DNA of 64,000 nt. It comes from Daucus carota subsp. sativus (taxonomy: Eukaryota; Streptophyta; Magnoliopsida; Apiales; Apiaceae). The position numbers were made by a program, and so were the translations under genes. Below the pieces are notes generated by a model, which saw only the letters and a program-made list of their open reading frames with translations, made no database searches and had not been told where the DNA came from. Each line of letters starts with the position of its first letter. The first letter of the stretch is position 1. The stretch is taken from the NCBI RefSeq assembly GCF_001625215.2, contig NC_030382.2:46465364-46529363 (forward strand), read 5' to 3'. Positions 1 through 64,000 of this stretch are shown one piece after another.

Positions 1-2600
1 AGGTTTTGTGCAAGAATGCATATTGTTATATGGCAAAGTAATGCTTTGTGTGGAGAATGGCTTGAAGACAAGTGCAAAGTAGAACCCAAGTGAGAGGCAA
101 AGAATCAGGACATGATTAGGAGCAGAGGGCAAGTATTCGTGATTCTTTTCCTTTTTGGTATTAATGTACATTATTTGAAACAGAACCACGAGTCAGTGTT
201 TACCATAAGCCTGCCTAGTGTGCTCTTTTATTTGCTCGTCTACAGCAACCATAGTAAACTGCTTCCTAAATTGGATGGCCTCATCATTTGATATCTGAAT
301 ACCAAGTGTGGCCGGATTTTTCCTCCGCTTTTAAAAAAAATGGATGCCGTCATTGGCGGAGCCAGGACCAAATATATAAAGGGACACCATAACCCTGATC
401 ACATAGTTCAGCTGGGACACCTGTTAATAATACATGTGAGACCCACAAAATATAACTGTTATTTTAAAAGTTGCAGGGGCACGAGCCCCTAGGTGTCCTC
501 ATGTGGCACCGCCACTGGATGCCGTCAACTCTCGTTAACAATATGCAGTAAATTATTAAAAATTAAATAATAAATTTCAAGTTCGTGGCTAAAATTTCTA
601 ATTTTCGCAAGATCTTAGCTGATAACTAATATTTTGTGAAATTTTGTCATGGTAGCTCACCTCAGGCCTCAGGGCTCAGAGTAAAAGTGAAATTCCATGT
701 CCCCTGTAGTCTTGGAATGGCCTGGCGTGATCAAAATTCAAATAGATTAATACGTTGTTGGAATTTTCTCGACTATCAATATTCAATGGTATCTCTCTCT
801 CTTCGTGTACACAATGTGGTGATGGATCGAGTCTTGTCAAAGATAAAATAGACGTATTTAATTATCAAAAATAAAATACTCTCTCAACTAGGCATTACCC
901 AGAAAAAGGCCGAGAAACATTTTCCCCTTGAATCATCGCAAACACAGGACAGATGAGTTAAGAAACTAGTATAACATGTTTCCTTGTGGCATACATTATA
1001 ATTGTATAGAACCAGCAGCATAAGCTTCTGCAAACATCATGATCACCAGATCGTAAACCAGATAAAAATATGACATAATACATAGAATGTGTGCTTGAAA
1101 TATAAATATACACCCCAGAATAGACCACAGCCAATTCATGGGACATGGCTCTCACTAATCAACTATTGACATTTTCTAATGGAGCAACTATATTGGTAGT
1201 TGTTGCACTATTAATTTATTTGTTCATATTTATCAACTTTTAATGACAGTTAAGGTAAGACTATGTATATTGAGGACTGGGTTTGAAGATTGAGTAGGCA
1301 TCTTACTCAAGAGAGGTGGTAGACTATGTCTACAGAACCAAGGTCTGAACTCAGCTGCTTTTTTCTCTTTGATTTAATCGCCAACTTTTTTTGACTGCCT
1401 TCCAAGTTCCAACTAATTATCTGGTCGTTGCATCTGCCTTTGTCTTTGTATTTCAAAACTATAATAGCAATAATAAAAAAACAAATGCCATTATTGTCTT
1501 CCTTTTTTTTTTTCAGGCTCTGATACCAAGATATTTCAAAAAATATCTTAAAATATACATATATTATCTATATTTATAATTATGGGTTATATCATTTAAA
1601 GCAGAGATGGTGGACATCAACCGGGTTGCAGAATTTGTTAGATGGAAGGTCGAAAAAGGACATAGCAGACATTAGAGATTCCAAAAACATATGCGATTAT
1701 TGTCTTCCTTTTTTTTTTTAATATGTCTAGTTAAATACTTGTTATTCAGCAGAAAATTGTAGCTTAAGCTTGAAATTTCCACGTAAACCGGTGCGGAACA
1801 TGCTAACCTCATGTTGAAAACTTGAAGTGCAGCAATGAACTCAGTCTTCCAGAAGCTGCAGGCTTATATTTTATGTTTATCACCTGTTGATTGGTACACA
1901 TTATACTTGAGTTGCAATTTCCTTCAGGTATTCTTAGTCAAATATCTACCAAAGCTGGCCAACCAATCAGTACGTACGCCATTCCAACTGAATTATTCAA
2001 GATATATTTATTGCCTATTTATATTTTCCAAAATAAATACTGATACCTACCCAAAATAACTACATTAATGTTTTTTTTAAAGGAACTACATTAATGTTAG
2101 AAAAATATATATTTAGGAGCTTAATATTTATTACTACTCTCTCTATATGCATTGATTTTTTTTTATCAGACTGACCTTGTTTTTAACTTCAATTTAAAAA
2201 TTATAATTATATAATCTTAAGATCTGACAAATATATTTTAAAATGTATTTTTAATTCAATCACATAATATACATGTAATATTAAGTCAATTTGACTTAAT
2301 AAAGTTAAAAGAGAATATTTTATTCAAAAAAAAGTTAAAAGAGAATATAATTTTTACAAACACTGAAATTAAGTTGGATTTATTTTATTGAGAGAAATTC
2401 TTGGTCCCAAGTCATATTCATGTTTTAGCTGACCAAACTCTTCCTAAAAAAAAAATATGAACCAAACTCTTACAATAACTTACATGTTATATGATTCAAA
2501 AACTATATAATAAATTATTGACAATTCATTTTTAAATTTTTAAATATAAAATAACATTAAATTCCTAATTAAAATTTAGTCTCGACTGAAACAGAGACCT
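1..2600. other. AT-rich intergenic region upstream of MKP1
   Basis: No coding region is supported here. The ORFs are short, isolated and without recognisable domains. The only structured item I can define is the small hAT-like element at 351-517. There are also short local duplications, for example an 'aactacattaatg' unit near 2058-2095 and an 'aaagttaaaagagaata' unit near 2301-2347. The DNA from about 2600 on is probably promoter and leader of the MKP1-type gene. Confidence 0.6.
351..517. mobile_element. Small non-autonomous hAT-like MITE
   Basis: The 167-bp element starts CATTGGCGGAGCC and ends in the imperfect inverted form GGCACCGCCACTG. An 8-bp direct repeat, GATGCCGT, flanks it exactly (343-350 and 518-525). 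An 8-bp target duplication with CA..TG ends is the hAT signature. It has no coding capacity. The perfect duplication suggests a fairly young insertion. Confidence 0.8.
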
Positions 2601-2764
2601 TGAAAGATGGTAATAAAGGAGGAGGGGTGGGGCAGTTGGGTCCACTAAAGACTGAATCAGCAAATTCAAACGAAAAAAACACCAGAATCTTCTTGTTCTT
2701 CCCTCTTGTTTGTTTTTAACGTTATTCTTGTTTGTTGTAGTCTTTGCTTAGGGTTGCTGTTCAA

Positions 2765-3100
2765 ATGTGTGCTGCAACAAACACCCTGTAAGTCTTCTTG
2801 CTCCTTTATTATTTTAATCCCCTTTTTCTTATCCTTTCTTTTTTATTATTTCCCCCTTTTGTTGAATCTTGCTCCCCATTACTACTTCCTTGTTTACAGC
2901 TTTTACTAGGTCACATTTCAATTAGGCTTTCTAGGTCATTATATATACACCACATAGATCTTGATTCAAAGAGGGATCATTTTGTGGCTTGCCCTTTTCA
3001 AGTAAAGATCCAATCTTTTTAATTTTTAGGCTATATGGCATCTCATATAGCTGTTTTAGGATGTTTTTGATACAAATTTGTTATTTTTCTCAGCTTGTGA
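2765..3100 (+). promoter_or_regulatory. Spliced upstream ORF and 5'-leader intron of the MKP1-type gene
   Basis: A leader intron is predicted at 2788-3093, with donor ACCCT|GTAAGT and acceptor TTTTTCTCAG|C. The first leader exon contains an ATG at 2765. Read across the splice it gives a nine-residue peptide, MCAATNTLL, whose TGA (3098-3100) lies one base before the main ATG at 3102. If the intron is retained, the same ATG still ends quickly (MCAATNTL, stop in the intron). So a short uORF precedes the phosphatase in either form. Translation control is inference. Confidence 0.55.
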
Positions 3101-3101
3101 G

Positions 3102-4871
3102 ATGTTGAAATTGGAAGATAATGCTGATCTGTCTGGTGGATATCGGGGAACATTTTCCGGGGCTGGTTCTTGGACTGATAGGTCACCTACGAGGTCCATT
3201 TCGAGGCCAAGATTTAATAGTAAGGCACGGGCTCTTTTGCCCCCTCTTCAGCCCCTTTCGATTTCCAGAGGATTTGGTGAGGAATGGCCAAAAGCGGGGT
3301 CTGATGATCTTGGCGTTTGGCCATATCCCTCGACTCCTGGGGTGAGAATTGAGTCGGTTAAGCTTCCTGGCAGCAATTTGGGGTTGGAGAAGTCGCCTGG
3401 AGGATTTGAGTCTGAGAAAGGCAAGCTTGCTTTCTTTGAAAATGTATGTTCAAAGATCACTGAACATATATATTTGGGAAGTGATAAGCTTGCTAAAAAC
3501 CGTGAAGTACTCAAGCAGAATGGGATTACCCATGTGTTGAATTGTGTTGGATTGGTTTGTCCAGAGTATTTTAAGGGTGATCTGAAGTATATGACACTTT
3601 GGTTGCGGGACAGCCCTTCTGAAGATATCACAAGTATCTTTTATGATGTGTTTGACTACTTTGAAGATGTACGAGAGCAAGGAGGGAAAGTATTTGTCCA
3701 TTGTTCCAAGGGGGTCTCTCGATCGAACTCCTTGGTTATTGCATATCTCATGTGGAGGAAGAAGCTTAGCTTTGAAGATGCATTTCAACATGTGAAAGCA
3801 GCAAGAGGTGTGACTAATCCAAATATGGGTTTTGCTAGCCAACTTTTGCAGTGTCAGAAGCGCGTACATGCTATGCCTGCAAGTCCAAGTTCAGTTCTAA
3901 GGATGTTTAGGATGGCTCCTCATTCACAAAATGATCCTATTCATCTTGTACCAAAGTTATTAAGCAACCCCAGTGCTGATGACCTTGATTCTCGCGGGGC
4001 ATTTATTGTCTATATCCCTGCTGCTATATATGTGTGGGTTGGTAAGAATTGTGTTTCGGTGATGTCAGATAATGCAAAGATAGCTGCCTTGCAGGTCATC
4101 CGATATGAGAAGGCACATGTTTCAATTATGACAATTAGAGAAGGTGCAGAAACATCGGAATTTTGGAAAGCTCTTGGGGCTGGACAAGATTTAGTAGATG
4201 ATGACTGCCACAAAGCAGCTACCAAAAGGCAAAGGTACTATACTACTGATTTTGACAAGACAAGTGCTCCTATATGCCCAGGTGGTGGCGAAAGAAATGT
4301 TAAATCGTATGATGCAGATTTTGAGATTTTCCACAAAGCACTTGATGGTGGATATGTTTCCCCTGCCTTGTCTGGAACCAGATCAGAGACCCCTCTTCCT
4401 GCAAGAGAAAATAGGTGGGGCCAATTGAAGTGGAAGTTCGCAGAAGATGCTATGAAAGAGCTCACTACTCTATCCAAGGCGAGTTCTGATATACATGGAG
4501 GACTTGAATCCTCTGTTTATCGCAGTGATCTATCGCCAGTATCATCGATCCCTGGGTGCAAGTACTTCTCTGCTCTTACCACCGAAAACCAAGTTTGTAC
4601 AATTGATGCTTATCAAAAAGGTGAGATTTCGGTTCCTTGTATTGATACTTTTTTGTCCTTGAAACCTCCACCCTCTTTGACAAATACTTTTCCATGCCTT
4701 TTTCCTGGTAACCAAAAGTTATGTTCTCCCACCCCAACCATCTCACCTTCGTCCTCTGATTCAGATCCATTTACGCCATCATCTTCATCCTCTAATGGGT
4801 CTACATTTTCAGTTTTATCAGCACAACCTTCACCTACTCAGTTAGAACCTTCAAATCATTTCCCAGCCTAG
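3102..4871 (+). CDS. MKP1: MAP kinase phosphatase 1-like dual-specificity phosphatase
   Basis: Encodes 589 residues in one coding exon. Plant MKP1 dephosphorylates Thr and Tyr of stress-activated MAP kinases such as MPK3 and MPK6. The family N-terminal motif is present (LLPPLQPLSISR, then EEWPKAGSDDLGVWP), followed by a dual-specificity phosphatase domain at about residues 110-265. The catalytic loop is HCSKGVSRS with Cys201 and Arg207, and WLRDSPSED carries the likely general-acid Asp. A gelsolin-like segment follows (DSRGAFIVYIPAAIYVWVG), then LPARENRW and a Ser-rich tail. The upstream in-frame ATG at 3078 lies inside the predicted leader intron, so I start at 3102. Arabidopsis MKP1, recalled at about 780 residues, is longer at the C-terminus, so this may be a short form or paralogue. 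The gene converges with coilin. Confidence 0.9.
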   Translation: MLKLEDNADLSGGYRGTFSGAGSWTDRSPTRSISRPRFNSKARALLPPLQPLSISRGFGEEWPKAGSDDLGVWPYPSTPGVRIESVKLPGSNLGLEKSPGGFESEKGKLAFFENVCSKITEHIYLGSDKLAKNREVLKQNGITHVLNCVGLVCPEYFKGDLKYMTLWLRDSPSEDITSIFYDVFDYFEDVREQGGKVFVHCSKGVSRSNSLVIAYLMWRKKLSFEDAFQHVKAARGVTNPNMGFASQLLQCQKRVHAMPASPSSVLRMFRMAPHSQNDPIHLVPKLLSNPSADDLDSRGAFIVYIPAAIYVWVGKNCVSVMSDNAKIAALQVIRYEKAHVSIMTIREGAETSEFWKALGAGQDLVDDDCHKAATKRQRYYTTDFDKTSAPICPGGGERNVKSYDADFEIFHKALDGGYVSPALSGTRSETPLPARENRWGQLKWKFAEDAMKELTTLSKASSDIHGGLESSVYRSDLSPVSSIPGCKYFSALTTENQVCTIDAYQKGEISVPCIDTFLSLKPPPSLTNTFPCLFPGNQKLCSPTPTISPSSSDSDPFTPSSSSSNGSTFSVLSAQPSPTQLEPSNHFPA

Positions 4872-5961
4872 AACCAGAACTTGCACGAAGGCGCTTGTTT
4901 AATCTGCGAAGGAACTTGACCAGGAGATGCTCATTCTTTTTTATATGGTAAAGGAACTTCCCATTTACGGGTAGGTGCTACTTCTTGTTGCTACACCTTA
5001 AAAAAATCACTTCCTTGTCTTGTATTCAGACCCTTCATTGCAGAGGGAGGAATATTTCCTTTCGTATAGTGTTAACACTCAGTTGTTGCACCCACAAGCT
5101 AAGGCTTGTCTTCGTTGATTCATTTTCACTTGAACTTGGAAGATCATAGCTACCAGATTACAAGAAAGAGTCCGAATACAGATGCATTTCCTGTTCAGTA
5201 TGTATATCAGGTCATTAAGGCCTGATTAAGAAGATTCACTTTTTCATGACAAGGACTCCATGTTATCTACTCCTGAAATTTTTTCGGAGCCTGCATATCA
5301 GTCTCTGTTCATTCAAGGAGAACTTAACTGACATGTTTATATTGAGCCCTTATGTTATGTAATTTTAAATCTTCGCATAGGTAGTTAGAACTGCCAAGAT
5401 GAAGGCTTTTTTTTTTTTTTTGATAAGTGAACAAGATGAATCCTGGTTACATTACATAGATATACTCTATATGATGTTGATCAATTGCAATTAGCAAGTA
5501 TCATTAAAAACCATGCAATCTTTTTGTTCCAGTTATTTTTTATTTAATATCTAACAGCAGCTAGACTTTCTCTTAACAAAAATCTAAACTTCATTTGGTT
5601 AATATATGCACATATTTTTTTTTTTATTTTCTTGTCAGGAATATTTGCACATATTTAATTCTTATTTCTTCATAGCCTCCGAGTTGTTTTTTTTTCTTTT
5701 TCTTTTCCTGATATGGTACATGATGATTTGTAGATAGCCACATGTAAATGTAGTAGCAGCTGTGTACTATTGATATCAAGTTATATGCAGTTCATACAAG
5801 TAATATCTAAAGGGTGCCACTGCAAAATCGTTAGAAAGCTATGAAGTGCCTGCTGGTGCAAAGAAAATGATAAACCAACTCGACAGTTTAACATGTAAAA
5901 ACAGAGCCCTAACTAAACAAAGACTTTGTCAAAAGTTGAACAAATCCTATGGATCCTGCTG
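4872..5961. other. Convergent 3' flanks of MKP1-like and coilin genes
   Basis: About 1.1 kb lies between the stop codons of the plus-strand phosphatase and the minus-strand coilin. It should contain both 3' UTRs. It is rich in T tracts (5408-5420, 5617-5625, 5687-5700). No ORF, RNA gene or repeat was recognised. Confidence 0.6.
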
Positions 5962-8900
5962 TCATATGTCGTTATTTGAACGAAGAAGAGCCATTACTGG
6001 GCCAAGTGCACTGCCTCTCATGGCTCTATATGACCATGAACCCTTGACAGGACTTCCCTTTATCCAGCTATTTTCCTCGTACAACTGTGCCTTTTTAGCA
6101 TTCAGGACATCACTGAACTGATCCAGCAGATTTACTTCTCCATTACCTACAATTTGATAATCAGATCTACTTGGAATAGCAATCTAATCAATATCAAGCA
6201 ATTACAGCGATTGAACCAGCAGTATTGCTACCTGCTTTGGGTGAATTTGATACCCCGTCTGTATTGGTGGGTGCACTATTGCTAACTTCATCAGAAATCA
6301 CTTTAAAAGAATCACCATTACTGTGATCAGCAGCAACTGGTTTTAAACAATCACTGTCCCCGTGCTTCACAATACGGACGTCGATAAGCGAAGAAAAATC
6401 TACCTGCAGATGAACCATGACCATGACTTAAATGCAATTAACAAATATAAAGTACGAATAACCTTATAGAAAGAATTAAGTATAAAATTTAAAAAATATA
6501 AAGCTTACAGAAATGACAAAGGAAATGAAGGAAAACAATATAGCTAATATTGCACAGCGTGAGAACCTGTAATGATCCATCTTCATTGTATATGGAGTTA
6601 TCTGGTTGAGGGGCAGACGCATCCTCATTTAACTTCTCACGAATAACAGGATATTCTGGAACTTGAGTCAGCATGACTGTTTTAGACTCGGGTTTGTACC
6701 ACAACACAGATCCCACCTAAGGTACGGTAAATGAACATGATAGAGACATCAGAATAGTTGACAGGTCAGTAGATTATTTTTGAATTTGAATCGTAATGGA
6801 AAAATACCCGAAAGGAGGAAACTTCAGGGGTCCATGTTGATGATAATTCAAGTATACGATATGCAATTACATCACCCACCTGTAAAATTCAAAAAATAAA
6901 TTTTATATATATCATAATAGTAGAGCAGGAGGATTAGAGTTTAATTTAACGCATTGCCATCAAGTGATAACTTCAGCTCAATCCTGAAGCAGATCTCTGC
7001 CCCACTATAACCAAATGCATCGATGCATGAAAATGGGTTATATAGTATGTAGTACATGCACATTATCCACTAGTATGAGAAATATAAGGATTCATGCCAC
7101 ATTTAGTTGAGAATATCTAAATCTTGCATGTTCTACACATTCTTGTAAGGAAAGAGCAAAGAAACCTTTGGCAAGTTTGGAAGTGGGTGAAGCTTTTCAA
7201 AGTCAATGGGATCATGCACAGGCATAACTCTTTCGGTAGTTGATGATGTGTTAGGTTGATCATGCTCGAGGTTTTGGTGCTCATGCCTGTCAGATGATGA
7301 AATTTTCTCCATCCCCCATTTCTGCCCTTTTCTCTTGCTGGTAATTCCATTCCACCGGATAGTTTCCTAAAGCCATTTCAGTAAGTTAATATGCTATGGA
7401 TATCGACTTAAAACAGATGCACTGGTACAACTAATATATGATTAACGACGATGGAACCTTGGAGACGGAAAATACGGATTAGAAAACAAAAGCCCTTCAA
7501 TATCTTCCCCAGGATAAAATATTGTTTTTTGACCAAAACATATGATAAGCAGTATATACATTTTTTTTTTTTTTTTTTTTGACAGATAAGCAGTATATAC
7601 ATAAATATGCATTCATGTGTGTGTGCACGCGCGCGCGTAGGGCATCACTCCATAGCATACCCTCATATATGGAGTTCCGTAGTACACCACTATAAAAATA
7701 TACATAATTGATAATACATATAATTATCATATTTTTTGAGAAATATAATTTCAAGTTTTAATTAGTAAATCAAAAACAAAAATTATACAATTTTTTTATT
7801 CCAAAAATCATTGAAAAATATGTAATGTTCCAACATGATTCTGCAGCAGAATAATAATCATCCAGAAATATTCTACTGTAGAACCAATTTCAAAAATCAA
7901 CTTTTTTGTTCAAATTTTAAGTGTTAAATTATTTATAATACATATATGTCATAGTATTCTAGATTTTTTTTTTTTTTTTTCTAGATTAGAATCATAAAAT
8001 TAATGATTTATAACGGTGTACAGCAGAACTCCATATAAGGACCTCCCTGGAATGTTTGCCTGTACATATATACTTCTATACATATATAGTTATAGTAAAC
8101 ATATTGGATATATATATATATATATATATATGCACATATATATATATATGCATATATATATATATGCATATATATATATATGCATATATGCATGTGTGGG
8201 AGCCGAGCAACATCCCTTCCTAGCCTATAACTAGGATAATGTAAAGTCATTATTAAAACATATGTAAGTACAACAAACACATGTATGGTCAGAAAAGGGA
8301 GGTAGGTATACCAGGCATACTTTATTTTGTTGGACAATCTCTCCTGCACCAACCAGAAAAGTCATGTCAGAACAAATATTTACACAGTATGCAGAAGGTT
8401 GTGCAGTTCTGAAATGCAGGTAGTAAGGTAGTCTCATCAGCTACATGAACCATGTGGCTGGAATTCGAGAATATGAAAGTAATTTCTGTAATAAAAATAG
8501 TAATAAATAACAATAAGCTAAAAGGTCATACCTTACCTAAAATACAGCTTGAAGATCACATTTAAGTTCGAAAACATTAAAATTCATAAGAATTCAGAAG
8601 CAACAAAAAACCTTCTTACTAAATTTAGGACTGTGATATAACATGTAGCAAGTCCACTGTAAAATGATGCACAAATACTCCAAATTAATTATTCATACAT
8701 TCTTTCAAATATTCACTATGTTTATATGCTATTAATACATGTGACTTATTATTAAAGCAAATACATCTTTTAAAAGAATATTACTGTAGTATATAGTCTA
8801 ATTTAAGATCTTTTACTAGTATAACATGGTTATTCAACTTTTACTTGTTTAACTCATGCTCGCGTATTGTGAATCTTTCAAAGTAAAGGAAAAGAGATTT

Positions 8901-11900
8901 TTCCCTCCTTTATATGCTCTATTATTTTCTGGCAAGCAACAATGAATAAAAACCCTGTGCCATCAAAAAACACAAGCTAAAATTCTTCTAAGCTCCCGAT
9001 TTTAATCTGTCTTTTGGAAAATCATGTTAAAATCTGGTTAAAAAATTAAAGATATTTAGCAATGTCAAAGACAATAAGTTACTATTTGACCTTCTTCCAG
9101 AGGCTCAAAGCGAATGTGCCCTGGTCTTATGACAACAGGAACAAACTCATCTTCTCCATCGATCTTTTCAAAAGGTTTTTCCAGATCAATTTCATTTTCG
9201 GGTTTCTCTTGTTCTGATTGCTTCAACTGTGGCTGCAAAATTGATGTCTCAGACTTTCAGTTTAATCAAAATTTAAGCAAGTTAATACAAAGGGCTTATC
9301 TAAGTTTATGTCAGTACTCACTAGCACTTTTGACTGGTCAATGACCTCTTTCTTCTCAGCTTCAGCTTGTCTCTGCTTCCGCTTTAGCTGTGATATTGAG
9401 ATTGCATGTGATATAAGTGTTTGTACATCAATGTGATATATATCTATAAATTATAATTAATGGAACTTCAAGTACTTACGGGTAGTTTAGATATGCAAAC
9501 TGTTTTCTTTTTTCCAAGGTTAGCTGTAGCCCGCAACCATTCCCTCTTAGCCTTTTTTCGCCGAGCACTTCTACTAGGGACCTAATACAAAAAACAAAAA
9601 TCATCGAGCAGTTTAATACCCTATTAGTGGAAGTTATGCAAGAGGGACCAAAAATATTAACAAATACTGGAATGGGCATAGATAAACATTAATTGTTTAT
9701 TAACAAACATACAGAAGTCAGTTATTAATTAACACCATTCATGTAAAACATACAGTAATATATTCAGGAAGAGAGGGTAACATTGTGAGGAGGGATTAAT
9801 TGGATCAGATATTATATTTTCAAATAATCAAGTAAAAGCTAACCAACATGAACACCTCTAGTGAAAAACAGTACATTGCCAAAAATGACAGATGAAGTTC
9901 AGCATAACACGGAGGGACATTTTATTTTTGAGGGGGGAGGGGGGAGATTCCAGTTTATTTTCCAGGTTTAAAAAACTACAAGTGACGCAACACTTGGTCT
10001 TACTTCAGATCTGGTGTTCTCTTTTTAGTATAAGCCTACTAAATCTTTTTAGTATAATCTTCTTTGGCAGATCTCAGGGAAATTTTAGTCATATATTTAA
10101 AGTTACTTGCTTAGTCTGACTGTCAAATCTGAGACTGCCTCACTCAAGCGGGTTCCCAAACCCTTGCTCAACTCATGCGGATGCATGCTTTTAAAGATCT
10201 ATATTCAACAATCTAAACAACTGGTCTTTGAGAACCTTATAGAAAATATATTTAGTCACAAAAGCCATTTATTAAATTATTTGGAGAATGAAACCATATA
10301 TAGACAAACATAAACCATCAGTCATTCTTTAAAGAAAAAGATATTACTAAAGAAAATCTGTTGACATACAAACCTTTATAGAGGTACTAGTAACATTGGA
10401 CATAGCACCAGTCCTTTTATCATTCTCTTTAAGCTGGTCACTTGCATACAAAACAATATGAAAACTTATATTAGATTCGTTATATATACAGTAAATGATA
10501 TGACATTGATGAACAACAAAGGGCGAGAGGTTTATTAAGAATGAATAAACAAAAGGGAAAAGGGTTTATTATTCAAATATAAACAGGAGTCACATGATGA
10601 CGCAAGTGACAAATACTAATATCCCCATATCTCAAACCTCTTCATAATTCCACGGCCAATATAACAAGAAGAAAGATATTTTCTAACAAATCCCAAATGA
10701 TATCACAATATCATCTCATGTCTTAGATTACTAAGGAGAACGATCTATAGGCAAGAGACTCTCGCACTAATTAAGTAACCAGTTCTCACAAAAGCATTAG
10801 AGTAAGAGTAGTGCATAATATGTATGTACTATGTATACTGATGTACATGTGATGTGTGTTTGTAATTCCCACAATTGATAGTCATTTTGGGACTTGGAGA
10901 GGGATACGGGAAACTCGTCAGTATACAATGAAGAATTAAGCAGCAAATATTCAAAACCCCTCTATCTCATTCAACGGATAGGTCTTTAGTTGAGAGGTGC
11001 ACAAAGTGAACATCGTTTGACATACTGTGAGAATGTGAGATTCCCATATACTAAATAAACTTCATGTTTGTGGCTCGCAGAGTCGCAGGCAAGGGATTTG
11101 TAGAGAAGCAGGATGGAAGGTAAAATATCTGTAAACATGCAGCTTTGGTTTACTCACATTAGATTGGACATCTGATGTAAATCTCATTGTGTTGAATTAA
11201 AATTTCCGCATGAACAAGGAAGTGTCAGAAGAGTCAAAGACCCATAGGTTACTGAATAACAAGGCTATAATTCCTACTACTTCTGTTCGGTCAAAATATT
11301 ACTATCACAATAATCTCAACCCTACAAATAAAGAAATGAAAAAATGTAGACTAATTAGATTGAATTGCAACAGAAATATCTGCTGTGTACAATTAGCAAT
11401 AACAGAGGACAAATGTGTCCACGAAAAAGTAAAGCTTACAAGGCACTACTATGACTTGACTCTGGCCACGCATAATTCTGTCAATACCCTCACCTCTGGA
11501 AACACTGGAATACACTTAAACTGACCCATAACATCATAACTGGGTGTACACTGCACATATAAAATATATCAGCAGACTTGTTTCTCTACTAACAGGATGT
11601 AAGGCTTATACTAATTAGTCATAACTCAATAGTTACTACTATGCCATAACTCATAAGTCTAGCCAATACTATGTTACACAATGCATCAGCTCCAAAAAAT
11701 ATGGGAAATATGTATAAAATACTCGCAGATGACCTTCAATACACTATTTACAAAAATTAGTTGGACCTAAAAAGGTTCAAGCTCAACTTGCAAGTGGCAA
11801 GTGATCAAGCAGCTACAAAATCAACTCAATAGGGTGCTGCATCCTATGACTGGATACAACCACACTAAGTAAAAGGGGATTTAGTTGATATACACAAATT

Positions 11901-13501
11901 TCATTTCTGTTAAGAGAAGTGGACAAAAAGCTTAATTTGGTAATGCAGCTTAAACAATTCACCGCTTTTATGATTTTAAGATGAACAAGCAACTAAATGG
12001 AAAATAAATGGACCATACAAATACACAAGAGTCTACAATAACATCACCAGTTGATCTGTGTACGAGGCTACCTCTTATCGTCTGACATTGATTTAGTACT
12101 TTCTTGAACACATTGTTGGGTAGGCTGACTAGGCTTGATTATCTGCTTGCACTTCGAATTTGACACTTTCTCCGGCTTCTCAAGAGAAACTTTCTTTAAG
12201 ATAAGTCCCTGACCACCACTGCTCTTAGTCTGATTGTCTTTCTCATTTCCATTAGGAACTAAAACTCGGCGTTTCTTCTTCCTGTAATTGACAAAACAAG
12301 TTGATCTGATAGAATTTGTTATAAACTAGGCACAGGCATTATTATAATCTCCTACATTCAAAGTACAGCAATATGGACAATACAAAATAGGTGGCAGGAA
12401 ATACTTTGAGTTCTGAGGTTCTGTGGATGCTTTCCTTTCCTTGTGTAGTGAATTTAGGGGCTTTTCTGAAGGTTCTGTATTATCTGAACAGTCTGCATCA
12501 TCCTCAGATTCGACTTCACTGCTACCTGCTTCCTTCTTATCATGTGGTACACCAGCATCTAACTGCTGTTTGGTTTCCGAATCCTCTATAGAATCAGCAT
12601 TTTTACGTTTCTTGAGTAATTTATTCAATGTGCCTCCTCTTTTTTTAACACTGATACAGCAGCATATAGAACACGTGTTACTGGTTCGTGTACATTCACT
12701 AACATTTGCTACTAGTAGAATAACAAGCTAAAACTGACCTGATAATATCTTTATCTTTCAAAATAGATGTAGACTCGAATGGTGGAAGTACAAAGCCATC
12801 CATCTGCAAGAAACCAATAACACATACTAAATGCACCATGACTCCACGAGACTAAAGACAACAGTCGTAATCCATTGTCAACAAAAACAAAAACAATGCT
12901 GATTTTGCAATTGCCACAGGAAAAGGGCTATTAAATTTCAACGAAACGTGCAGTATTAAAGAGTCAAGCAACTCCTTTTCAGATTCTTTTTGCCACTTTA
13001 ATTCATAACAAAAAGTATGTTGCGTCTTCAAAAGTAAACAAATAGAAAAATTCTAGCGAAACTGACACTCCAATTAAGAAACAATCATAATACTAAAATA
13101 CGGGTATGCCGCCACTTCCTTCCTATCACGCAGGATCAAAATATCCTCACCATACAAATTGTCTCTATTATCAAAATTAAAACAATGCACTATCATCTAC
13201 AAAAGCGAACTTATATATTAAGGGCATTTAAGTATTTCACCTATACGCACAAAATCACACACACAGACTTATAATATAAGTGAAGCAAAAAGGATTGAGA
13301 TATGATTACACAAAGAAGAAGGCCATGAGGGCAAGACTGAGCAAGGTCAAAAAAGTTGAGTAGATGAGCAGACAAGTGCGAAAAAGTCGGCAACTGCTGG
13401 GGCTTAACAAAAACCCAGCTCCGATTTAAACCCACTGATCTTTGTGATTTGCTTAAAATATTCCGATCTTCAAACACCACGCGAACCCTCAGACTCTCCA
13501 T
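5962..13501 (-). CDS. COIL: Coilin (Cajal body scaffold protein), 14 exons
   Basis: Coilin is the nuclear scaffold of Cajal bodies, where snRNPs and other RNPs mature. CDS exons, in order from the start: 13501-13310, 12803-12739, 12650-12405, 12281-12072, 10440-10374, 9581-9480, 9387-9322, 9232-9091, 8343-8321, 7366-7166, 6879-6808, 6716-6567, 6403-6232, 6146-5962. All junctions are GT-AG and the phases chain to 630 residues; Arabidopsis coilin is about 608. The N-terminus (VRVVFEDRNILSKSQRSVGL, then GFVLPPFES) is the ubiquitin-like self-association domain. Basic and acidic low-complexity stretches follow, with SRSARRKKAKREWLR. The C-terminus has the atypical Tudor-like region (VIRPGHIRFEPL, KGQKWG, GDVIAYRILELSSTWTPEVS) and ends WSYRAMRGSALGPVMALLRS. 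Exon 9 is only 23 nt. The start at 13501 is chosen over the in-frame ATG at 13522 by family length. Confidence 0.93.
8108..8192. repeat. AT microsatellite with regular 'tgcatatata' interruptions
   Basis: A (TA)n tract is interrupted by 'tgca' at roughly 16-18-bp intervals, four to five times. It lies in the coilin intron just downstream of the 23-nt microexon. It produces spurious ORFs of Ile-Tyr repeats on both strands, which are not genes. Confidence 0.85.
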
Positions 13502-13634
13502 CGACCATACAAATTTCACCAAGAAAACAACATGATTGCTAAATGCAAATCAAAATTGCTCAATGCAAATCACGGTGTTTACGTTATTGCCCTTCTTATG
13601 TTTTTGTGCAAATACTGTGTGAAGCGCAAACTTA

Positions 13635-14098
13635 CGGGGGTGTATTCGATTGGGATTTTAATGCATTGTTTTTAGTCTATGGATTTTAATGGATTGTATA
13701 GGATTTTGATTTTTTGCGGATTCTTGATGAAATGTCGCAGAGTTTATAGGATTTAGGTACAATGCTTCAAAATCCCATTGAATTTGGTGGGATTTCAAAA
13801 AACTTAAAATACACTGAAGAATGCCACAAAATCCATCATTTTATGAAATGAAAAAAAATCCATCAGCATTTGAATACCATCAGATTTTAATGGATTTTAA
13901 ACAATCCCAATTGAATACCATCGGATTTTAAAGCATAATTTAAAATCCCAATTGAATACCACTAGATTTTGTAGCATAGTTTAAAATCTCAATTGAATAC
14001 CTCAAGATTTTAATAGATTTCAAACAATCCCAACCGAATACCCTCGGATTTCATGAATGCAAAAAAATGCTTTAAAATCCCAATCCAATACACCCCTC
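13635..14098. mobile_element. Tourist-like (PIF/Harbinger) MITE next to the coilin promoter
   Basis: The 464-bp element has terminal inverted repeats. The left end is CGGGGGTGTATTCGATTGGG and the right end, read inward on the other strand, is GAGGGGTGTATTGGATTGGG. A 3-bp TTA direct repeat flanks it (13632-13634 and 14099-14101), which is the PIF/Harbinger target duplication. The interior holds several degenerate copies of a unit of roughly 40-55 bp containing 'cccaattgaataccatc'. It has no transposase. Its near end is about 130 bp upstream of the coilin ATG, so it probably lies in the promoter or leader. Confidence 0.85.
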
Positions 14099-14763
14099 TT
14101 AATTTTACCTGTAGTTATTCAATACAGAGTCCTAATATTTTGTGTAACATTTAATGGTTTGCACAGCTACTGGTTATCTACTTGTATTCTCAGTACTATG
14201 TTAGAACTTCTTTTCACAACTTATTTTAATTTCATTATACGTGAAAAGTAAAATACCTTTATTTAAAAAAAATCATCATATTTATTATGATTTTTATTGA
14301 TCTAAAACAACTCCATCAACTTATTTGATTTTTATTTTTTATTTACAAATTTCATTATCGTAAAAATATGTTATCATTATAATAAAAATTATATTCGTTC
14401 AGTTTAAAATTGTAATTTCAATATTCGCAATATTTATCTACAAGAAATAACATGTTAAATAATAATATATATTTTTTATTTTTCTAGATTTTAACTTGAA
14501 CTTTTCAATTTATGTTGTTTCGATTTGAAGATATTTATTTTTAAACAATAACATAATAAATAATAATATATACTATTATGTGATCTTAAATATTGGTTTA
14601 TCATATTATCTTAAAATATAATTTATAAATATTCCCTCTACTAATTTATTTTTTATTTCAATACTAAAGATATTTAAAATAATATATATATATATATATA
14701 TCTAAATTTTTCTTTATAATTTTTGTTAGTTCAATACCTAAAAATATTTATTTTTAAAATATA

Positions 14764-14795
<32 letters not shown>

Positions 14796-14800
14796 ATATA

Positions 14801-15034
14801 TATTATTAATTTAAAAGGTTCGTCTCACATAAAAATAAATATTTTTATGTAATATGATAAATTAATATTTTCGTAATAATGAAATATATTTGACTTGATT
14901 GTGTGTATTTGAGCATTAATAACATATGTTTTTTATTCACAAGTGCTTCATATTTTCATCATCACGAAAATATTAATTTATCATATTATCTAAAAAAATA
15001 TTATTGTGTGAGGCGAACCTTTTAAATTAATAAT
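14801..15034. mobile_element. Foldback / MITE-like palindrome
   Basis: Two arms of about 75-80 bp are inverted copies of each other. The left arm begins TATTATTAATTTAAAAGGTT followed by CGTCTCACA; the right arm ends TGTGAGGCGAACC then TTTTAAATTAATAATA. The arms share 'aatatgataaattaatattttcgt'-type sequence and enclose a spacer of about 75 bp. A target-site duplication cannot be fixed in such AT-rich flanks, so the superfamily is unknown. Confidence 0.65.
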
Positions 15035-17102
15035 ATAAATCATTTGTGTAATTTTCTAAATTTGCTAATATATATATTATATGTTTTGTGATCTGTTATG
15101 GTAAGTATATTGAAAAATAGATTTTGTCCTCTGTGTGTCCATGCGCACGTGCGAAAATTGTTGAATTTAGATTATTTTGATTGGTGTATATATAATCGGT
15201 CCACTATTATTAAAAAGTAGGAAGCAATCAAAATATCTAAACACAAAAAAAATTGCATTTGCATATGGTCATGACATACGACAGGAAAATCGTAAAAAAT
15301 ATTATTAATTTAAGGCAGATTTATTGGAATTAATTAACCAATTTTTATCTTAAAATAAATCATATATTAAAAAACATCTTTTGAATATTTCTTTTTATAT
15401 TGTTTTAAGAAAATAGGTTAAATATTATTCAATATTTGTTTAATAAAATTCTAACATATTATATTTATAATTTGATAATTACAAATAAAATTAATATTTT
15501 ATGTTAGTGCGTGGTATATAATGATAATTAGTTAATGATATATTATGAATATAAATGTAAATGGTTTAACGTTAATGCGCTGAGTCATCATACATAGGTA
15601 TGCATCTCGAACTTTGAGCCGGTATAAGAATTCAGCATTACATCTTGCGCACAGTCAAAGAAGCATTTATTAGAAGTTTATCCATTTAATGTATCAGAGG
15701 GCATTCATGTAATATACTTGTGTGCACAAAGCAAAAATGATTTGCATTTAGCAACACCCGAAAACAAATGGGTTGGGTTTCAATTTACAAAGCTATATTT
15801 CAGATTCTAAAACCCTCGCTTAAAACCCCACCAACTAGTCATGTAATGTACCCGGTTAGTGATGATTAACTTTCTTGAAAGCTTTGGGGGCTAAATTGTT
15901 AAAAAAGTAGAGTTGAGTGACCAGTTGTTTATTTACTGGCGTATGTTCCCTATTGGACCTTAATGGCCTGGACTGGATTTAAAGATGATAATTGTTTTGG
16001 GCTTAAACTGTTTAGTTAGATTGTCTTGGGTTGGGATTGGGTATTCGTGGATTGTCCTGTATGGCTCCTGATCTGTCCCTTTTTGCACCAAAGTGGGACA
16101 ATTGTTAATGGGTAATGTAGACACTGGACTGAGTCTGGAATATAATGGGCCTGTCCAGGTTGGATAAATGCATCTAACATGAGAATATTTTATGGACAAA
16201 TAAAATGTTCTATTATAATTAAGATTTTTGATAAAATCTCAGTAGTTTTTAATTTTAATATTTTTAACTAGCTTTAACTAATAAAAATAATATGATACAA
16301 GATGCTATTAGAAGTTTTTTATTAGATAACTTTTTCTTTCTAGCAAATATTTGTAAGAATTTCTCTGATTATCTTACACATATTTTATATGATAAATAAA
16401 GTTAATCAACCAAAATCGGATAATGTCTAACTCAACATGGATGAAGTTTTGTAATAAAGTTATGTAACAAAAGAACATTTTTGTGTTAACAAGTTCATTA
16501 TTGTCTATATAATTATTTGAATGATGTTACTAATATCTATCTATCTATCATACGAATTCATAAGGTAAAATAGATTAATAAAAAGTACTCCTATCTCCTA
16601 ACAATTTAATGATTTTAAAACAATCCTTACACGAATCCAGATTGCCAGCCGACGGAAAAATCCAAGCATCTCTTAGTGATCATTACTCTGTATTAGGAAC
16701 AGTGGTCAAACCAAACATGGTCTCAGCAGTCAGCAATGACGAAAGAAGTAACTAACGTGATCATTGGAACACCAACTTTGAATATGAACACACAGTTGCT
16801 TACGGCAATGGGATTTTCGTTTGTATGGTCCCATATTACACCACATGTTTACTGATTGTAACGGTATTATTATTTTGACTTGTTTTTTAAATTAATAATT
16901 ACTTAACAATTTATGTATAGTAATTTAAATAAATATTGAGATTATGTAAATAAAAATTATTTTATTATGCTATTAAATTGCTTACCTATCTAATATATTT
17001 TTCAAGCTTCTCGATATGCTTTTATTCTGAAATATTATTGAACAAACTATACGTAACGTTGACATTTTAAAAGATCATTATATGAAATAAAAATTAAATA
17101 TG

Positions 17103-17147
17103 TTGTAATTTCCAATAACGGATTGTAATTTCCAATAACGGATTGTA
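17103..17147. repeat. Perfect 20-bp tandem duplication
   Basis: The unit TTGTAATTTCCAATAACGGA occurs twice in a row (17103-17122 and 17123-17142), followed by the first five bases of a third copy. The surrounding DNA is non-coding. Confidence 0.9.
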
Positions 17148-17990
17148 TGTCACACTCGAATTTATTTTTGTATTATTCAAATTTTATTAGAACTTGAATA
17201 TTCGAAAATAAACCCAAATTACTTAATATTATAGCCACTCGAAAATAACTTATTGTGACCAAAAATTTATTAAAACATAATTATTAACTATAAAATCATA
17301 TTTCTTGTAATATACTGATATGTAATAATTTAATAAAAATAATGCGAAAAAAATTGTTTAAATAATATATAATTATACCATGAATACATGTAAATGTGCA
17401 CCGTATATATAATATATTATATACATGGGTAAAAATTAAAAAGTATGCATCTCGAACTCAATCCAAAATATAAATAATCTTAATTCTGATTTGTATTTTT
17501 GTTTACTCGATTTTGTATCACTTTTCAAATCGCGACAATTTTATCACTCTTGGATATATTATCATACAAAATTTTTTTCTAAACGTCAGTGTTAATCGCG
17601 ATTAATTCATTTTCTGTAACTCGTCAACCTGTAAATCTAATTAATATTGGACAATTTTAAAATTTTTTATAAGACAGAAAAAAATAGAACAACGAATGAT
17701 AACGGTTTGTCATTTCATCCTCAGTGTCTAGCTTTTCTACATAAATATTTAAATGATACTAAAATATCAAATAAGATTGACTCATTACTTATTCTTCATT
17801 TTAAATATCATTATTTATGATCTCTTTATCATATAAAAGGTGCTAGAAATAAAAATATATTAACAATTTCTAACAAAAGAATCTTAACAATTTTTTTTGA
17901 AGTTCATCATTATATTAATTTGAAAGTTATATAAAATATTATTATAATTCTAAATAAACACCGCCAAGTTTTTAATAAGATTCTAGTATA

Positions 17991-18227
17991 CTCCCTCCAT
18001 CCCAAATTAGATGGCCCCGTTGACTTTGGGCACACAGTTTAAGGTTCATTGACCGTATAGCTACATGACTTATTTTTAAAATTTTATTTTTGCAAATAAA
18101 TATTTAAATATGAAATTTTTATTTACAAAAGAAAAAATAAAAAAATAAATTTCGGAAGTAGATGGTCAATGCACCTAAAGTTACGTGCTCAAAGTCAACG
18201 GGTACATCTAATTTGGGATGGAGGTAG
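17991..18227. mobile_element. Stowaway-like MITE (Tc1/mariner)
   Basis: The 237-bp element has terminal inverted repeats CTCCCTCCATCCCAAATTAG (left) and CTACCTCCATCCCAAATTAG (right, read inward), flanked by TA dinucleotides (17989-17990 and 18228-18229). These are the defining Stowaway features. It lies about 370 bp upstream of the SUFE2 start and could contribute regulatory sequence; that is inference. Confidence 0.88.
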
Positions 18228-18547
18228 TATTATATTTAATTTAAATAGAATATCCTTCCAAACGATCGGTATCCAAAAGTTGAACCGTTAAAGCAAGCTC
18301 AAGCTCCCTCTTGGTGGTATTATTATTTGCCGCCTTGCAAGCATCAAATTAACCCTGGCCTCGGACAATATAATAATACACACGATATGCTTTCCTCGTA
18401 ACTACAGATTGCCCAGCAATCTCTGTCTCATATTTCTTACATCACTGCTCAATAGCTCCGCATTCCGAGGATATCCAACTTCTCCTCGCCGCCGACTTAC
18501 TCAGACACCCTGCTTGTCTTGTTTTTCCGGTCAAACAACGTTCAGTC

Positions 18548-18590
18548 CTCTCCCTCCCTCCCTCCCTCTCTTTCTCTCTCTCTCTGTGTG
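18548..18590 (+). repeat. CT-rich tract in the SUFE2 leader
   Basis: A pyrimidine tract of CCCT and CT repeats lies immediately upstream of the SUFE2 ATG at 18598. Such CT runs are common in plant 5' UTRs, often near transcription starts. It is translated in the longer open frame that begins at 18409, giving Pro/Ser/Leu-rich sequence. This is one reason to prefer the start at 18598. Confidence 0.7.
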
Positions 18591-18597
18591 TTCAAAC

Positions 18598-19257
18598 ATG
18601 TACTCCTTGGTTTCCCAATCATCATCACCACCTTCTCTAACTTCTTCATCTTCAATTCCCTCAATATGTATGAACAAACATATACAAATAAACCCCAGAA
18701 ACCAAAATTCAAGAAAACACAAACCCTTTTCTATAAAATGCAAACACCCCATATGCTCACCGAGAATTATAAACCCAAGTGTCAATTCTTCCGATAATGT
18801 CGCACGCAAAGTCAATTGTTTAATTGCCGAATTCAAGTCCTTAAAGGAGCCGATTGACAGAGTCAAGACACTGCTACACTACGCAACTCTGCTACCTTTC
18901 TTGGACGAGTCGATTCGGTCCGAAGAAAACAAAGTTCCGGGCTGCACAGCTCAAGTTTGGTTGGAAGTCAAAATGGATTTCGAAGGGTTTATGAGGTTTC
19001 GAGTTGACAGTGATTCTGAAATCACCAAGGGCTTTGCTTCTTGTTTGATTTGGTTGTTGGATGGGGCTTCACCGGAGGAAGTTGTCGCGGTCAAGGCCGA
19101 GGATTTGGCTGAAATGAATGTCGGAATCTTGCCGGCTAATTCTAGAGTTAATACTTGGAATACAGTTTTGCTTAGTATGCAAAAAAGGACTATTGCTTTG
19201 GCTGAACAAAGATTTGGTGACTCTTCCAAGTCTCTGGCCTTGTTTACTTGCAAGTGA
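18598..19257 (+). CDS. SUFE2: Plastid SufE-type cysteine desulfurase activator
   Basis: An intronless 219-residue protein. SufE proteins stimulate the cysteine desulfurase of the SUF system and carry its persulfide sulfur to the Fe-S scaffold; in plants this happens in plastids. Residues 1-60 or so are rich in Ser, Thr, Pro and basic residues, like a chloroplast transit peptide. The SufE domain follows at about 77-205: LIAEFKSLKEPIDRVKTLLH, then ENKVPGCTAQVWLE with the sulfur-accepting Cys116, then LIWLLDGASPEEV and GILPANSRVNTWNTVLLSM. There is no BolA domain as in SUFE1 and no NadA domain as in SUFE3, so SUFE2 is the best match. The frame is open upstream to 18409, but that part is low-complexity and crosses the CT tract. 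Which of the SUFE paralogues it is rests on domain content. Confidence 0.88.
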   Translation: MYSLVSQSSSPPSLTSSSSIPSICMNKHIQINPRNQNSRKHKPFSIKCKHPICSPRIINPSVNSSDNVARKVNCLIAEFKSLKEPIDRVKTLLHYATLLPFLDESIRSEENKVPGCTAQVWLEVKMDFEGFMRFRVDSDSEITKGFASCLIWLLDGASPEEVVAVKAEDLAEMNVGILPANSRVNTWNTVLLSMQKRTIALAEQRFGDSSKSLALFTCK

Positions 19258-19795
19258 TATTGGAGAATTCAAACTCTATGAAGCTGAAGTTTGGACTTTG
19301 GAAGACTTGATTGAGTTGATGTAAGTGTTTTGGTGTTTGAATGAAAATTTGTGTTACTTGTATTTAGATTAGTAGTTTCGAAATTATACGGATTGGTCTA
19401 TATAGTTTCTGTTGTGTAATGAGCATATGATTATCCGTTAATCCTGCTATACAATTAGCAATTCATGATCAAGTTTTTAAGCTAATAGTATAATAAAACT
19501 TGATTAAATGGTTTGACTGATCTTCTTGTAGAGTGAGATACTTGTGTCATTGTGTGTATGTATCTAAAACATGTCAAGTGAATTTAGTCTTGTTTTTGTC
19601 AAGTTCTCAAGTGGAAAATTATACTTAGTCAAGCTGCTTGGTTATTATGAATTTCCACTTAATAAAGCATAATAGTAAAAGCAATGCTGAAAATCTGGAA
19701 GGGCTATAGAAAACTCATTGATGGGGCCATTACATACTATTTTAGTATTTTGGTAGTTGCCCTGCAGTTTGTATAACCGTTTTGATTTTATATAC

Positions 19796-20560
19796 GAGAA
19801 AACTGCACTTTGTGTACCTGTATTTTAGGACGTCTTGCACTTTCAATACTCGACTTCTAAATCTAGCACTTGCAATACTAACATATTGAAGTTTTAATTT
19901 TTTGTGTACATCCGTCAATTCTGTGAAACGGCGTTAAGAATGCTTGGGGTATTTTGTCTTTTAACATTCCCTACCCTAGTTAAACAGAAAAATGCTTAGC
20001 CCAAATACCTATTACAGGGCTTTCAAATGTGAACTTGGTCAGGATGTGGGCCATTCTAGCTTGATCAGTGGCAGAATACTCATGAATCACCCAGTGAGTT
20101 CTCTCATCTTTACGAGCCTGACCCGTATAAAAGACTAGTGTCTTCTTCCTCCTGTTAATCACCGTAGTTTTGTTAGATCCATGCCCGCTCTCATACTTAC
20201 GATCCTTGAGATGGAAAAGAATTAATTGCACAAGTCACAAATCTAGAACCACATCAGGTGAGACAATTGATTCATTTATCGAGTTCTAACTGAACTTTCA
20301 GCAATTTGTTCAATACACATATACATACAAAAATACTCCAAATTTAACTTAAAAATAAGCACAACATAAAATTAATCACTAATTAAGCATAAAAAACACA
20401 TAAATGAATAAAAAAATGCCAGGTAAATCCCAAGATTTTCCGTCACAAACATCAACCTCACGAATCACACTAACTTCATTATGAAATTCAATTGATCTTC
20501 AATCAATAAATTCCCCTCTGATTGATTAATTATCATACGTACATATATATATATATATAT

Positions 20561-20620
<60 letters not shown>

Positions 20621-21028
20621 AAATCTGGGAGCTAAGTTAAACTAATTAAAAGTAGAGGAATGAACCCTAGATATGACTGAATTGGGTGGGTTAACTTTTT
20701 GTACATAAAAAAGGGTGAGAAAAATGGATGATGAGTGTTAAATTGGAGGTCTCTTTTATGTAAATGACATGTATGTGTATGTGGATTTAATTGGGAGATA
20801 TAGTCTGGTTTTTGGTAACTGAACTTTGCTCTTTTAAGTTTAATTAGGGAAGGAGATGTTAAAAGACAAAATCACCCCAAGCATTCTTAACGCCGTTAGA
20901 CAGAATTGACGGATGTACACAAAAAATTAAAATTTCAATATGTTAGTATTGCAAGTTCTAGATTTAGAAGTCGAGTATTGGAAGTGCAAAACGCCCTAAA
21001 ATACAGGTACACAAAGTGCAGTTTTCTC
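19796..21028. mobile_element. Pack-MULE (Mutator-like, non-autonomous) carrying a NAC gene fragment
   Basis: The 1,233-bp element has long terminal inverted repeats of about 190 bp (19796-19987 and roughly 20839-21028) that begin GAGAAAACTGCACTTTGTGT. A 10-bp direct repeat, TTTTATATAC, flanks it (19786-19795 and 21029-21038). Long TIRs with a 9-11-bp target duplication define MULEs. The interior has no transposase but starts, right after the left TIR, with a minus-strand piece of a NAC-domain gene. The rest is AT-rich, with a (TA)n run at 20542-20619. TIR similarity is high by eye, so the insertion is not very old. Confidence 0.88.
19980..20231 (-). pseudogene. Captured NAC-domain gene fragment
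   Basis: The minus-strand frame encodes 83 residues. It contains RKKTLVFYTGQARKDERTHW followed by VIHEYSATDQA, which matches subdomain D of plant NAC transcription factors (KKTLVFYxGRAPxGxRTxWVMHEYR). Upstream, DRKYESGHGSNKTT resembles subdomain C (DRKYPNGSRxNRAT), but the WKATGKD part between them is missing. With no DNA-binding core and a position inside MULE ends, it is a captured fragment rather than a functional factor. It may still be transcribed, in antisense to nothing visible here. The donor gene is not in this window. Confidence 0.8.
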
Positions 21029-21038
21029 TTTTATATAC

Positions 21039-23930
21039 ACAACATTTCTAAGCATCTACCCTCCTAGCTAGAATGTTTGTTGACAGTTAAATAGTACCGA
21101 CTATATAAGGGGTGACAATATTGGACACCATCAGAGTACAACCTTTGAAAAATAGTTCATCATTATAACGAACACCATCCGAGTACGGTTTAAACTTATT
21201 TTAGCTAACCATTATCCCATATTATATTGGCTACCCCACTCGAGATTCTCTAAAAACATTAGGACTAGATTAATAGCCCCAAGGGAATGTGGTTTCCCCA
21301 CCTGATTATTATAATAATATTAGTGATACCAACACTGGTGAATGATTACCAAGCTAAACAGGATCTTCTTTACTTTTGCTAATTAACTGGATCTTCCTTG
21401 AATACAAGCAAATGGTAGTTTAATGTAAGGGGACCACATATACCCTTTCAACTAGTATATGTTTTGCAATTTATGGTACTTCTTGTCTTGGAAGAAGTCT
21501 GGATATATAAGGTAGATTACACCCAAAACTATATAACAGTAATGGCACATATGGTGTTGAATGTTTTGTCAGTTCATTCTGTAAGTGGTCCATTATTGCA
21601 GTTAAACTACACCCTTGCATAGGTTTGTGTGCATGATCTACCAATGCAAATGGTTCTTTATTCTGAGACCTTATCTTCATTCGGATTAAGTTCAATTGGT
21701 ATGTATGTTTTTCTTAAATCAGTCTTATGAAAGCTAATATTGGATGGAAGCAGTAGATGAAACTTAACTTTGTAGAAGCAGTCTTTTGATTCCTTCTGCA
21801 CAGTATCTAGAAAGCATATTCCAGAATTCCACTATGCTACAGGATTTAGAGGTTGCTTGCTTAGCATGACAGAGTATTAAAGATAATTGTACATTGACCA
21901 CATCCATAACTTTATTGCAGTTCTGGATTAGATTGTTGCACTTCTGTGGCCATTAACAGGCTTATCAGTTTAATTATGCCTCAGTTTCTTTATAACTATA
22001 AATGGATTCTGTTGTGTTTGGTTGGGGTGAATGATTCCGGAAGGAATGGAATGAAAAATGAACTATCTTATGGATGATTTTTAAGAAATTTCATTCCTTC
22101 CTCCATTCCATTCCCTACATCATATGCTAGATATCACCCCTTCCATTTGAGATGGAATGCTCCATTATCTCCCATCTTCAATTTCTTCTCAAATCTCATC
22201 ATAGCAATTTTGCACTCATTCAAATTTTTTCAAAACTTTCTTTCTATCTCTATTAGTTTCAAGTATTTTTTACTCATTTCATTCCATTCCATTTCATTCT
22301 CCCCAACCAAACACAACATAAGGCATGTCACAACCGTTTAACATTCCTGTAATTGATCTGACAAGCTTAGGAACTGCTATCGACGTTACAACGTCATTTA
22401 TCCATCCTGATACAAGGTGGCTTTAAAAACGTATTATCATACCCCTAATGCAATTTATATGGCTGAAATTCCAAAGGAGAACAAGCGGGTTGCTGATACC
22501 CTTGGTCCTTTTTTTTTCTTTTTGCTATTATCTTCTGGAAACTAATCTTAAAGACTGAATCATTATACTAATGTTTTATCAAAGTCTCAACTGTGTAAGG
22601 GCTCATAACTCAAAAGTGGGCTTCTAAGCCTGAGAACTCCAAATTTTTTTAATTCAAGTTGACGCTGGACAGAGTGTTCGTGATATACAGTATTGGTATG
22701 ACATCAATTATGGGAAGGGCAGGTGCAAATGCAAATATCAAACAAAAGCGATGTCAACTCTGGGCTCTGGCTTTGAAGGTACTTATCTTTTTATCCATGC
22801 TCATATTCTAGAATGGAAACAAGATTATATGCTTATATTCTAGAAATCTGAATATGGATTTTTTTTTTAAGTGATATTATCCATTTATTGATTTTGTTAA
22901 TTATTAGTGATTTCTAGCTATGATTCCATCGATTCTTACATTTCAATTAGGCTTAAATTTTCTTGATTCAATTTTTTTTTGGGATATGTGTTATGATTCA
23001 AAAACTTTATACATGTGGAGTAAGCAGGGTTTAGATTAATTTCAGTTAATGCTGGTTTTGTTGTTAGAAGTCTGGTGATCTGAAGAATCAGAAGGCTGGA
23101 GTTTATCAGAATTAGGACTCCGGCAATTGTCAGAAACAAGTTCAGATAACATTAAGATGAAGATTCCGCACAGTGACAGAGTATTTGAGGGCTGTCAGAG
23201 ATTTGGAATGCACTTGCAGGTTTACAGGAAATGGAAATGGATGTTTGTGAATGCCAGACTGTCTGCCTCATATCTATGCCAAGCAACAATCTATCTTCTC
23301 TACAGCATTCCCTCGGCGACATATCTGTATGCCATCAATCCGACGTTTAATCCTATACATGCATACAGAAATCAGGCAGTTATCTGATTCAGAAAAAATG
23401 TATTGTACTCGTACTATTTCCAAATTTGACGAACTTAAATTATCGTTATTTTTTCCGTAATCTTCATAAATTTGATTATTTTGATGATCCTGTTGTCATC
23501 CAAACTGGGAGAGGTGTTGTCATAAAGTTTGAATTAATAAAGTTTTAATTTTATCTAGAATGGAAATTTGAATATTTATTTAAATATAAAATAATAAAAT
23601 AATTTTAATTAATAATCAATGATATTTTTTTTTGACAATGTTAGCTTATATGCCTTACAAAATAATATCTGTTCTAATAATTATCGAGATGAGCCAGAGT
23701 ATCCGCCAAATTAACTAAATATTTGTGTCTTGGAGGCTGTAAATATAAATATAAATTAAAGCACGGTTATAAGTTCGTAACCGTCAAAAAAGGGAAAGAA
23801 CGAGGAAAGTCTGATGCATGACCGGATTTTACTTTAGGAAAGGATAGAGACGAGAAAAGAAAACCCCAGGCACAGCAACACAAGGAGCAGCCTATCCAGC
23901 AAAACGCAATAGTGAAACAGAGGGGACCCC
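21039..23930. other. Intergenic region before the HPt-like gene pair
   Basis: No gene is supported. The region contains the inverted-repeat element at 22010-22318. Short open stretches around 22340-22430 and 22680-22780 look locally exon-like (for example the reading VIDLTSLGTAIDVTTSFIHP), but I could not link them to a family or to each other. The last 150 bp resemble the 5' flank of the second HPt-like gene (see 31008-34427). Confidence 0.5.
22010..22318. mobile_element. Inverted-repeat MITE, superfamily unresolved
   Basis: The ends are TGTTGTGTTTGGTTGGGGTG on the left and, read inward on the right, TGTTGTGTTTGGTTGGGGAG. Both continue into 'gaatga..ggaatggaatgaaa'. The 309-bp element is non-coding. 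No clear target-site duplication was found, so I do not assign a superfamily. Confidence 0.7.
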
Positions 23931-26900
23931 ATGGAGACACTAACTCAGCTGCTAAAACAACATTACCAACTCTTTGGCTCTATGTACCTCGATGTCAGTA
24001 TCTTTAATCTTTTATTTTTTTTCACTTCACTTCAAGAAACTAAAACACTGATCTGAGTTCAATTCGACGCGCCTGTTTGTGATTGCACTTATTTATGATT
24101 TTGAATAATGATTGTGATTTTTGCTGTGAAAACAGGCGATCTTGGGTAATAACTTCATACAAATTCACAGCATTCGAGACGCAGAGAGTCCTCGAACTTT
24201 AGAAAAAATAGCTGACAATTTCTTTAAAAATTTGATGGAGGGGATCATAGATGTGGGCGATGCACTGTCCGCGTTCTTTCTAACTGACTCGATAATCTTT
24301 TGATTTTTGGATAAAATACATAATAGTTTTAATTTTGTTAAATGATCTGAATTTTACTTGTGATTTTTTTTGTTGAACAGACGTCAGGAGGAGATAAACT
24401 TTGGGAGGATTCTTGAAATTGTCTCCAACTTGAAGGACGCTGCCAATAGGTAAAAAGTAAAATTTTGTTCTTCTCGACTTAATCAGAACTTACGGTTCGA
24501 TGCTTTGACATAGTCTTAATTGATAATGATTCATATATATTGGTAATGTTTCGAATGTGCGACAGCCTGACGAGATATAATAGTGGTCCCATAAAAAGTA
24601 TGTTGGACAAAATTACTGTATATCTTTTGTTGAAATATATACTTGTAGCATATTTACTTTAATTCCTTTTGTGTAAGTGCAGAATAATTGTAAGCCAAAT
24701 TAATAATTTTTGAGGACATCAAAACCAAAACTGACCGCGATTATGTTGGTGCAAGAAACCAATTGACTAACCACTATATAACTGTGGGAGTGCTTGGTTT
24801 TCAGTTCCAACCTTATTCGAAGCTCCGTCAAACAGAATCAAAACACAGACTTAACATCATAACAGATGTATTTATCTCATGGATGACGCCTATGGAAGAA
24901 TAACTAGTGCTCCTACAGCATCTCGTTAAGACCAAAGTAACAAAAGCTAAATATTTAGTACTTCATGACATTTCAACAAATAAATTCAACCGTTGTGTAT
25001 TGACAACTGGGGAAACATGAAAGCCCATTTTACTCATTACCAAAGTCATGATTTCTCCATTGCCTCTCAACTTTCATGCAAACCACAACCAAAGCCCTAA
25101 CCGGAAGAATCTTACCGAGCAGATGAAGGTAAAAGGAAAGCATGACTTGATAGAGTGGCCGTGCAGTAGAAATTGTGTTGGAGCTCGGTTTTCGTTTTCT
25201 ATTAATCAGATTTTATGTTGTTACATTTGTTTGTTTGTTAATAGAGATGCCAGGGTAGTGGTTACTAGGTAAACAAGTATAATTTATTTAAGTATTAGAT
25301 TAATAATCTCAATCTTGGACCTGTTCATTCGGTCGGTCACTTGGACGGTGCTCCTGTGCAAGCATAAGCCCTAACCAAACCAACTTGGTTGAAATTTCTA
25401 ATTTAGGCAATCCAAAATTGACCTTAGCAAGTTAGCGAACTATTTTGACGAGTTTGATTAGATTTGTCGGTTCTTCTATGTAAGCGTTGTGTCAGCGGAG
25501 CTGCATGTTCTATTTTAGCATGTTCAGTTGACTATGGCTTATAAACACATGGGATAATTATAGGTTCATTTCATTAAAACAGCTAAATTTATACATCTAT
25601 CATAGTTGGATAAAATTTGTATATTTAGGAATATTAATTACGAGAGGAAAGAAATTGCGACATATATATGAATTCCTATCGTTAAAAGTTCAGGAAATTG
25701 AAGAAATTGTTAAGTAGGTTACTAGGTTAATGTAACAAGCAGTCTCGATTCTCAAGTCTATATATTCAGAATAATATGTGTGTGTCCTTATATGAAAAAA
25801 GCTACATTTTTTGTGTGTTAATTAGATTGCAAGTCTGTAACTGTTATGTACCGCTGACCACAACCACATATTTTATTTCACGTAACTTTTTGATGGTGTG
25901 GGCTGGATAAATTACTTGAGACAACAATAAATTCAAATTAGAAAATATGAAATTTTGATTGTAAGCTATCTATATTCGCAAAATAATTTGAATAAACAGA
26001 AAAACAATATCAAGTAGTGGTATCAACAATGAACAGGGTTTCTTACGGAGGATGTTGCATAGTTTTTTTCCTTTACAGTTTAGGACATTGGAGATACTTT
26101 AGAGCGGGAATTAATGGTTATAACTCAGGCCTCTTATATAGAAGTATTTTGAATTGGTTTTACCGCTTTCTTTGTAATCGTGGAGTCTTTTTATACTTGG
26201 TTTTGATGTGCACAATCATTTTATTGGGAGTTTATATGTTTGTAGTTTTTTATAAGTCATTTTGATGTTATGGCATTTTTATACATTTAACTGAATCACT
26301 GTTTAAGTTTTCGTGTCAGTGCTACTTAATTGTGTGTGTTTTATTGGTAAAAGCCTTTAAAGCATGTTGACCATAACAAGGATACATATAGCACAACGAT
26401 CATCTTGTTAATTTTTTATTTTCTAAAATCTGACTAATTTTTTCTGTTCTTGATTTGACAGCTTTGGTGCTCCTAGATTGGTACTGAGTTGTGAAGCGTT
26501 CAGAATCTGCTACAAAAATGATAATATTGAAGGGTCAGTATATCTTTTCACTTAAACCCATATCGATTTTTTCTGAATCGATATTTAGAACTCGCCTGTA
26601 CTTCAGATGAGTTTTGTAAGCTCACATGTAGAGTTTGCACAACAAAATTGCACAAGATTTTTTTGCTGCCCATGCGCACTAGTTGTACTTAATTCAGAGA
26701 CAAAGAGTCACAATGGGCTAGGTGGGGAACTTGGTTCCTCTAAGGTTTGATAATATCTATACAGTTAATCTTCAAGACTGTCAGTTTTCCAAATGGACAA
26801 GATAGTGATTCTAATGTCTACATCAGTGTTGTAAAAAGCGGGAATCGGACTTAGGTGAGGGCACCGTCCAGCGATTAATCGGATAATCGGAGATTAATCG

Positions 26901-28182
26901 GAGTGATTAATCGGATCATTAATCGTAATCAATTTAATATTATTTTTAAATTATATATATATATTTATAAAATTATATATAGTATAAATTTATAATTATA
27001 TAAAATCAAAAGAATAATGATTTTTTATAACCCAAAACATGCCTTTATATACATATACAAGCCTAGTCATCTCATATATTTGATTCAATCTGCTAAGGAA
27101 TATATATTGCAAATTTAAGTAATTAGAGTTTGGAAGTTAATATTAAAAGAGTGAAACGTAATAAAAACAAATTTAATTTATGTGTTTTGTCTTTCTGTGC
27201 CTTTTATTTTATTTAAATTTAAAATTTTAAAATTTTTTCACTTTTTTTAAAATTTTTTAAATTCACCGATTTTTGACCGATTTTTTCCGATTAATCCCGA
27301 CTTTTGACCGATTAATCCCGATTTTCAGAAAAAACGATTTTTTCACCGATTAACGCTTAATCGAGACGGTGGCCGACCGAACAGCGATTAATCGGCGATT
27401 AATCCCGATTAATCGCCGACTTTTCGAACACTGGTCTCCATGAATAAAATATAATTTATACACACTAAAGTTATAAATACATTGTTTCCCTAAATTATCT
27501 ATTAGTTTTTTTTGTTTTCATTAGTGATCTCAGTCTACTTAATTCATTATGAAGATGATAAATAAAGGTCTTTGGTGCAGATTCGTCCATTGCCAGAAGC
27601 ATCTAAAGAACGACTTCCTCTGCCTTAAAAAAACACTTAAGGCATTTTTCCAGGTTAGTACTCTTGGTATTTCCTTTTCAGGACAGAAAAACATTAGTAT
27701 TTTTATTCAAAATCTTTATCCTTTTCTTAGTTTAAGGTCAATTATGGTACTTGTATGCAGTACATCAATTTGAGTGAAATCTGTAATGTGACAACTTCTA
27801 GGATTCATATTCAATATCTCTATATTACAATGCCTTTAGGATATTACTAGTCACCTACTTAAGGTATCATGTAAATCTTTATTTCACAAGTTCAATTCCA
27901 CTTTTAGGGTTTATAGGTACGTCCAAATAAACTACCAAGTGTTACGTACTATAAACGCAAAATTCCATTATTAACAAGAATTCATTTACTAAATAATAAG
28001 TTTTCAGCATTGTAACGTTTCCGGTGTTGTCAGTGCTTGAATTTCTTTTAATCTCTTAGTTATTTTCCTTTCCTGCTCCTGTTTCTGAAAAACATCTATA
28101 TGCGCCATATATGCAGCTGGAGCATAAAATCCTAGCTGCTGGGGGAACAGTCCCAATCATCAAGTGTCCCGTCAAAAACTGA
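23931..28182 (+). CDS. Pseudo-histidine phosphotransfer (HPt/AHP-like) protein, copy A
   Basis: Six exons: 23931-23993, 24136-24266, 24381-24449, 26462-26533, 27581-27653, 28117-28182. All junctions are GT-AG with consistent phase and encode 157 residues. Exon number and boundaries match plant AHP genes, which relay phosphate from cytokinin receptor kinases to response regulators. Family landmarks: FGAPRLVLSCEAFRICYKND aligns with IGAQRVKNACVVFRSFCEQQ of AHP1, and the last exon LEHKILAAGGTVPI aligns with LEQQIVASGGMIPA. In exon 3, INFGRILEIVSNLKDAA aligns without gaps to VDFKKVDPHVHQLKGSS, so the phospho-accepting His is Ser80 and the conserved Gly after Lys83 is Asp. It should not carry phosphate. 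A role as an inhibitor like AHP6 is inference. Intron 4 holds a hAT-like element. Splicing is predicted, not observed. Confidence 0.82.
26824..27433. mobile_element. hAT-like non-autonomous element in intron 4 of HPt copy A
   Basis: The 610-bp element begins CAGTGTTGTAAAAAGCGGGA and, read inward from the right, CAGTGTTCGAAAAGTCGG. It is flanked by GTCTACAT (26816-26823) and GTCTCCAT (27434-27441), an 8-bp target duplication with one mismatch. Both subterminal regions are packed with copies of 'cgattaatcgg', as is usual for hAT transposase binding sites. The equivalent intron of copy B (33560-33811) lacks it, so it most likely arrived after the gene duplication. Confidence 0.87.
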
Positions 28183-28549
28183 AGGGAATGTTAAATCCTA
28201 GCTCATGGAGATTGAAGTCTAGCTGTCTCATAATGTCTCTGGATTTTAAAATTCTGAATTCCAGTCCTTGAATCTACTAGCCAGGAAAATCTGTTTATTT
28301 GGTTCTGTACTTCTAGAGTTCTGTTTTACTATTGTGCTAAACTTTGTTGTTTTCAAATCTAAAAGATTGATTCGACTTTTGAGGTAACTGTGTTATTGTG
28401 GTTTAAGTTACTATTAACTTTTAAAGATGACATATCAGCCTGTTATTTATTCATGCAAGTCACCACATTTTAGAGATGTTTTTTCCGGAGGTGCTATGAT
28501 CGTGGACACTATCAAGAATAGGCCGCTCACACACCACGATTACCACTAA

Positions 28550-28960
28550 AATCGTGGTTCTCCCTCGCCTCCCGACTTCCTTGCAAACCACAACCGAAGC
28601 CCTATTTGTAAGAATTTTACAGAGCAAATGAAAGTGATAGTGTCAGGAGCTGGATTTTGGTTCTTTGAATACCAGCCTTTATCACGTTGTACTTGTTTGT
28701 TCAAATTTGAGTTCAGTTCATTCTGTCCGTGTTCCCTGTGTAGGGATAAGCCATGAAGCTGATCAACTCAGATCGATCTTCTGAATCAGGCAATCCAAAA
28801 CCGAATCTAGCAAGTTACCAAACTATTTTGACCATTTAATTAGGTACCTTTATTCCACAAGAGAACTCCATGTTTGAGAAAACATTTAGTGAAGTTGTGT
28901 AAATAGCACTGAATTGCTACCAACATTAAATCTATGATTTATGAAATATTACTTGGAGGA
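28550..28960 (+). repeat. Third, exon-less copy of HPt intron-3 sequence
   Basis: Downstream of copy A, the stretch from 'cctcccgacttcc' to 'attccacaagagaactcc' resembles intron 3 of copies A (about 25055-25460) and B (about 32045-32450 and 33108-33260). Shared blocks include 'gcaaaccacaacc.aagccct', 'caggcaatccaaaa', 'tagcaagtta' and 'tttattccacaag'. It contains no recognisable exon. It interrupts a 3' flank that otherwise matches the 3' flank of copy B. It is either a relic of a further gene copy or a dispersed repeat that also sits in both introns. Confidence 0.55.
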
Positions 28961-29012
28961 ATAAAGGGAAACCATAGCTAATGACACAATTTACTCTTCT
29001 TTATTTTCATAA

Positions 29013-30237
29013 GGGAAAATAGATTGTTTTGCCACCCAACTTATTATTTGTTTAGAAACCTACCACTGAACTATAATTTTTTTCTTTTTTGTCACTAATG
29101 TTAGGTTCGGACTTTTTTTTGTCATTAACGTTAGGTTCGGATTTGATTATTAACACTATGTTATTTTTTTAGTATTATTAAAATATAGTGTTAGTCTGCA
29201 ATATAATGGCAATCTGATATGTGTCTATATCTTTATTTAGTGTCCTGGGTAGTTTACCTTGGAGGACGAGAGTTGGACACGCATTTTGAGACTCCAAAAA
29301 ATTTCAAAAATTATTTTATTTTATTTTTTCTGAATAAAATTTAATGTTTTTTTTTCCTTAAAAAAACGTTGGATTTTTTTTGTCACTAACGTTATGTTTT
29401 GATTTGATTATTAACAATATGTTATTTTTTTAGCATTATAAAAACATAGTGGTTGTCTGCAATATTATGATGATATGATATGTGTCCATAACATTATATA
29501 CAGTCATATATATGTCCCTTAACTAGTTTACATTGAAGTACGAGAGTTTAACAGACATTTTAAGAACCTAAAAAATTTAGTTTTATGAATTATTTTAAGA
29601 CTCCACAAATATATAGTATCACTTGACTTTATAGTTCTTTACCACTACTTGTCACGTATTTTAAGGTTCCCACTTTTTATAAATATAGTTTCATAAGTTA
29701 ATTTTGATATTTCCTTTCTGAGTAAAAAAAATCCGTACTCTCGTCTTCTAAGATACACTACCTAGGACACATATGGAGTACTACATATAAAGATATAGAC
29801 ACAGATCACTATTATATTGCAGACTATCGGAAAATAGATTTCCGAAAAATATCGTTTAGATGATCGGAAAATTTAAATAAAAGTCTGATTTTAATTAAAT
29901 ATAATAAAATTTCCCAAAATGCCCCTTCAAAGGTTAACGGTAACGGTAGAAGATAACGGAAAGGGTGCAAAGTGTCTACGGGTTAAAAGTAAGGGGCTGT
30001 ATAGTGTTTATTCCAAAACTATTAGGTGCAATGTGCAACATGCTGAAATCAAAGGGGCGCCAAATGCAATTAATTCTAAAAAGAATAACATAGTGTTAAT
30101 AATCAAATCCGAACCTAACGTTAGTGACAAAAAAAAAATCCGAACCTAACATTAGTGGCAAAAAAGAAAAAAATTATAGTTCAATGGTAGGTTTCTAAAC
30201 AAATAATAAGTTGGGTGGCAAAAAAATCTATTTTCCC
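29013..30237. mobile_element. MULE-like foldback element between the two HPt genes
   Basis: The 1,225-bp element begins GGGAAAATAGATTGTTTTGC and, read inward from the right, GGGAAAATAGATTTTTTTGC. Its TIRs are about 150 bp, and a perfect 9-bp target duplication, TTTTCATAA, flanks it (29004-29012 and 30238-30246). This fits Mutator-like elements. Inside, a segment around 29100-29290 is repeated around 29350-29580 and again in inverted form around 29730-29830, so the element is built from nested copies. No captured gene was recognised; the ORF at 29919-30149 runs through TIR-related sequence. Confidence 0.83.
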
Positions 30238-31007
30238 TTTTCATAATCAAGCACATACATTGTGAATGATTAGGTTCGAAACTTCAACACATGGGAGATG
30301 GGAGGGAGAGATAGAAACATCATTTTGGAAACGATACATAATTTTAATTTTAAGGAGTTGAAATTAAAAATGTAATTTATAAAAATAAATTCAGAATATT
30401 TTAATAAAAATAATTTTTATATATTGAGTTCAAGTAAAATATTATTCGTAGAGTAGCTATATGTCATGTTTAGATGTATGTTACTCCCCCAGATACGGAT
30501 ATATACGCAATTCCAAGGAATAATATATAAATTTACCTACTCTACGAATGTTGTTATTTTTTTATACGTAATTTTATATTTTTGATAATATAGTTGGAAA
30601 TTTCACAACAAAAGGAAACCATTCTCAAAAATAATAATTTCAATATTAGTATAAATGAATTTGATTTATATGTTGGGAAATTAAGTGACTTATTTATAAA
30701 AGAAAGAAAAAAAAAAGAGAAATGTTAAATCCAGAGCTAATTTTTAATTTTCAGAGCAAACAAAACTTAAAAAGACAAAACTGCCCTCATGCATATACAA
30801 TAGCAAAAGAGAAAAAACAATATGAAGGGATAATTTCGTCTTTTCAAAACTTTTCAGCTCTAACATTTCCCAAAAAAAAAGGAAGAGAATAGGACTGACA
30901 TTTGCTTTAAAAGGATAGATACGAGGATTCCCCACTGACAGCAACATACGGAGCTAAAATCTAGCGAAACTATCGAGGCACTCTCCCTTGTGAAGCAGAA
31001 GGACCCC

Positions 31008-34000
31008 ATGGAGACAGTGGAGGAATTGCTAAAACGCCATGCAGATCTTGTCAACTACATGTACCGCGAGGTCGGTGTTTTCGAGTCTTTCTACTTTTTT
31101 ACTTTACTTCAAGAAAGTTAAATCATGATCTGATTTTTAATCGATGCGGGTCTTTGTGATTGCACTTGATTTGGGTACCTTTCTGATTTGAATAATGATT
31201 TTTTTTTTAAATTTTTTTAATGTAAAAACAGGAAATCGTGGACAGTCAATTCATAACTGTTCTGAACATGCGGGCATTAGACGAGAATCTCGAGAATCCT
31301 GATTTTTTTGGAATGATGGTTGCCGTGTTCCGCGAAGCTTCGGATGCGAAATTAGAAACAGCGGCCTCCGAATTGTCCGTGTTCCTTTTTTTTTTTTTTT
31401 TAATTTTTTGATTTTGAACTGTATTAAATGATACGAATTTTACTTGTGATTGATGTTGTTCAACAGGCAGAAAGAGGACCCGAACTATGAGAGAATTGAT
31501 CGAATTATTGAGGACTTCCGGGAAACTTCCATTTGGTAAAACTCTATTTTTCCGGGGTTAATAAGAAGTTATATTTGATGCTTAAACATAATTTTTGATG
31601 ATAGTGTTTCAACATATTGGTAATGTTTCGATTTGCAACAGCCTGACGAGTGATTGGTGTTTAATACAAGGGTGGCAGTGAAAAGAATGTTAAACGAAAA
31701 TATGATATGTGTTTGATTGGAATATAGGTGTACTGTATCTACTGTAATAATTCTTCTTGTGTATGTGTAGTGCAGAAGAAGTAAGGAAAATTGATAACTT
31801 TTGAGGATGTCAAAACTGAAACTCACTGCGATTCTGTTGGTGCAAGAAACCGACTAATCACTAAATAACTGTCAGAATGCTCAGTTTTCAGTTCTAACCT
31901 CATTTTAAGCTCTGGAGAATCAAACACCGAAGCATAACTTTCTTGCAAATAAATTCAGTCGTCTACTGATGACTGCAAAATGTTGAAAACCTTGAGTTTT
32001 ATTTTTATTTCTTTTTACTCACCACCAAAATCATGCATGACTCTCCTTTGCTTTTCAACTTCCATTCAAGCCACAGCCAACTAAGAGAGGGATGGTGCTA
32101 CGGTGGATAAATCTTACCAAGCAAATGAAGGCAAAAGGATACCATAACTTGACGAAGTGGCTGTGTAAGAGATAGGAGAGTAAGAGAAGGATGGTGTTGG
32201 AGCATTATGACCAGCCTTTTACTTGTTTATTTGTTTGTTGAGAGAGAAAGAGAGAGGCTGGGATACTAGGTACCAGGTTAACAGGGGGAAAATAGTTAAG
32301 TATTAGGATAATAATATAAATCTTGGTCAGGCCACTTGGCCGGTGCTCCTGTGCAGGCATAAGCCCCGAACCAAAGATTTTCTCAACTACGTAATCCAAA
32401 ACTGAAGCTAGCAAGTTAGGAAAATATTTTGATTAGGTAGGTTTGTCGGTTCTTCAGGGTCGTATGTGGTGTGTTATTATGTTGGTTGGCTCACATTTAT
32501 GAAATAGTTACAGGATCGTTTTATTCAAACAGATAATATTAATATCTCTACTTTCAAATTCTTCTTCTTTTTTTCTTCTCTATTTTTAGTTGAATCAAAT
32601 TGGTCTGTTTTACACTATTAACTACCAGACATGCAGATCTTTTGTCGGCGAAACTAGATAATTTGCATGTGTCCATATATGAAGAGCGGTACATTTTGAT
32701 GGCGTGGAGTGTAAAAATGCAATTACGACAACAATAGTTAATTTAGAAAATGTACTATGTTCATTGAATGCTATCTGTATTTGCTATATATTACCTGAAA
32801 AGGTAAGAATATTAATCGAGGTAGAGGGATTAAATGGGTTTATGTTGATTAAATGCTATCTATATTCGCTAAATAATACCTGAAAAAGTAGGAATTTCCA
32901 CGTAGAGGGATCAACAGCGCTTTCTAAGCGGACATTGCATAGAGGTTTATTTTTACAGGTTTGGACACTGGAGATACTTCAGAGTTCAGATTGAGAATTA
33001 ATGATTTTGTATCATGCTCTCTCTATATACTAGTGTTTCAGATTTTCCTATTTATATACTCTTGGTCTCTATGTGCGATGTCTTTTTACTGGGAGTTCAT
33101 TTATGTGCGGTTTATTCCACAAGAAAAAACCGTGTTTGGAGAAGCATTAAGTAATATTGTATTAATAGCATTGAATATGGTTTATTCCACAAGAAAAGTC
33201 CGTGTTTTGAGAAGCATTCAGTAATATTGTTTTAATAGCTTCGAATGGTCACCAACAATATTGTTGGGATAATGACCTTGTTGTACATGTAAATATTCCT
33301 AGTAGCACTGTTTATTACTAGTTTCCATTTTCTTTGTAGCCAACATTGTACGTGTATTATTGGCAAAAGTCTTTGAGTATTTATATTGATTAGAACAATA
33401 ATACATACAGAAGATAGATCATCTTGTTTTTGTTTATTGATTATTTTCTAAAATTTTCGACTAATATTTTCTATTCTGGAATAACAGCATGGGTACTCAT
33501 GGTTTGGTCAGTACTTGCAACTCATTTAAAACCTGCTACGAGGCCAAAAATTTCGAAGGGTCGGTCTTTCTTTCTACTTACACCAATATTGAGCCTTTTT
33601 TTTTTTTATCAAATTGTGGAACTCACTTGTACTGCAGATAACTTCTTTAAGCTCACATGTGGAGTTAATATGACAAAATGTTTTGCTGCCATGCACATCA
33701 GTTGTGCAACATACAGTTTTCTTTTGCCTAAATCATTGATCAGTTTGATGTTCTTATTAGTAATTGCAGCCCACTTGAATTGTAGATGACATTTGAAGGT
33801 GTTTGGTGCAGGTGTGTGAGATGCTTTAAGCGTCTAGAAGACGAGTACTTATTAATCAAAAGTAGACTCGAGACACTTCTCCAGGTTAGTATACTCCGTC
33901 TTTCCATTCCTGCTAGGATATTAATGTTCTACCATTAGTAATTTAGCCGACATCTTTTTTCTATCCTTTTCAGCGTTTAAGATCAATTTTAGTAAACTTG

Positions 34001-34427
34001 GAATTTGTAATCTGACAAGTATTGTTCAGGTTGATTAGATTTATGGAGTATTTAGAATTTGAGTAGTACGTAATGCTTTTTGTTGTTGCCAGTCACAGTA
34101 TTGTGACAGAAGTCCTCAGGAGATTGCTGAAATCTTAATTTCATAAGCATTTTGATTCGACTTTAAATCTCTGTAGGATCCTCTAAATCATGAACGAAGC
34201 AGTAAATTACAACTTCATGATTTTATTATGAACCACTGTGCTTTACTGAATTATAGGTTTTCTGGACTGCAAGATATATCAGTTATTTTCCTTTTCTGCT
34301 TCTGTTTATGATAAAAGTTTGTCCATGGTACATGCAGCTGGAGCATCAGATTGATGCTGCTGGAGCAATAATCCCAGTCATCGAGCTTCCAACCAATAAA
34401 GTGAAGAGACCATTCAACCCGAAGTGA
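31008..34427 (+). CDS. Pseudo-histidine phosphotransfer (HPt/AHP-like) protein, copy B
   Basis: Six exons: 31008-31070, 31232-31374, 31467-31535, 33488-33559, 33812-33884, 34338-34427. All are GT-AG, in the same phases as copy A, and encode 169 residues. Exon 5 (CVRCFKRLEDEYLLIKSRLE) is close to AHP1 CHRCLQQVKQEYYLVKNRLE, and exon 6 starts LEHQIDAAGAIIPVIELP. In exon 3, NYERIDRIIEDFRETS aligns to DFKKVDPHVHQLKGSS, so the phospho-His position is Glu84 and the VHQLKG core is gone. The C-terminus extends to KVKRPFNPK, beyond copy A. In exon 1, 10 of 21 residues match copy A (METxxxLLKxHxxL...). Flanks and introns also align with copy A, which shows a tandem duplication. A phosphate-independent partner or competitor role is inference. 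Confidence 0.82.
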
Positions 34428-35374
34428 ATTCTAGAGTTCAAATCCTTGGATATCATAGCCAGGACATCTGGTTATTTGGTTGTGTACTTGTGGAGTTATG
34501 TTTTACTATTGTGCTAAAATTCGTTGTTCTGTAGCTAAATGTTTGATTCGACGTGGAGGTTACAACAAGGTTTTTATGGTCTTTAAACTATTTAAGTGCT
34601 GCGGTACCACATATCCGCATGTTATTATTCCTGCAGGTCACTACAATTTAGAGATGCTTTTCGTAGTTGATTTAGCTGGTTGCAATTTGCAAGCCAGAGC
34701 TATAAACATATATGTGGAGACTGTCTGTCAAATAAAGCAAATGGTGGCCTAACCTGCAGCTTTCTCGGTTTCATGTTTATGAAGCTGGATGAAAGTGACA
34801 CCGTAGCTAATTCCACAAACAAAATTATATTCTGCTTTAAAATGATGTTATTAAGAGCACGCGCACAACATCAAAACAAATTGCCTCATTTCCAGATAGT
34901 TGCACGCACACTAAGCACTAAAATTCATAAGTTTGGGTGATTTTGATTGGCTCCTTATAATGGTGGACTCCCCTTGCAAATTCACCGACCACACCAATTA
35001 AAATCCACCAAACTTATAAAATTTGGTGCTTAACAAATTGATTCAGTAGAGGGTCAGGCTGAAAAATTTAAACTCTCATACGAATCAAGATCTTGTGACC
35101 AAGTCATGGAAGAAATTATCTTCTAAGTTTGATGAGTTGTATTCGACAATCTTCTTCCTCCATTTTAATAGTACAATCATATTATATTCGTCTTTTAACA
35201 AAAAACAAAAAAAATCGAGAATCCTCAGTGCCAAACTCATCTGCAATCTAGAGCAGGATTCTCAGTTTCTTTTGTTAAAAACCAAGCAAATAGAGCAACA
35301 CCTCAAACAGTGGAGAGGATATATTTTAATCAGGTTTACTGTTGGATCAAAAATTAGACGAATCACAAAAATAT
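34428..35374. other. 3' flank of HPt copy B
   Basis: The first 400 bp or so match the 3' flank of copy A (for example 'ttactattgtgctaaa.tt.gttgtt' and 'atagctaat'). The remainder is AT-rich with no gene recognised. The ORFs at 34480-34940 are accidental readings of this duplicated flank. Confidence 0.55.
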
Positions 35375-35447
35375 CGACTCCGCTGGGGATCGAACCCAGA
35401 ATCTCTGGTTTCGTAGACCAGCGCCTTATCCATTGGGCCACGGAGTC
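35375..35447 (-). tRNA. tRNA-Arg (anticodon ACG)
   Basis: The 73-nt minus-strand sequence folds as a cloverleaf. The acceptor stem is GACTCCG paired with CGGAGTC and the discriminator base is G. The D arm is in the GGCCCAATGGATAAGGC region. The anticodon stem CTGGT/ACCAG encloses the loop CTACGAA (anticodon ACG), and the T arm is CTGGG-TTCGATC-CCCAG. There is no intron and CCA is not encoded. A TTTTT run lies 5 nt after the 3' end, fitting a Pol III terminator. ACG reads CGU and, after A-to-I editing, CGC and CGA. Confidence 0.96.
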
Positions 35448-35648
35448 GGATATGTGAAAGGAAAACGAAATACAAGTTATTATACGAAAGAAAAAGCCAA
35501 AAAAGGAAAGCGCCAAAATGATTGAAAACAAGATTTAAATCTCGTTACAGATTCTGCACCTCCAAAGTCCAACTGGCACTTTAAATACTCGAAAAAGAAA
35601 CTAGTGTCCAAAACATTCTTTTAACTAATGATATCCAACATAATTATA

Positions 35649-36380
35649 CAGGGGTGAGCATCGGGCAGTTTGGGCGGTTTGAAGGGTCTAAACCAAACCA
35701 AACCAAACCGTAATAATCGGTTATTCAAAATCTCAATCCAAAATCAAACCATTATGTTTAAAATCCAGACCAAACCAATCCGTTTAAAACGGTTCGGTTC
35801 GGTTTGGTTTCGGTTTAAACCGTTTTTTATATGTAAAACAAAATTAGCAACAAAATTAAATTTTAACTTGAAAAATAAGGAATGAAAAATTCAATTTATA
35901 TTTTCTATTTAATCATATTTAAAGAGGATACAAGAATATATTAGCTTGATAGATAAAAAGAGACGGAAGAAAAGAAAAAATGTGATTCGTATACTTTTAT
36001 AAAAATATAAATAAAAAGAAAGGAAACATTATACATACATCGAAATTAATATCATAAAATAGAATAAATAATATTTTTATAAAGAAATTTTTTACTAGGA
36101 TACCTTTTATATGTTTAAGATTTATATTTTTTCGTAGATTATAATTTTATTTTTAATAATACATTATAAGTACATGTATATTAATATTTAAATTTACACA
36201 TTCGGTTCGGTTCGGATTTATCGGTTGGTTTGGAGGTAAAAACCGAAACCAAACCGAAATAATTCGGTTTTTATAATTTAAAACCATAACCAAACCAAAC
36301 CGTTATTAAACCGTTAAATTCGGTTTGGACGGATTGGATCGGCCGGTTTCGGTCGGTTCGGAGAATTTTTCTCACCTTAT
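35649..36380. mobile_element. Probable non-autonomous hAT-like element with CGGTT-rich ends
   Basis: The element runs from CAGGGGTGAGCATCGGGC to a right end TTTTTCTCACCTTAT, which gives only a short imperfect inverted repeat (AGGGGTGAG / AAGGTGAG). Both subterminal regions, about 35700-35830 and 36195-36360, are dense with 'cggttcggtttggtt' and its complement, and the centre is AT-rich. This organisation is common in plant hAT MITEs. I could not fix a target-site duplication, so ends and family are tentative. It separates the tRNA gene from the GDSL gene. Confidence 0.6.
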
Positions 36381-36438
36381 ATGACAATCTCCTCCTACTC
36401 CAAAGCCTCAACATTTGTTTTTACATTAACATACATTC

Positions 36439-38367
36439 ATGGACTCTCACAAGCTTCCCACACACTTTTTCACACTTGTTCTTGTTTTTTTGCTTCCAAA
36501 TTCATTCCTGTGTCGGAACCACTGTGACTTCCCGGCTATATTTAATTTTGGTGACTCAAATTCCGATACCGGTGGATTATCAGCGGCGTTTGGACAGGCC
36601 CCTCCACCACATGGTGAGACCTTTTTTCATGCCCCTGCAGGCAGATACAGTGATGGTCGTCTTGTAATTGATTTTATAGGTAATGCTTTCATTTTTTATT
36701 GCTTCTTGAAATTTAAAGCACTCATCTTTCTCATGAATTGTCAGATGCATAAATTTTAATAATGCTGATTTGATTTCTTCACAATTTTGTCTCTCCCGTT
36801 GTTGCCTTATCAGTTGGAAACTAGAATCACTTATGGGTTCGCAACAATTTTTGTTAAAATTAGGAATAGGGTGAAGAGTACAACTGAACAAGACTTTACA
36901 AGTTATGTCAGTTTCAGAGGGCACTATGTATGATGTATCTAGATTATCTGTGAGGTCACTATGTGTAACATGTTGATCTGTTATTTCAGCGGAGAATTTG
37001 ACATTACCATATCTTAGTGCATACCTTGACTCTATTGGTTCAAACTTCAGTCACGGAGCCAATTTTGCGACAGCTGGCTCAACTATTAGACCTCAAAATA
37101 CAACCAAGTCCCAGAGTGGCTTCAGTCCGATCTCATTAGATGTGCAGTCTGTTCAATTTTCTGATTTTTATTCAAGATCTCAGATAGCTAGGCAAAAGGG
37201 TATGCAAGATGTAGCCAATTGTGCTACTTCTACTGTTATTGCCAATTACTTGAGTAATATAACAATTCTTGTCCTGTTTCGTCTGCACAGGAGCTGTATT
37301 TCAAAGCCTGTTACCAGAAAAGGGTGATTTTTCTCGTGCATTGTACACCTTTGACATTGGCCAAAATGATCTCACTGCTGGTTACAAGCTTAACTTGTCA
37401 ACAGAACAAGTCAAGGCATATGTTCCTGATGTCTTGGCTCAGTTTACAAATGTCATCAAGGTGAGAATGCAGCTACAAGTTCAGTTATTCTTTGCTAAAT
37501 TCCATATTCTTATGAGTTAACAATGATCCCATAATACATTACAGTAATCTATAAATGTATACACAGAACATATATGCTCAAGGCGCAAGATCATTCTGGA
37601 TTCATAATACTGGACCTGTGGGATGCCTACCTTATGTTATGGACAGGTTTCCAATCACAGCTGCTCAGGTGGATAAATTTGGTTGTGCCAGTCCATTCAA
37701 CAATGTAGCTCAGTTTTTCAACCATAAACTGAAGGAAGCCGTACATCTACTTAGGGAGGAACTCCCTTTAGCTGCAATAACTTATGTTGATATCTACACA
37801 GTAAAGTACTATCTTATCAGCCACGCAAAGAAGCTCGGTAATTTTCTTTCAAACTTCATGACCTGATAATCTGATACATAGTGACACTTATCTGTAGTTT
37901 GTCACCAGAACGTGCTGAACTTTCGCCAATAATCTACATTTGTATTCACTATGTTTCCCAAAAGGTGCAAATATTGAAGAGGAGAAACCCGTGTTAATTT
38001 CTTATGTTTCCTGAGCATTTATAGGAGAAAGCCTCCATATGCATATAATTCTAGTTTATAAGTATGATTGAACTTACAACTACAAAATGCATATATGACA
38101 GGATTCAAGAACCCTTTTTCAGCTTGTTGTGGTCATGGTGGAAAGTATAACTACAACATGTTCATAAAATGTGGGAGCAAGCATATAGTAAATGGCAAAG
38201 AGACAGTGCTTGCAAAGTCTTGCAAAGACCCATACCATCGGATTAGCTGGGATGGAACTCACTTCACTGAGGCAGCAAACAAGTGGATATTCAACAAAAT
38301 TGTTGATGGATCATATTCGGATCCTCCTATTCCATTAAAGCTAGCTTGCAAGAGGACGGGCCACTAA
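36439..38367 (+). CDS. GDSL esterase/lipase (secreted SGNH hydrolase)
   Basis: Five exons: 36439-36679, 36990-37199, 37291-37460, 37567-37837, 38102-38367. All are GT-AG and in phase, giving 385 residues, a usual length for plant GDSL esterases. A hydrophobic signal peptide covers residues 1-25 ([16 protein letters not shown]). Block I is [12 protein letters not shown] with catalytic Ser40. Block III is GQND with Asn176. Block V is DGTH with Asp348 and His351. Other family motifs are [23 protein letters not shown] and CCGHGG. The full catalytic set implies an active secreted hydrolase acting on an ester or acetyl substrate in the wall or apoplast. The closest group I recall is the ENOD8/FXG1 clade (At1g67830, At3g26430). 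The real substrate cannot be read from sequence. Confidence 0.93.
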
Positions 38368-38447
38368 GTGACATGTCATTTGCTCTTGTTACTTTGAGGA
38401 ATTTAAACCTTATGGATATGAGAAATGTGTTTAATTCACTTTAGATT

Positions 38448-38585
38448 GCGCTTGGAAACATGTATTTCATTTCAAATTTTGGATTTCAAATGACATGATT
38501 TCAAGTGTCATTTCAAATTCTCATCTTTATACTACTATTTGAATGTCTAGGATTTCAAATGAAATCCAAGTTTCCAAACAGGCTC
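38448..38585. mobile_element. Short inverted-repeat MITE after the GDSL gene
   Basis: About 138 bp run from GCGCTTGGAAACATGTATTT to a right end that reads inward as GAGCCTGTTTGGAAACTTGG. Both arms continue into 'atttcatttcaaat'. It is a small foldback with alternating 'atttcaaatgaaat' blocks, probably hAT-derived. No target duplication was confirmed. Confidence 0.6.
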
Positions 38586-40347
38586 TTACTAGCGCAAAGA
38601 ACAATAGAGTGTTTTTATGCAGATTTTTTTTAAATCTTGGCTGGGGTCATATATGAACTATCCCTACCCAACACAAGCAACTACAAGAGCACCGGATGAT
38701 AATCCCTTTTTGTCAATGCTTATATAGTAATTTGGTGTCCTTAGGTTTCATCTTCTTTTGGTTTATCAGATAAATCTTTTGAGTATTGGATGAAGTATTC
38801 GTATGCACTAGCAAAATAATTTACAAACTTTCCGTCCACCCTGACTTGGCCTCTTAAGTTTCATGTTCATTTAGTTTGCTACTAAGAGCTGTTGGTACTT
38901 AGATAGAAAGCTTTCAAGTTCACTACCAATATAGTTCATCGTTCTTGCATTCATTCATGATATATTTTTGGACATTGCAATTGAGATTTCATATTTATAC
39001 CAAGTAGTTCCTTCCAGCCTTGGGTGGAAGACTTTTTATTTTCACAATGTAAATCATCCACGTTTTCTTTCCGCTGCTTGATAATAATTTATGTGGATGA
39101 TTTCTGTTGTGAAATGCATTTTCCATCCATTGAGTAATGATATATGTCCTTCACTTGGCATAGCTGAGGTTTCATCTTCATATGATTTAGTGTTTTGTAT
39201 TTTCCAGTAATATTCTTTAGGCCTTCTTTTTTGAGATGCACGATTTTATTCATAGAACGCCTCTCCCAACAAGAAGAGACGAGCAGCAGTAGTACAAGTG
39301 TACAACTAAGAGCAACCTAACTTAGGAACAACCAACTGGACTAGATGCTACAATAATTATTGGAACAAGTCCGAAACATATAACTACAGACTTGCTCCTG
39401 ACTCCTGCCATGCTTCATTTGCTTCTTTCTTACTTTCTGCCACTGCAATTTTTGATTATTACTCCACTGCATTGCAATCGATGGAGTTGGGACTTTTTGC
39501 TCCCAAACCTTCAGATTAACCGGACAGTTATTAATTAAAACAATAATAAGAGGGTACTCGGTCGAGAAGTACTGATTGGTAGTTGCCACCAAACCGGTAT
39601 ATAATAGTTTCAAAAATAAAAACGAACGGGCATGTAATTATCTTTTTATCCACCTCCAGCACCAGAAAAAAGGGAATAGAAAATCTCTAAAGCCAAGTCA
39701 AATCCTGATAATTTTCCGTCGGTACGTCGCTAACAAAATCTTGATAGCCTAACTTAACGAAAAAGACAGTATTGGTCGCCTAACTTCGTTAACGATTTTA
39801 TCAGTAACTCCTTAATAATCAACATATTTTTGCTAGTTTTATACCGTAAAATGCATGTTGTATTTTTAATAACAGGCGGAAGGAGTATCAATTAAAATCT
39901 GAGAATATAAGAAACAGTCATTTTGTTAAAATGCTAAAGTCTATAAGCACAAAAACTTTAACTTAAGCATAATTTTACATTCGGATAACAATTATTAATT
40001 TAATATTTATCTTGGTATTTTCTCGAGCAGAGTTCAAAATTTTGAGAGATTTTATGAAAATAATTTTTCCACTTCAATAGTAAAAAGTTACAATTTCTAC
40101 ATATATTATGTCTAATCACTAATTGTTGTGAGATGAAATCGATTCAACGTCTCATATATGTTTCATGAATTTTTAAAAGAGAGAGATAAATTATAGTCGA
40201 TAATTGATAGAGATCAGTCGTTTCATCATAATTAGTTATTATTGATTTTTTGTTGGCAGAGCTTATACTGCACTCCCGAAAGGTTATCAGTAATCTGAAT
40301 ATGTTTATATGTAAATATATGATATTTATCTGATAATAAATAATAAA
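38586..40347. other. Intergenic region, no gene recognised
   Basis: AT-rich sequence. The minus strand around 39620-39230 has a 90-residue ORF (39341-39613) of no known family. It is followed by a GAATAAAAT motif and an A-rich stretch near 39230, which faintly resembles the 3' end of a retroposed transcript. I found no homology cue, repeat ends or coding motif to support that. Confidence 0.4.
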
Positions 40348-41862
40348 TCTATACTATACTATTAAAGCTGAAACATTAAAAGTTTGGTCGGTCGGTCGGT
40401 ACTTGGGCCAAAATACGGGCCTATCTATATAACCAATTATTCTGGTCCTATTTATATAAATAATTATTCTTTTTAATTTGGGTCAAAGTACGGGCCTATC
40501 TATATAACCAATTAATAATAATCCTTTTAAAACTGAAACATTAAAAGTTCGGTAGGTCAGTACTTGGGTCAAAATACGGGCCTATCTATATAACCAATTA
40601 TTCTTTTTAATTTGGGCCATAGTACGGGCCTATCTATATAACCAGATAATCCTTTTAATTGAAATATATTACTTTTTTATATTTTTGATTAAAAACTCAA
40701 TCTTCTAAAATAACATTGATAAACATGGTAATTACTTTTTTAACTAAAATATATTATCTTTTTATAAATTTTCCAACTAAAAAATTAATCTTTTACAATT
40801 AATACGGACATGGGCGACATATTTATACGTAAAAATGTGTGCCAAAAGTCTAAAAGTCAAATAATTAAAAATAGAAAGAGTATTATTATATTGGTCGGAC
40901 GGTCGGTACTTGGGCCGAAGTACGGGCCTATCTATCTATATAACCAATTATTCTTTTTAACTAAAATATATTATCTTTTATATATTTTTTAGATAAAAAA
41001 AACTCAATCTTCTAAAATAATATCAAGCAACATAGTAATTGTCTTTTTAATCAAAACGCTTTATCTTTTTTAGATTTTCTAACTAAAAAAACCGAGTTTT
41101 TACAATTAACACGGGCGCCATATATATAAAAATATAATATCATTAAATATAATTATTAATAAATAACATGTGATATAATTCAACCAAAATACATTAATAA
41201 CATTATTTTTAAATACTCTAATGATCTCATATTAAAAGAAATATTACAAATCTGTCATATACTATATATTATTACATTATTAAAGCCAAAAATAAAAATT
41301 CACTTGGTTGGTCAGTTAGTTGAGTTTGGTGAATCGTTTGGTATTCGACCCACGGAGCTCTTGAATTTATAACATGTTATAGTATATTTTTTATTATCAA
41401 TTAAACCAAAACATTAAATTTAGGTTAGTATGATGGGGAGGTATTTGGTTTCATGCGTATGTTTTATACCATATTACCAAAACATTAAATTTAGGTTAGT
41501 ATGATGGGGAGGTATTTGGTTTCATGCGTATGTTTTATACCATATTATTAATTATTAATAACGAAATATCAAAGGTTGATTGGTTAGTTTATATCTGAGT
41601 TTATAGGCCACCTTAAATTATAACATGTAAAAAAAAATATTTTAACATTCTCATTAAAATATATATGTTCGACCTAATTTTCAATTAGCCATTTGACGGA
41701 CTTAACTATGAAGAATTTATCCAACTGTTAAGTAAAAAATTTATTAAACCATGTTATTCTATCATAATTTTATTTTTACAATAAAATTAGGTAACTTTAA
41801 AATATATATAATAAAATAACAAATATGTTAACCGCCCGTGCATTGCACGGGTTATAAGCTAG
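40348..41862 (+). mobile_element. Non-autonomous Helitron
   Basis: The 1,515-bp element starts TCTATACTATACTATTAAAG. Near the 3' end it has the hairpin CCCGTGCATTGCACGGG, then TTATAAGCTAG. The flanks are A (40347) and T (41863), so it sits in an AT target without duplication. The 5' TC, 3' hairpin and terminal CTAG are Helitron hallmarks. Inside, a unit containing 'aatacgggcctatctatata' recurs at least five times between 40420 and 40940. A 71-bp unit is repeated exactly in tandem at 41405-41475 and 41476-41546. No Rep/helicase gene is present. Confidence 0.87.
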
Positions 41863-42126
41863 TATATTTTTAAAATTCATAAATGAGTATTGACATGCTC
41901 TCAAAATTTAGGGGATGACCCCTATCCATTTACAATCCGTTGTCGTGCTGTCTGGACAGTGAAGTTCGAACTTCCCAATTCCGAACTCGTGCACTTTCAT
42001 GAATTGATTTCATCTTTCATCGAATCTCCCAATCCACACGTCCGCAATGATAGATTGAGCCTCTAATTTATCAGGAATTTATGGTTGTTTATGTTTATCT
42101 CAAACTAAAAGTGGACACAGGAACTA

Positions 42127-42384
42127 CTCCCTCCGTCCCCTTTTACATGTCCATTATGCATTTCGAGGAGTCAAATTGACCAATTTTTGACTAAATATTA
42201 CAAATTATCTACTCATTATTTTTAAAATCTGAAAGTTGCGTATTAAAATACACTAAATGTACTTTCTATTGATATAATTTTTATTATTTTTCTCAATTAT
42301 CTGATACATGTAAAGTTCAGTCAAAATAAAATCAATTTGACTGGTCAAAAGTCAAAATGGACATGTAAAAAGGGACGGAGGGAG
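42127..42384. mobile_element. Stowaway-like MITE
   Basis: The 258-bp element has near-perfect terminal inverted repeats CTCCCTCCGTCCCCTTTTAC and (right, inward) CTCCCTCCGTCCCTTTTTAC, flanked by TA (42125-42126 and 42385-42386). It is non-coding. The highly similar ends suggest recent activity. Confidence 0.92.
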
Positions 42385-43105
42385 TATATTCTTATTTTTA
42401 ATTATGAACGGCCCAAGTTCAGACTTGTGCGTCCATATTTCACTAGACAAGTCAAGTCTATCAAATCACCCTTCACCTGCGTACTTTAGCTTCTAATTAA
42501 CCAACTTGTACTAATTTAGCTTCTAATTAACCAACTTGATACTAACTAATCTTTCCTCTCAAGTCGTGTAGAACTAGTTGTCTTGACTTAAGTTGGCAGA
42601 GTTAGGTGATTATTCGCTTAAGGTATAAAATATTTATTTATGTTATTAATAAATTATGAAATAGTCTCGTAATTAGAAAAATGACTTTAAGTTGAAAAAT
42701 AGTTAAAATCAAAAAAATTGTGATACAGAAAAAACTTATTTTACTCCAAAATAGAAAATTGTGACGTCGTTAGTTGTGTTTGTGAAAAAATTGTTTTTAA
42801 ATTTTTTATTTAAATGGAAAAATAAAAAATAATTTATATATTTCTTTCATATATATGTTAATATATGTATGAAAACAAAAATAACTGCCGATTTAAGATA
42901 TAGAATAACTTTCTCCTAACAAGGTATATTCACTCCACTACTTGGTTCTACTTTTAAAAGATTAAAAGTTATGTTAGTTATTAATTTTTTGTCAAAATCT
43001 TTGATCATGGTCTGCCAGATTAAATTGTTAAGGAGACCGGTGCCACTTTAATTTTACACAATTATTGCTAAACTTTGTCTTCAACGTATTGTTTAATTAT
43101 AATCA

Positions 43106-43286
43106 CTAGCCTTTAACCCGTGCGAAGCACGGACGGATATGTAGTTCCTAATTTATTATTTATTATTTATAATTTAAATTTTAACGTCATTTTATTAGTA
43201 TTTTAATATTAATAGATTGAATTTAATTAAATTATATTATTCAACTGAATATATTTCTCTCGATTACTTGAAAATTGACAAACCCT

Positions 43287-43329
<43 letters not shown>

Positions 43330-43823
43330 CATTTAATTCGAATTTAGTACATGTAGATTTAAAAATTAAAAAAATCAGAAAATTCATATCTTTTCCAAAC
43401 ATAGACGATCTTGTAATACATTTGAAAGATTCAGTAATCTAATCAATCGAATTTCAACATAATTCTGTAATCTTGATTTTTTTGATAAGAATTAGAAAGA
43501 GTTATGTAATGTGTGGTGTTTATATTGATATAACACGTTAAAGTTAAAAAAAGTTATATAAAACTTTTTGTTAAAAAAAGATATTCAAAATTATTATTTA
43601 TAATTTTATTTATAACATCATTATAATTTTTTAATGAAAATATTATATGATAAGGTATTGTTTGGAGTGTTTTTAGTATTTGAAACTGTTTAACAATGTA
43701 AGACTAATAGACTCCACATTTGTAGACTTGTAATACCAAAAGGAGAGTACCAAACCAAAAAATATAAATAAAACATAGGACTACAAATTATACCCATGTT
43801 GACTTATTATAGTATAGTATAGA
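43106..43823 (-). mobile_element. Second non-autonomous Helitron, same family, opposite strand
   Basis: Read on the minus strand, the 718-bp element starts TCTATACTATACTATAATAA and ends with the hairpin CCGTGCTTCGCACGG followed by GTTAAAGGCTAG. The flanks are A and T on that strand (43824 and 43105). Start, hairpin and CTAG end closely match the Helitron at 40348-41862, so both belong to one family. The interior is different, AT-rich and non-coding, with a (TA)n run at about 43291-43324. Confidence 0.83.
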
Positions 43824-43824
43824 T

Positions 43825-45367
43825 GGCATCAAATTAAAATTTGTCCGTGCGCTCACTATATTGATACAAATCCTTGGTCGATAAATGTCAAAGAATTAAA
43901 ATAATCTAGTTGATTACGTTATATTAGTTCTATTGCTGGTAGAATGTCAAACAATAGTTAACTATTTCCGAAAGCAATTAAAACTACTAGTAGCCAATAA
44001 TATCAAAGAAACGAATATATAATCCGCCGCGGAGTCGGCAACTATATGTTTGATAATATAAAAGAATCAAACCAAATTCCAACAAAAAAAAAACTGGTGG
44101 TAAAGTTTGAAGAAAATTCAAAAACAACAAACGTGGAGCACCACGATTCTTCTTCTACTCGAACATCTCTCCATCGCCAACTCTTTTAGTTTCTTTCATT
44201 CAGTTGCTACGACATATCAAGCAGCACGACTTTTTTATATTATAGTTTAAGTCCACTTATAAGGTATTCACATTGATTCCGTTTTGGTTTCTGTTTTTTC
44301 GCTTCAAGAAGCTACTTCTTTTGGTGATCTCAACAACAATACTTAAGCCCGTCGTAAGATTTTTCTGGGTTTTGCGTGTTCGAATTTAAGGTACCGTTTC
44401 TGTTTTTAATAACTATGTGTAAGAGTCGTTGTTCTTGAGCTAAGTTGCATTGTTTTTGTTTGTTTTCCTCTGTTTGTTTGAGCTGTCTGTGTACATGTAC
44501 CTGTTAACGTGTGGAACGGGGTTTGTGAATACTGGGATTAGAATTAGAATTGTCAAGGTGTGGCACATGAGTTTCTGTTTTAGTTGCGTAGGCTGTATTT
44601 GCGTTATTCGTGGAGTATTTTTGGGGTTGTATGGGAGAACATAGAGTAGGAACAAGTCATTGAATTGGTCGTGTGGAAACTTATAAGTCAATGTCTTTTG
44701 AGTACTATAAGAATAGAAAGAGGGGAACCATATTCTTGACAAGTTGCTAAGATTAGGACTTGCTAGTGGTTTCCGGTAGGGGATGCTAAAGGGGGAGGTT
44801 GTGGATTGTGATGCATCGTGTTCTACTTTTTCGAGCTTCCTGATTTCTTGACTGAACTGAGCTGTGTCGTGTAATCGCGATAAAACAACAGTATCTCCCC
44901 AACTTAGTTTTGAATCTATGTAAGTCAATTGTTTTAGCCTTGCTCTAGCCTCTTTAGGGATTTTTACGTCCTTGGGTAGGCACATGTCGCAGTCTCTAAT
45001 CGCGCATGCATGTTGCAGTTAGCAAGAAACAATCCAGGATATCTTTCTTGTCCTTGTACTATATATTTTACCGATCATTGTAGTAGGCGTAGCTAAAAGT
45101 ATGAATCTTGATTCTGTTATGCTTAAATTGTAGATGTTAAGAAATTTGCAATACCTTGGAATCCAGTTTTACTATGTTCTCTGTCCTACACTTCTACATG
45201 AGTATTTTAACTGTAATATGTTAATACATTTTGCTGACTGAAATCTATTGTATTTAGTTTCGCTACTGGCTTCCTTCCCAGCGGCCTTCATCTCTTCCAA
45301 AAAGGAGCTACAGGTTGCAACTTACGACACATAGCAGAGCAGCTCTCACACGCTATTTGGGTTGAGA
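43825..45367 (+). other. Upstream region and probable 5' leader of the DUF707 gene
   Basis: A CT-rich, leader-like segment at about 44140-44390 ends at a good donor (TTTAAG|GTACCG). A likely second leader exon runs from an acceptor near 45259 (TGTATTTAG|T) to the ATG at 45368, giving a leader intron of about 870 bp. The minus-strand ORF at 44440-44985 (181 residues) lies inside this intron and has no recognisable domain, so I do not call it a gene. Confidence 0.5.
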
Positions 45368-48300
45368 ATGAAGTATTTTAAGACTCTAGATTCCGTGAGG
45401 CACTTGGGTCACAGGTTTGCAACTTTAGGTTACTGCTGTAGTCAAAACAATGTAAGGTACTGTTTGGGGTTGCTGTTGCAGACAGCAACAACAGCTTTTT
45501 GCTGAAAAGCCGGTAAAAAACTGTTTGGTAAATCTAAAAGCAGCTTTCCCGAACAGCAGCTTTTAGCTGAAAAGCTGCTGTTAGAAAAAGCAGGTCCTCC
45601 CATGCTTTTAGAAAAAGCTGCTTTTCAGTTTTTGCAGAATGCTGTTATAGATTTCATTATAAAACCTCACCAAAATCATTATTATTTTTTATATTATAAC
45701 TCAAAATAAGTAAATTTCAAAAAATTACCAAACAGTTATCTGATTTCTACAACAGCACTTATTTTACCAGCACTTTTTCTGACAGCACAGCAATTTTTAA
45801 CAGCACTCCCAAACAGACCCTAAATCTTATTTTTAACACCTTAGCAAAAAAAAAAAACACAATGCAAATCATTCATTTTTTTTTTTGGAAGACTGATATC
45901 TTAGACCCGATTTTTCTTTGGCACAGTGAATTTTCTAAAAAACAAAATGAGAAAATGAGGCTAATCTTGATAACATTTATTGGAGTTGCTTTTGGCTTCT
46001 TGATGGGAGTATCATATCCTATACTTCTGGAAAATAAGGTATGTACGTGGACATATCATTCCAGTTTTCCTCTTCTACCTTCTATAATTACAAGTGCCTG
46101 CAGCTGCTGTCTTCAACCATTGAGCTCCAAATTTTAAAATTATTTTTGATTTGTCAATTGACAGATGACTCTTTCTACCATTGTTCTTCCTGATAATAGC
46201 ACTCATATTGAGACTCCAACAATCTCTCCGCAAGTAAAAGCTCAAGAGGTCAATGATGTGCGGAAGGTATATTATGTGTCACTATCAGAGGATACTGGTT
46301 TAGAAGTTTAAACTAAATGCTGTTATTAATTATAATTATATTTATTTATAATAATAATACTGGTTTAGATGCCTATTATAATTGTTTTTATTAATATAAA
46401 GAATTTACACTCATCCATGCCTGCATCCCTAATGAACTTATGCAGATTTGGGTCCCCTCGAATCCACAAGGTGCAGAAAGATTAGCGCCTGGTATCGTTG
46501 TACCTCATTCAGACCTTTATCTTCGCAGATTGTATGGTCACCCCAGTGAGGTAATTATCTGTTACCAGTACAATCTTATCACAAGAAAGCACTTGTAATC
46601 ATATAATAGAGTACCTGATATGAATAGCATGGGCTGATATGATCATTCTGTGGGAGTAGACATTATTATCTGAAAGTTAAGATTACATGGTGAAATGAAC
46701 ATAGCATTGTTGAAAGATACATAATTACCAAGAAAAATAAAAAAGATAGAGCTAATAAAAGTTTCTGGTTCTAAGCTATTGTAGTATTCACAAGTAAATG
46801 ATCTACTAGGATATAGAATCAAAATTATTCAAGTTTATTGTGTATTATAGCTTATTTTTTTGGAGTACTTGAAGGGTAAGACTATGAAATAGTGTAAATA
46901 AGAAATAATAGAGTTGTATTACTGTGAATTTTATCATCTTATCGTCATCTGAAAAAATTCTAGAACAAGTTTTACATGATTAAAAGTTTAAAGTTTGAGC
47001 AATCTGCCTTTTGCAGGACCTAAGTATCAAACCAAAGTATCTTGTGACGTTTACAGTTGGCTATAATCAGAGGCATAATATTGATGCTGCTGTTAAAAAG
47101 GTTAGCCTCTCTGTCTCCCTCAGTCCCCACCCTCCCTTTTTCCGCCCCCCCCCCCCCCCCCCCAACCCGAAAAAAGTGCTAATATGAATATAAATTTGCT
47201 TCCTCTGTTTAAATGTGCCTGTTGCAGTTCTCAGAGAACTTCACTATACTTCTGTTTCATTATGATAATCGAGCAAGCGAATGGGACCAATATGAATGGT
47301 CAAAGAAGGCTATCCATATAAGTGCCCTGAAGCAAACAAAGTGGTGAGTGACTATGAGAACGTTAACTTGATATTTTCTTCTTTTGTGCTAAGCTTTCTT
47401 TCATAGTTTTATACTGAACTCAATGACTTTTGTCCAAGGTGGTATGCCAAAAGATTCCTCCACCCTGATGTTGTTGCAGCTTATGACTACATATTTATAT
47501 GGGATGAGGATCTTGGTGTTCAAAATTTTACTGCTGAAGAGTAAGTTTTAGTATCAATAAGTTACAGTTTATAGCACAGCTCTTAGTTAATTAACTCTCC
47601 TTATAACTTGCTTCTGTCAGATACATTAAGCTTGTGAAGAAACACGGCTTGGAGATTTCACAGCCTGGTGTGGACCCTCGGAGAGGACTAACATGGAAAA
47701 TGACAAAGAGACTAGAAGATTCTGAAGTTCACAAGTAAGGGTGATATTTCTGAATGAGCAGACACCATTCACCTCATAGAGATGATAATAATAAAAACTG
47801 ACTGAAATCTAATTTTCTTTTCCTTTGTTTTACATTTTATAGGGAAACAGAGGAGAGACCGGGATGGTGTAAGGATCCTCATTTGCCACCCTGCGCAGGG
47901 TATGGATTTTCATTTTTTCACAATTTACTATATGATGTAGTTGTTTCACAAGGTAAATGCTAAAGGAATATGGATTTCTTTTCTCACTGACCTCTTCTGG
48001 TTGCAGGTTCGTGGAAATCATGGCCCCTGTATTTTCTAGAGAGGCATGGCGATGTGTGTGGCATATGATTCAGGTATTGGTTATAGATTTAAATTTACTC
48101 AGATGTGAGTGTTTCAGGAGTCCTAACCATTTTAGCCTTTACCTTCTAATGTTTACTCATTTTGATATGGCCTTGTAGAATGATTTGGTCCACGGCTGGG
48201 GTCTCGATTTGGCCCTTCAAAGATGTGTTGAGGTTAGCTTTAATCACCATCTATTTGTCTCTCTTGTTTATCTATATGTCGTTGGATCTGATTTTGTAAT

Positions 48301-48809
48301 GTCAAAGAATCTAATCCCTTAGATGACGTTTTTGTTTGTATAGCCTGCTCACGAGAAGATAGGAGTTGTAGACGCACAGTGGATTGTCCATCAAGGCATT
48401 CCATCACTTGGTAATCAGGTATAGTGCGCCATCAAGCATTTTGCATGCATACTAAAACGTTGATTGTGTACATTTGTGTGGCTTATGTCTTCGATTGGTA
48501 GACCTGATGGTTTCTTTTTGATAAATAAAATAAAATTTGCTTCTGGCAGGGGCAAGCTGATGATGGGAGACCACCATGGCAAGGGGTAAGCTTTCCACTT
48601 AATTTTTTTTTATCCAGACATATTCCTGTCCGCTGTATATTGTAGACGAGATTATATTCTTCTTGATCATAATACTAACGTTTCTTCGGTTGCAGGTGAG
48701 AGAGAGGTGTAAACTGGAATGGAAAATGCTCCAACACCGGTTTGCAAATGCAGAAAAGAACTATTACAAATCTATGGGCATAGATCCTTCCAATACTACA
48801 TCGCACTAA
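45368..48809 (+). CDS. DUF707 family single-pass membrane protein, 14 exons
   Basis: Exons: 45368-45414, 45927-46038, 46165-46266, 46446-46550, 47017-47100, 47228-47343, 47439-47540, 47621-47734, 47843-47899, 48007-48073, 48179-48232, 48344-48418, 48550-48585, 48696-48809. All are GT-AG and in phase, giving 394 residues. Residues about 26-49 (MRLILITFIGVAFGFLMGVS...) form an N-terminal membrane anchor, suggesting a type II Golgi/ER protein. The conserved DUF707 region follows: KYLVTFTVGYNQRHNIDAAV, FTILLFHYDNRASEWD, TKWWYAKRFLHPDVV, YDYIFIWDEDLGV, PGWCKDPHLPPCAGFVEIMA, NDLVHGWGLDLALQRC and VVDAQWIVHQGIPSLG. These look like a nucleotide-sugar transferase fold (WDEDL as a DxD-like motif), but no activity is established as far as I know. 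The database label 'lysine ketoglutarate reductase trans-splicing related' is not informative. The first short exon is the least certain. Confidence 0.9.
45455..45821. mobile_element. MITE in intron 1 of the DUF707 gene
   Basis: About 367 bp lie between AGGTACTGTTTGGGGTTGCT and a right end that reads inward as AGGGTCTGTTTGGGAGTGCT. The interior has many copies of 'aacagcagctttt' and 'gaaaagctgctgtt' in both orientations. This layout is typical of small hAT-type elements. No clear 8-bp target duplication was seen. Confidence 0.7.
47145..47163. repeat. Poly-C tract (19 C) in a DUF707 intron
   Basis: Nineteen consecutive C bases lie in the intron between exons 5 and 6, within a pyrimidine-rich stretch from 47101. 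Such a homopolymer is rare in this AT-rich window. The exact length may be affected by sequencing error. Confidence 0.8.
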
Positions 48810-49079
48810 ACTTTAAAAGAAGTTGAGCATCTATAACCAGAGCCATGCTTCCGGGTAGATTTACAAATAGAATTGTAAATCCAATTTTTGTATTGTAGAT
48901 AGAAATACAGCTTAGAACTACTACATCTTATTGTATAGATCTTTTTATAAGTGAATGCATATGATTTTTTACATCTTGGTTGGACTTCAGTTTAACATTT
49001 CAGCTTATTCAGAAGAAAGTAAGAATTTCAGGGAATAAAATGAAGAATCACACATTCAAATCCAAAGTATTGAAAAGAA

Positions 49080-49900
49080 ATTTCACAGACTAAGATCGTA
49101 ACACTTGCTCAAAGGAAGAAACAGTAAGTATACAAGTAATTACCTTCTAGGCACATTAACATTAGTTAGTAGACAGCTTATTTTGGCCAGCTATAGTACT
49201 TAACAATAGAAGGTCATAGAATAATATATAACATGATCTAGGCTTGAATGTCAGTGCATGCCAGTAGAAAATTCTTATGCTTGAGCTTGATGAAGTCCTC
49301 AGCTTCAGCATCAATATTATTCTCTGCATCTACCTTGACACCAGGATGAGCATTTCCGCGATTTGCACATTCATATTTCAGCAGTAGTTTCCTCCTTGTA
49401 GGAGCCTCAAATCCGCTAGATGTCAGGTAAATGCTTGAATATGGAGGAGCATCAATCAGTTTGTGTGGTGTTTCTAACAGTTTCTGATGACCACTGCCAT
49501 TGTGGTGGTGGTGCTTGTGGTCGAAATACGAGGTTATGAAAGTCATGTTTCAAGAGTTAAGGGCACAAAACAATAAAGATGATGAATGAGTTTGTAAGGA
49601 GATGTATATAAAGTACAATGATAAGGAAGTTTTCATGATTGGACAATCAAGAGAAGTTCAGACTTCACCTTTCTTCTGATTTAAACTCAGGAGAATCTCC
49701 TTTTAGCTTTTATTTAGGCAGCATGTGCATTTTGCGCATGACATTTTTGAGTAATCTATCTTTAATATAATACCCAACTCATATTTGACACAACTTTAAT
49801 GACCAAGAACAAGGTTCATTCAGTTCAATCCGAACAAACCATCAAATCTCAAACTTGAAAAAGCAATTTATTTATACGCCAATATTCCTATTCGACCGCG
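49080..49900 (-). repeat. Segmental duplicate, unit 1
   Basis: This unit holds the small gene at 49238-49546 with its 3' flank ('ctcaaaggaagaaacag.aagtatacaa') and about 350 bp of 5' flank ('gacatttttgagtaatctatctt', 'ttcattcagttcaat'). Unit 2 (about 51110-51900) is a close copy in the same orientation. The similarity runs well beyond the coding part, so it reflects recent DNA duplication. Confidence 0.8.
49238..49546 (-). CDS. Small uncharacterised plant protein (duplicate 1)
   Basis: Encodes 102 residues in one exon: MTFITSYFDHKHHHHNGSGH, then LLETPHKLIDAPPYSSIYLT, a basic APTRRKLLLKYECANRG segment and an acidic end, DAEAEDFIKLKHKNF. The 'VDAEAEDFI' part loosely recalls the C-terminal motif of DUF761-type plant proteins, but the match is weak and I assign no function. 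There is no signal peptide or membrane segment. Compared with the copy at 51232-51504, it has an insertion that extends a His run (HKHHHHNGSGH versus HNGSGH) and a longer C-terminus (LLACTDIQA versus LRGA). Strong conservation between copies supports a real gene. Confidence 0.75.
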   Translation of the reverse strand: MTFITSYFDHKHHHHNGSGHQKLLETPHKLIDAPPYSSIYLTSSGFEAPTRRKLLLKYECANRGNAHPGVKVDAENNIDAEAEDFIKLKHKNFLLACTDIQA

Positions 49901-50550
49901 TTTTCAACATTTGAATTATATAGGCATTGAAACTTTGCATTAATAAATATGTGATATTGACACTATGTAAGGCAGCTGGTCCAGATCACACGAATAATAC
50001 TAGCAAACGTTCAGCGGAAAAAAAACATTGAAGGTGAAAAACCTAGAATGAGGCAATTTTCCGCTGAATGATACTGTAGCAACCTTGTACATTGTTTCCC
50101 CCCGACATATGCTACTAACATATGTATGTCAGATATCCGGACCCAAAATACAAATACCAATAGAAACCTTTACTGCATAAAAAGCGACCAAATTTGAAAG
50201 CAAGAGTTTCAGTTTAGTTGATTCAGTTTAACTGAAATTTCAGAACAAATCTAATATATATCATTTAATAGCACATTTATGATTCACTATTGTTAAATTG
50301 AAAACAGAGTAAAGTGATGAGGTAATTTGCTTGAGTAGCACTCTCTAATGTTAAGACATTGCAGGAGTGTTTTCTAATCTAATATATTACAGCAAGTTCT
50401 GAATCTTAAAATGTGAGACAAGTTACTGGAAACTTGAAAGCATGCTCTTACTGCAACACAATCGAAATATCACTACAAATAAGCTCCAGCAAAAACCAGA
50501 TGTTCCACAACAAACTCATCCAAAACCTTCAATACCTTCAAAACAATCAA

Positions 50551-50907
50551 ATGGCATCAGACAGTGATTCAACTGTTATAGTTGTGGTATTTGTGTCACT
50601 AGGGGGCTTTTGCTTCCTGGCGTTCGTCTTGTTTGCCTTGTGTTGCTTTATCAAGTACCGGAAGAAGGCATCTCAAGAAGCTGACAATGTACGTGTAGAT
50701 GAACATATGAAGATTAAGGAAGACATCGTACAAGGACCTCGGGGAACAGAAGTTGTGATGCTAACAATTGAGGATGATGTTCATATCGAAGAAGAGATCA
50801 GGAAAAATGAAAATTTTGGTGCAGGAATGCATGCAAAATCTGCAGATCAAATTGTTGCAGAAACATCTTCTCGTTCAGGCGATCAACAGGCAGAGCACAA
50901 GGTTTAA
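50551..50907 (+). CDS. Small single-pass membrane protein, TED6/7-like
   Basis: Encodes 118 residues. The start MASDSDSTVIVVVF is followed by a strong transmembrane helix at about residues 9-32 (VIVVVFVSLGGFCFLAFVLF, then ALCCF) and a basic stop-transfer KYRKK. The acidic cytosolic tail contains VRVDEHMKIKEDIVQGPRG and VMLTIEDDVHIEEEIRKNE. From memory this resembles the plant TRACHEARY ELEMENT DIFFERENTIATION-RELATED 6/7 group, which acts with cellulose synthase in secondary walls. That assignment is moderate at best. The open frame extends upstream to 50413, but the added part is not protein-like and the start at 50551 fits the family. It lies between two copies of a small minus-strand gene. 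Confidence 0.75.
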   Translation: MASDSDSTVIVVVFVSLGGFCFLAFVLFALCCFIKYRKKASQEADNVRVDEHMKIKEDIVQGPRGTEVVMLTIEDDVHIEEEIRKNENFGAGMHAKSADQIVAETSSRSGDQQAEHKV

Positions 50908-51109
50908 CTCTACGTGAAACACTGAAACAGACACTGTGGTAAATATTATATTTTACGCAATTACTCCTTGTACTCATAAAATTCGTTGTACAATGTAAAT
51001 GTTTGTGCAGCTGTGAAATCAATAAACGGTATAGATAAAATAAGCGTTAAACAAATTTATTTAGAATTATATTCTCAATTATAGAATGTAATTAGCACAC
51101 ATTCAAGCC

Positions 51110-51900
51110 AAAGGCTTGGAAGAAATTACAAAGATTAAAATAAAACACACTAGCTCAAAGGAAGAAACAGCAAGTATACAAATAATATATAACATGATCT
51201 AGGCTTGAATGTCAGTGAATGCCAGTTAACATTAAGCACCGCGTAGAAAATTCTTATGCTTGAGCTTAATGAAATCTTCAGCTTCAGCATCAATATTATT
51301 CTCTACCGTGACACCAGGATGAGCATTTCCGCGATTTGCACATTCATATTTCAGCAGTAGGTTCCTCCTTGTAGGAGCCTCAAATCCACGAGACGTCATG
51401 TAAATGCTTGAATAAGGAGGAGCATCAACCAGTTTGTGCGGTGTTTCTAACAGTTTCTGATGACCACTGCCATTGTGGTCGAAATACGAGGTTATGAAAG
51501 TCATGTTTCAAGAGTTAAGGGCACAAAACAATAAGGATATGAATGAGTTTGTAAAGGATATGATAAGTGATTGTCATTGATGTGCTATATATAGCACAAG
51601 GATAAGGTAGTTTTTCAAACTTGTGTATTCTTCTGTTGAAACTCAGGAGAATCTCCTTTTAGGTTTTGTTTAAGAAGCATTTGCATTTGGCGCATGACAT
51701 TTTTGAGTAATCTATCTTCAAGTTGATGCCTAACTCATATTTGACACAACTCTGATGACCAAGAAGAAGGTTCATTCAGTTCAATCGAACAAAGCATCAA
51801 ATCTTAAACTTAAAAAACTTATCGAATTGCAGTTTATTTAGACGCCAGTGTTCGTATTGGACCACGTTATAAACATTTGAATTATATAGCGTTCAGAACT
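51110..51900 (-). repeat. Segmental duplicate, unit 2
   Basis: Close copy of 49080-49900, carrying the small gene at 51232-51504 with matching 5' and 3' flanks. Differences include the loss of the codons for the His run and a change at the 3' end of the coding region. Confidence 0.8.
51232..51504 (-). CDS. Small uncharacterised plant protein (duplicate 2)
   Basis: Encodes 90 residues: MTFITSYFDHNGSGHQKLLE, then DAPPYSSIYMTSRGFEAPTR and ending DFIKLKHKNFLRGA. It is nearly identical to the 49238-49546 protein outside two indels and a few substitutions (for example I to V, K to N). The reading frame is kept despite changes in both copies, which suggests both are under selection. It stops earlier because the 3' coding end has been replaced by a short new sequence near 51225-51243. 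The function is unknown. Confidence 0.75.
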   Translation of the reverse strand: MTFITSYFDHNGSGHQKLLETPHKLVDAPPYSSIYMTSRGFEAPTRRNLLLKYECANRGNAHPGVTVENNIDAEAEDFIKLKHKNFLRGA

Positions 51901-53454
51901 TTAATATAAAACACAATACTAATCGGGGACCTTTACTGCATCCAAAAAAGACCAAATGCATATTATTCGATGTGATCTGCACAAATAAAATTAAAAGCTT
52001 TCGACCTAGTTTAATCCATCCAATTATATTAAAATTTTGGAGTTATCAATTAGAACATTAATTTTTTTTTTATCCCGATAAATGACTCGGCTTCTTCAAT
52101 CTTCAGCTCCCATATGGACAAAGATTCCTGGGGATATGGAAGAACAAAACTAGAAGGAAGAAGTTGTCCACGATTCCGAGTATAAAAGTCATTCATTCTT
52201 TTCTTATTATTTTAAATTTCTTCAAAACTTAGAAAAGTAAATGTTCGATTATCAGTTATCACATCGTTTGACAAAGTAATTGGAATTTGTGTGTTTTGAT
52301 TCTTAATATTGGCAAATTATGAATTTTTGTTTTCTTGAGTCTTGAAATATACGTTTTGATCCCAGATTGATTATGCAGAGAGATGGAATTTGACACGTAA
52401 TTTACATCTTTTATAGAATATAATTTCATAAATTATTATTTTTTCTAGATAAAATTTAATATTCAAATATTTAATGTTTTAAAAATAAATTATAAAATTA
52501 TATTTTATAAATATATTATAATACATGTTAAATAGTAAAAAAATTATAAAAATAGAGGAATGGAGGGAATATATATTTTTAAGGTGTCCATAGGCACATG
52601 CTACCACTAAAATCTTTGAATTTAGATATTTTTGATTAGTATGATCGTTATAAATGTAAGAAATATACATTATCAAATAATGTAAGCGAAACAAAACAAA
52701 AAAAATTTATAAATTTATTATGTGCTCAGCCTCATGGAGACAATATAAAATAACTGATACTACTATTTTTAATCGTGAATGAATCGTTGACCAGAATAAT
52801 ATTCAGAGAATAAAAACGGTACCTGTGATATCTTCCATACCGGTTTTGCCAGCTAGCCTCCAATTAGGAATCGTAGGAATAAAAAGATTTCCGAGCCACA
52901 AAAGGTAATTCACGCAATTTGAAGGTTAATATGGATGATATCTCGGAATAAACACCAAAAGTATTTTATTTTATATTGTAAGGCACCAAAAGTATTTTTT
53001 ATAAAAAAAACCCCAAAAGTAGATGGGTTATGTCACGTGTGTTCTGTTTTAACAGAGGCACGATTCTATTCCAGTGTTTGGGGGCGACCTGGACTTAATC
53101 ACTGCATTCCTATTCCGCTCCTTTACCCTAACCCCCTTCACCACACTGGCACACCAAATGTATGTTCTCGCTCTTAATCTTCTCATTCTGTTTCTGTTTC
53201 GTTTATTTATTATGATCCTACTTACAATCATTCTATTTTACTTTATCACCATGTAAATCACCACAATTCAATTCTGTTACACACACTGATTACAACTTTC
53301 CATGTATATGCAATGCCTGTCAATGTCGAATGAATAAATTCATGCATATAGTGTGATGTTTACATATATATCTGTTAATACTTATTTTTTACTATTAGTT
53401 TTTAATTTGTAAACGTATAATTTTAGTGAAATAGTTATGTGAATTGTGTTAGCA
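51901..53454. other. Intergenic region before the Myb/SANT gene
   Basis: AT-rich and without a supported gene. The stretch 53030-53260, with less extreme base composition and overlapping ORFs on both strands, may be promoter or leader of the downstream gene. An acceptor-like 'tgtgttag|caATG' directly precedes the ATG at 53455, so a leader intron is possible. Confidence 0.5.
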
Positions 53455-54697
53455 ATGGTTGGTGCATCCGCTGAAAAACAAGCTAATAACAATGGGAGAA
53501 GAACTAAAGCTCCCAAGAGGAAATGGACTGAGAATGAAGATGAGGTGTTGGTGGCCACACTCATGCGGTTATGTGATACTGGATGGAAAAGGGGCAATAC
53601 TTTTAGAAATGGCTACACTAGTGTTCTCGAGAAAGAGCTCAGCTCTAAGCTTCCTGGACACGACTTGAAGGCCAATCCTCATATTGAGTCAAGGCTTAAA
53701 ACGTTGAAGAAGCATTGTGATGCAATTACTAATATGAGAGGTGCGAGTGGTATATTTTGGAACGATGAGAATCATACTATTAGGTGTGAAGATGATGGTA
53801 TATGGAAGGATTGGGTGAAGGTATACTAAGTCAATGTGTTTGTTTTTGGTTTTGTGTTAAGTACCTGTGATTTGATTTTGTGATAGGTTGTAAGTCTTTA
53901 TATATGGATTCTTGTTTTTGTAGGTTCACCCTGATGCAAAAAGTTTGAGAAATAAGCGTTTTCCTCATTATGATGATTTGTGTAACATCTATGGGAAAAA
54001 ACGAGGCACGGAGACGGCTGATGGCGCAGACAAGGTGCTGGAGGGTGAGGAGGAGTGTAACAATCCTGGTCAACTGATTAGAGGTAATGCTTGTAAAGGA
54101 ATTGAAATTGCCAATGGTAAAGTTGTTAGGACTGAATCTGGTGGCAGGAAGATAGTGTGTGAGAAGGTAGACAATAATGCTCGGACTGATGGCTCAGACG
54201 GGAAATACAAAGGTAGGTTGGAGGACGTGGAGATTGGGCTTCTAGGGCTTGGGGAGGAAAGAAACCTTCTAGAGAATGTAGTTTATGAATCTGATAGTGT
54301 TGAAGTTTCATCTGATGATGCTGAAGGGTCTCAAATGAATATTGAAGATGGCTCGTCATCTAAAATAAAAACTAACAGAAAGAGAAGACATAGTGATGGA
54401 TTATATGAATATCAAGAAGTAGTCAAGATCCTCGAAGCCTTCCTCAAGAGATATGAAGAACAGTTTAATCTCTTATGTGGACATGTTGGACAACAAGCAG
54501 CAGTGGATATGGGGTCTGCTAAAAAAAGAGAAAATCTGAATGGAGAATTGTTGAAATTACCAAACCTTAGCTTACAAGCACGGCTTCGAGCAGCTACAAG
54601 AATTATCTGTGATCCTTCTAAACTTGACCTCTTTTACAGTCTTAATGGTGATGATAGAGCAGAATGGGTGTCCATGTTACTTGCCGGTATTCTTTGA
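53455..54697 (+). CDS. Myb/SANT-like DNA-binding domain protein
   Basis: Two exons, 53455-53820 and 53924-54697 (donor GTGAAG|GTATAC, acceptor TTTTTGTAG|G), encode 379 residues. Residues about 20-110 form a Myb/SANT-like domain: KRKWTENEDEVLVATLMRLC, GWKRGNTFRNGYTSVLEKEL, HIESRLKTLKKHCDAI and GIFWNDENHTIRCEDDGIW. After the splice comes HPDAKSLRNKRFPHYDDLC, the usual sequel (HPxAKxxRxKxFPxYdxL). The middle is acidic and low-complexity, and a helical C-terminal region follows (VKILEAFLKRYEEQFNLL). This domain (Myb_DNA-bind_3 type) occurs in the accessory Myb-like protein of PIF/Harbinger transposons and in host proteins derived from it. No Harbinger transposase or terminal repeats are visible here, so a domesticated host gene is more likely. 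An ATG nine bases upstream (53446) is possible. Confidence 0.82.
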
Positions 54698-55228
54698 TAC
54701 AAGGTAAGCAGACATAATTTATACTATTTAGCAGAAAACTTATAATTTTACTTTTTATAATTAACTTATATGTTATTGAGTTGCTGAATATTTTCTAAAT
54801 ACCTCTACTTTATAATGTACTTATGTTATTGAGTTCATAACTGGAAATTTACCTGTAATTTAGAATTAAACTGTTTTGACATTTAGTTCCGGATACAATT
54901 TTGGTCATATGGTGATACCAAAGCTGAACTGCTTAGTTTTACCTTGTGTTTCTTGGGCAATCTTATAATATGTTAAGCTTTATATGCAACTTCATAGTGT
55001 GAAAACCTAAGTTCCTACTTTCTTACCATGTTAATATGGCAGTGTAATAGACACAAGTTCCTGTTTCTAGTAGATAACCATTAAAATTTATTTAATTCTT
55101 GGCTTTGTTGGAAATACATATTAATATAACTACCACAAAATTCTCTGTGGAGAAGCTGATCAAGACATTTCCAAGTAATTATGTCTGCAAATTTCTGACA
55201 TGATGATTAATTATTACGAATAGCATCT
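54698..55228. other. Convergent intergenic interval
   Basis: About 530 bp lie between the stop codons of the Myb/SANT gene and the minus-strand repeat-protein gene. They should hold both 3' UTRs. A short duplication ('atgttattgagtt' at about 54770-54782 and 54822-54834) is the only structure noticed. Confidence 0.5.
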
Positions 55229-55789
55229 CTAGTCATCATCTTCAATTGACTTGAGTTTCCACTCTGCTGACTGGTGGCCGCCATGCATAGGGGTATGAAG
55301 CATGCTTGGGCGGCCATAATTATAATTGTTATATTCATGCTTCATTGATTCGATCTTTGATCCCATGGGACTGGGTGATGCCCCATGATAGGAGCTTCCA
55401 TAGCTACCAGTGGGCATTCCATGGCTGAAATTGCTGTTAGCCCCATGGTAAGAGCTTCCATAGCTGCCAGTGGGCATTCCATGGCTAAAATTGCTGCTAG
55501 CCCCATGGTAAGAACTTCCGTAGTTGGCAGTAGGCATTCCATGGTTTAAATTGCTGTCGGTAGTAAAAGCTGATGACATGTGCCCGTTTAAGCCATCGCT
55601 GTAGAAATCAGTAGTTATCTGGTGGTATGGGCCATGTCCACCTGAATGCATCATATGAGAAGAACCCAGGTATGGAGTAGTGTACATGTGCATGCTCGGG
55701 CAGTGGCCATAGCCTGAGGAGTAGTAACCATCATGCGAGTAGCTCTCTTGCTTGTAGCCACCAGGATAGATATCTGCTTGTAGAACCAT
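55229..55789 (-). CDS. Gly/Ser/Tyr/His-rich tandem-repeat protein
   Basis: Encodes 186 residues in one exon. The N-terminus is MVLQADIYPGGYKQESYSHD. The centre has three tandem 20-residue units of the type NFSHGMPTGSYGSSYHGANS, the first more divergent (NLNHGMPTANYGSSYHGASS), coded by a 60-bp DNA repeat at about 55378-55557. The end is acidic (WKLKSIEDDD). There is no signal peptide or membrane helix. The composition (Tyr, Gly, Ser, His, Met) resembles disordered or metal-binding proteins. The position between DUF707 and GT17 matches, from memory, an unnamed small gene near At1g67870, but I cannot confirm homology. The repeat number probably varies between individuals. Confidence 0.75.
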   Translation of the reverse strand: MVLQADIYPGGYKQESYSHDGYYSSGYGHCPSMHMYTTPYLGSSHMMHSGGHGPYHQITTDFYSDGLNGHMSSAFTTDSNLNHGMPTANYGSSYHGASSNFSHGMPTGSYGSSYHGANSNFSHGMPTGSYGSSYHGASPSPMGSKIESMKHEYNNYNYGRPSMLHTPMHGGHQSAEWKLKSIEDDD

Positions 55790-58700
55790 TTTCTGTATTG
55801 GGTTTATTGAGCTTGCACTTTTCTCTGTTATTGTGAGTGCTTTTATAGTGTTGCTATGTAATTCTTATCAGATATGGAGCATCCCATGCCTACCTGTTCA
55901 TGGCTAAAAAGTAGCAGACCTAGTGCTTGTCAGTTCCTTCTCGAATTAGGATTAGAAGATCCTTGGAACTTCATTCCCTTCCTGGATTTTAGAAAGAATC
56001 TAGAATGCTTATTCTTGAAGCTATTAGGTTATTACTTATTAGTTATTAGGCCACCATGCATTTATATGACTTGACAATTTTTTCCTGAAAACCCATAACA
56101 CCCATCTAGTTTATCTGTAATTACTCATGTTACTTTGGCATATAAATTACTTGTCTTTCTTAATTGTTTGCAGAGGCTCATGGTCAAGAATCTGTCAATC
56201 TGCCACATCTTGCTGTGCTGACTGCCCGAGTTACATATATCCAGAACTGCTGAGCGGTGCTAACTAGTGTCTGAGCTCGTACTTTAGAATTAAACATCCA
56301 CCCTCTCCTCTTCTTGGGTTAGTTCCTGATGTTCTTAAAACACTGTCACATGAAATAGATAACATGTCTGATGCATATAATACGGTGGCACACTTTACCA
56401 GGGTTTGATACTAGCAATTTCTTCTAGATGACCTCATTGCACTATGGACACATATCTTCTCTTTTTTCAGTACTCTTTTAAATATACAATTTAATCAGTT
56501 TAGAGGTTTTCATAAATTCTCTCTATTTTAACTTGTTCTAAATGCTAGTTACACCATTTGGATTATATTCTGTTCGTATCTTCATGCATCCCCTCTAGAG
56601 TCTAGTCTTCCTTTCATTTTTCTTTATTTAGTGGATTTATATTCTGTTGTGGTGAACTTTTACCCCCCACCCCCAATTAATATCAACTTCTGCTTGATGA
56701 CTTTCAACACTAATTTAATCCTCCTTCAATATTTCATTTAATCACTTTAGAGATCATCATAATATTATTTTTACTTTCACTTTAAGTTCTTAATGCTAGT
56801 TTAAGACATCACTTGGTGGATTATATTCTGTTGTTATGTAGTTAACTGAGTTAAGTGGTTTAGTTTTGAGCTATTTTGAATGTATAGTACTAACATCTAC
56901 TCCCTCTGTTTTCAAATATTTGACGTTTGACTTTTTGGCACACATTTCTAAGAGCTTTGACTGCATACTTAAAATTATTATTTTTAAAATTTTCTTTTTT
57001 TGAATAAAAATATTAATCTTATACTTTAATTCACAAAAAAGAAAATTTAAAAATATTAATTCTAGCTATGCAGTCAATGCACTTAAAAGTGTGTGCACAA
57101 AAGTCAAACGACAAATATTTGAAAACAGAGGGAGTATTTAAGTTATTAAATAGGGTTTAAACATATTGAATTTTATCAAAACCAAATTTTACGATCTGGT
57201 CGAGTTCAAACCCAAAATGTTGATTCGAGTTCCAAGGCAAGTCTCCCTTCACTGGTCGACACCAGTAACTTTAGTTATGTCTTATCTGTAGTCCGGTCTC
57301 AACATCCTAATTACTATGAGAATTGAAATAAGAAAGTAGTAAAATGAAAAGAATAAAAAACAGCACAAGAACATGTGCACATGTTGAACATCTCAAGGCG
57401 TAGAATAAATAAGTACTGCCAGAGAGGTTTTGGGGCCAAGTCACCAACATCATCATCATCCCATAAGCTACATAAATCTCTGATTTCTTTTCATATTATT
57501 ATATTATCATATTTGCAATTCCATGACAAATAGAGTATTGATTTATGATAACCAATTATAAGCAGCATATTTCCCGCAAGAATAACAGTTAGATAGTAAA
57601 ATCTGAAAATGGGTGCAAAAATACAATAATTTTTACATTTTCATCGAAAATCTATAGTTAATATTATACATAAAAAAAAATCCAAAATTAATAGCATATA
57701 CCAAAAAGAAACCGGTAATATAATATATTACATTATAAGTGCCAGGCAATCGTACCCTAAAAAATCTAAAAAGTAACAACAAACTGTATCCATCTTCTCC
57801 CCCTTTTGCACGGTCCTCAACTGAATGGTAGCCAGCATGAAACCCTTTACAACGGCTTCAACCTTGCTAATGGTGAATTGTGATGATGATTATAATTCGT
57901 ATGTTGAGAAAATCTTTATGTACACAATTTTTTATTTCTTTATCAAGCACACATGATGAATTTTAAGTGTGCAGATTAACAATGCATATATAGTGATATA
58001 TGTAACCGATACATAAATCTAGTAACAAAATTGTACTGGAACAACTCAAGATTTTTCTTATGAGAAAATATTCCCTTAATTTCACCTCCATCTTCCTTAG
58101 TCTTGACAAATTCAAGTTTACAGCAAAAGCAGTAAACCAGGACTACTGACTAGTCGTTGGAGTCTGACAAGACTGAATTGGAAAACACGTGGCAGCGAGT
58201 GCTGACCGAATACATGAAAATTCAAATGGCCAACAAGACATGCTTACAACTTCATGGTACACATGTACACTTTAATAATGGGGGCATACATGCTTAATCA
58301 TTCACCCTTTTATTCGCATTTCTCAACTTTATGTATAAAATATTATATATCTATCTGTCCATGTCCGCTAGCTGGCTCGGCCCTCTACTCAAATGGATGA
58401 ACAAATTTCACTAGCATTTACAGCGTGATAGGACAGTAAAACTCATATTTGTAGGAATTAATAAACACAACTACCTCATGTATGTGTGGGGCTGCACTGG
58501 AACAGACTGTTTAGGAGGTGTTATGTGAAGAATAAGATGATCTTTTAGTGCAATTAGCACTCATGATCAATAGAATTAAGAATAAATGAGAAAAACCAAA
58601 GTACAGATCATATCAACAGTCTCAAAATTTCTAGAAACAAAGTGGGCTTAAATTATTCTGGATTTCAAGGGTGTATTCTCTTAGGTGTGGGGAAGTTCCA

Positions 58701-58967
58701 GGCCATACCAGCACAGCCATCCCCTAGCAGAATTCCAGTGTTACAGTGGAGGGGGGGTGCTCATTCCCAACTCAAAACCAGCTCTCTTCATGTTATATAC
58801 AAATAGCACTCCAGAAAATTATAGAACCTTCGAAATATTTTCAAAGAATGAAATGAAATGATCACATTGCAGTCATCTGTTGATCGGACCAAAAACCCCC
58901 TCACAATCATGTTAGCTGCATCTTCAATTTTTACAAAAGTGGACAACCAAACGCCCTTGAGAAATTA
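55790..58967. other. Intergenic region with one Stowaway MITE
   Basis: No supported gene. It contains the promoter of the repeat-protein gene (TTATAGTGTTGC-type sequence near 55850), a Stowaway element at 56900-57134 and AT-rich DNA. The part nearest 58967 should include the 3' UTR of the GT17 gene. Confidence 0.5.
56900..57134. mobile_element. Stowaway-like MITE
   Basis: The 235-bp element has terminal inverted repeats CTCCCTCTGTTTTCAAATAT (left and, read inward, right), flanked by TA (56898-56899 and 57135-57136). The first 20 bases of the arms match perfectly. It is non-coding. Confidence 0.92.
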
Positions 58968-60823
58968 TCAGCCACCGTCTTCTCTTATGCAATTTCCTGG
59001 CAAGAGAAACTTGTACTTGTCAGCATTCTCTAAAAGATACGCTGGAAGATAGACGGCGGAGTAGGAATGTGGTATAGGACCCATTTTCCCGATGATTTCC
59101 TTGAAGGTATATTCCTCAGGAAGCATATCAAATAGGTCGGCACCTTTGCAAATGACTTCCTGAACTCTTTTAGGGTTCAAGAATTTAGTGAACCTCACTC
59201 TATCAAAATGACTGTATGCTTGCATCTTAAATATAAACTCGCTGATGCGGCGAAAGCAAAAGCTACAATGCCACCCCGCATCTGCCAAGATGTCATCAGA
59301 CTGGCGATAATGTGCATATCTTGTCTTCCCAGTCTGATATCTATGAATTGAAGCTCTCCAGCTGTTATTATCCATAAGAAACTCAAAAGAATACAGGTAG
59401 TTTTTTAACCGAAGATGAAGTACTGGTGGTATGTCCTCACACCACCTCAGTAAATTGATAGTGTGCCTACTTGGTATCTCATCAACATCAGACATTATTA
59501 ACAAGTCATCATCTTGAATACCAGCTTTCCCAAGAAGATAATCGAGTGCTAGTCGTTGATATGCTTCCTCGACAAATGGATTTTCTCCTTTTTTACTTCT
59601 GCCAGGAACTTGGCCATAAGTCAGCCGTGACTCAACAAACTGAAACTCATCTCTGTGGCTGGCAAAGACCAGGGGCTTTTCTAATCCAGTAAAAGTCGAA
59701 TTCGACTCAAGAAGCACAAACTCTGTTACATAGGGATGCAATTCTTTCCACCGCACAGTAAGCAAATCTACCTCATTACTGAACAACACTGCATCAAACA
59801 CTCGCCTTGGGTACTCCCGGGTACCCCATCCATGAAGTTTGCACAGATTATTCATCGATACATTCTCATGATAATAATGAGGAATCTCATGAAATGGTTT
59901 AGGAGGAGATTCCCATAATGGCCGCAAGAAGTATGTAACTTTTTGAGCGTGCACATATAAACCAAAGACACATGTAGGAATCAATATTAGTAGGAAGAGA
60001 TACATTTTCAAATCTATACCACGCATAATACAACGTAATCTTGTCATGCTCAAAACACGCACAGGGTCCTGCCATTAAGAGAATACATTTTCTTTAGTAC
60101 ACTTGGTAAAGAAAACGAAACGAAAAAGCACAATCAAATTTACAAGCATGTAGTTCAGCTTGTTAAAAGCCAGCCTTTGCCTGGACAAAAGAGACAGAAC
60201 ATCTCGGAAAACCTAAATACAGGATGTAAATACGTTCAAGGTCATCACATATGCACACCTCGAAACACCTTTGGCAAATGCCAGAGTTTTACAAATTAAA
60301 CTCAACTACTCTAAAACAACAAGGCATCTTATAAGCCTTTTGTTAATAAATTAAGTAAAAGGCACACTTATTCTAGGTAATATAATTCACACAAGGTATC
60401 ACAACTACTAATTAGGAAAAGACACAGCACATAAATATAGGTGTGCTGTAGATGATGAAAAATCAACTTGTGTACATGATAACCGATTATGAAGTTTGAG
60501 CAATAATTTCAGATTTCAAATATTTTGACTTAAACTCTGAAAATTAACATACATAACCATAAACCATGGCTTTTACATGCTCAAATTTCACCCAGTTCCA
60601 CAGAAATTTAACCTATTACAGGAGAAAACCAGATAATATAGTGAAAGATTGCAAAACAAACAAGTCTCAGCAATGTAATCCCAGAACAATCAGATCTATA
60701 TGCAAAGAAAGTTCATAAAGATTGAATTGGAATCATAAGAGAATGAATCTTTACCTCACCAGAAGCATTCCCACAGAAATCATCAGATTTTTTAGAGCAA
60801 TAATCAGATCCTCCTTCTGCCAT
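58968..60823 (-). CDS. Glycosyltransferase family 17 (beta-1,4-N-acetylglucosaminyltransferase-like)
   Basis: Two coding exons, 60823-60755 and 60068-58968, encode 389 residues. Exon 1 gives [20 protein letters not shown], then SGE; exon 2 continues [20 protein letters not shown]. Residues about 45-62 are the membrane anchor of a type II Golgi protein. The GT17 domain (relatives of animal GnT-III, which adds the bisecting GlcNAc to N-glycans) includes [77 protein letters not shown], the acidic [13 protein letters not shown] motif and [16 protein letters not shown]. It ends [12 protein letters not shown]. From memory the length and sequence closely follow Arabidopsis At1g12990 and At1g67880. 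The acceptor used in plants is not established. The ORF start at 60062 is internal to exon 2. Confidence 0.93.
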
Positions 60824-63291
60824 TTTATATATCTTCTCACAAAATCTGGTAAAGCTCCACATGTCTGTTTTTCTCTTCTATATGTATATCAAATGTTGTG
60901 CCAAGGATCAAACCACTAAACCGTGAATTAGAACCCGAAGAATGATGAAGATATTTAACTTGAGCAATCGGGTAAGTGGATGTTTTTGAAAAGATATAGA
61001 TATAGATGATATTTTACAAAACAAGGAGTTGAAAAGCAGATAGGCCTAGATATGTTGCGGTAAATTAGAGAAAATGAGAAATGGGAGATGAAATGCAGAG
61101 CTAAAAATAACCCATGGGAGAATAGAAAGAGCACATGGGCTGAAAAGGAAATGAGAGAAAATTTGCAAAAGAGAGAAATGTAAAAAGGTGTGTGTGTTGA
61201 GTGCTAGTATGTGTTTATGGGAGGCAGGCAGGCAAGGCGGTTGTAATTTGTAAAGACTTGTGTAGTAAAACTTAAACGGAACACCAAGCCGTTTCTCTTG
61301 TCTTCTACCCCACCCAACTCTCTCCGGGTCTCTCTCTCCCTCCGTATAGTACTGCATAATGAATTAATTTTAAATTAATTATATGTGAAAATTATTTATA
61401 TTAGCACGTTCTGGACTTCTGGTTTGAGAATATCAATAAAGAATAAAAATACATGGTCGGTAATATGAAATATTTATAAAATAATTTTTTTTTATTTTTG
61501 AAAAGTATAGAATAGTTATTCTCACATTCCCACATATAAATAGTTCTTGCTTGACCAGTATCAGATAAATTTAATTTTTTATATAGTTCCGAATATCGCA
61601 GTATATTATTAGCATATTGCTGAAAGAAAATATAACTCAAAATGTTTAATGTGATTGTAAAAATACTTATCCAAAATATTTTACCTTCAAGATACTTTGT
61701 AACTAGTAAAACATAGTAATTGATTCGTCTTAGTATGTGTCCGTGATGTGTACCATGAAATATATTAAAACACTAAATTTTATATATTTAGCTCGTTTTA
61801 ATTGATGTGTTTTTTGCTTAGGGTCCATTGTTATTAAAGATATCAACTAATCAAAATAAATTAAACTTATAAAATTTAGTAATCCCTCTATCTTCAAATA
61901 GTTAATGTTTGGTTTTTGAGCACATTGACGGCATAGCTAAAGCTTGTATTTTAATTTATTGTTTCTGATGAAATAAAGTATAAGTTTAATATTTTTATTT
62001 AAAAAAAAAGAATATAAAACTAATAATTTTTTCTGAAAGCTAAAACTAATAATTTTTAACATACAGTTTACAGTCTTAGAATTGTGGGTCAAAGAACTAA
62101 ACATCAAATATTTGAAAATAGAGAAAATGCACTAATAAACATACTAGAAAGTTCGATATTAAAACTAATAGTCGATTACTTACACCGCTATCCTTTTAAT
62201 ATATGGAGTGGATAAAATAAGTAATATAGAGTCGTTTTGATAAATTTAAAAAAAGTGTTTACCGCTTAAAGTAAATAGATTGACTTGAATATAAAAACAA
62301 ATTAAGATTTATAAGTGATTAAATTGTTTGAGAAAAGTGTTGAATTTTTGAAATAAAAAATAATATTCTTAAATTTTTATAAATATTTCTGACATTCTAC
62401 ATAAATGGATTAAGAAAAATAGAGGACGATTTTATATTCAAAGCTCCGCCCACTCCGTCCCAGACATGCGCTATGTTTTGAAGGTTTTCGGGGTTATTAT
62501 GTCCGGTCCATTTGGAGTGTCCGTAAATAGTCTACTCCCAGTAATAGACGCGTGTAATGAAGCGCTGACGGGGCTCGAGACAATTCTGCTACGTGTGTTT
62601 TATTTGATCGATGTATGTTGTTGACAGTTGAAACTGTAACGTCTCCCATGTAAATAAATTAAAATATTTATTGCTCCAGCTACTTTCAAATTGAATGGTG
62701 GGCGAGGGTGAATTTACTGGGCAGAAAATAAGGCCGGGAGGACATCTAGTACTTGGGCCGTGGGGTGGGCTGTCTTTTCTGTACCAGTCATCGCCTGCAT
62801 CAGCTGCCTGCCATTATTTACGATTTACCACTGTCGAGTTTACTAGTACATGGGATGGGCCCTTTCACTTTTTGTGTCAATTTGCGTGAGGATAAGTTTA
62901 ATCATAAATTCAATTTAATCAGTGAAATTTGATTTATCAAAAAAATTGATTAATTCCTAAAATTTACTAATTTATTGATATACTCTGATTTGACTAATAC
63001 TTCTCTATTTATTCTAAATAAAAATATGAGTGAAAACAATCAAATATTGTGATCTTTTAAGAAAAGAAATTGGAATTTGGAGTATTTAGTATTTTATCTG
63101 ATTCAAAATCTAGTAAATATATTATATCCCGATCCGATCAAATCCAATTAAATGTGATAAATCTCAACTTTTAATTCAAAATTTAGTAAAGATATCAAAT
63201 TGATTGTATAAAGATATCCAGAAGATCCGATGAAATCCAATTAAATCTAATAGATTTCAAGACATTCATCTATTATATAATTTGCATCACG
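60824..63291. other. Intergenic region upstream of the GT17 gene
   Basis: The first 500 bp hold the GT17 leader and promoter, including a GA/CT-rich stretch at 61326-61341. Further on there is AT-rich DNA and a degenerate Stowaway (61883-62124). A more GC-rich block at 62430-62890 has one 64-residue ORF of no known family. Nothing else is supported. Confidence 0.5.
61883..62124. mobile_element. Degenerate Stowaway-like MITE
   Basis: The left end ATCCCTCTATCTTCAAATAG and the right end, read inward, ATTTTCTCTATTTTCAAATA are inverted copies of the same type as the element at 56900-57134, including the inner 'ttgacggcatagctaaag'-like part. The terminal bases have decayed and the TA flanks are not certain, so it is older than the other three Stowaways. 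Confidence 0.65.
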
Positions 63292-63298
63292 TATAAAT
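63292..63298 (+). promoter_or_regulatory. TATA box of a possible gene at the right edge
   Basis: CACGTATAAATAGAG contains a canonical plant TATA box (TATAAAT). Transcription would start near 63320-63330, which leaves the ATG at 63402 as the first plausible start and excludes the one at 63303. Confidence 0.5.
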
Positions 63299-63401
63299 AG
63301 AGATGCATATTTCTGTGTTCCATGACCAAAACCCTTTACAACTCAAAACAAAACCCTTACAACTGGCACAAACTCTTACATATCCGGCACCTTTTTGGAA
63401 A

Positions 63402-63903
63402 ATGAAAGGTTCGGATTCAATCCAACTGCAAAGCAATGAAATTATGCAAGCCATGTACATAGTGATGTATCTGCAAAGAAGAGAACAATTTAGGAAGAAA
63501 TCTGTACTCGTTTCTCAAGGTAATATATAGATAATGGTCTTATCATGTATCGATTTTTATTAACGTGACAATTGAACCGTGAAAACAAAATGATCTTGTG
63601 AATCTTTGAATATCCTTTGAATTTTTTGCACAACTTATAAGTCAGCTTAAAATGTGTCTGGCGCAGGTGTCTTACATATATATACCTTGTTGAATAAGAA
63701 GGTGCAGACTGCAGACAGTGCTCAGGGTGAGTACATGTGCACTTCCATTTTCATTCGGGCTTTTTTATTTTAATAAACACTACAATTTTAAACACAGTCG
63801 ATCTGATAATTCCCATTCTAAATCTAAAGATTATTTATCTGTTACAGTGTGACATGCAGCTGCAACAACAGATTTTAGAAGCAAGCTGGACATGTCCAAT
63901 TAA
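63402..63903 (+). CDS. Possible small spliced gene, unidentified
   Basis: Three exons can be chained: 63402-63519, 63667-63726 and 63860-63903, giving about 73 residues (MKGSDSIQLQSNEIMQAMYI, VMYLQRREQFRKKSVLVSQG, VLHIYTLLNKKVQTADSAQ, then a short end). The first two exons are flanked by good sites (CTCAAG|GTAATA; GGCGCAG|GTGTCT; GCTCAGG|GTGAGT) and a TATA box lies upstream. The third exon depends on one of two nearby acceptors (GTTACAG at 63847 would lead at once to a stop; CATGCAG at 63859 gives this model). I recognise no family. It could also be a first part of a longer gene beyond the window, or no gene. Confidence 0.3.
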
Positions 63904-64000
63904 TGCGCTTCCCATTTAGACTAGGAGTCCTAAAAGATGCCATCAGAATTCAATTTTTTGTGGTGTACTCTCCTGATGGGTTGTTTTTTGATCAAGACCG

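Follow-up and report, generated by a model that had tools for sequence, protein, structure and literature searches.

A tandem pair of strongly diverged carrot pseudo-HPt genes, without the phospho-accepting histidine and with apparently retained reading frames

Two adjacent genes of Daucus carota subsp. sativus, here called copies A and B (Table 1), code for homologues of the histidine phosphotransfer proteins (HPts) in which the phospho-accepting His is gone. They are pseudo-HPts, strongly diverged and apparently kept open: both match plant HPts with very low E-values, and frameshifts and stops are absent from both. This agrees with a first-pass annotation made from the letters of the window, the stretch of 64,000 nucleotides that was analysed. 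On the sequence evidence, A and B are probably not dead genes but code for functional proteins whose role has shifted.

Membership of the HPt family is seen at several levels. MtHPt1 gives the best phmmer E-values to plant HPts (Table 1), and a profile-profile comparison to the HPt family reaches E 7.1e-30. Scores against the Pfam Hpt model, 20.4 bits for A and 16.0 for B, lie under the cut-off of 24.6, in keeping with strong divergence. The hydrophobic pattern is retained at 39 of 44 columns in A and B alike. A Foldseek search with an AlphaFold model of A has plant HPts as its top nine matches (best E 4.2e-4), the model being of low confidence (pLDDT 52.2, pTM 0.46) and this fold evidence covering A alone.

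The phosphosite itself has changed. In HMMER alignments to solved plant HPts, Ser80 of A and Glu84 of B fall on the phospho-His, as the first-pass annotation had it, and no His is placed there in either protein (chain 4g78 we take to be MtHPt2). The alignment of A with AHP1 is gapless; that of B has gaps some 40 residues upstream of the phosphosite. The alteration of the surrounding VHQLKGSS core was likewise borne out: the motif XHQXKGSSXS of authentic phospho-accepting HPts, with its conserved His, is altered in both copies, and the Gly at H+4 has given way to Asp84 in A and Glu88 in B. With no His and an acidic residue at H+4, neither protein should be able to carry a phosphoryl group as HPts usually do. 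In yeast Ypd1, according to the abstract of the study, charged residues at H+4 nearly abolish phospho-acceptance (PMC6341664). That a true exon 3 was missed is unlikely, since the DNA offers no alternative phosphosite exon. Between 23000 and 35000 the motif HQ.KG is absent in any frame (its sole match in the window is at 39660), and looser His patterns have five matches there, none like an HPt phosphosite; tblastn of the window with MtHPt1 (E ≤20) finds no phosphosite exon elsewhere.

Table 1. Coordinates of the two pseudo-HPt genes and related features in the window
Feature	Position	Strand	Basis or remark
Copy A, pseudo-HPt gene of six exons, 157 aa	23931..28182	+	gene model, phases, 0 stops; E 5.6e-20 to MtHPt1
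Copy A, exons	23931-23993, 24136-24266, 24381-24449, 26462-26533, 27581-27653, 28117-28182	+	
Copy A, exon 2, docking helix	24136..24266	+	66/131 nt identical to B
Copy A, exon 3, helix that once bore the phosphosite	24381..24449	+	Ser80 in place of the His; H+4 is Asp84
Copy B, pseudo-HPt gene of six exons, 169 aa	31008..34427	+	gene model; E 4.1e-24 to MtHPt1
Copy B, exons	31008-31070, 31232-31374, 31467-31535, 33488-33559, 33812-33884, 34338-34427	+	
Copy B, exon 2	31232..31374	+	12-nt in-frame insertion vs A and C8
Copy B, exon 3	31467..31535	+	Glu84 in place of the His; H+4 is Glu88
Remnant of another copy, lying between A and B (DNA of intron-3 type)	28545..28930	+	without exon match there

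The gene limits proposed earlier are right, and the gene models uphold the six-exon structure with identical phases: exon start phases are 0, 0, 2, 2, 2, 0 in A and B, without internal stop in either. Two further carrot HPt genes, on C8 and C7, have six exons with the same phases, and exons 1, 3, 4 and 5 are equal in length across all four. Five introns are also reported, in excerpted sources, for watermelon and cucumber HPs. The splice sites, described before as clean, are so only in part: all five introns of each gene are GT-AG, but both have a weak donor at exon 2, GTCCGC in A and GTCCGT in B, where the canonical carrot gene reads GTCAGT.

This canonical HPt, on C8, is DcHP3, both published primers matching it exactly; it keeps His80 and GSSSS. 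A and B are not alone as pseudo-HPts: the C7 gene is another intact one, with Leu80 at the His position and Glu84 at H+4. Identity to DcHP3 is 66% for C7, 38% for B and 30% for A. A protein tree, built without an AHP6 sequence, joins C7 with A/B, though at a support of just 85. In introns 1 and 2, C8 alone can be aligned to A/B, so that the C7-A/B grouping is not backed; dS in a two-ratio fit (C8-A 1.15, C8-C7 0.76) points, like the protein tree, against this intron signal. One loss of the His and two losses both fit. The carrot HPts compared are A, B, C8 and C7, with DcHP1a, DcHP1b and any AHP4-like or AHP6-like genes outside the set. A Pfam Hpt search of the carrot genome has no match at E 0.001, the exons being probably too short when taken singly. 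Copy A is absent from the 10 matches of a carrot genome search with B, which shows that search not to be sensitive. With B, a scan of prokaryotic contigs yields 85 pattern matches and no relative, and tblastn against plasmids yields no match. The neighbourhood of A/B holds SufE, GDSL and GT17 genes; it presumably resembles a region of Arabidopsis chromosome 1.

Known pseudo-HPts, described here from excerpts of the literature, resemble the carrot pair in part. Arabidopsis AHP6/APHP1 is, like A and B, a plant HPt without the phospho-His; it has Asn at the phospho-site (PMC6518804) and is a non-phosphorylatable repressor of cytokinin signalling (PMC5975490, PMC12785465). A and B differ from it by Ser or Glu at the site, an acidic H+4, largely changed receiver contacts and their tandem arrangement. 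Other residues take the place of the His elsewhere: Gln in cucumber CsPHP1 and Zizania ZlHP3/5/6, Tyr in tomato SlPHP1, Ile in petunia PaPHP1; rice OsPHP1-3 lack it too. According to the same excerpts, pseudo-HPts arose at least twice, and those of rice, cucumber and Zizania, with SlPHP1, are placed closer to AHP4. A and B, by contrast, share intron-1 similarity with DcHP3 and are far more diverged. In Ipomoea, IbHP7-11 form a lineage-specific pseudo-HP clade with no Arabidopsis counterpart (PMC9878860); we liken it to A and B by description, but, unlike the carrot pair, the excerpt reports no HP tandem duplicates. Among TM-HPts, 18 of 94 lost both the His and the motif (PMC12785465), and thereby share with A and B the loss of the active site and its surroundings; they have predicted transmembrane domains, whereas A and B match soluble HPts over nearly their whole length. 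As far as these excerpts go, pseudo-HPts and lineage-specific clades are already known, A and B being a new, strongly diverged form.

An AHP6-like role was the reading suggested by the first-pass annotation. Inhibitors of this kind would compete with canonical HPts for the receivers of receptors and response regulators, and lower cytokinin output. The loss of the His from a kept HPt fold, as in the known repressor AHP6, speaks for it. Most AHP1 receiver contacts are changed, however: by residue identity A retains 5 of 13 and B 4 of 13 (under a six-sequence alignment B would lose the contact Asp38), against 11 of 13 in DcHP3. Moreover, A and B are themselves strongly unlike in exon 2, where 8 of 44 residues are identical. 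Counting the His, invariant interface positions are kept at 3 of 9 in A and 1 of 9 in B, those elsewhere at 18 of 39 and 22 of 39 (pooled p=0.035). Once the His is left out, interface loss is not in significant excess over other conserved positions (p=0.097 pooled, 0.72 for A alone), which weakens the claim that the docking face was lost more than the rest. In the abstract of the Ypd1 work, substitutions at H+4 reduce binding just modestly (PMC6341664), so that partner binding of A and B could persist more widely than assumed. On balance these features leave AHP6-like competition possible, though less likely than was first assumed, and as the explanation of the pair we think it rather unlikely.

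Dying genes, that is relaxed, functionless duplicates with a frame open by chance, are an unlikely explanation. Under neutral decay the two lineages should have gathered some 8.6 frameshifts and at least 5.7 stops, the probabilities of seeing none being 1.8e-4 and at most 0.002. Neither is observed, and the open frames look selected. A and B thus lack the broken or neutrally decaying frame of a pseudogene, though omega is near 1: 1.05 in the pairwise comparison, where four simpler estimators span 0.77 to 1.41. In the A/B clade it is 0.74, as compared with 0.31 for C8/C7 (p=0.010). For the clade omega=1 is not rejected, and its value is compatible with relaxed constraint; the lost His, the weak exon-2 donors and the decayed fragment between the genes favour decay as well, as do exons 4-6 (131/208 nt identical), about as similar as introns 3-5. 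Simple relaxation does not give what is seen upstream, where exons 1-3 show less identity between the copies than the noncoding DNA beside them (MH odds ratio 2.3-2.4, p 1.1e-6 and 3.2e-6) and, with base composition corrected for, still diverge more than the adjacent introns; introns 1 and 2, around exon 2, are identical at 105/142 and 69/92. This excess would suit recruitment outside the phosphorelay under diversifying selection, for example as decoy or adaptor against a changing partner, a role which we consider quite unlikely. The charge difference between the copies (predicted pI 7.7 for A and 4.9 for B) fits it, as does the higher proportion of differences at second codon positions of exon 2 (0.614) than at third ones (0.477). 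Exons 2-3, which code for the docking helix and that of the phosphosite, are the fastest to diverge. Their omega differs from that of the rest (p=0.005, for a split picked after seeing the data), at 2.06 fitted alone and 1.50 with shared dS; yet with dS free omega >1 is not significant there (2dlnL 2.7 alone, 1.96 with shared dS). Synonymous sites, too, appear to evolve more rapidly than introns (dS 0.30 is rejected, 0.42 borderline), and part of the exon excess may be mutational or come from intron constraint. A core/surface split of omega is not significant (2dlnL 2.03). A free-branch codon model, in which A ran to the bound (dS 0.03, omega 15), was discarded. Positive selection is suggested, not proven. 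We think it improbable that carrot has made its cytokinin phosphotransfer proteins into a family of scaffolds detached from the relay, with diversifying selection on the former docking and phosphosite helices and every copy facing a shifting partner of its own, much like an arms race of decoy and target.

We tentatively favour A and B as protein-coding pseudo-HPts that act as selective dampeners or scaffolds with a narrowed or altered set of partners. A canonical DcHP3-like gene would have been copied, and the copies then duplicated in tandem. The helical bundle would have been kept while the usual holding of a phosphoryl group was lost, and the former receiver-docking face would have been altered differently in each copy, as the predicted charges suggest. 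The proteins might then bind particular receivers of hybrid kinases, response regulators or other HPts, and pass no phosphate on, with selective dampening or scaffolding as the effect rather than broad AHP6-like competition. The gene models, the missing His and H+4 Gly, the open frame and a fast divergence that peaks in exons 2-3 are computed; that the genes are expressed, which partners they bind and in what direction they act is our inference.

Pseudo-HPts are usually read as brakes of the AHP6 type. A and B have an open frame but are without the His, without Gly at H+4 and without most of the known receiver contacts, and have changed most in exons 2-3; with them one could test if signalling carriers that are dead gain other jobs. 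They also suggest that a census of pseudo-HPts based solely on the His may put proteins of differing behaviour into one class.

The column that holds the phospho-accepting histidine of AHP1 is occupied by Ser80 in copy A and by Glu84 in copy B of the tandem HPt-like pair, and neither a motif scan of the A/B region nor a tblastn search over the window found a hidden exon bearing the residue: the loss of the phosphorelay histidine from both genes, proposed in the first-pass annotation, is thus upheld. Four residues further on (H+4), copy A has Asp and copy B has Glu instead of the usual glycine. Each protein retains the hydrophobic pattern in 39 of 44 columns, and Pfam Hpt matches both, under its cut-off. 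Sequence search matched seven solved sequences for A and ten for B; the same seven HPts figure in both lists, six of them plant proteins by their names or structure titles, while the other three matches of B are unrelated and weak (E 0.39 or more). We take the solved chain 4g78 to be Medicago MtHPt2. Places 1–9 in a Foldseek search with the predicted model of A, a model of low confidence, are plant HPts.

The spliced models, of 157 (A) and 169 (B) residues, have the six exons and identical phases first annotated, with GT-AG introns and no internal stop. The splice sites are less clean than was claimed, the exon-2 donor being weak in both copies (GTCCGC and GTCCGT); the canonical carrot gene C8 has GTCAGT at the same place, which supports this exon limit. 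Within the coding sequence, A and B differ in length at just two places: exon 2, by 12 nt, and the 3′ terminus of B, by 24 nt. Neutrality would predict about 8.6 frameshifting indels, judging from those of introns 1–3 (probability of none 1.8e-4), and 5.7 premature stops at K 0.3 over two lineages (probability of none 0.002), the decay simulation beginning from present-day sequences and being approximate; neither kind of lesion was observed.

Features of the tandem locus, its surroundings and related loci (window positions unless a contig is named)
Feature	Position	Strand	Description
Copy A	23931-28182	+	HPt-like gene
Intron 4 of A	26533-27581		1047 nt vs 252 in B; ATTAATCGG-like motifs recur in the added DNA, possibly a small transposon
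Remnant	28545-28930		same kind of DNA as A/B
Element between A and B	28999-30251		~1.25 kb; 122-nt terminal inverted repeats, 93% complementary
Copy B	31008-34427	+	HPt-like gene
AT-rich blocks	14001-18000; 40001-44000		23-26% GC vs 31-40% in remaining 2-kb steps
Two short reading frames	49238-49549; 51232-51507	-	highly similar; apparently a local duplication
DcHP3 near-copy	C2:34539300-34549200 (C2:34.54 Mb)		exon 3 canonical; TAA stop in exon 4
C7 pseudo-HPt	C7:2395880 region	-	intact, 152 aa; Leu at phosphosite, Glu at H+4
Exon-5-like HPt piece	C4:51065140 region, 4944-5039 of extracted locus		single piece; no other HPt exon recognised in 9.9 kb around it

The window spans C2:46465364-46529363 of a genome of 441 Mb in 11 contigs. 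Searching this genome with protein B gave ten matches, a lower bound on its relatives: six to B itself and four elsewhere, copy A being absent among them. The six-exon C8 gene, canonical in exon 3, is DcHP3, since both published DcHP3 primers (PMC4517795) match it without mismatch, the reverse one spanning the exon 4/5 junction. With up to four mismatches allowed, the six DcHP primers find no match in A or B, so that the expression study in question says nothing on them. The C7 gene, whose intron 1 begins with GC, is by its sequence a further pseudo-HPt; it is most altered in exon 3 (8/23 residues identical to C8, against 93/129 elsewhere; p=0.0013).

A and B evolve fast, most strongly in exons 2–3. 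Their proteins share 32% identity (51/157); four canonical HPts share 48–73%. Pairwise omega is 1.05, with 0.5 and 2 rejected (2dlnL 7.8 and 5.5) and neither 0.7 nor 1.5 rejected; the values from four simpler estimators span 0.77 to 1.41. On a four-gene tree omega is 0.74 in the A/B clade against 0.31 for C8/C7 (p=0.010), a value of 1 in that clade not being rejected (2dlnL 2.1). Nucleotide identity is lower in exons 1–3 (144/263) than in the 5′ flank plus introns 1–2 (246/329; p=3.9e-7, or 1.1e-6 and 3.2e-6 when stratified by base composition), and lower in the whole coding sequence (274/471) than in all introns (1725/2633; p=0.0024); exons 4–6 (131/208) are not less alike than pooled introns 3–5. 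Calibrated true K is near 0.30 for introns 1–2 and 0.42 for intron 3. Omega in exons 2–3 departs from the rest (p=0.005, for a split picked after the data were seen). Positive selection there is only suggested, because omega above 1 is not significant with dS free, and synonymous sites are apparently faster than introns (2dlnL 11.4 with dS fixed at 0.30, 3.9 at 0.42).

The idea, first proposed with the annotation, that the pair forms a separate lineage is partly supported. In the protein tree C7 joins A/B with support 85 (branch lengths 1.17 for A and 0.71 for B, against 0.03 for C8), while introns 1–2 ally A and B with C8: they align at 62–67% (shuffled 42–51%), those of C7 at 49–54%, close to the shuffled level. 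Likewise, blastn matches of the 5′ region to C8 run continuously across exons and introns for A and B, and come in exon-sized pieces only for C7. A single loss of the histidine and two losses both fit. The remnant between the copies shows that the array formerly held more DNA of their kind. Pseudo-HPts are already known as a class, with at least two origins (PMC5975490) and clades confined to a lineage, as in Ipomoea (PMC9878860); the present pair is a strongly diverged form. In the article texts covered by our literature search, members carry Asn, Tyr, Gln or Ile at the phosphosite, and we found there neither the Ser and Glu of A and B nor a tandem pair.

As for partners, eight of the eleven ARR1 contacts of AHP1 are identical among AHP1–5 (PMC11903765). 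Pooling ARR1 and AHK5 contacts from the same source, A keeps 5 of 13, B 4, C8 11 and C7 6; an AHP6-like function of the pair, that is, repression of cytokinin signalling, is a weakened though possible reading. With the histidine counted, invariant positions are kept less often at the interface (3/9 in A, 1/9 in B) than elsewhere (18/39 and 22/39; pooled p=0.035). Without it the difference is not significant (pooled p=0.097; 0.72 for A alone, 0.048 for B alone), so that the docking face is much altered, yet not clearly more so than conserved positions outside it, and in A least clearly of all. In yeast Ypd1 a charged residue at H+4 nearly abolishes phospho-acceptance and lowers binding only modestly (PMC6341664); by analogy, the relay would be doubly blocked in A and B, and partial partner binding could persist. 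We favour the view that both may act inside the phosphorelay as selective, non-phosphorylatable binders.
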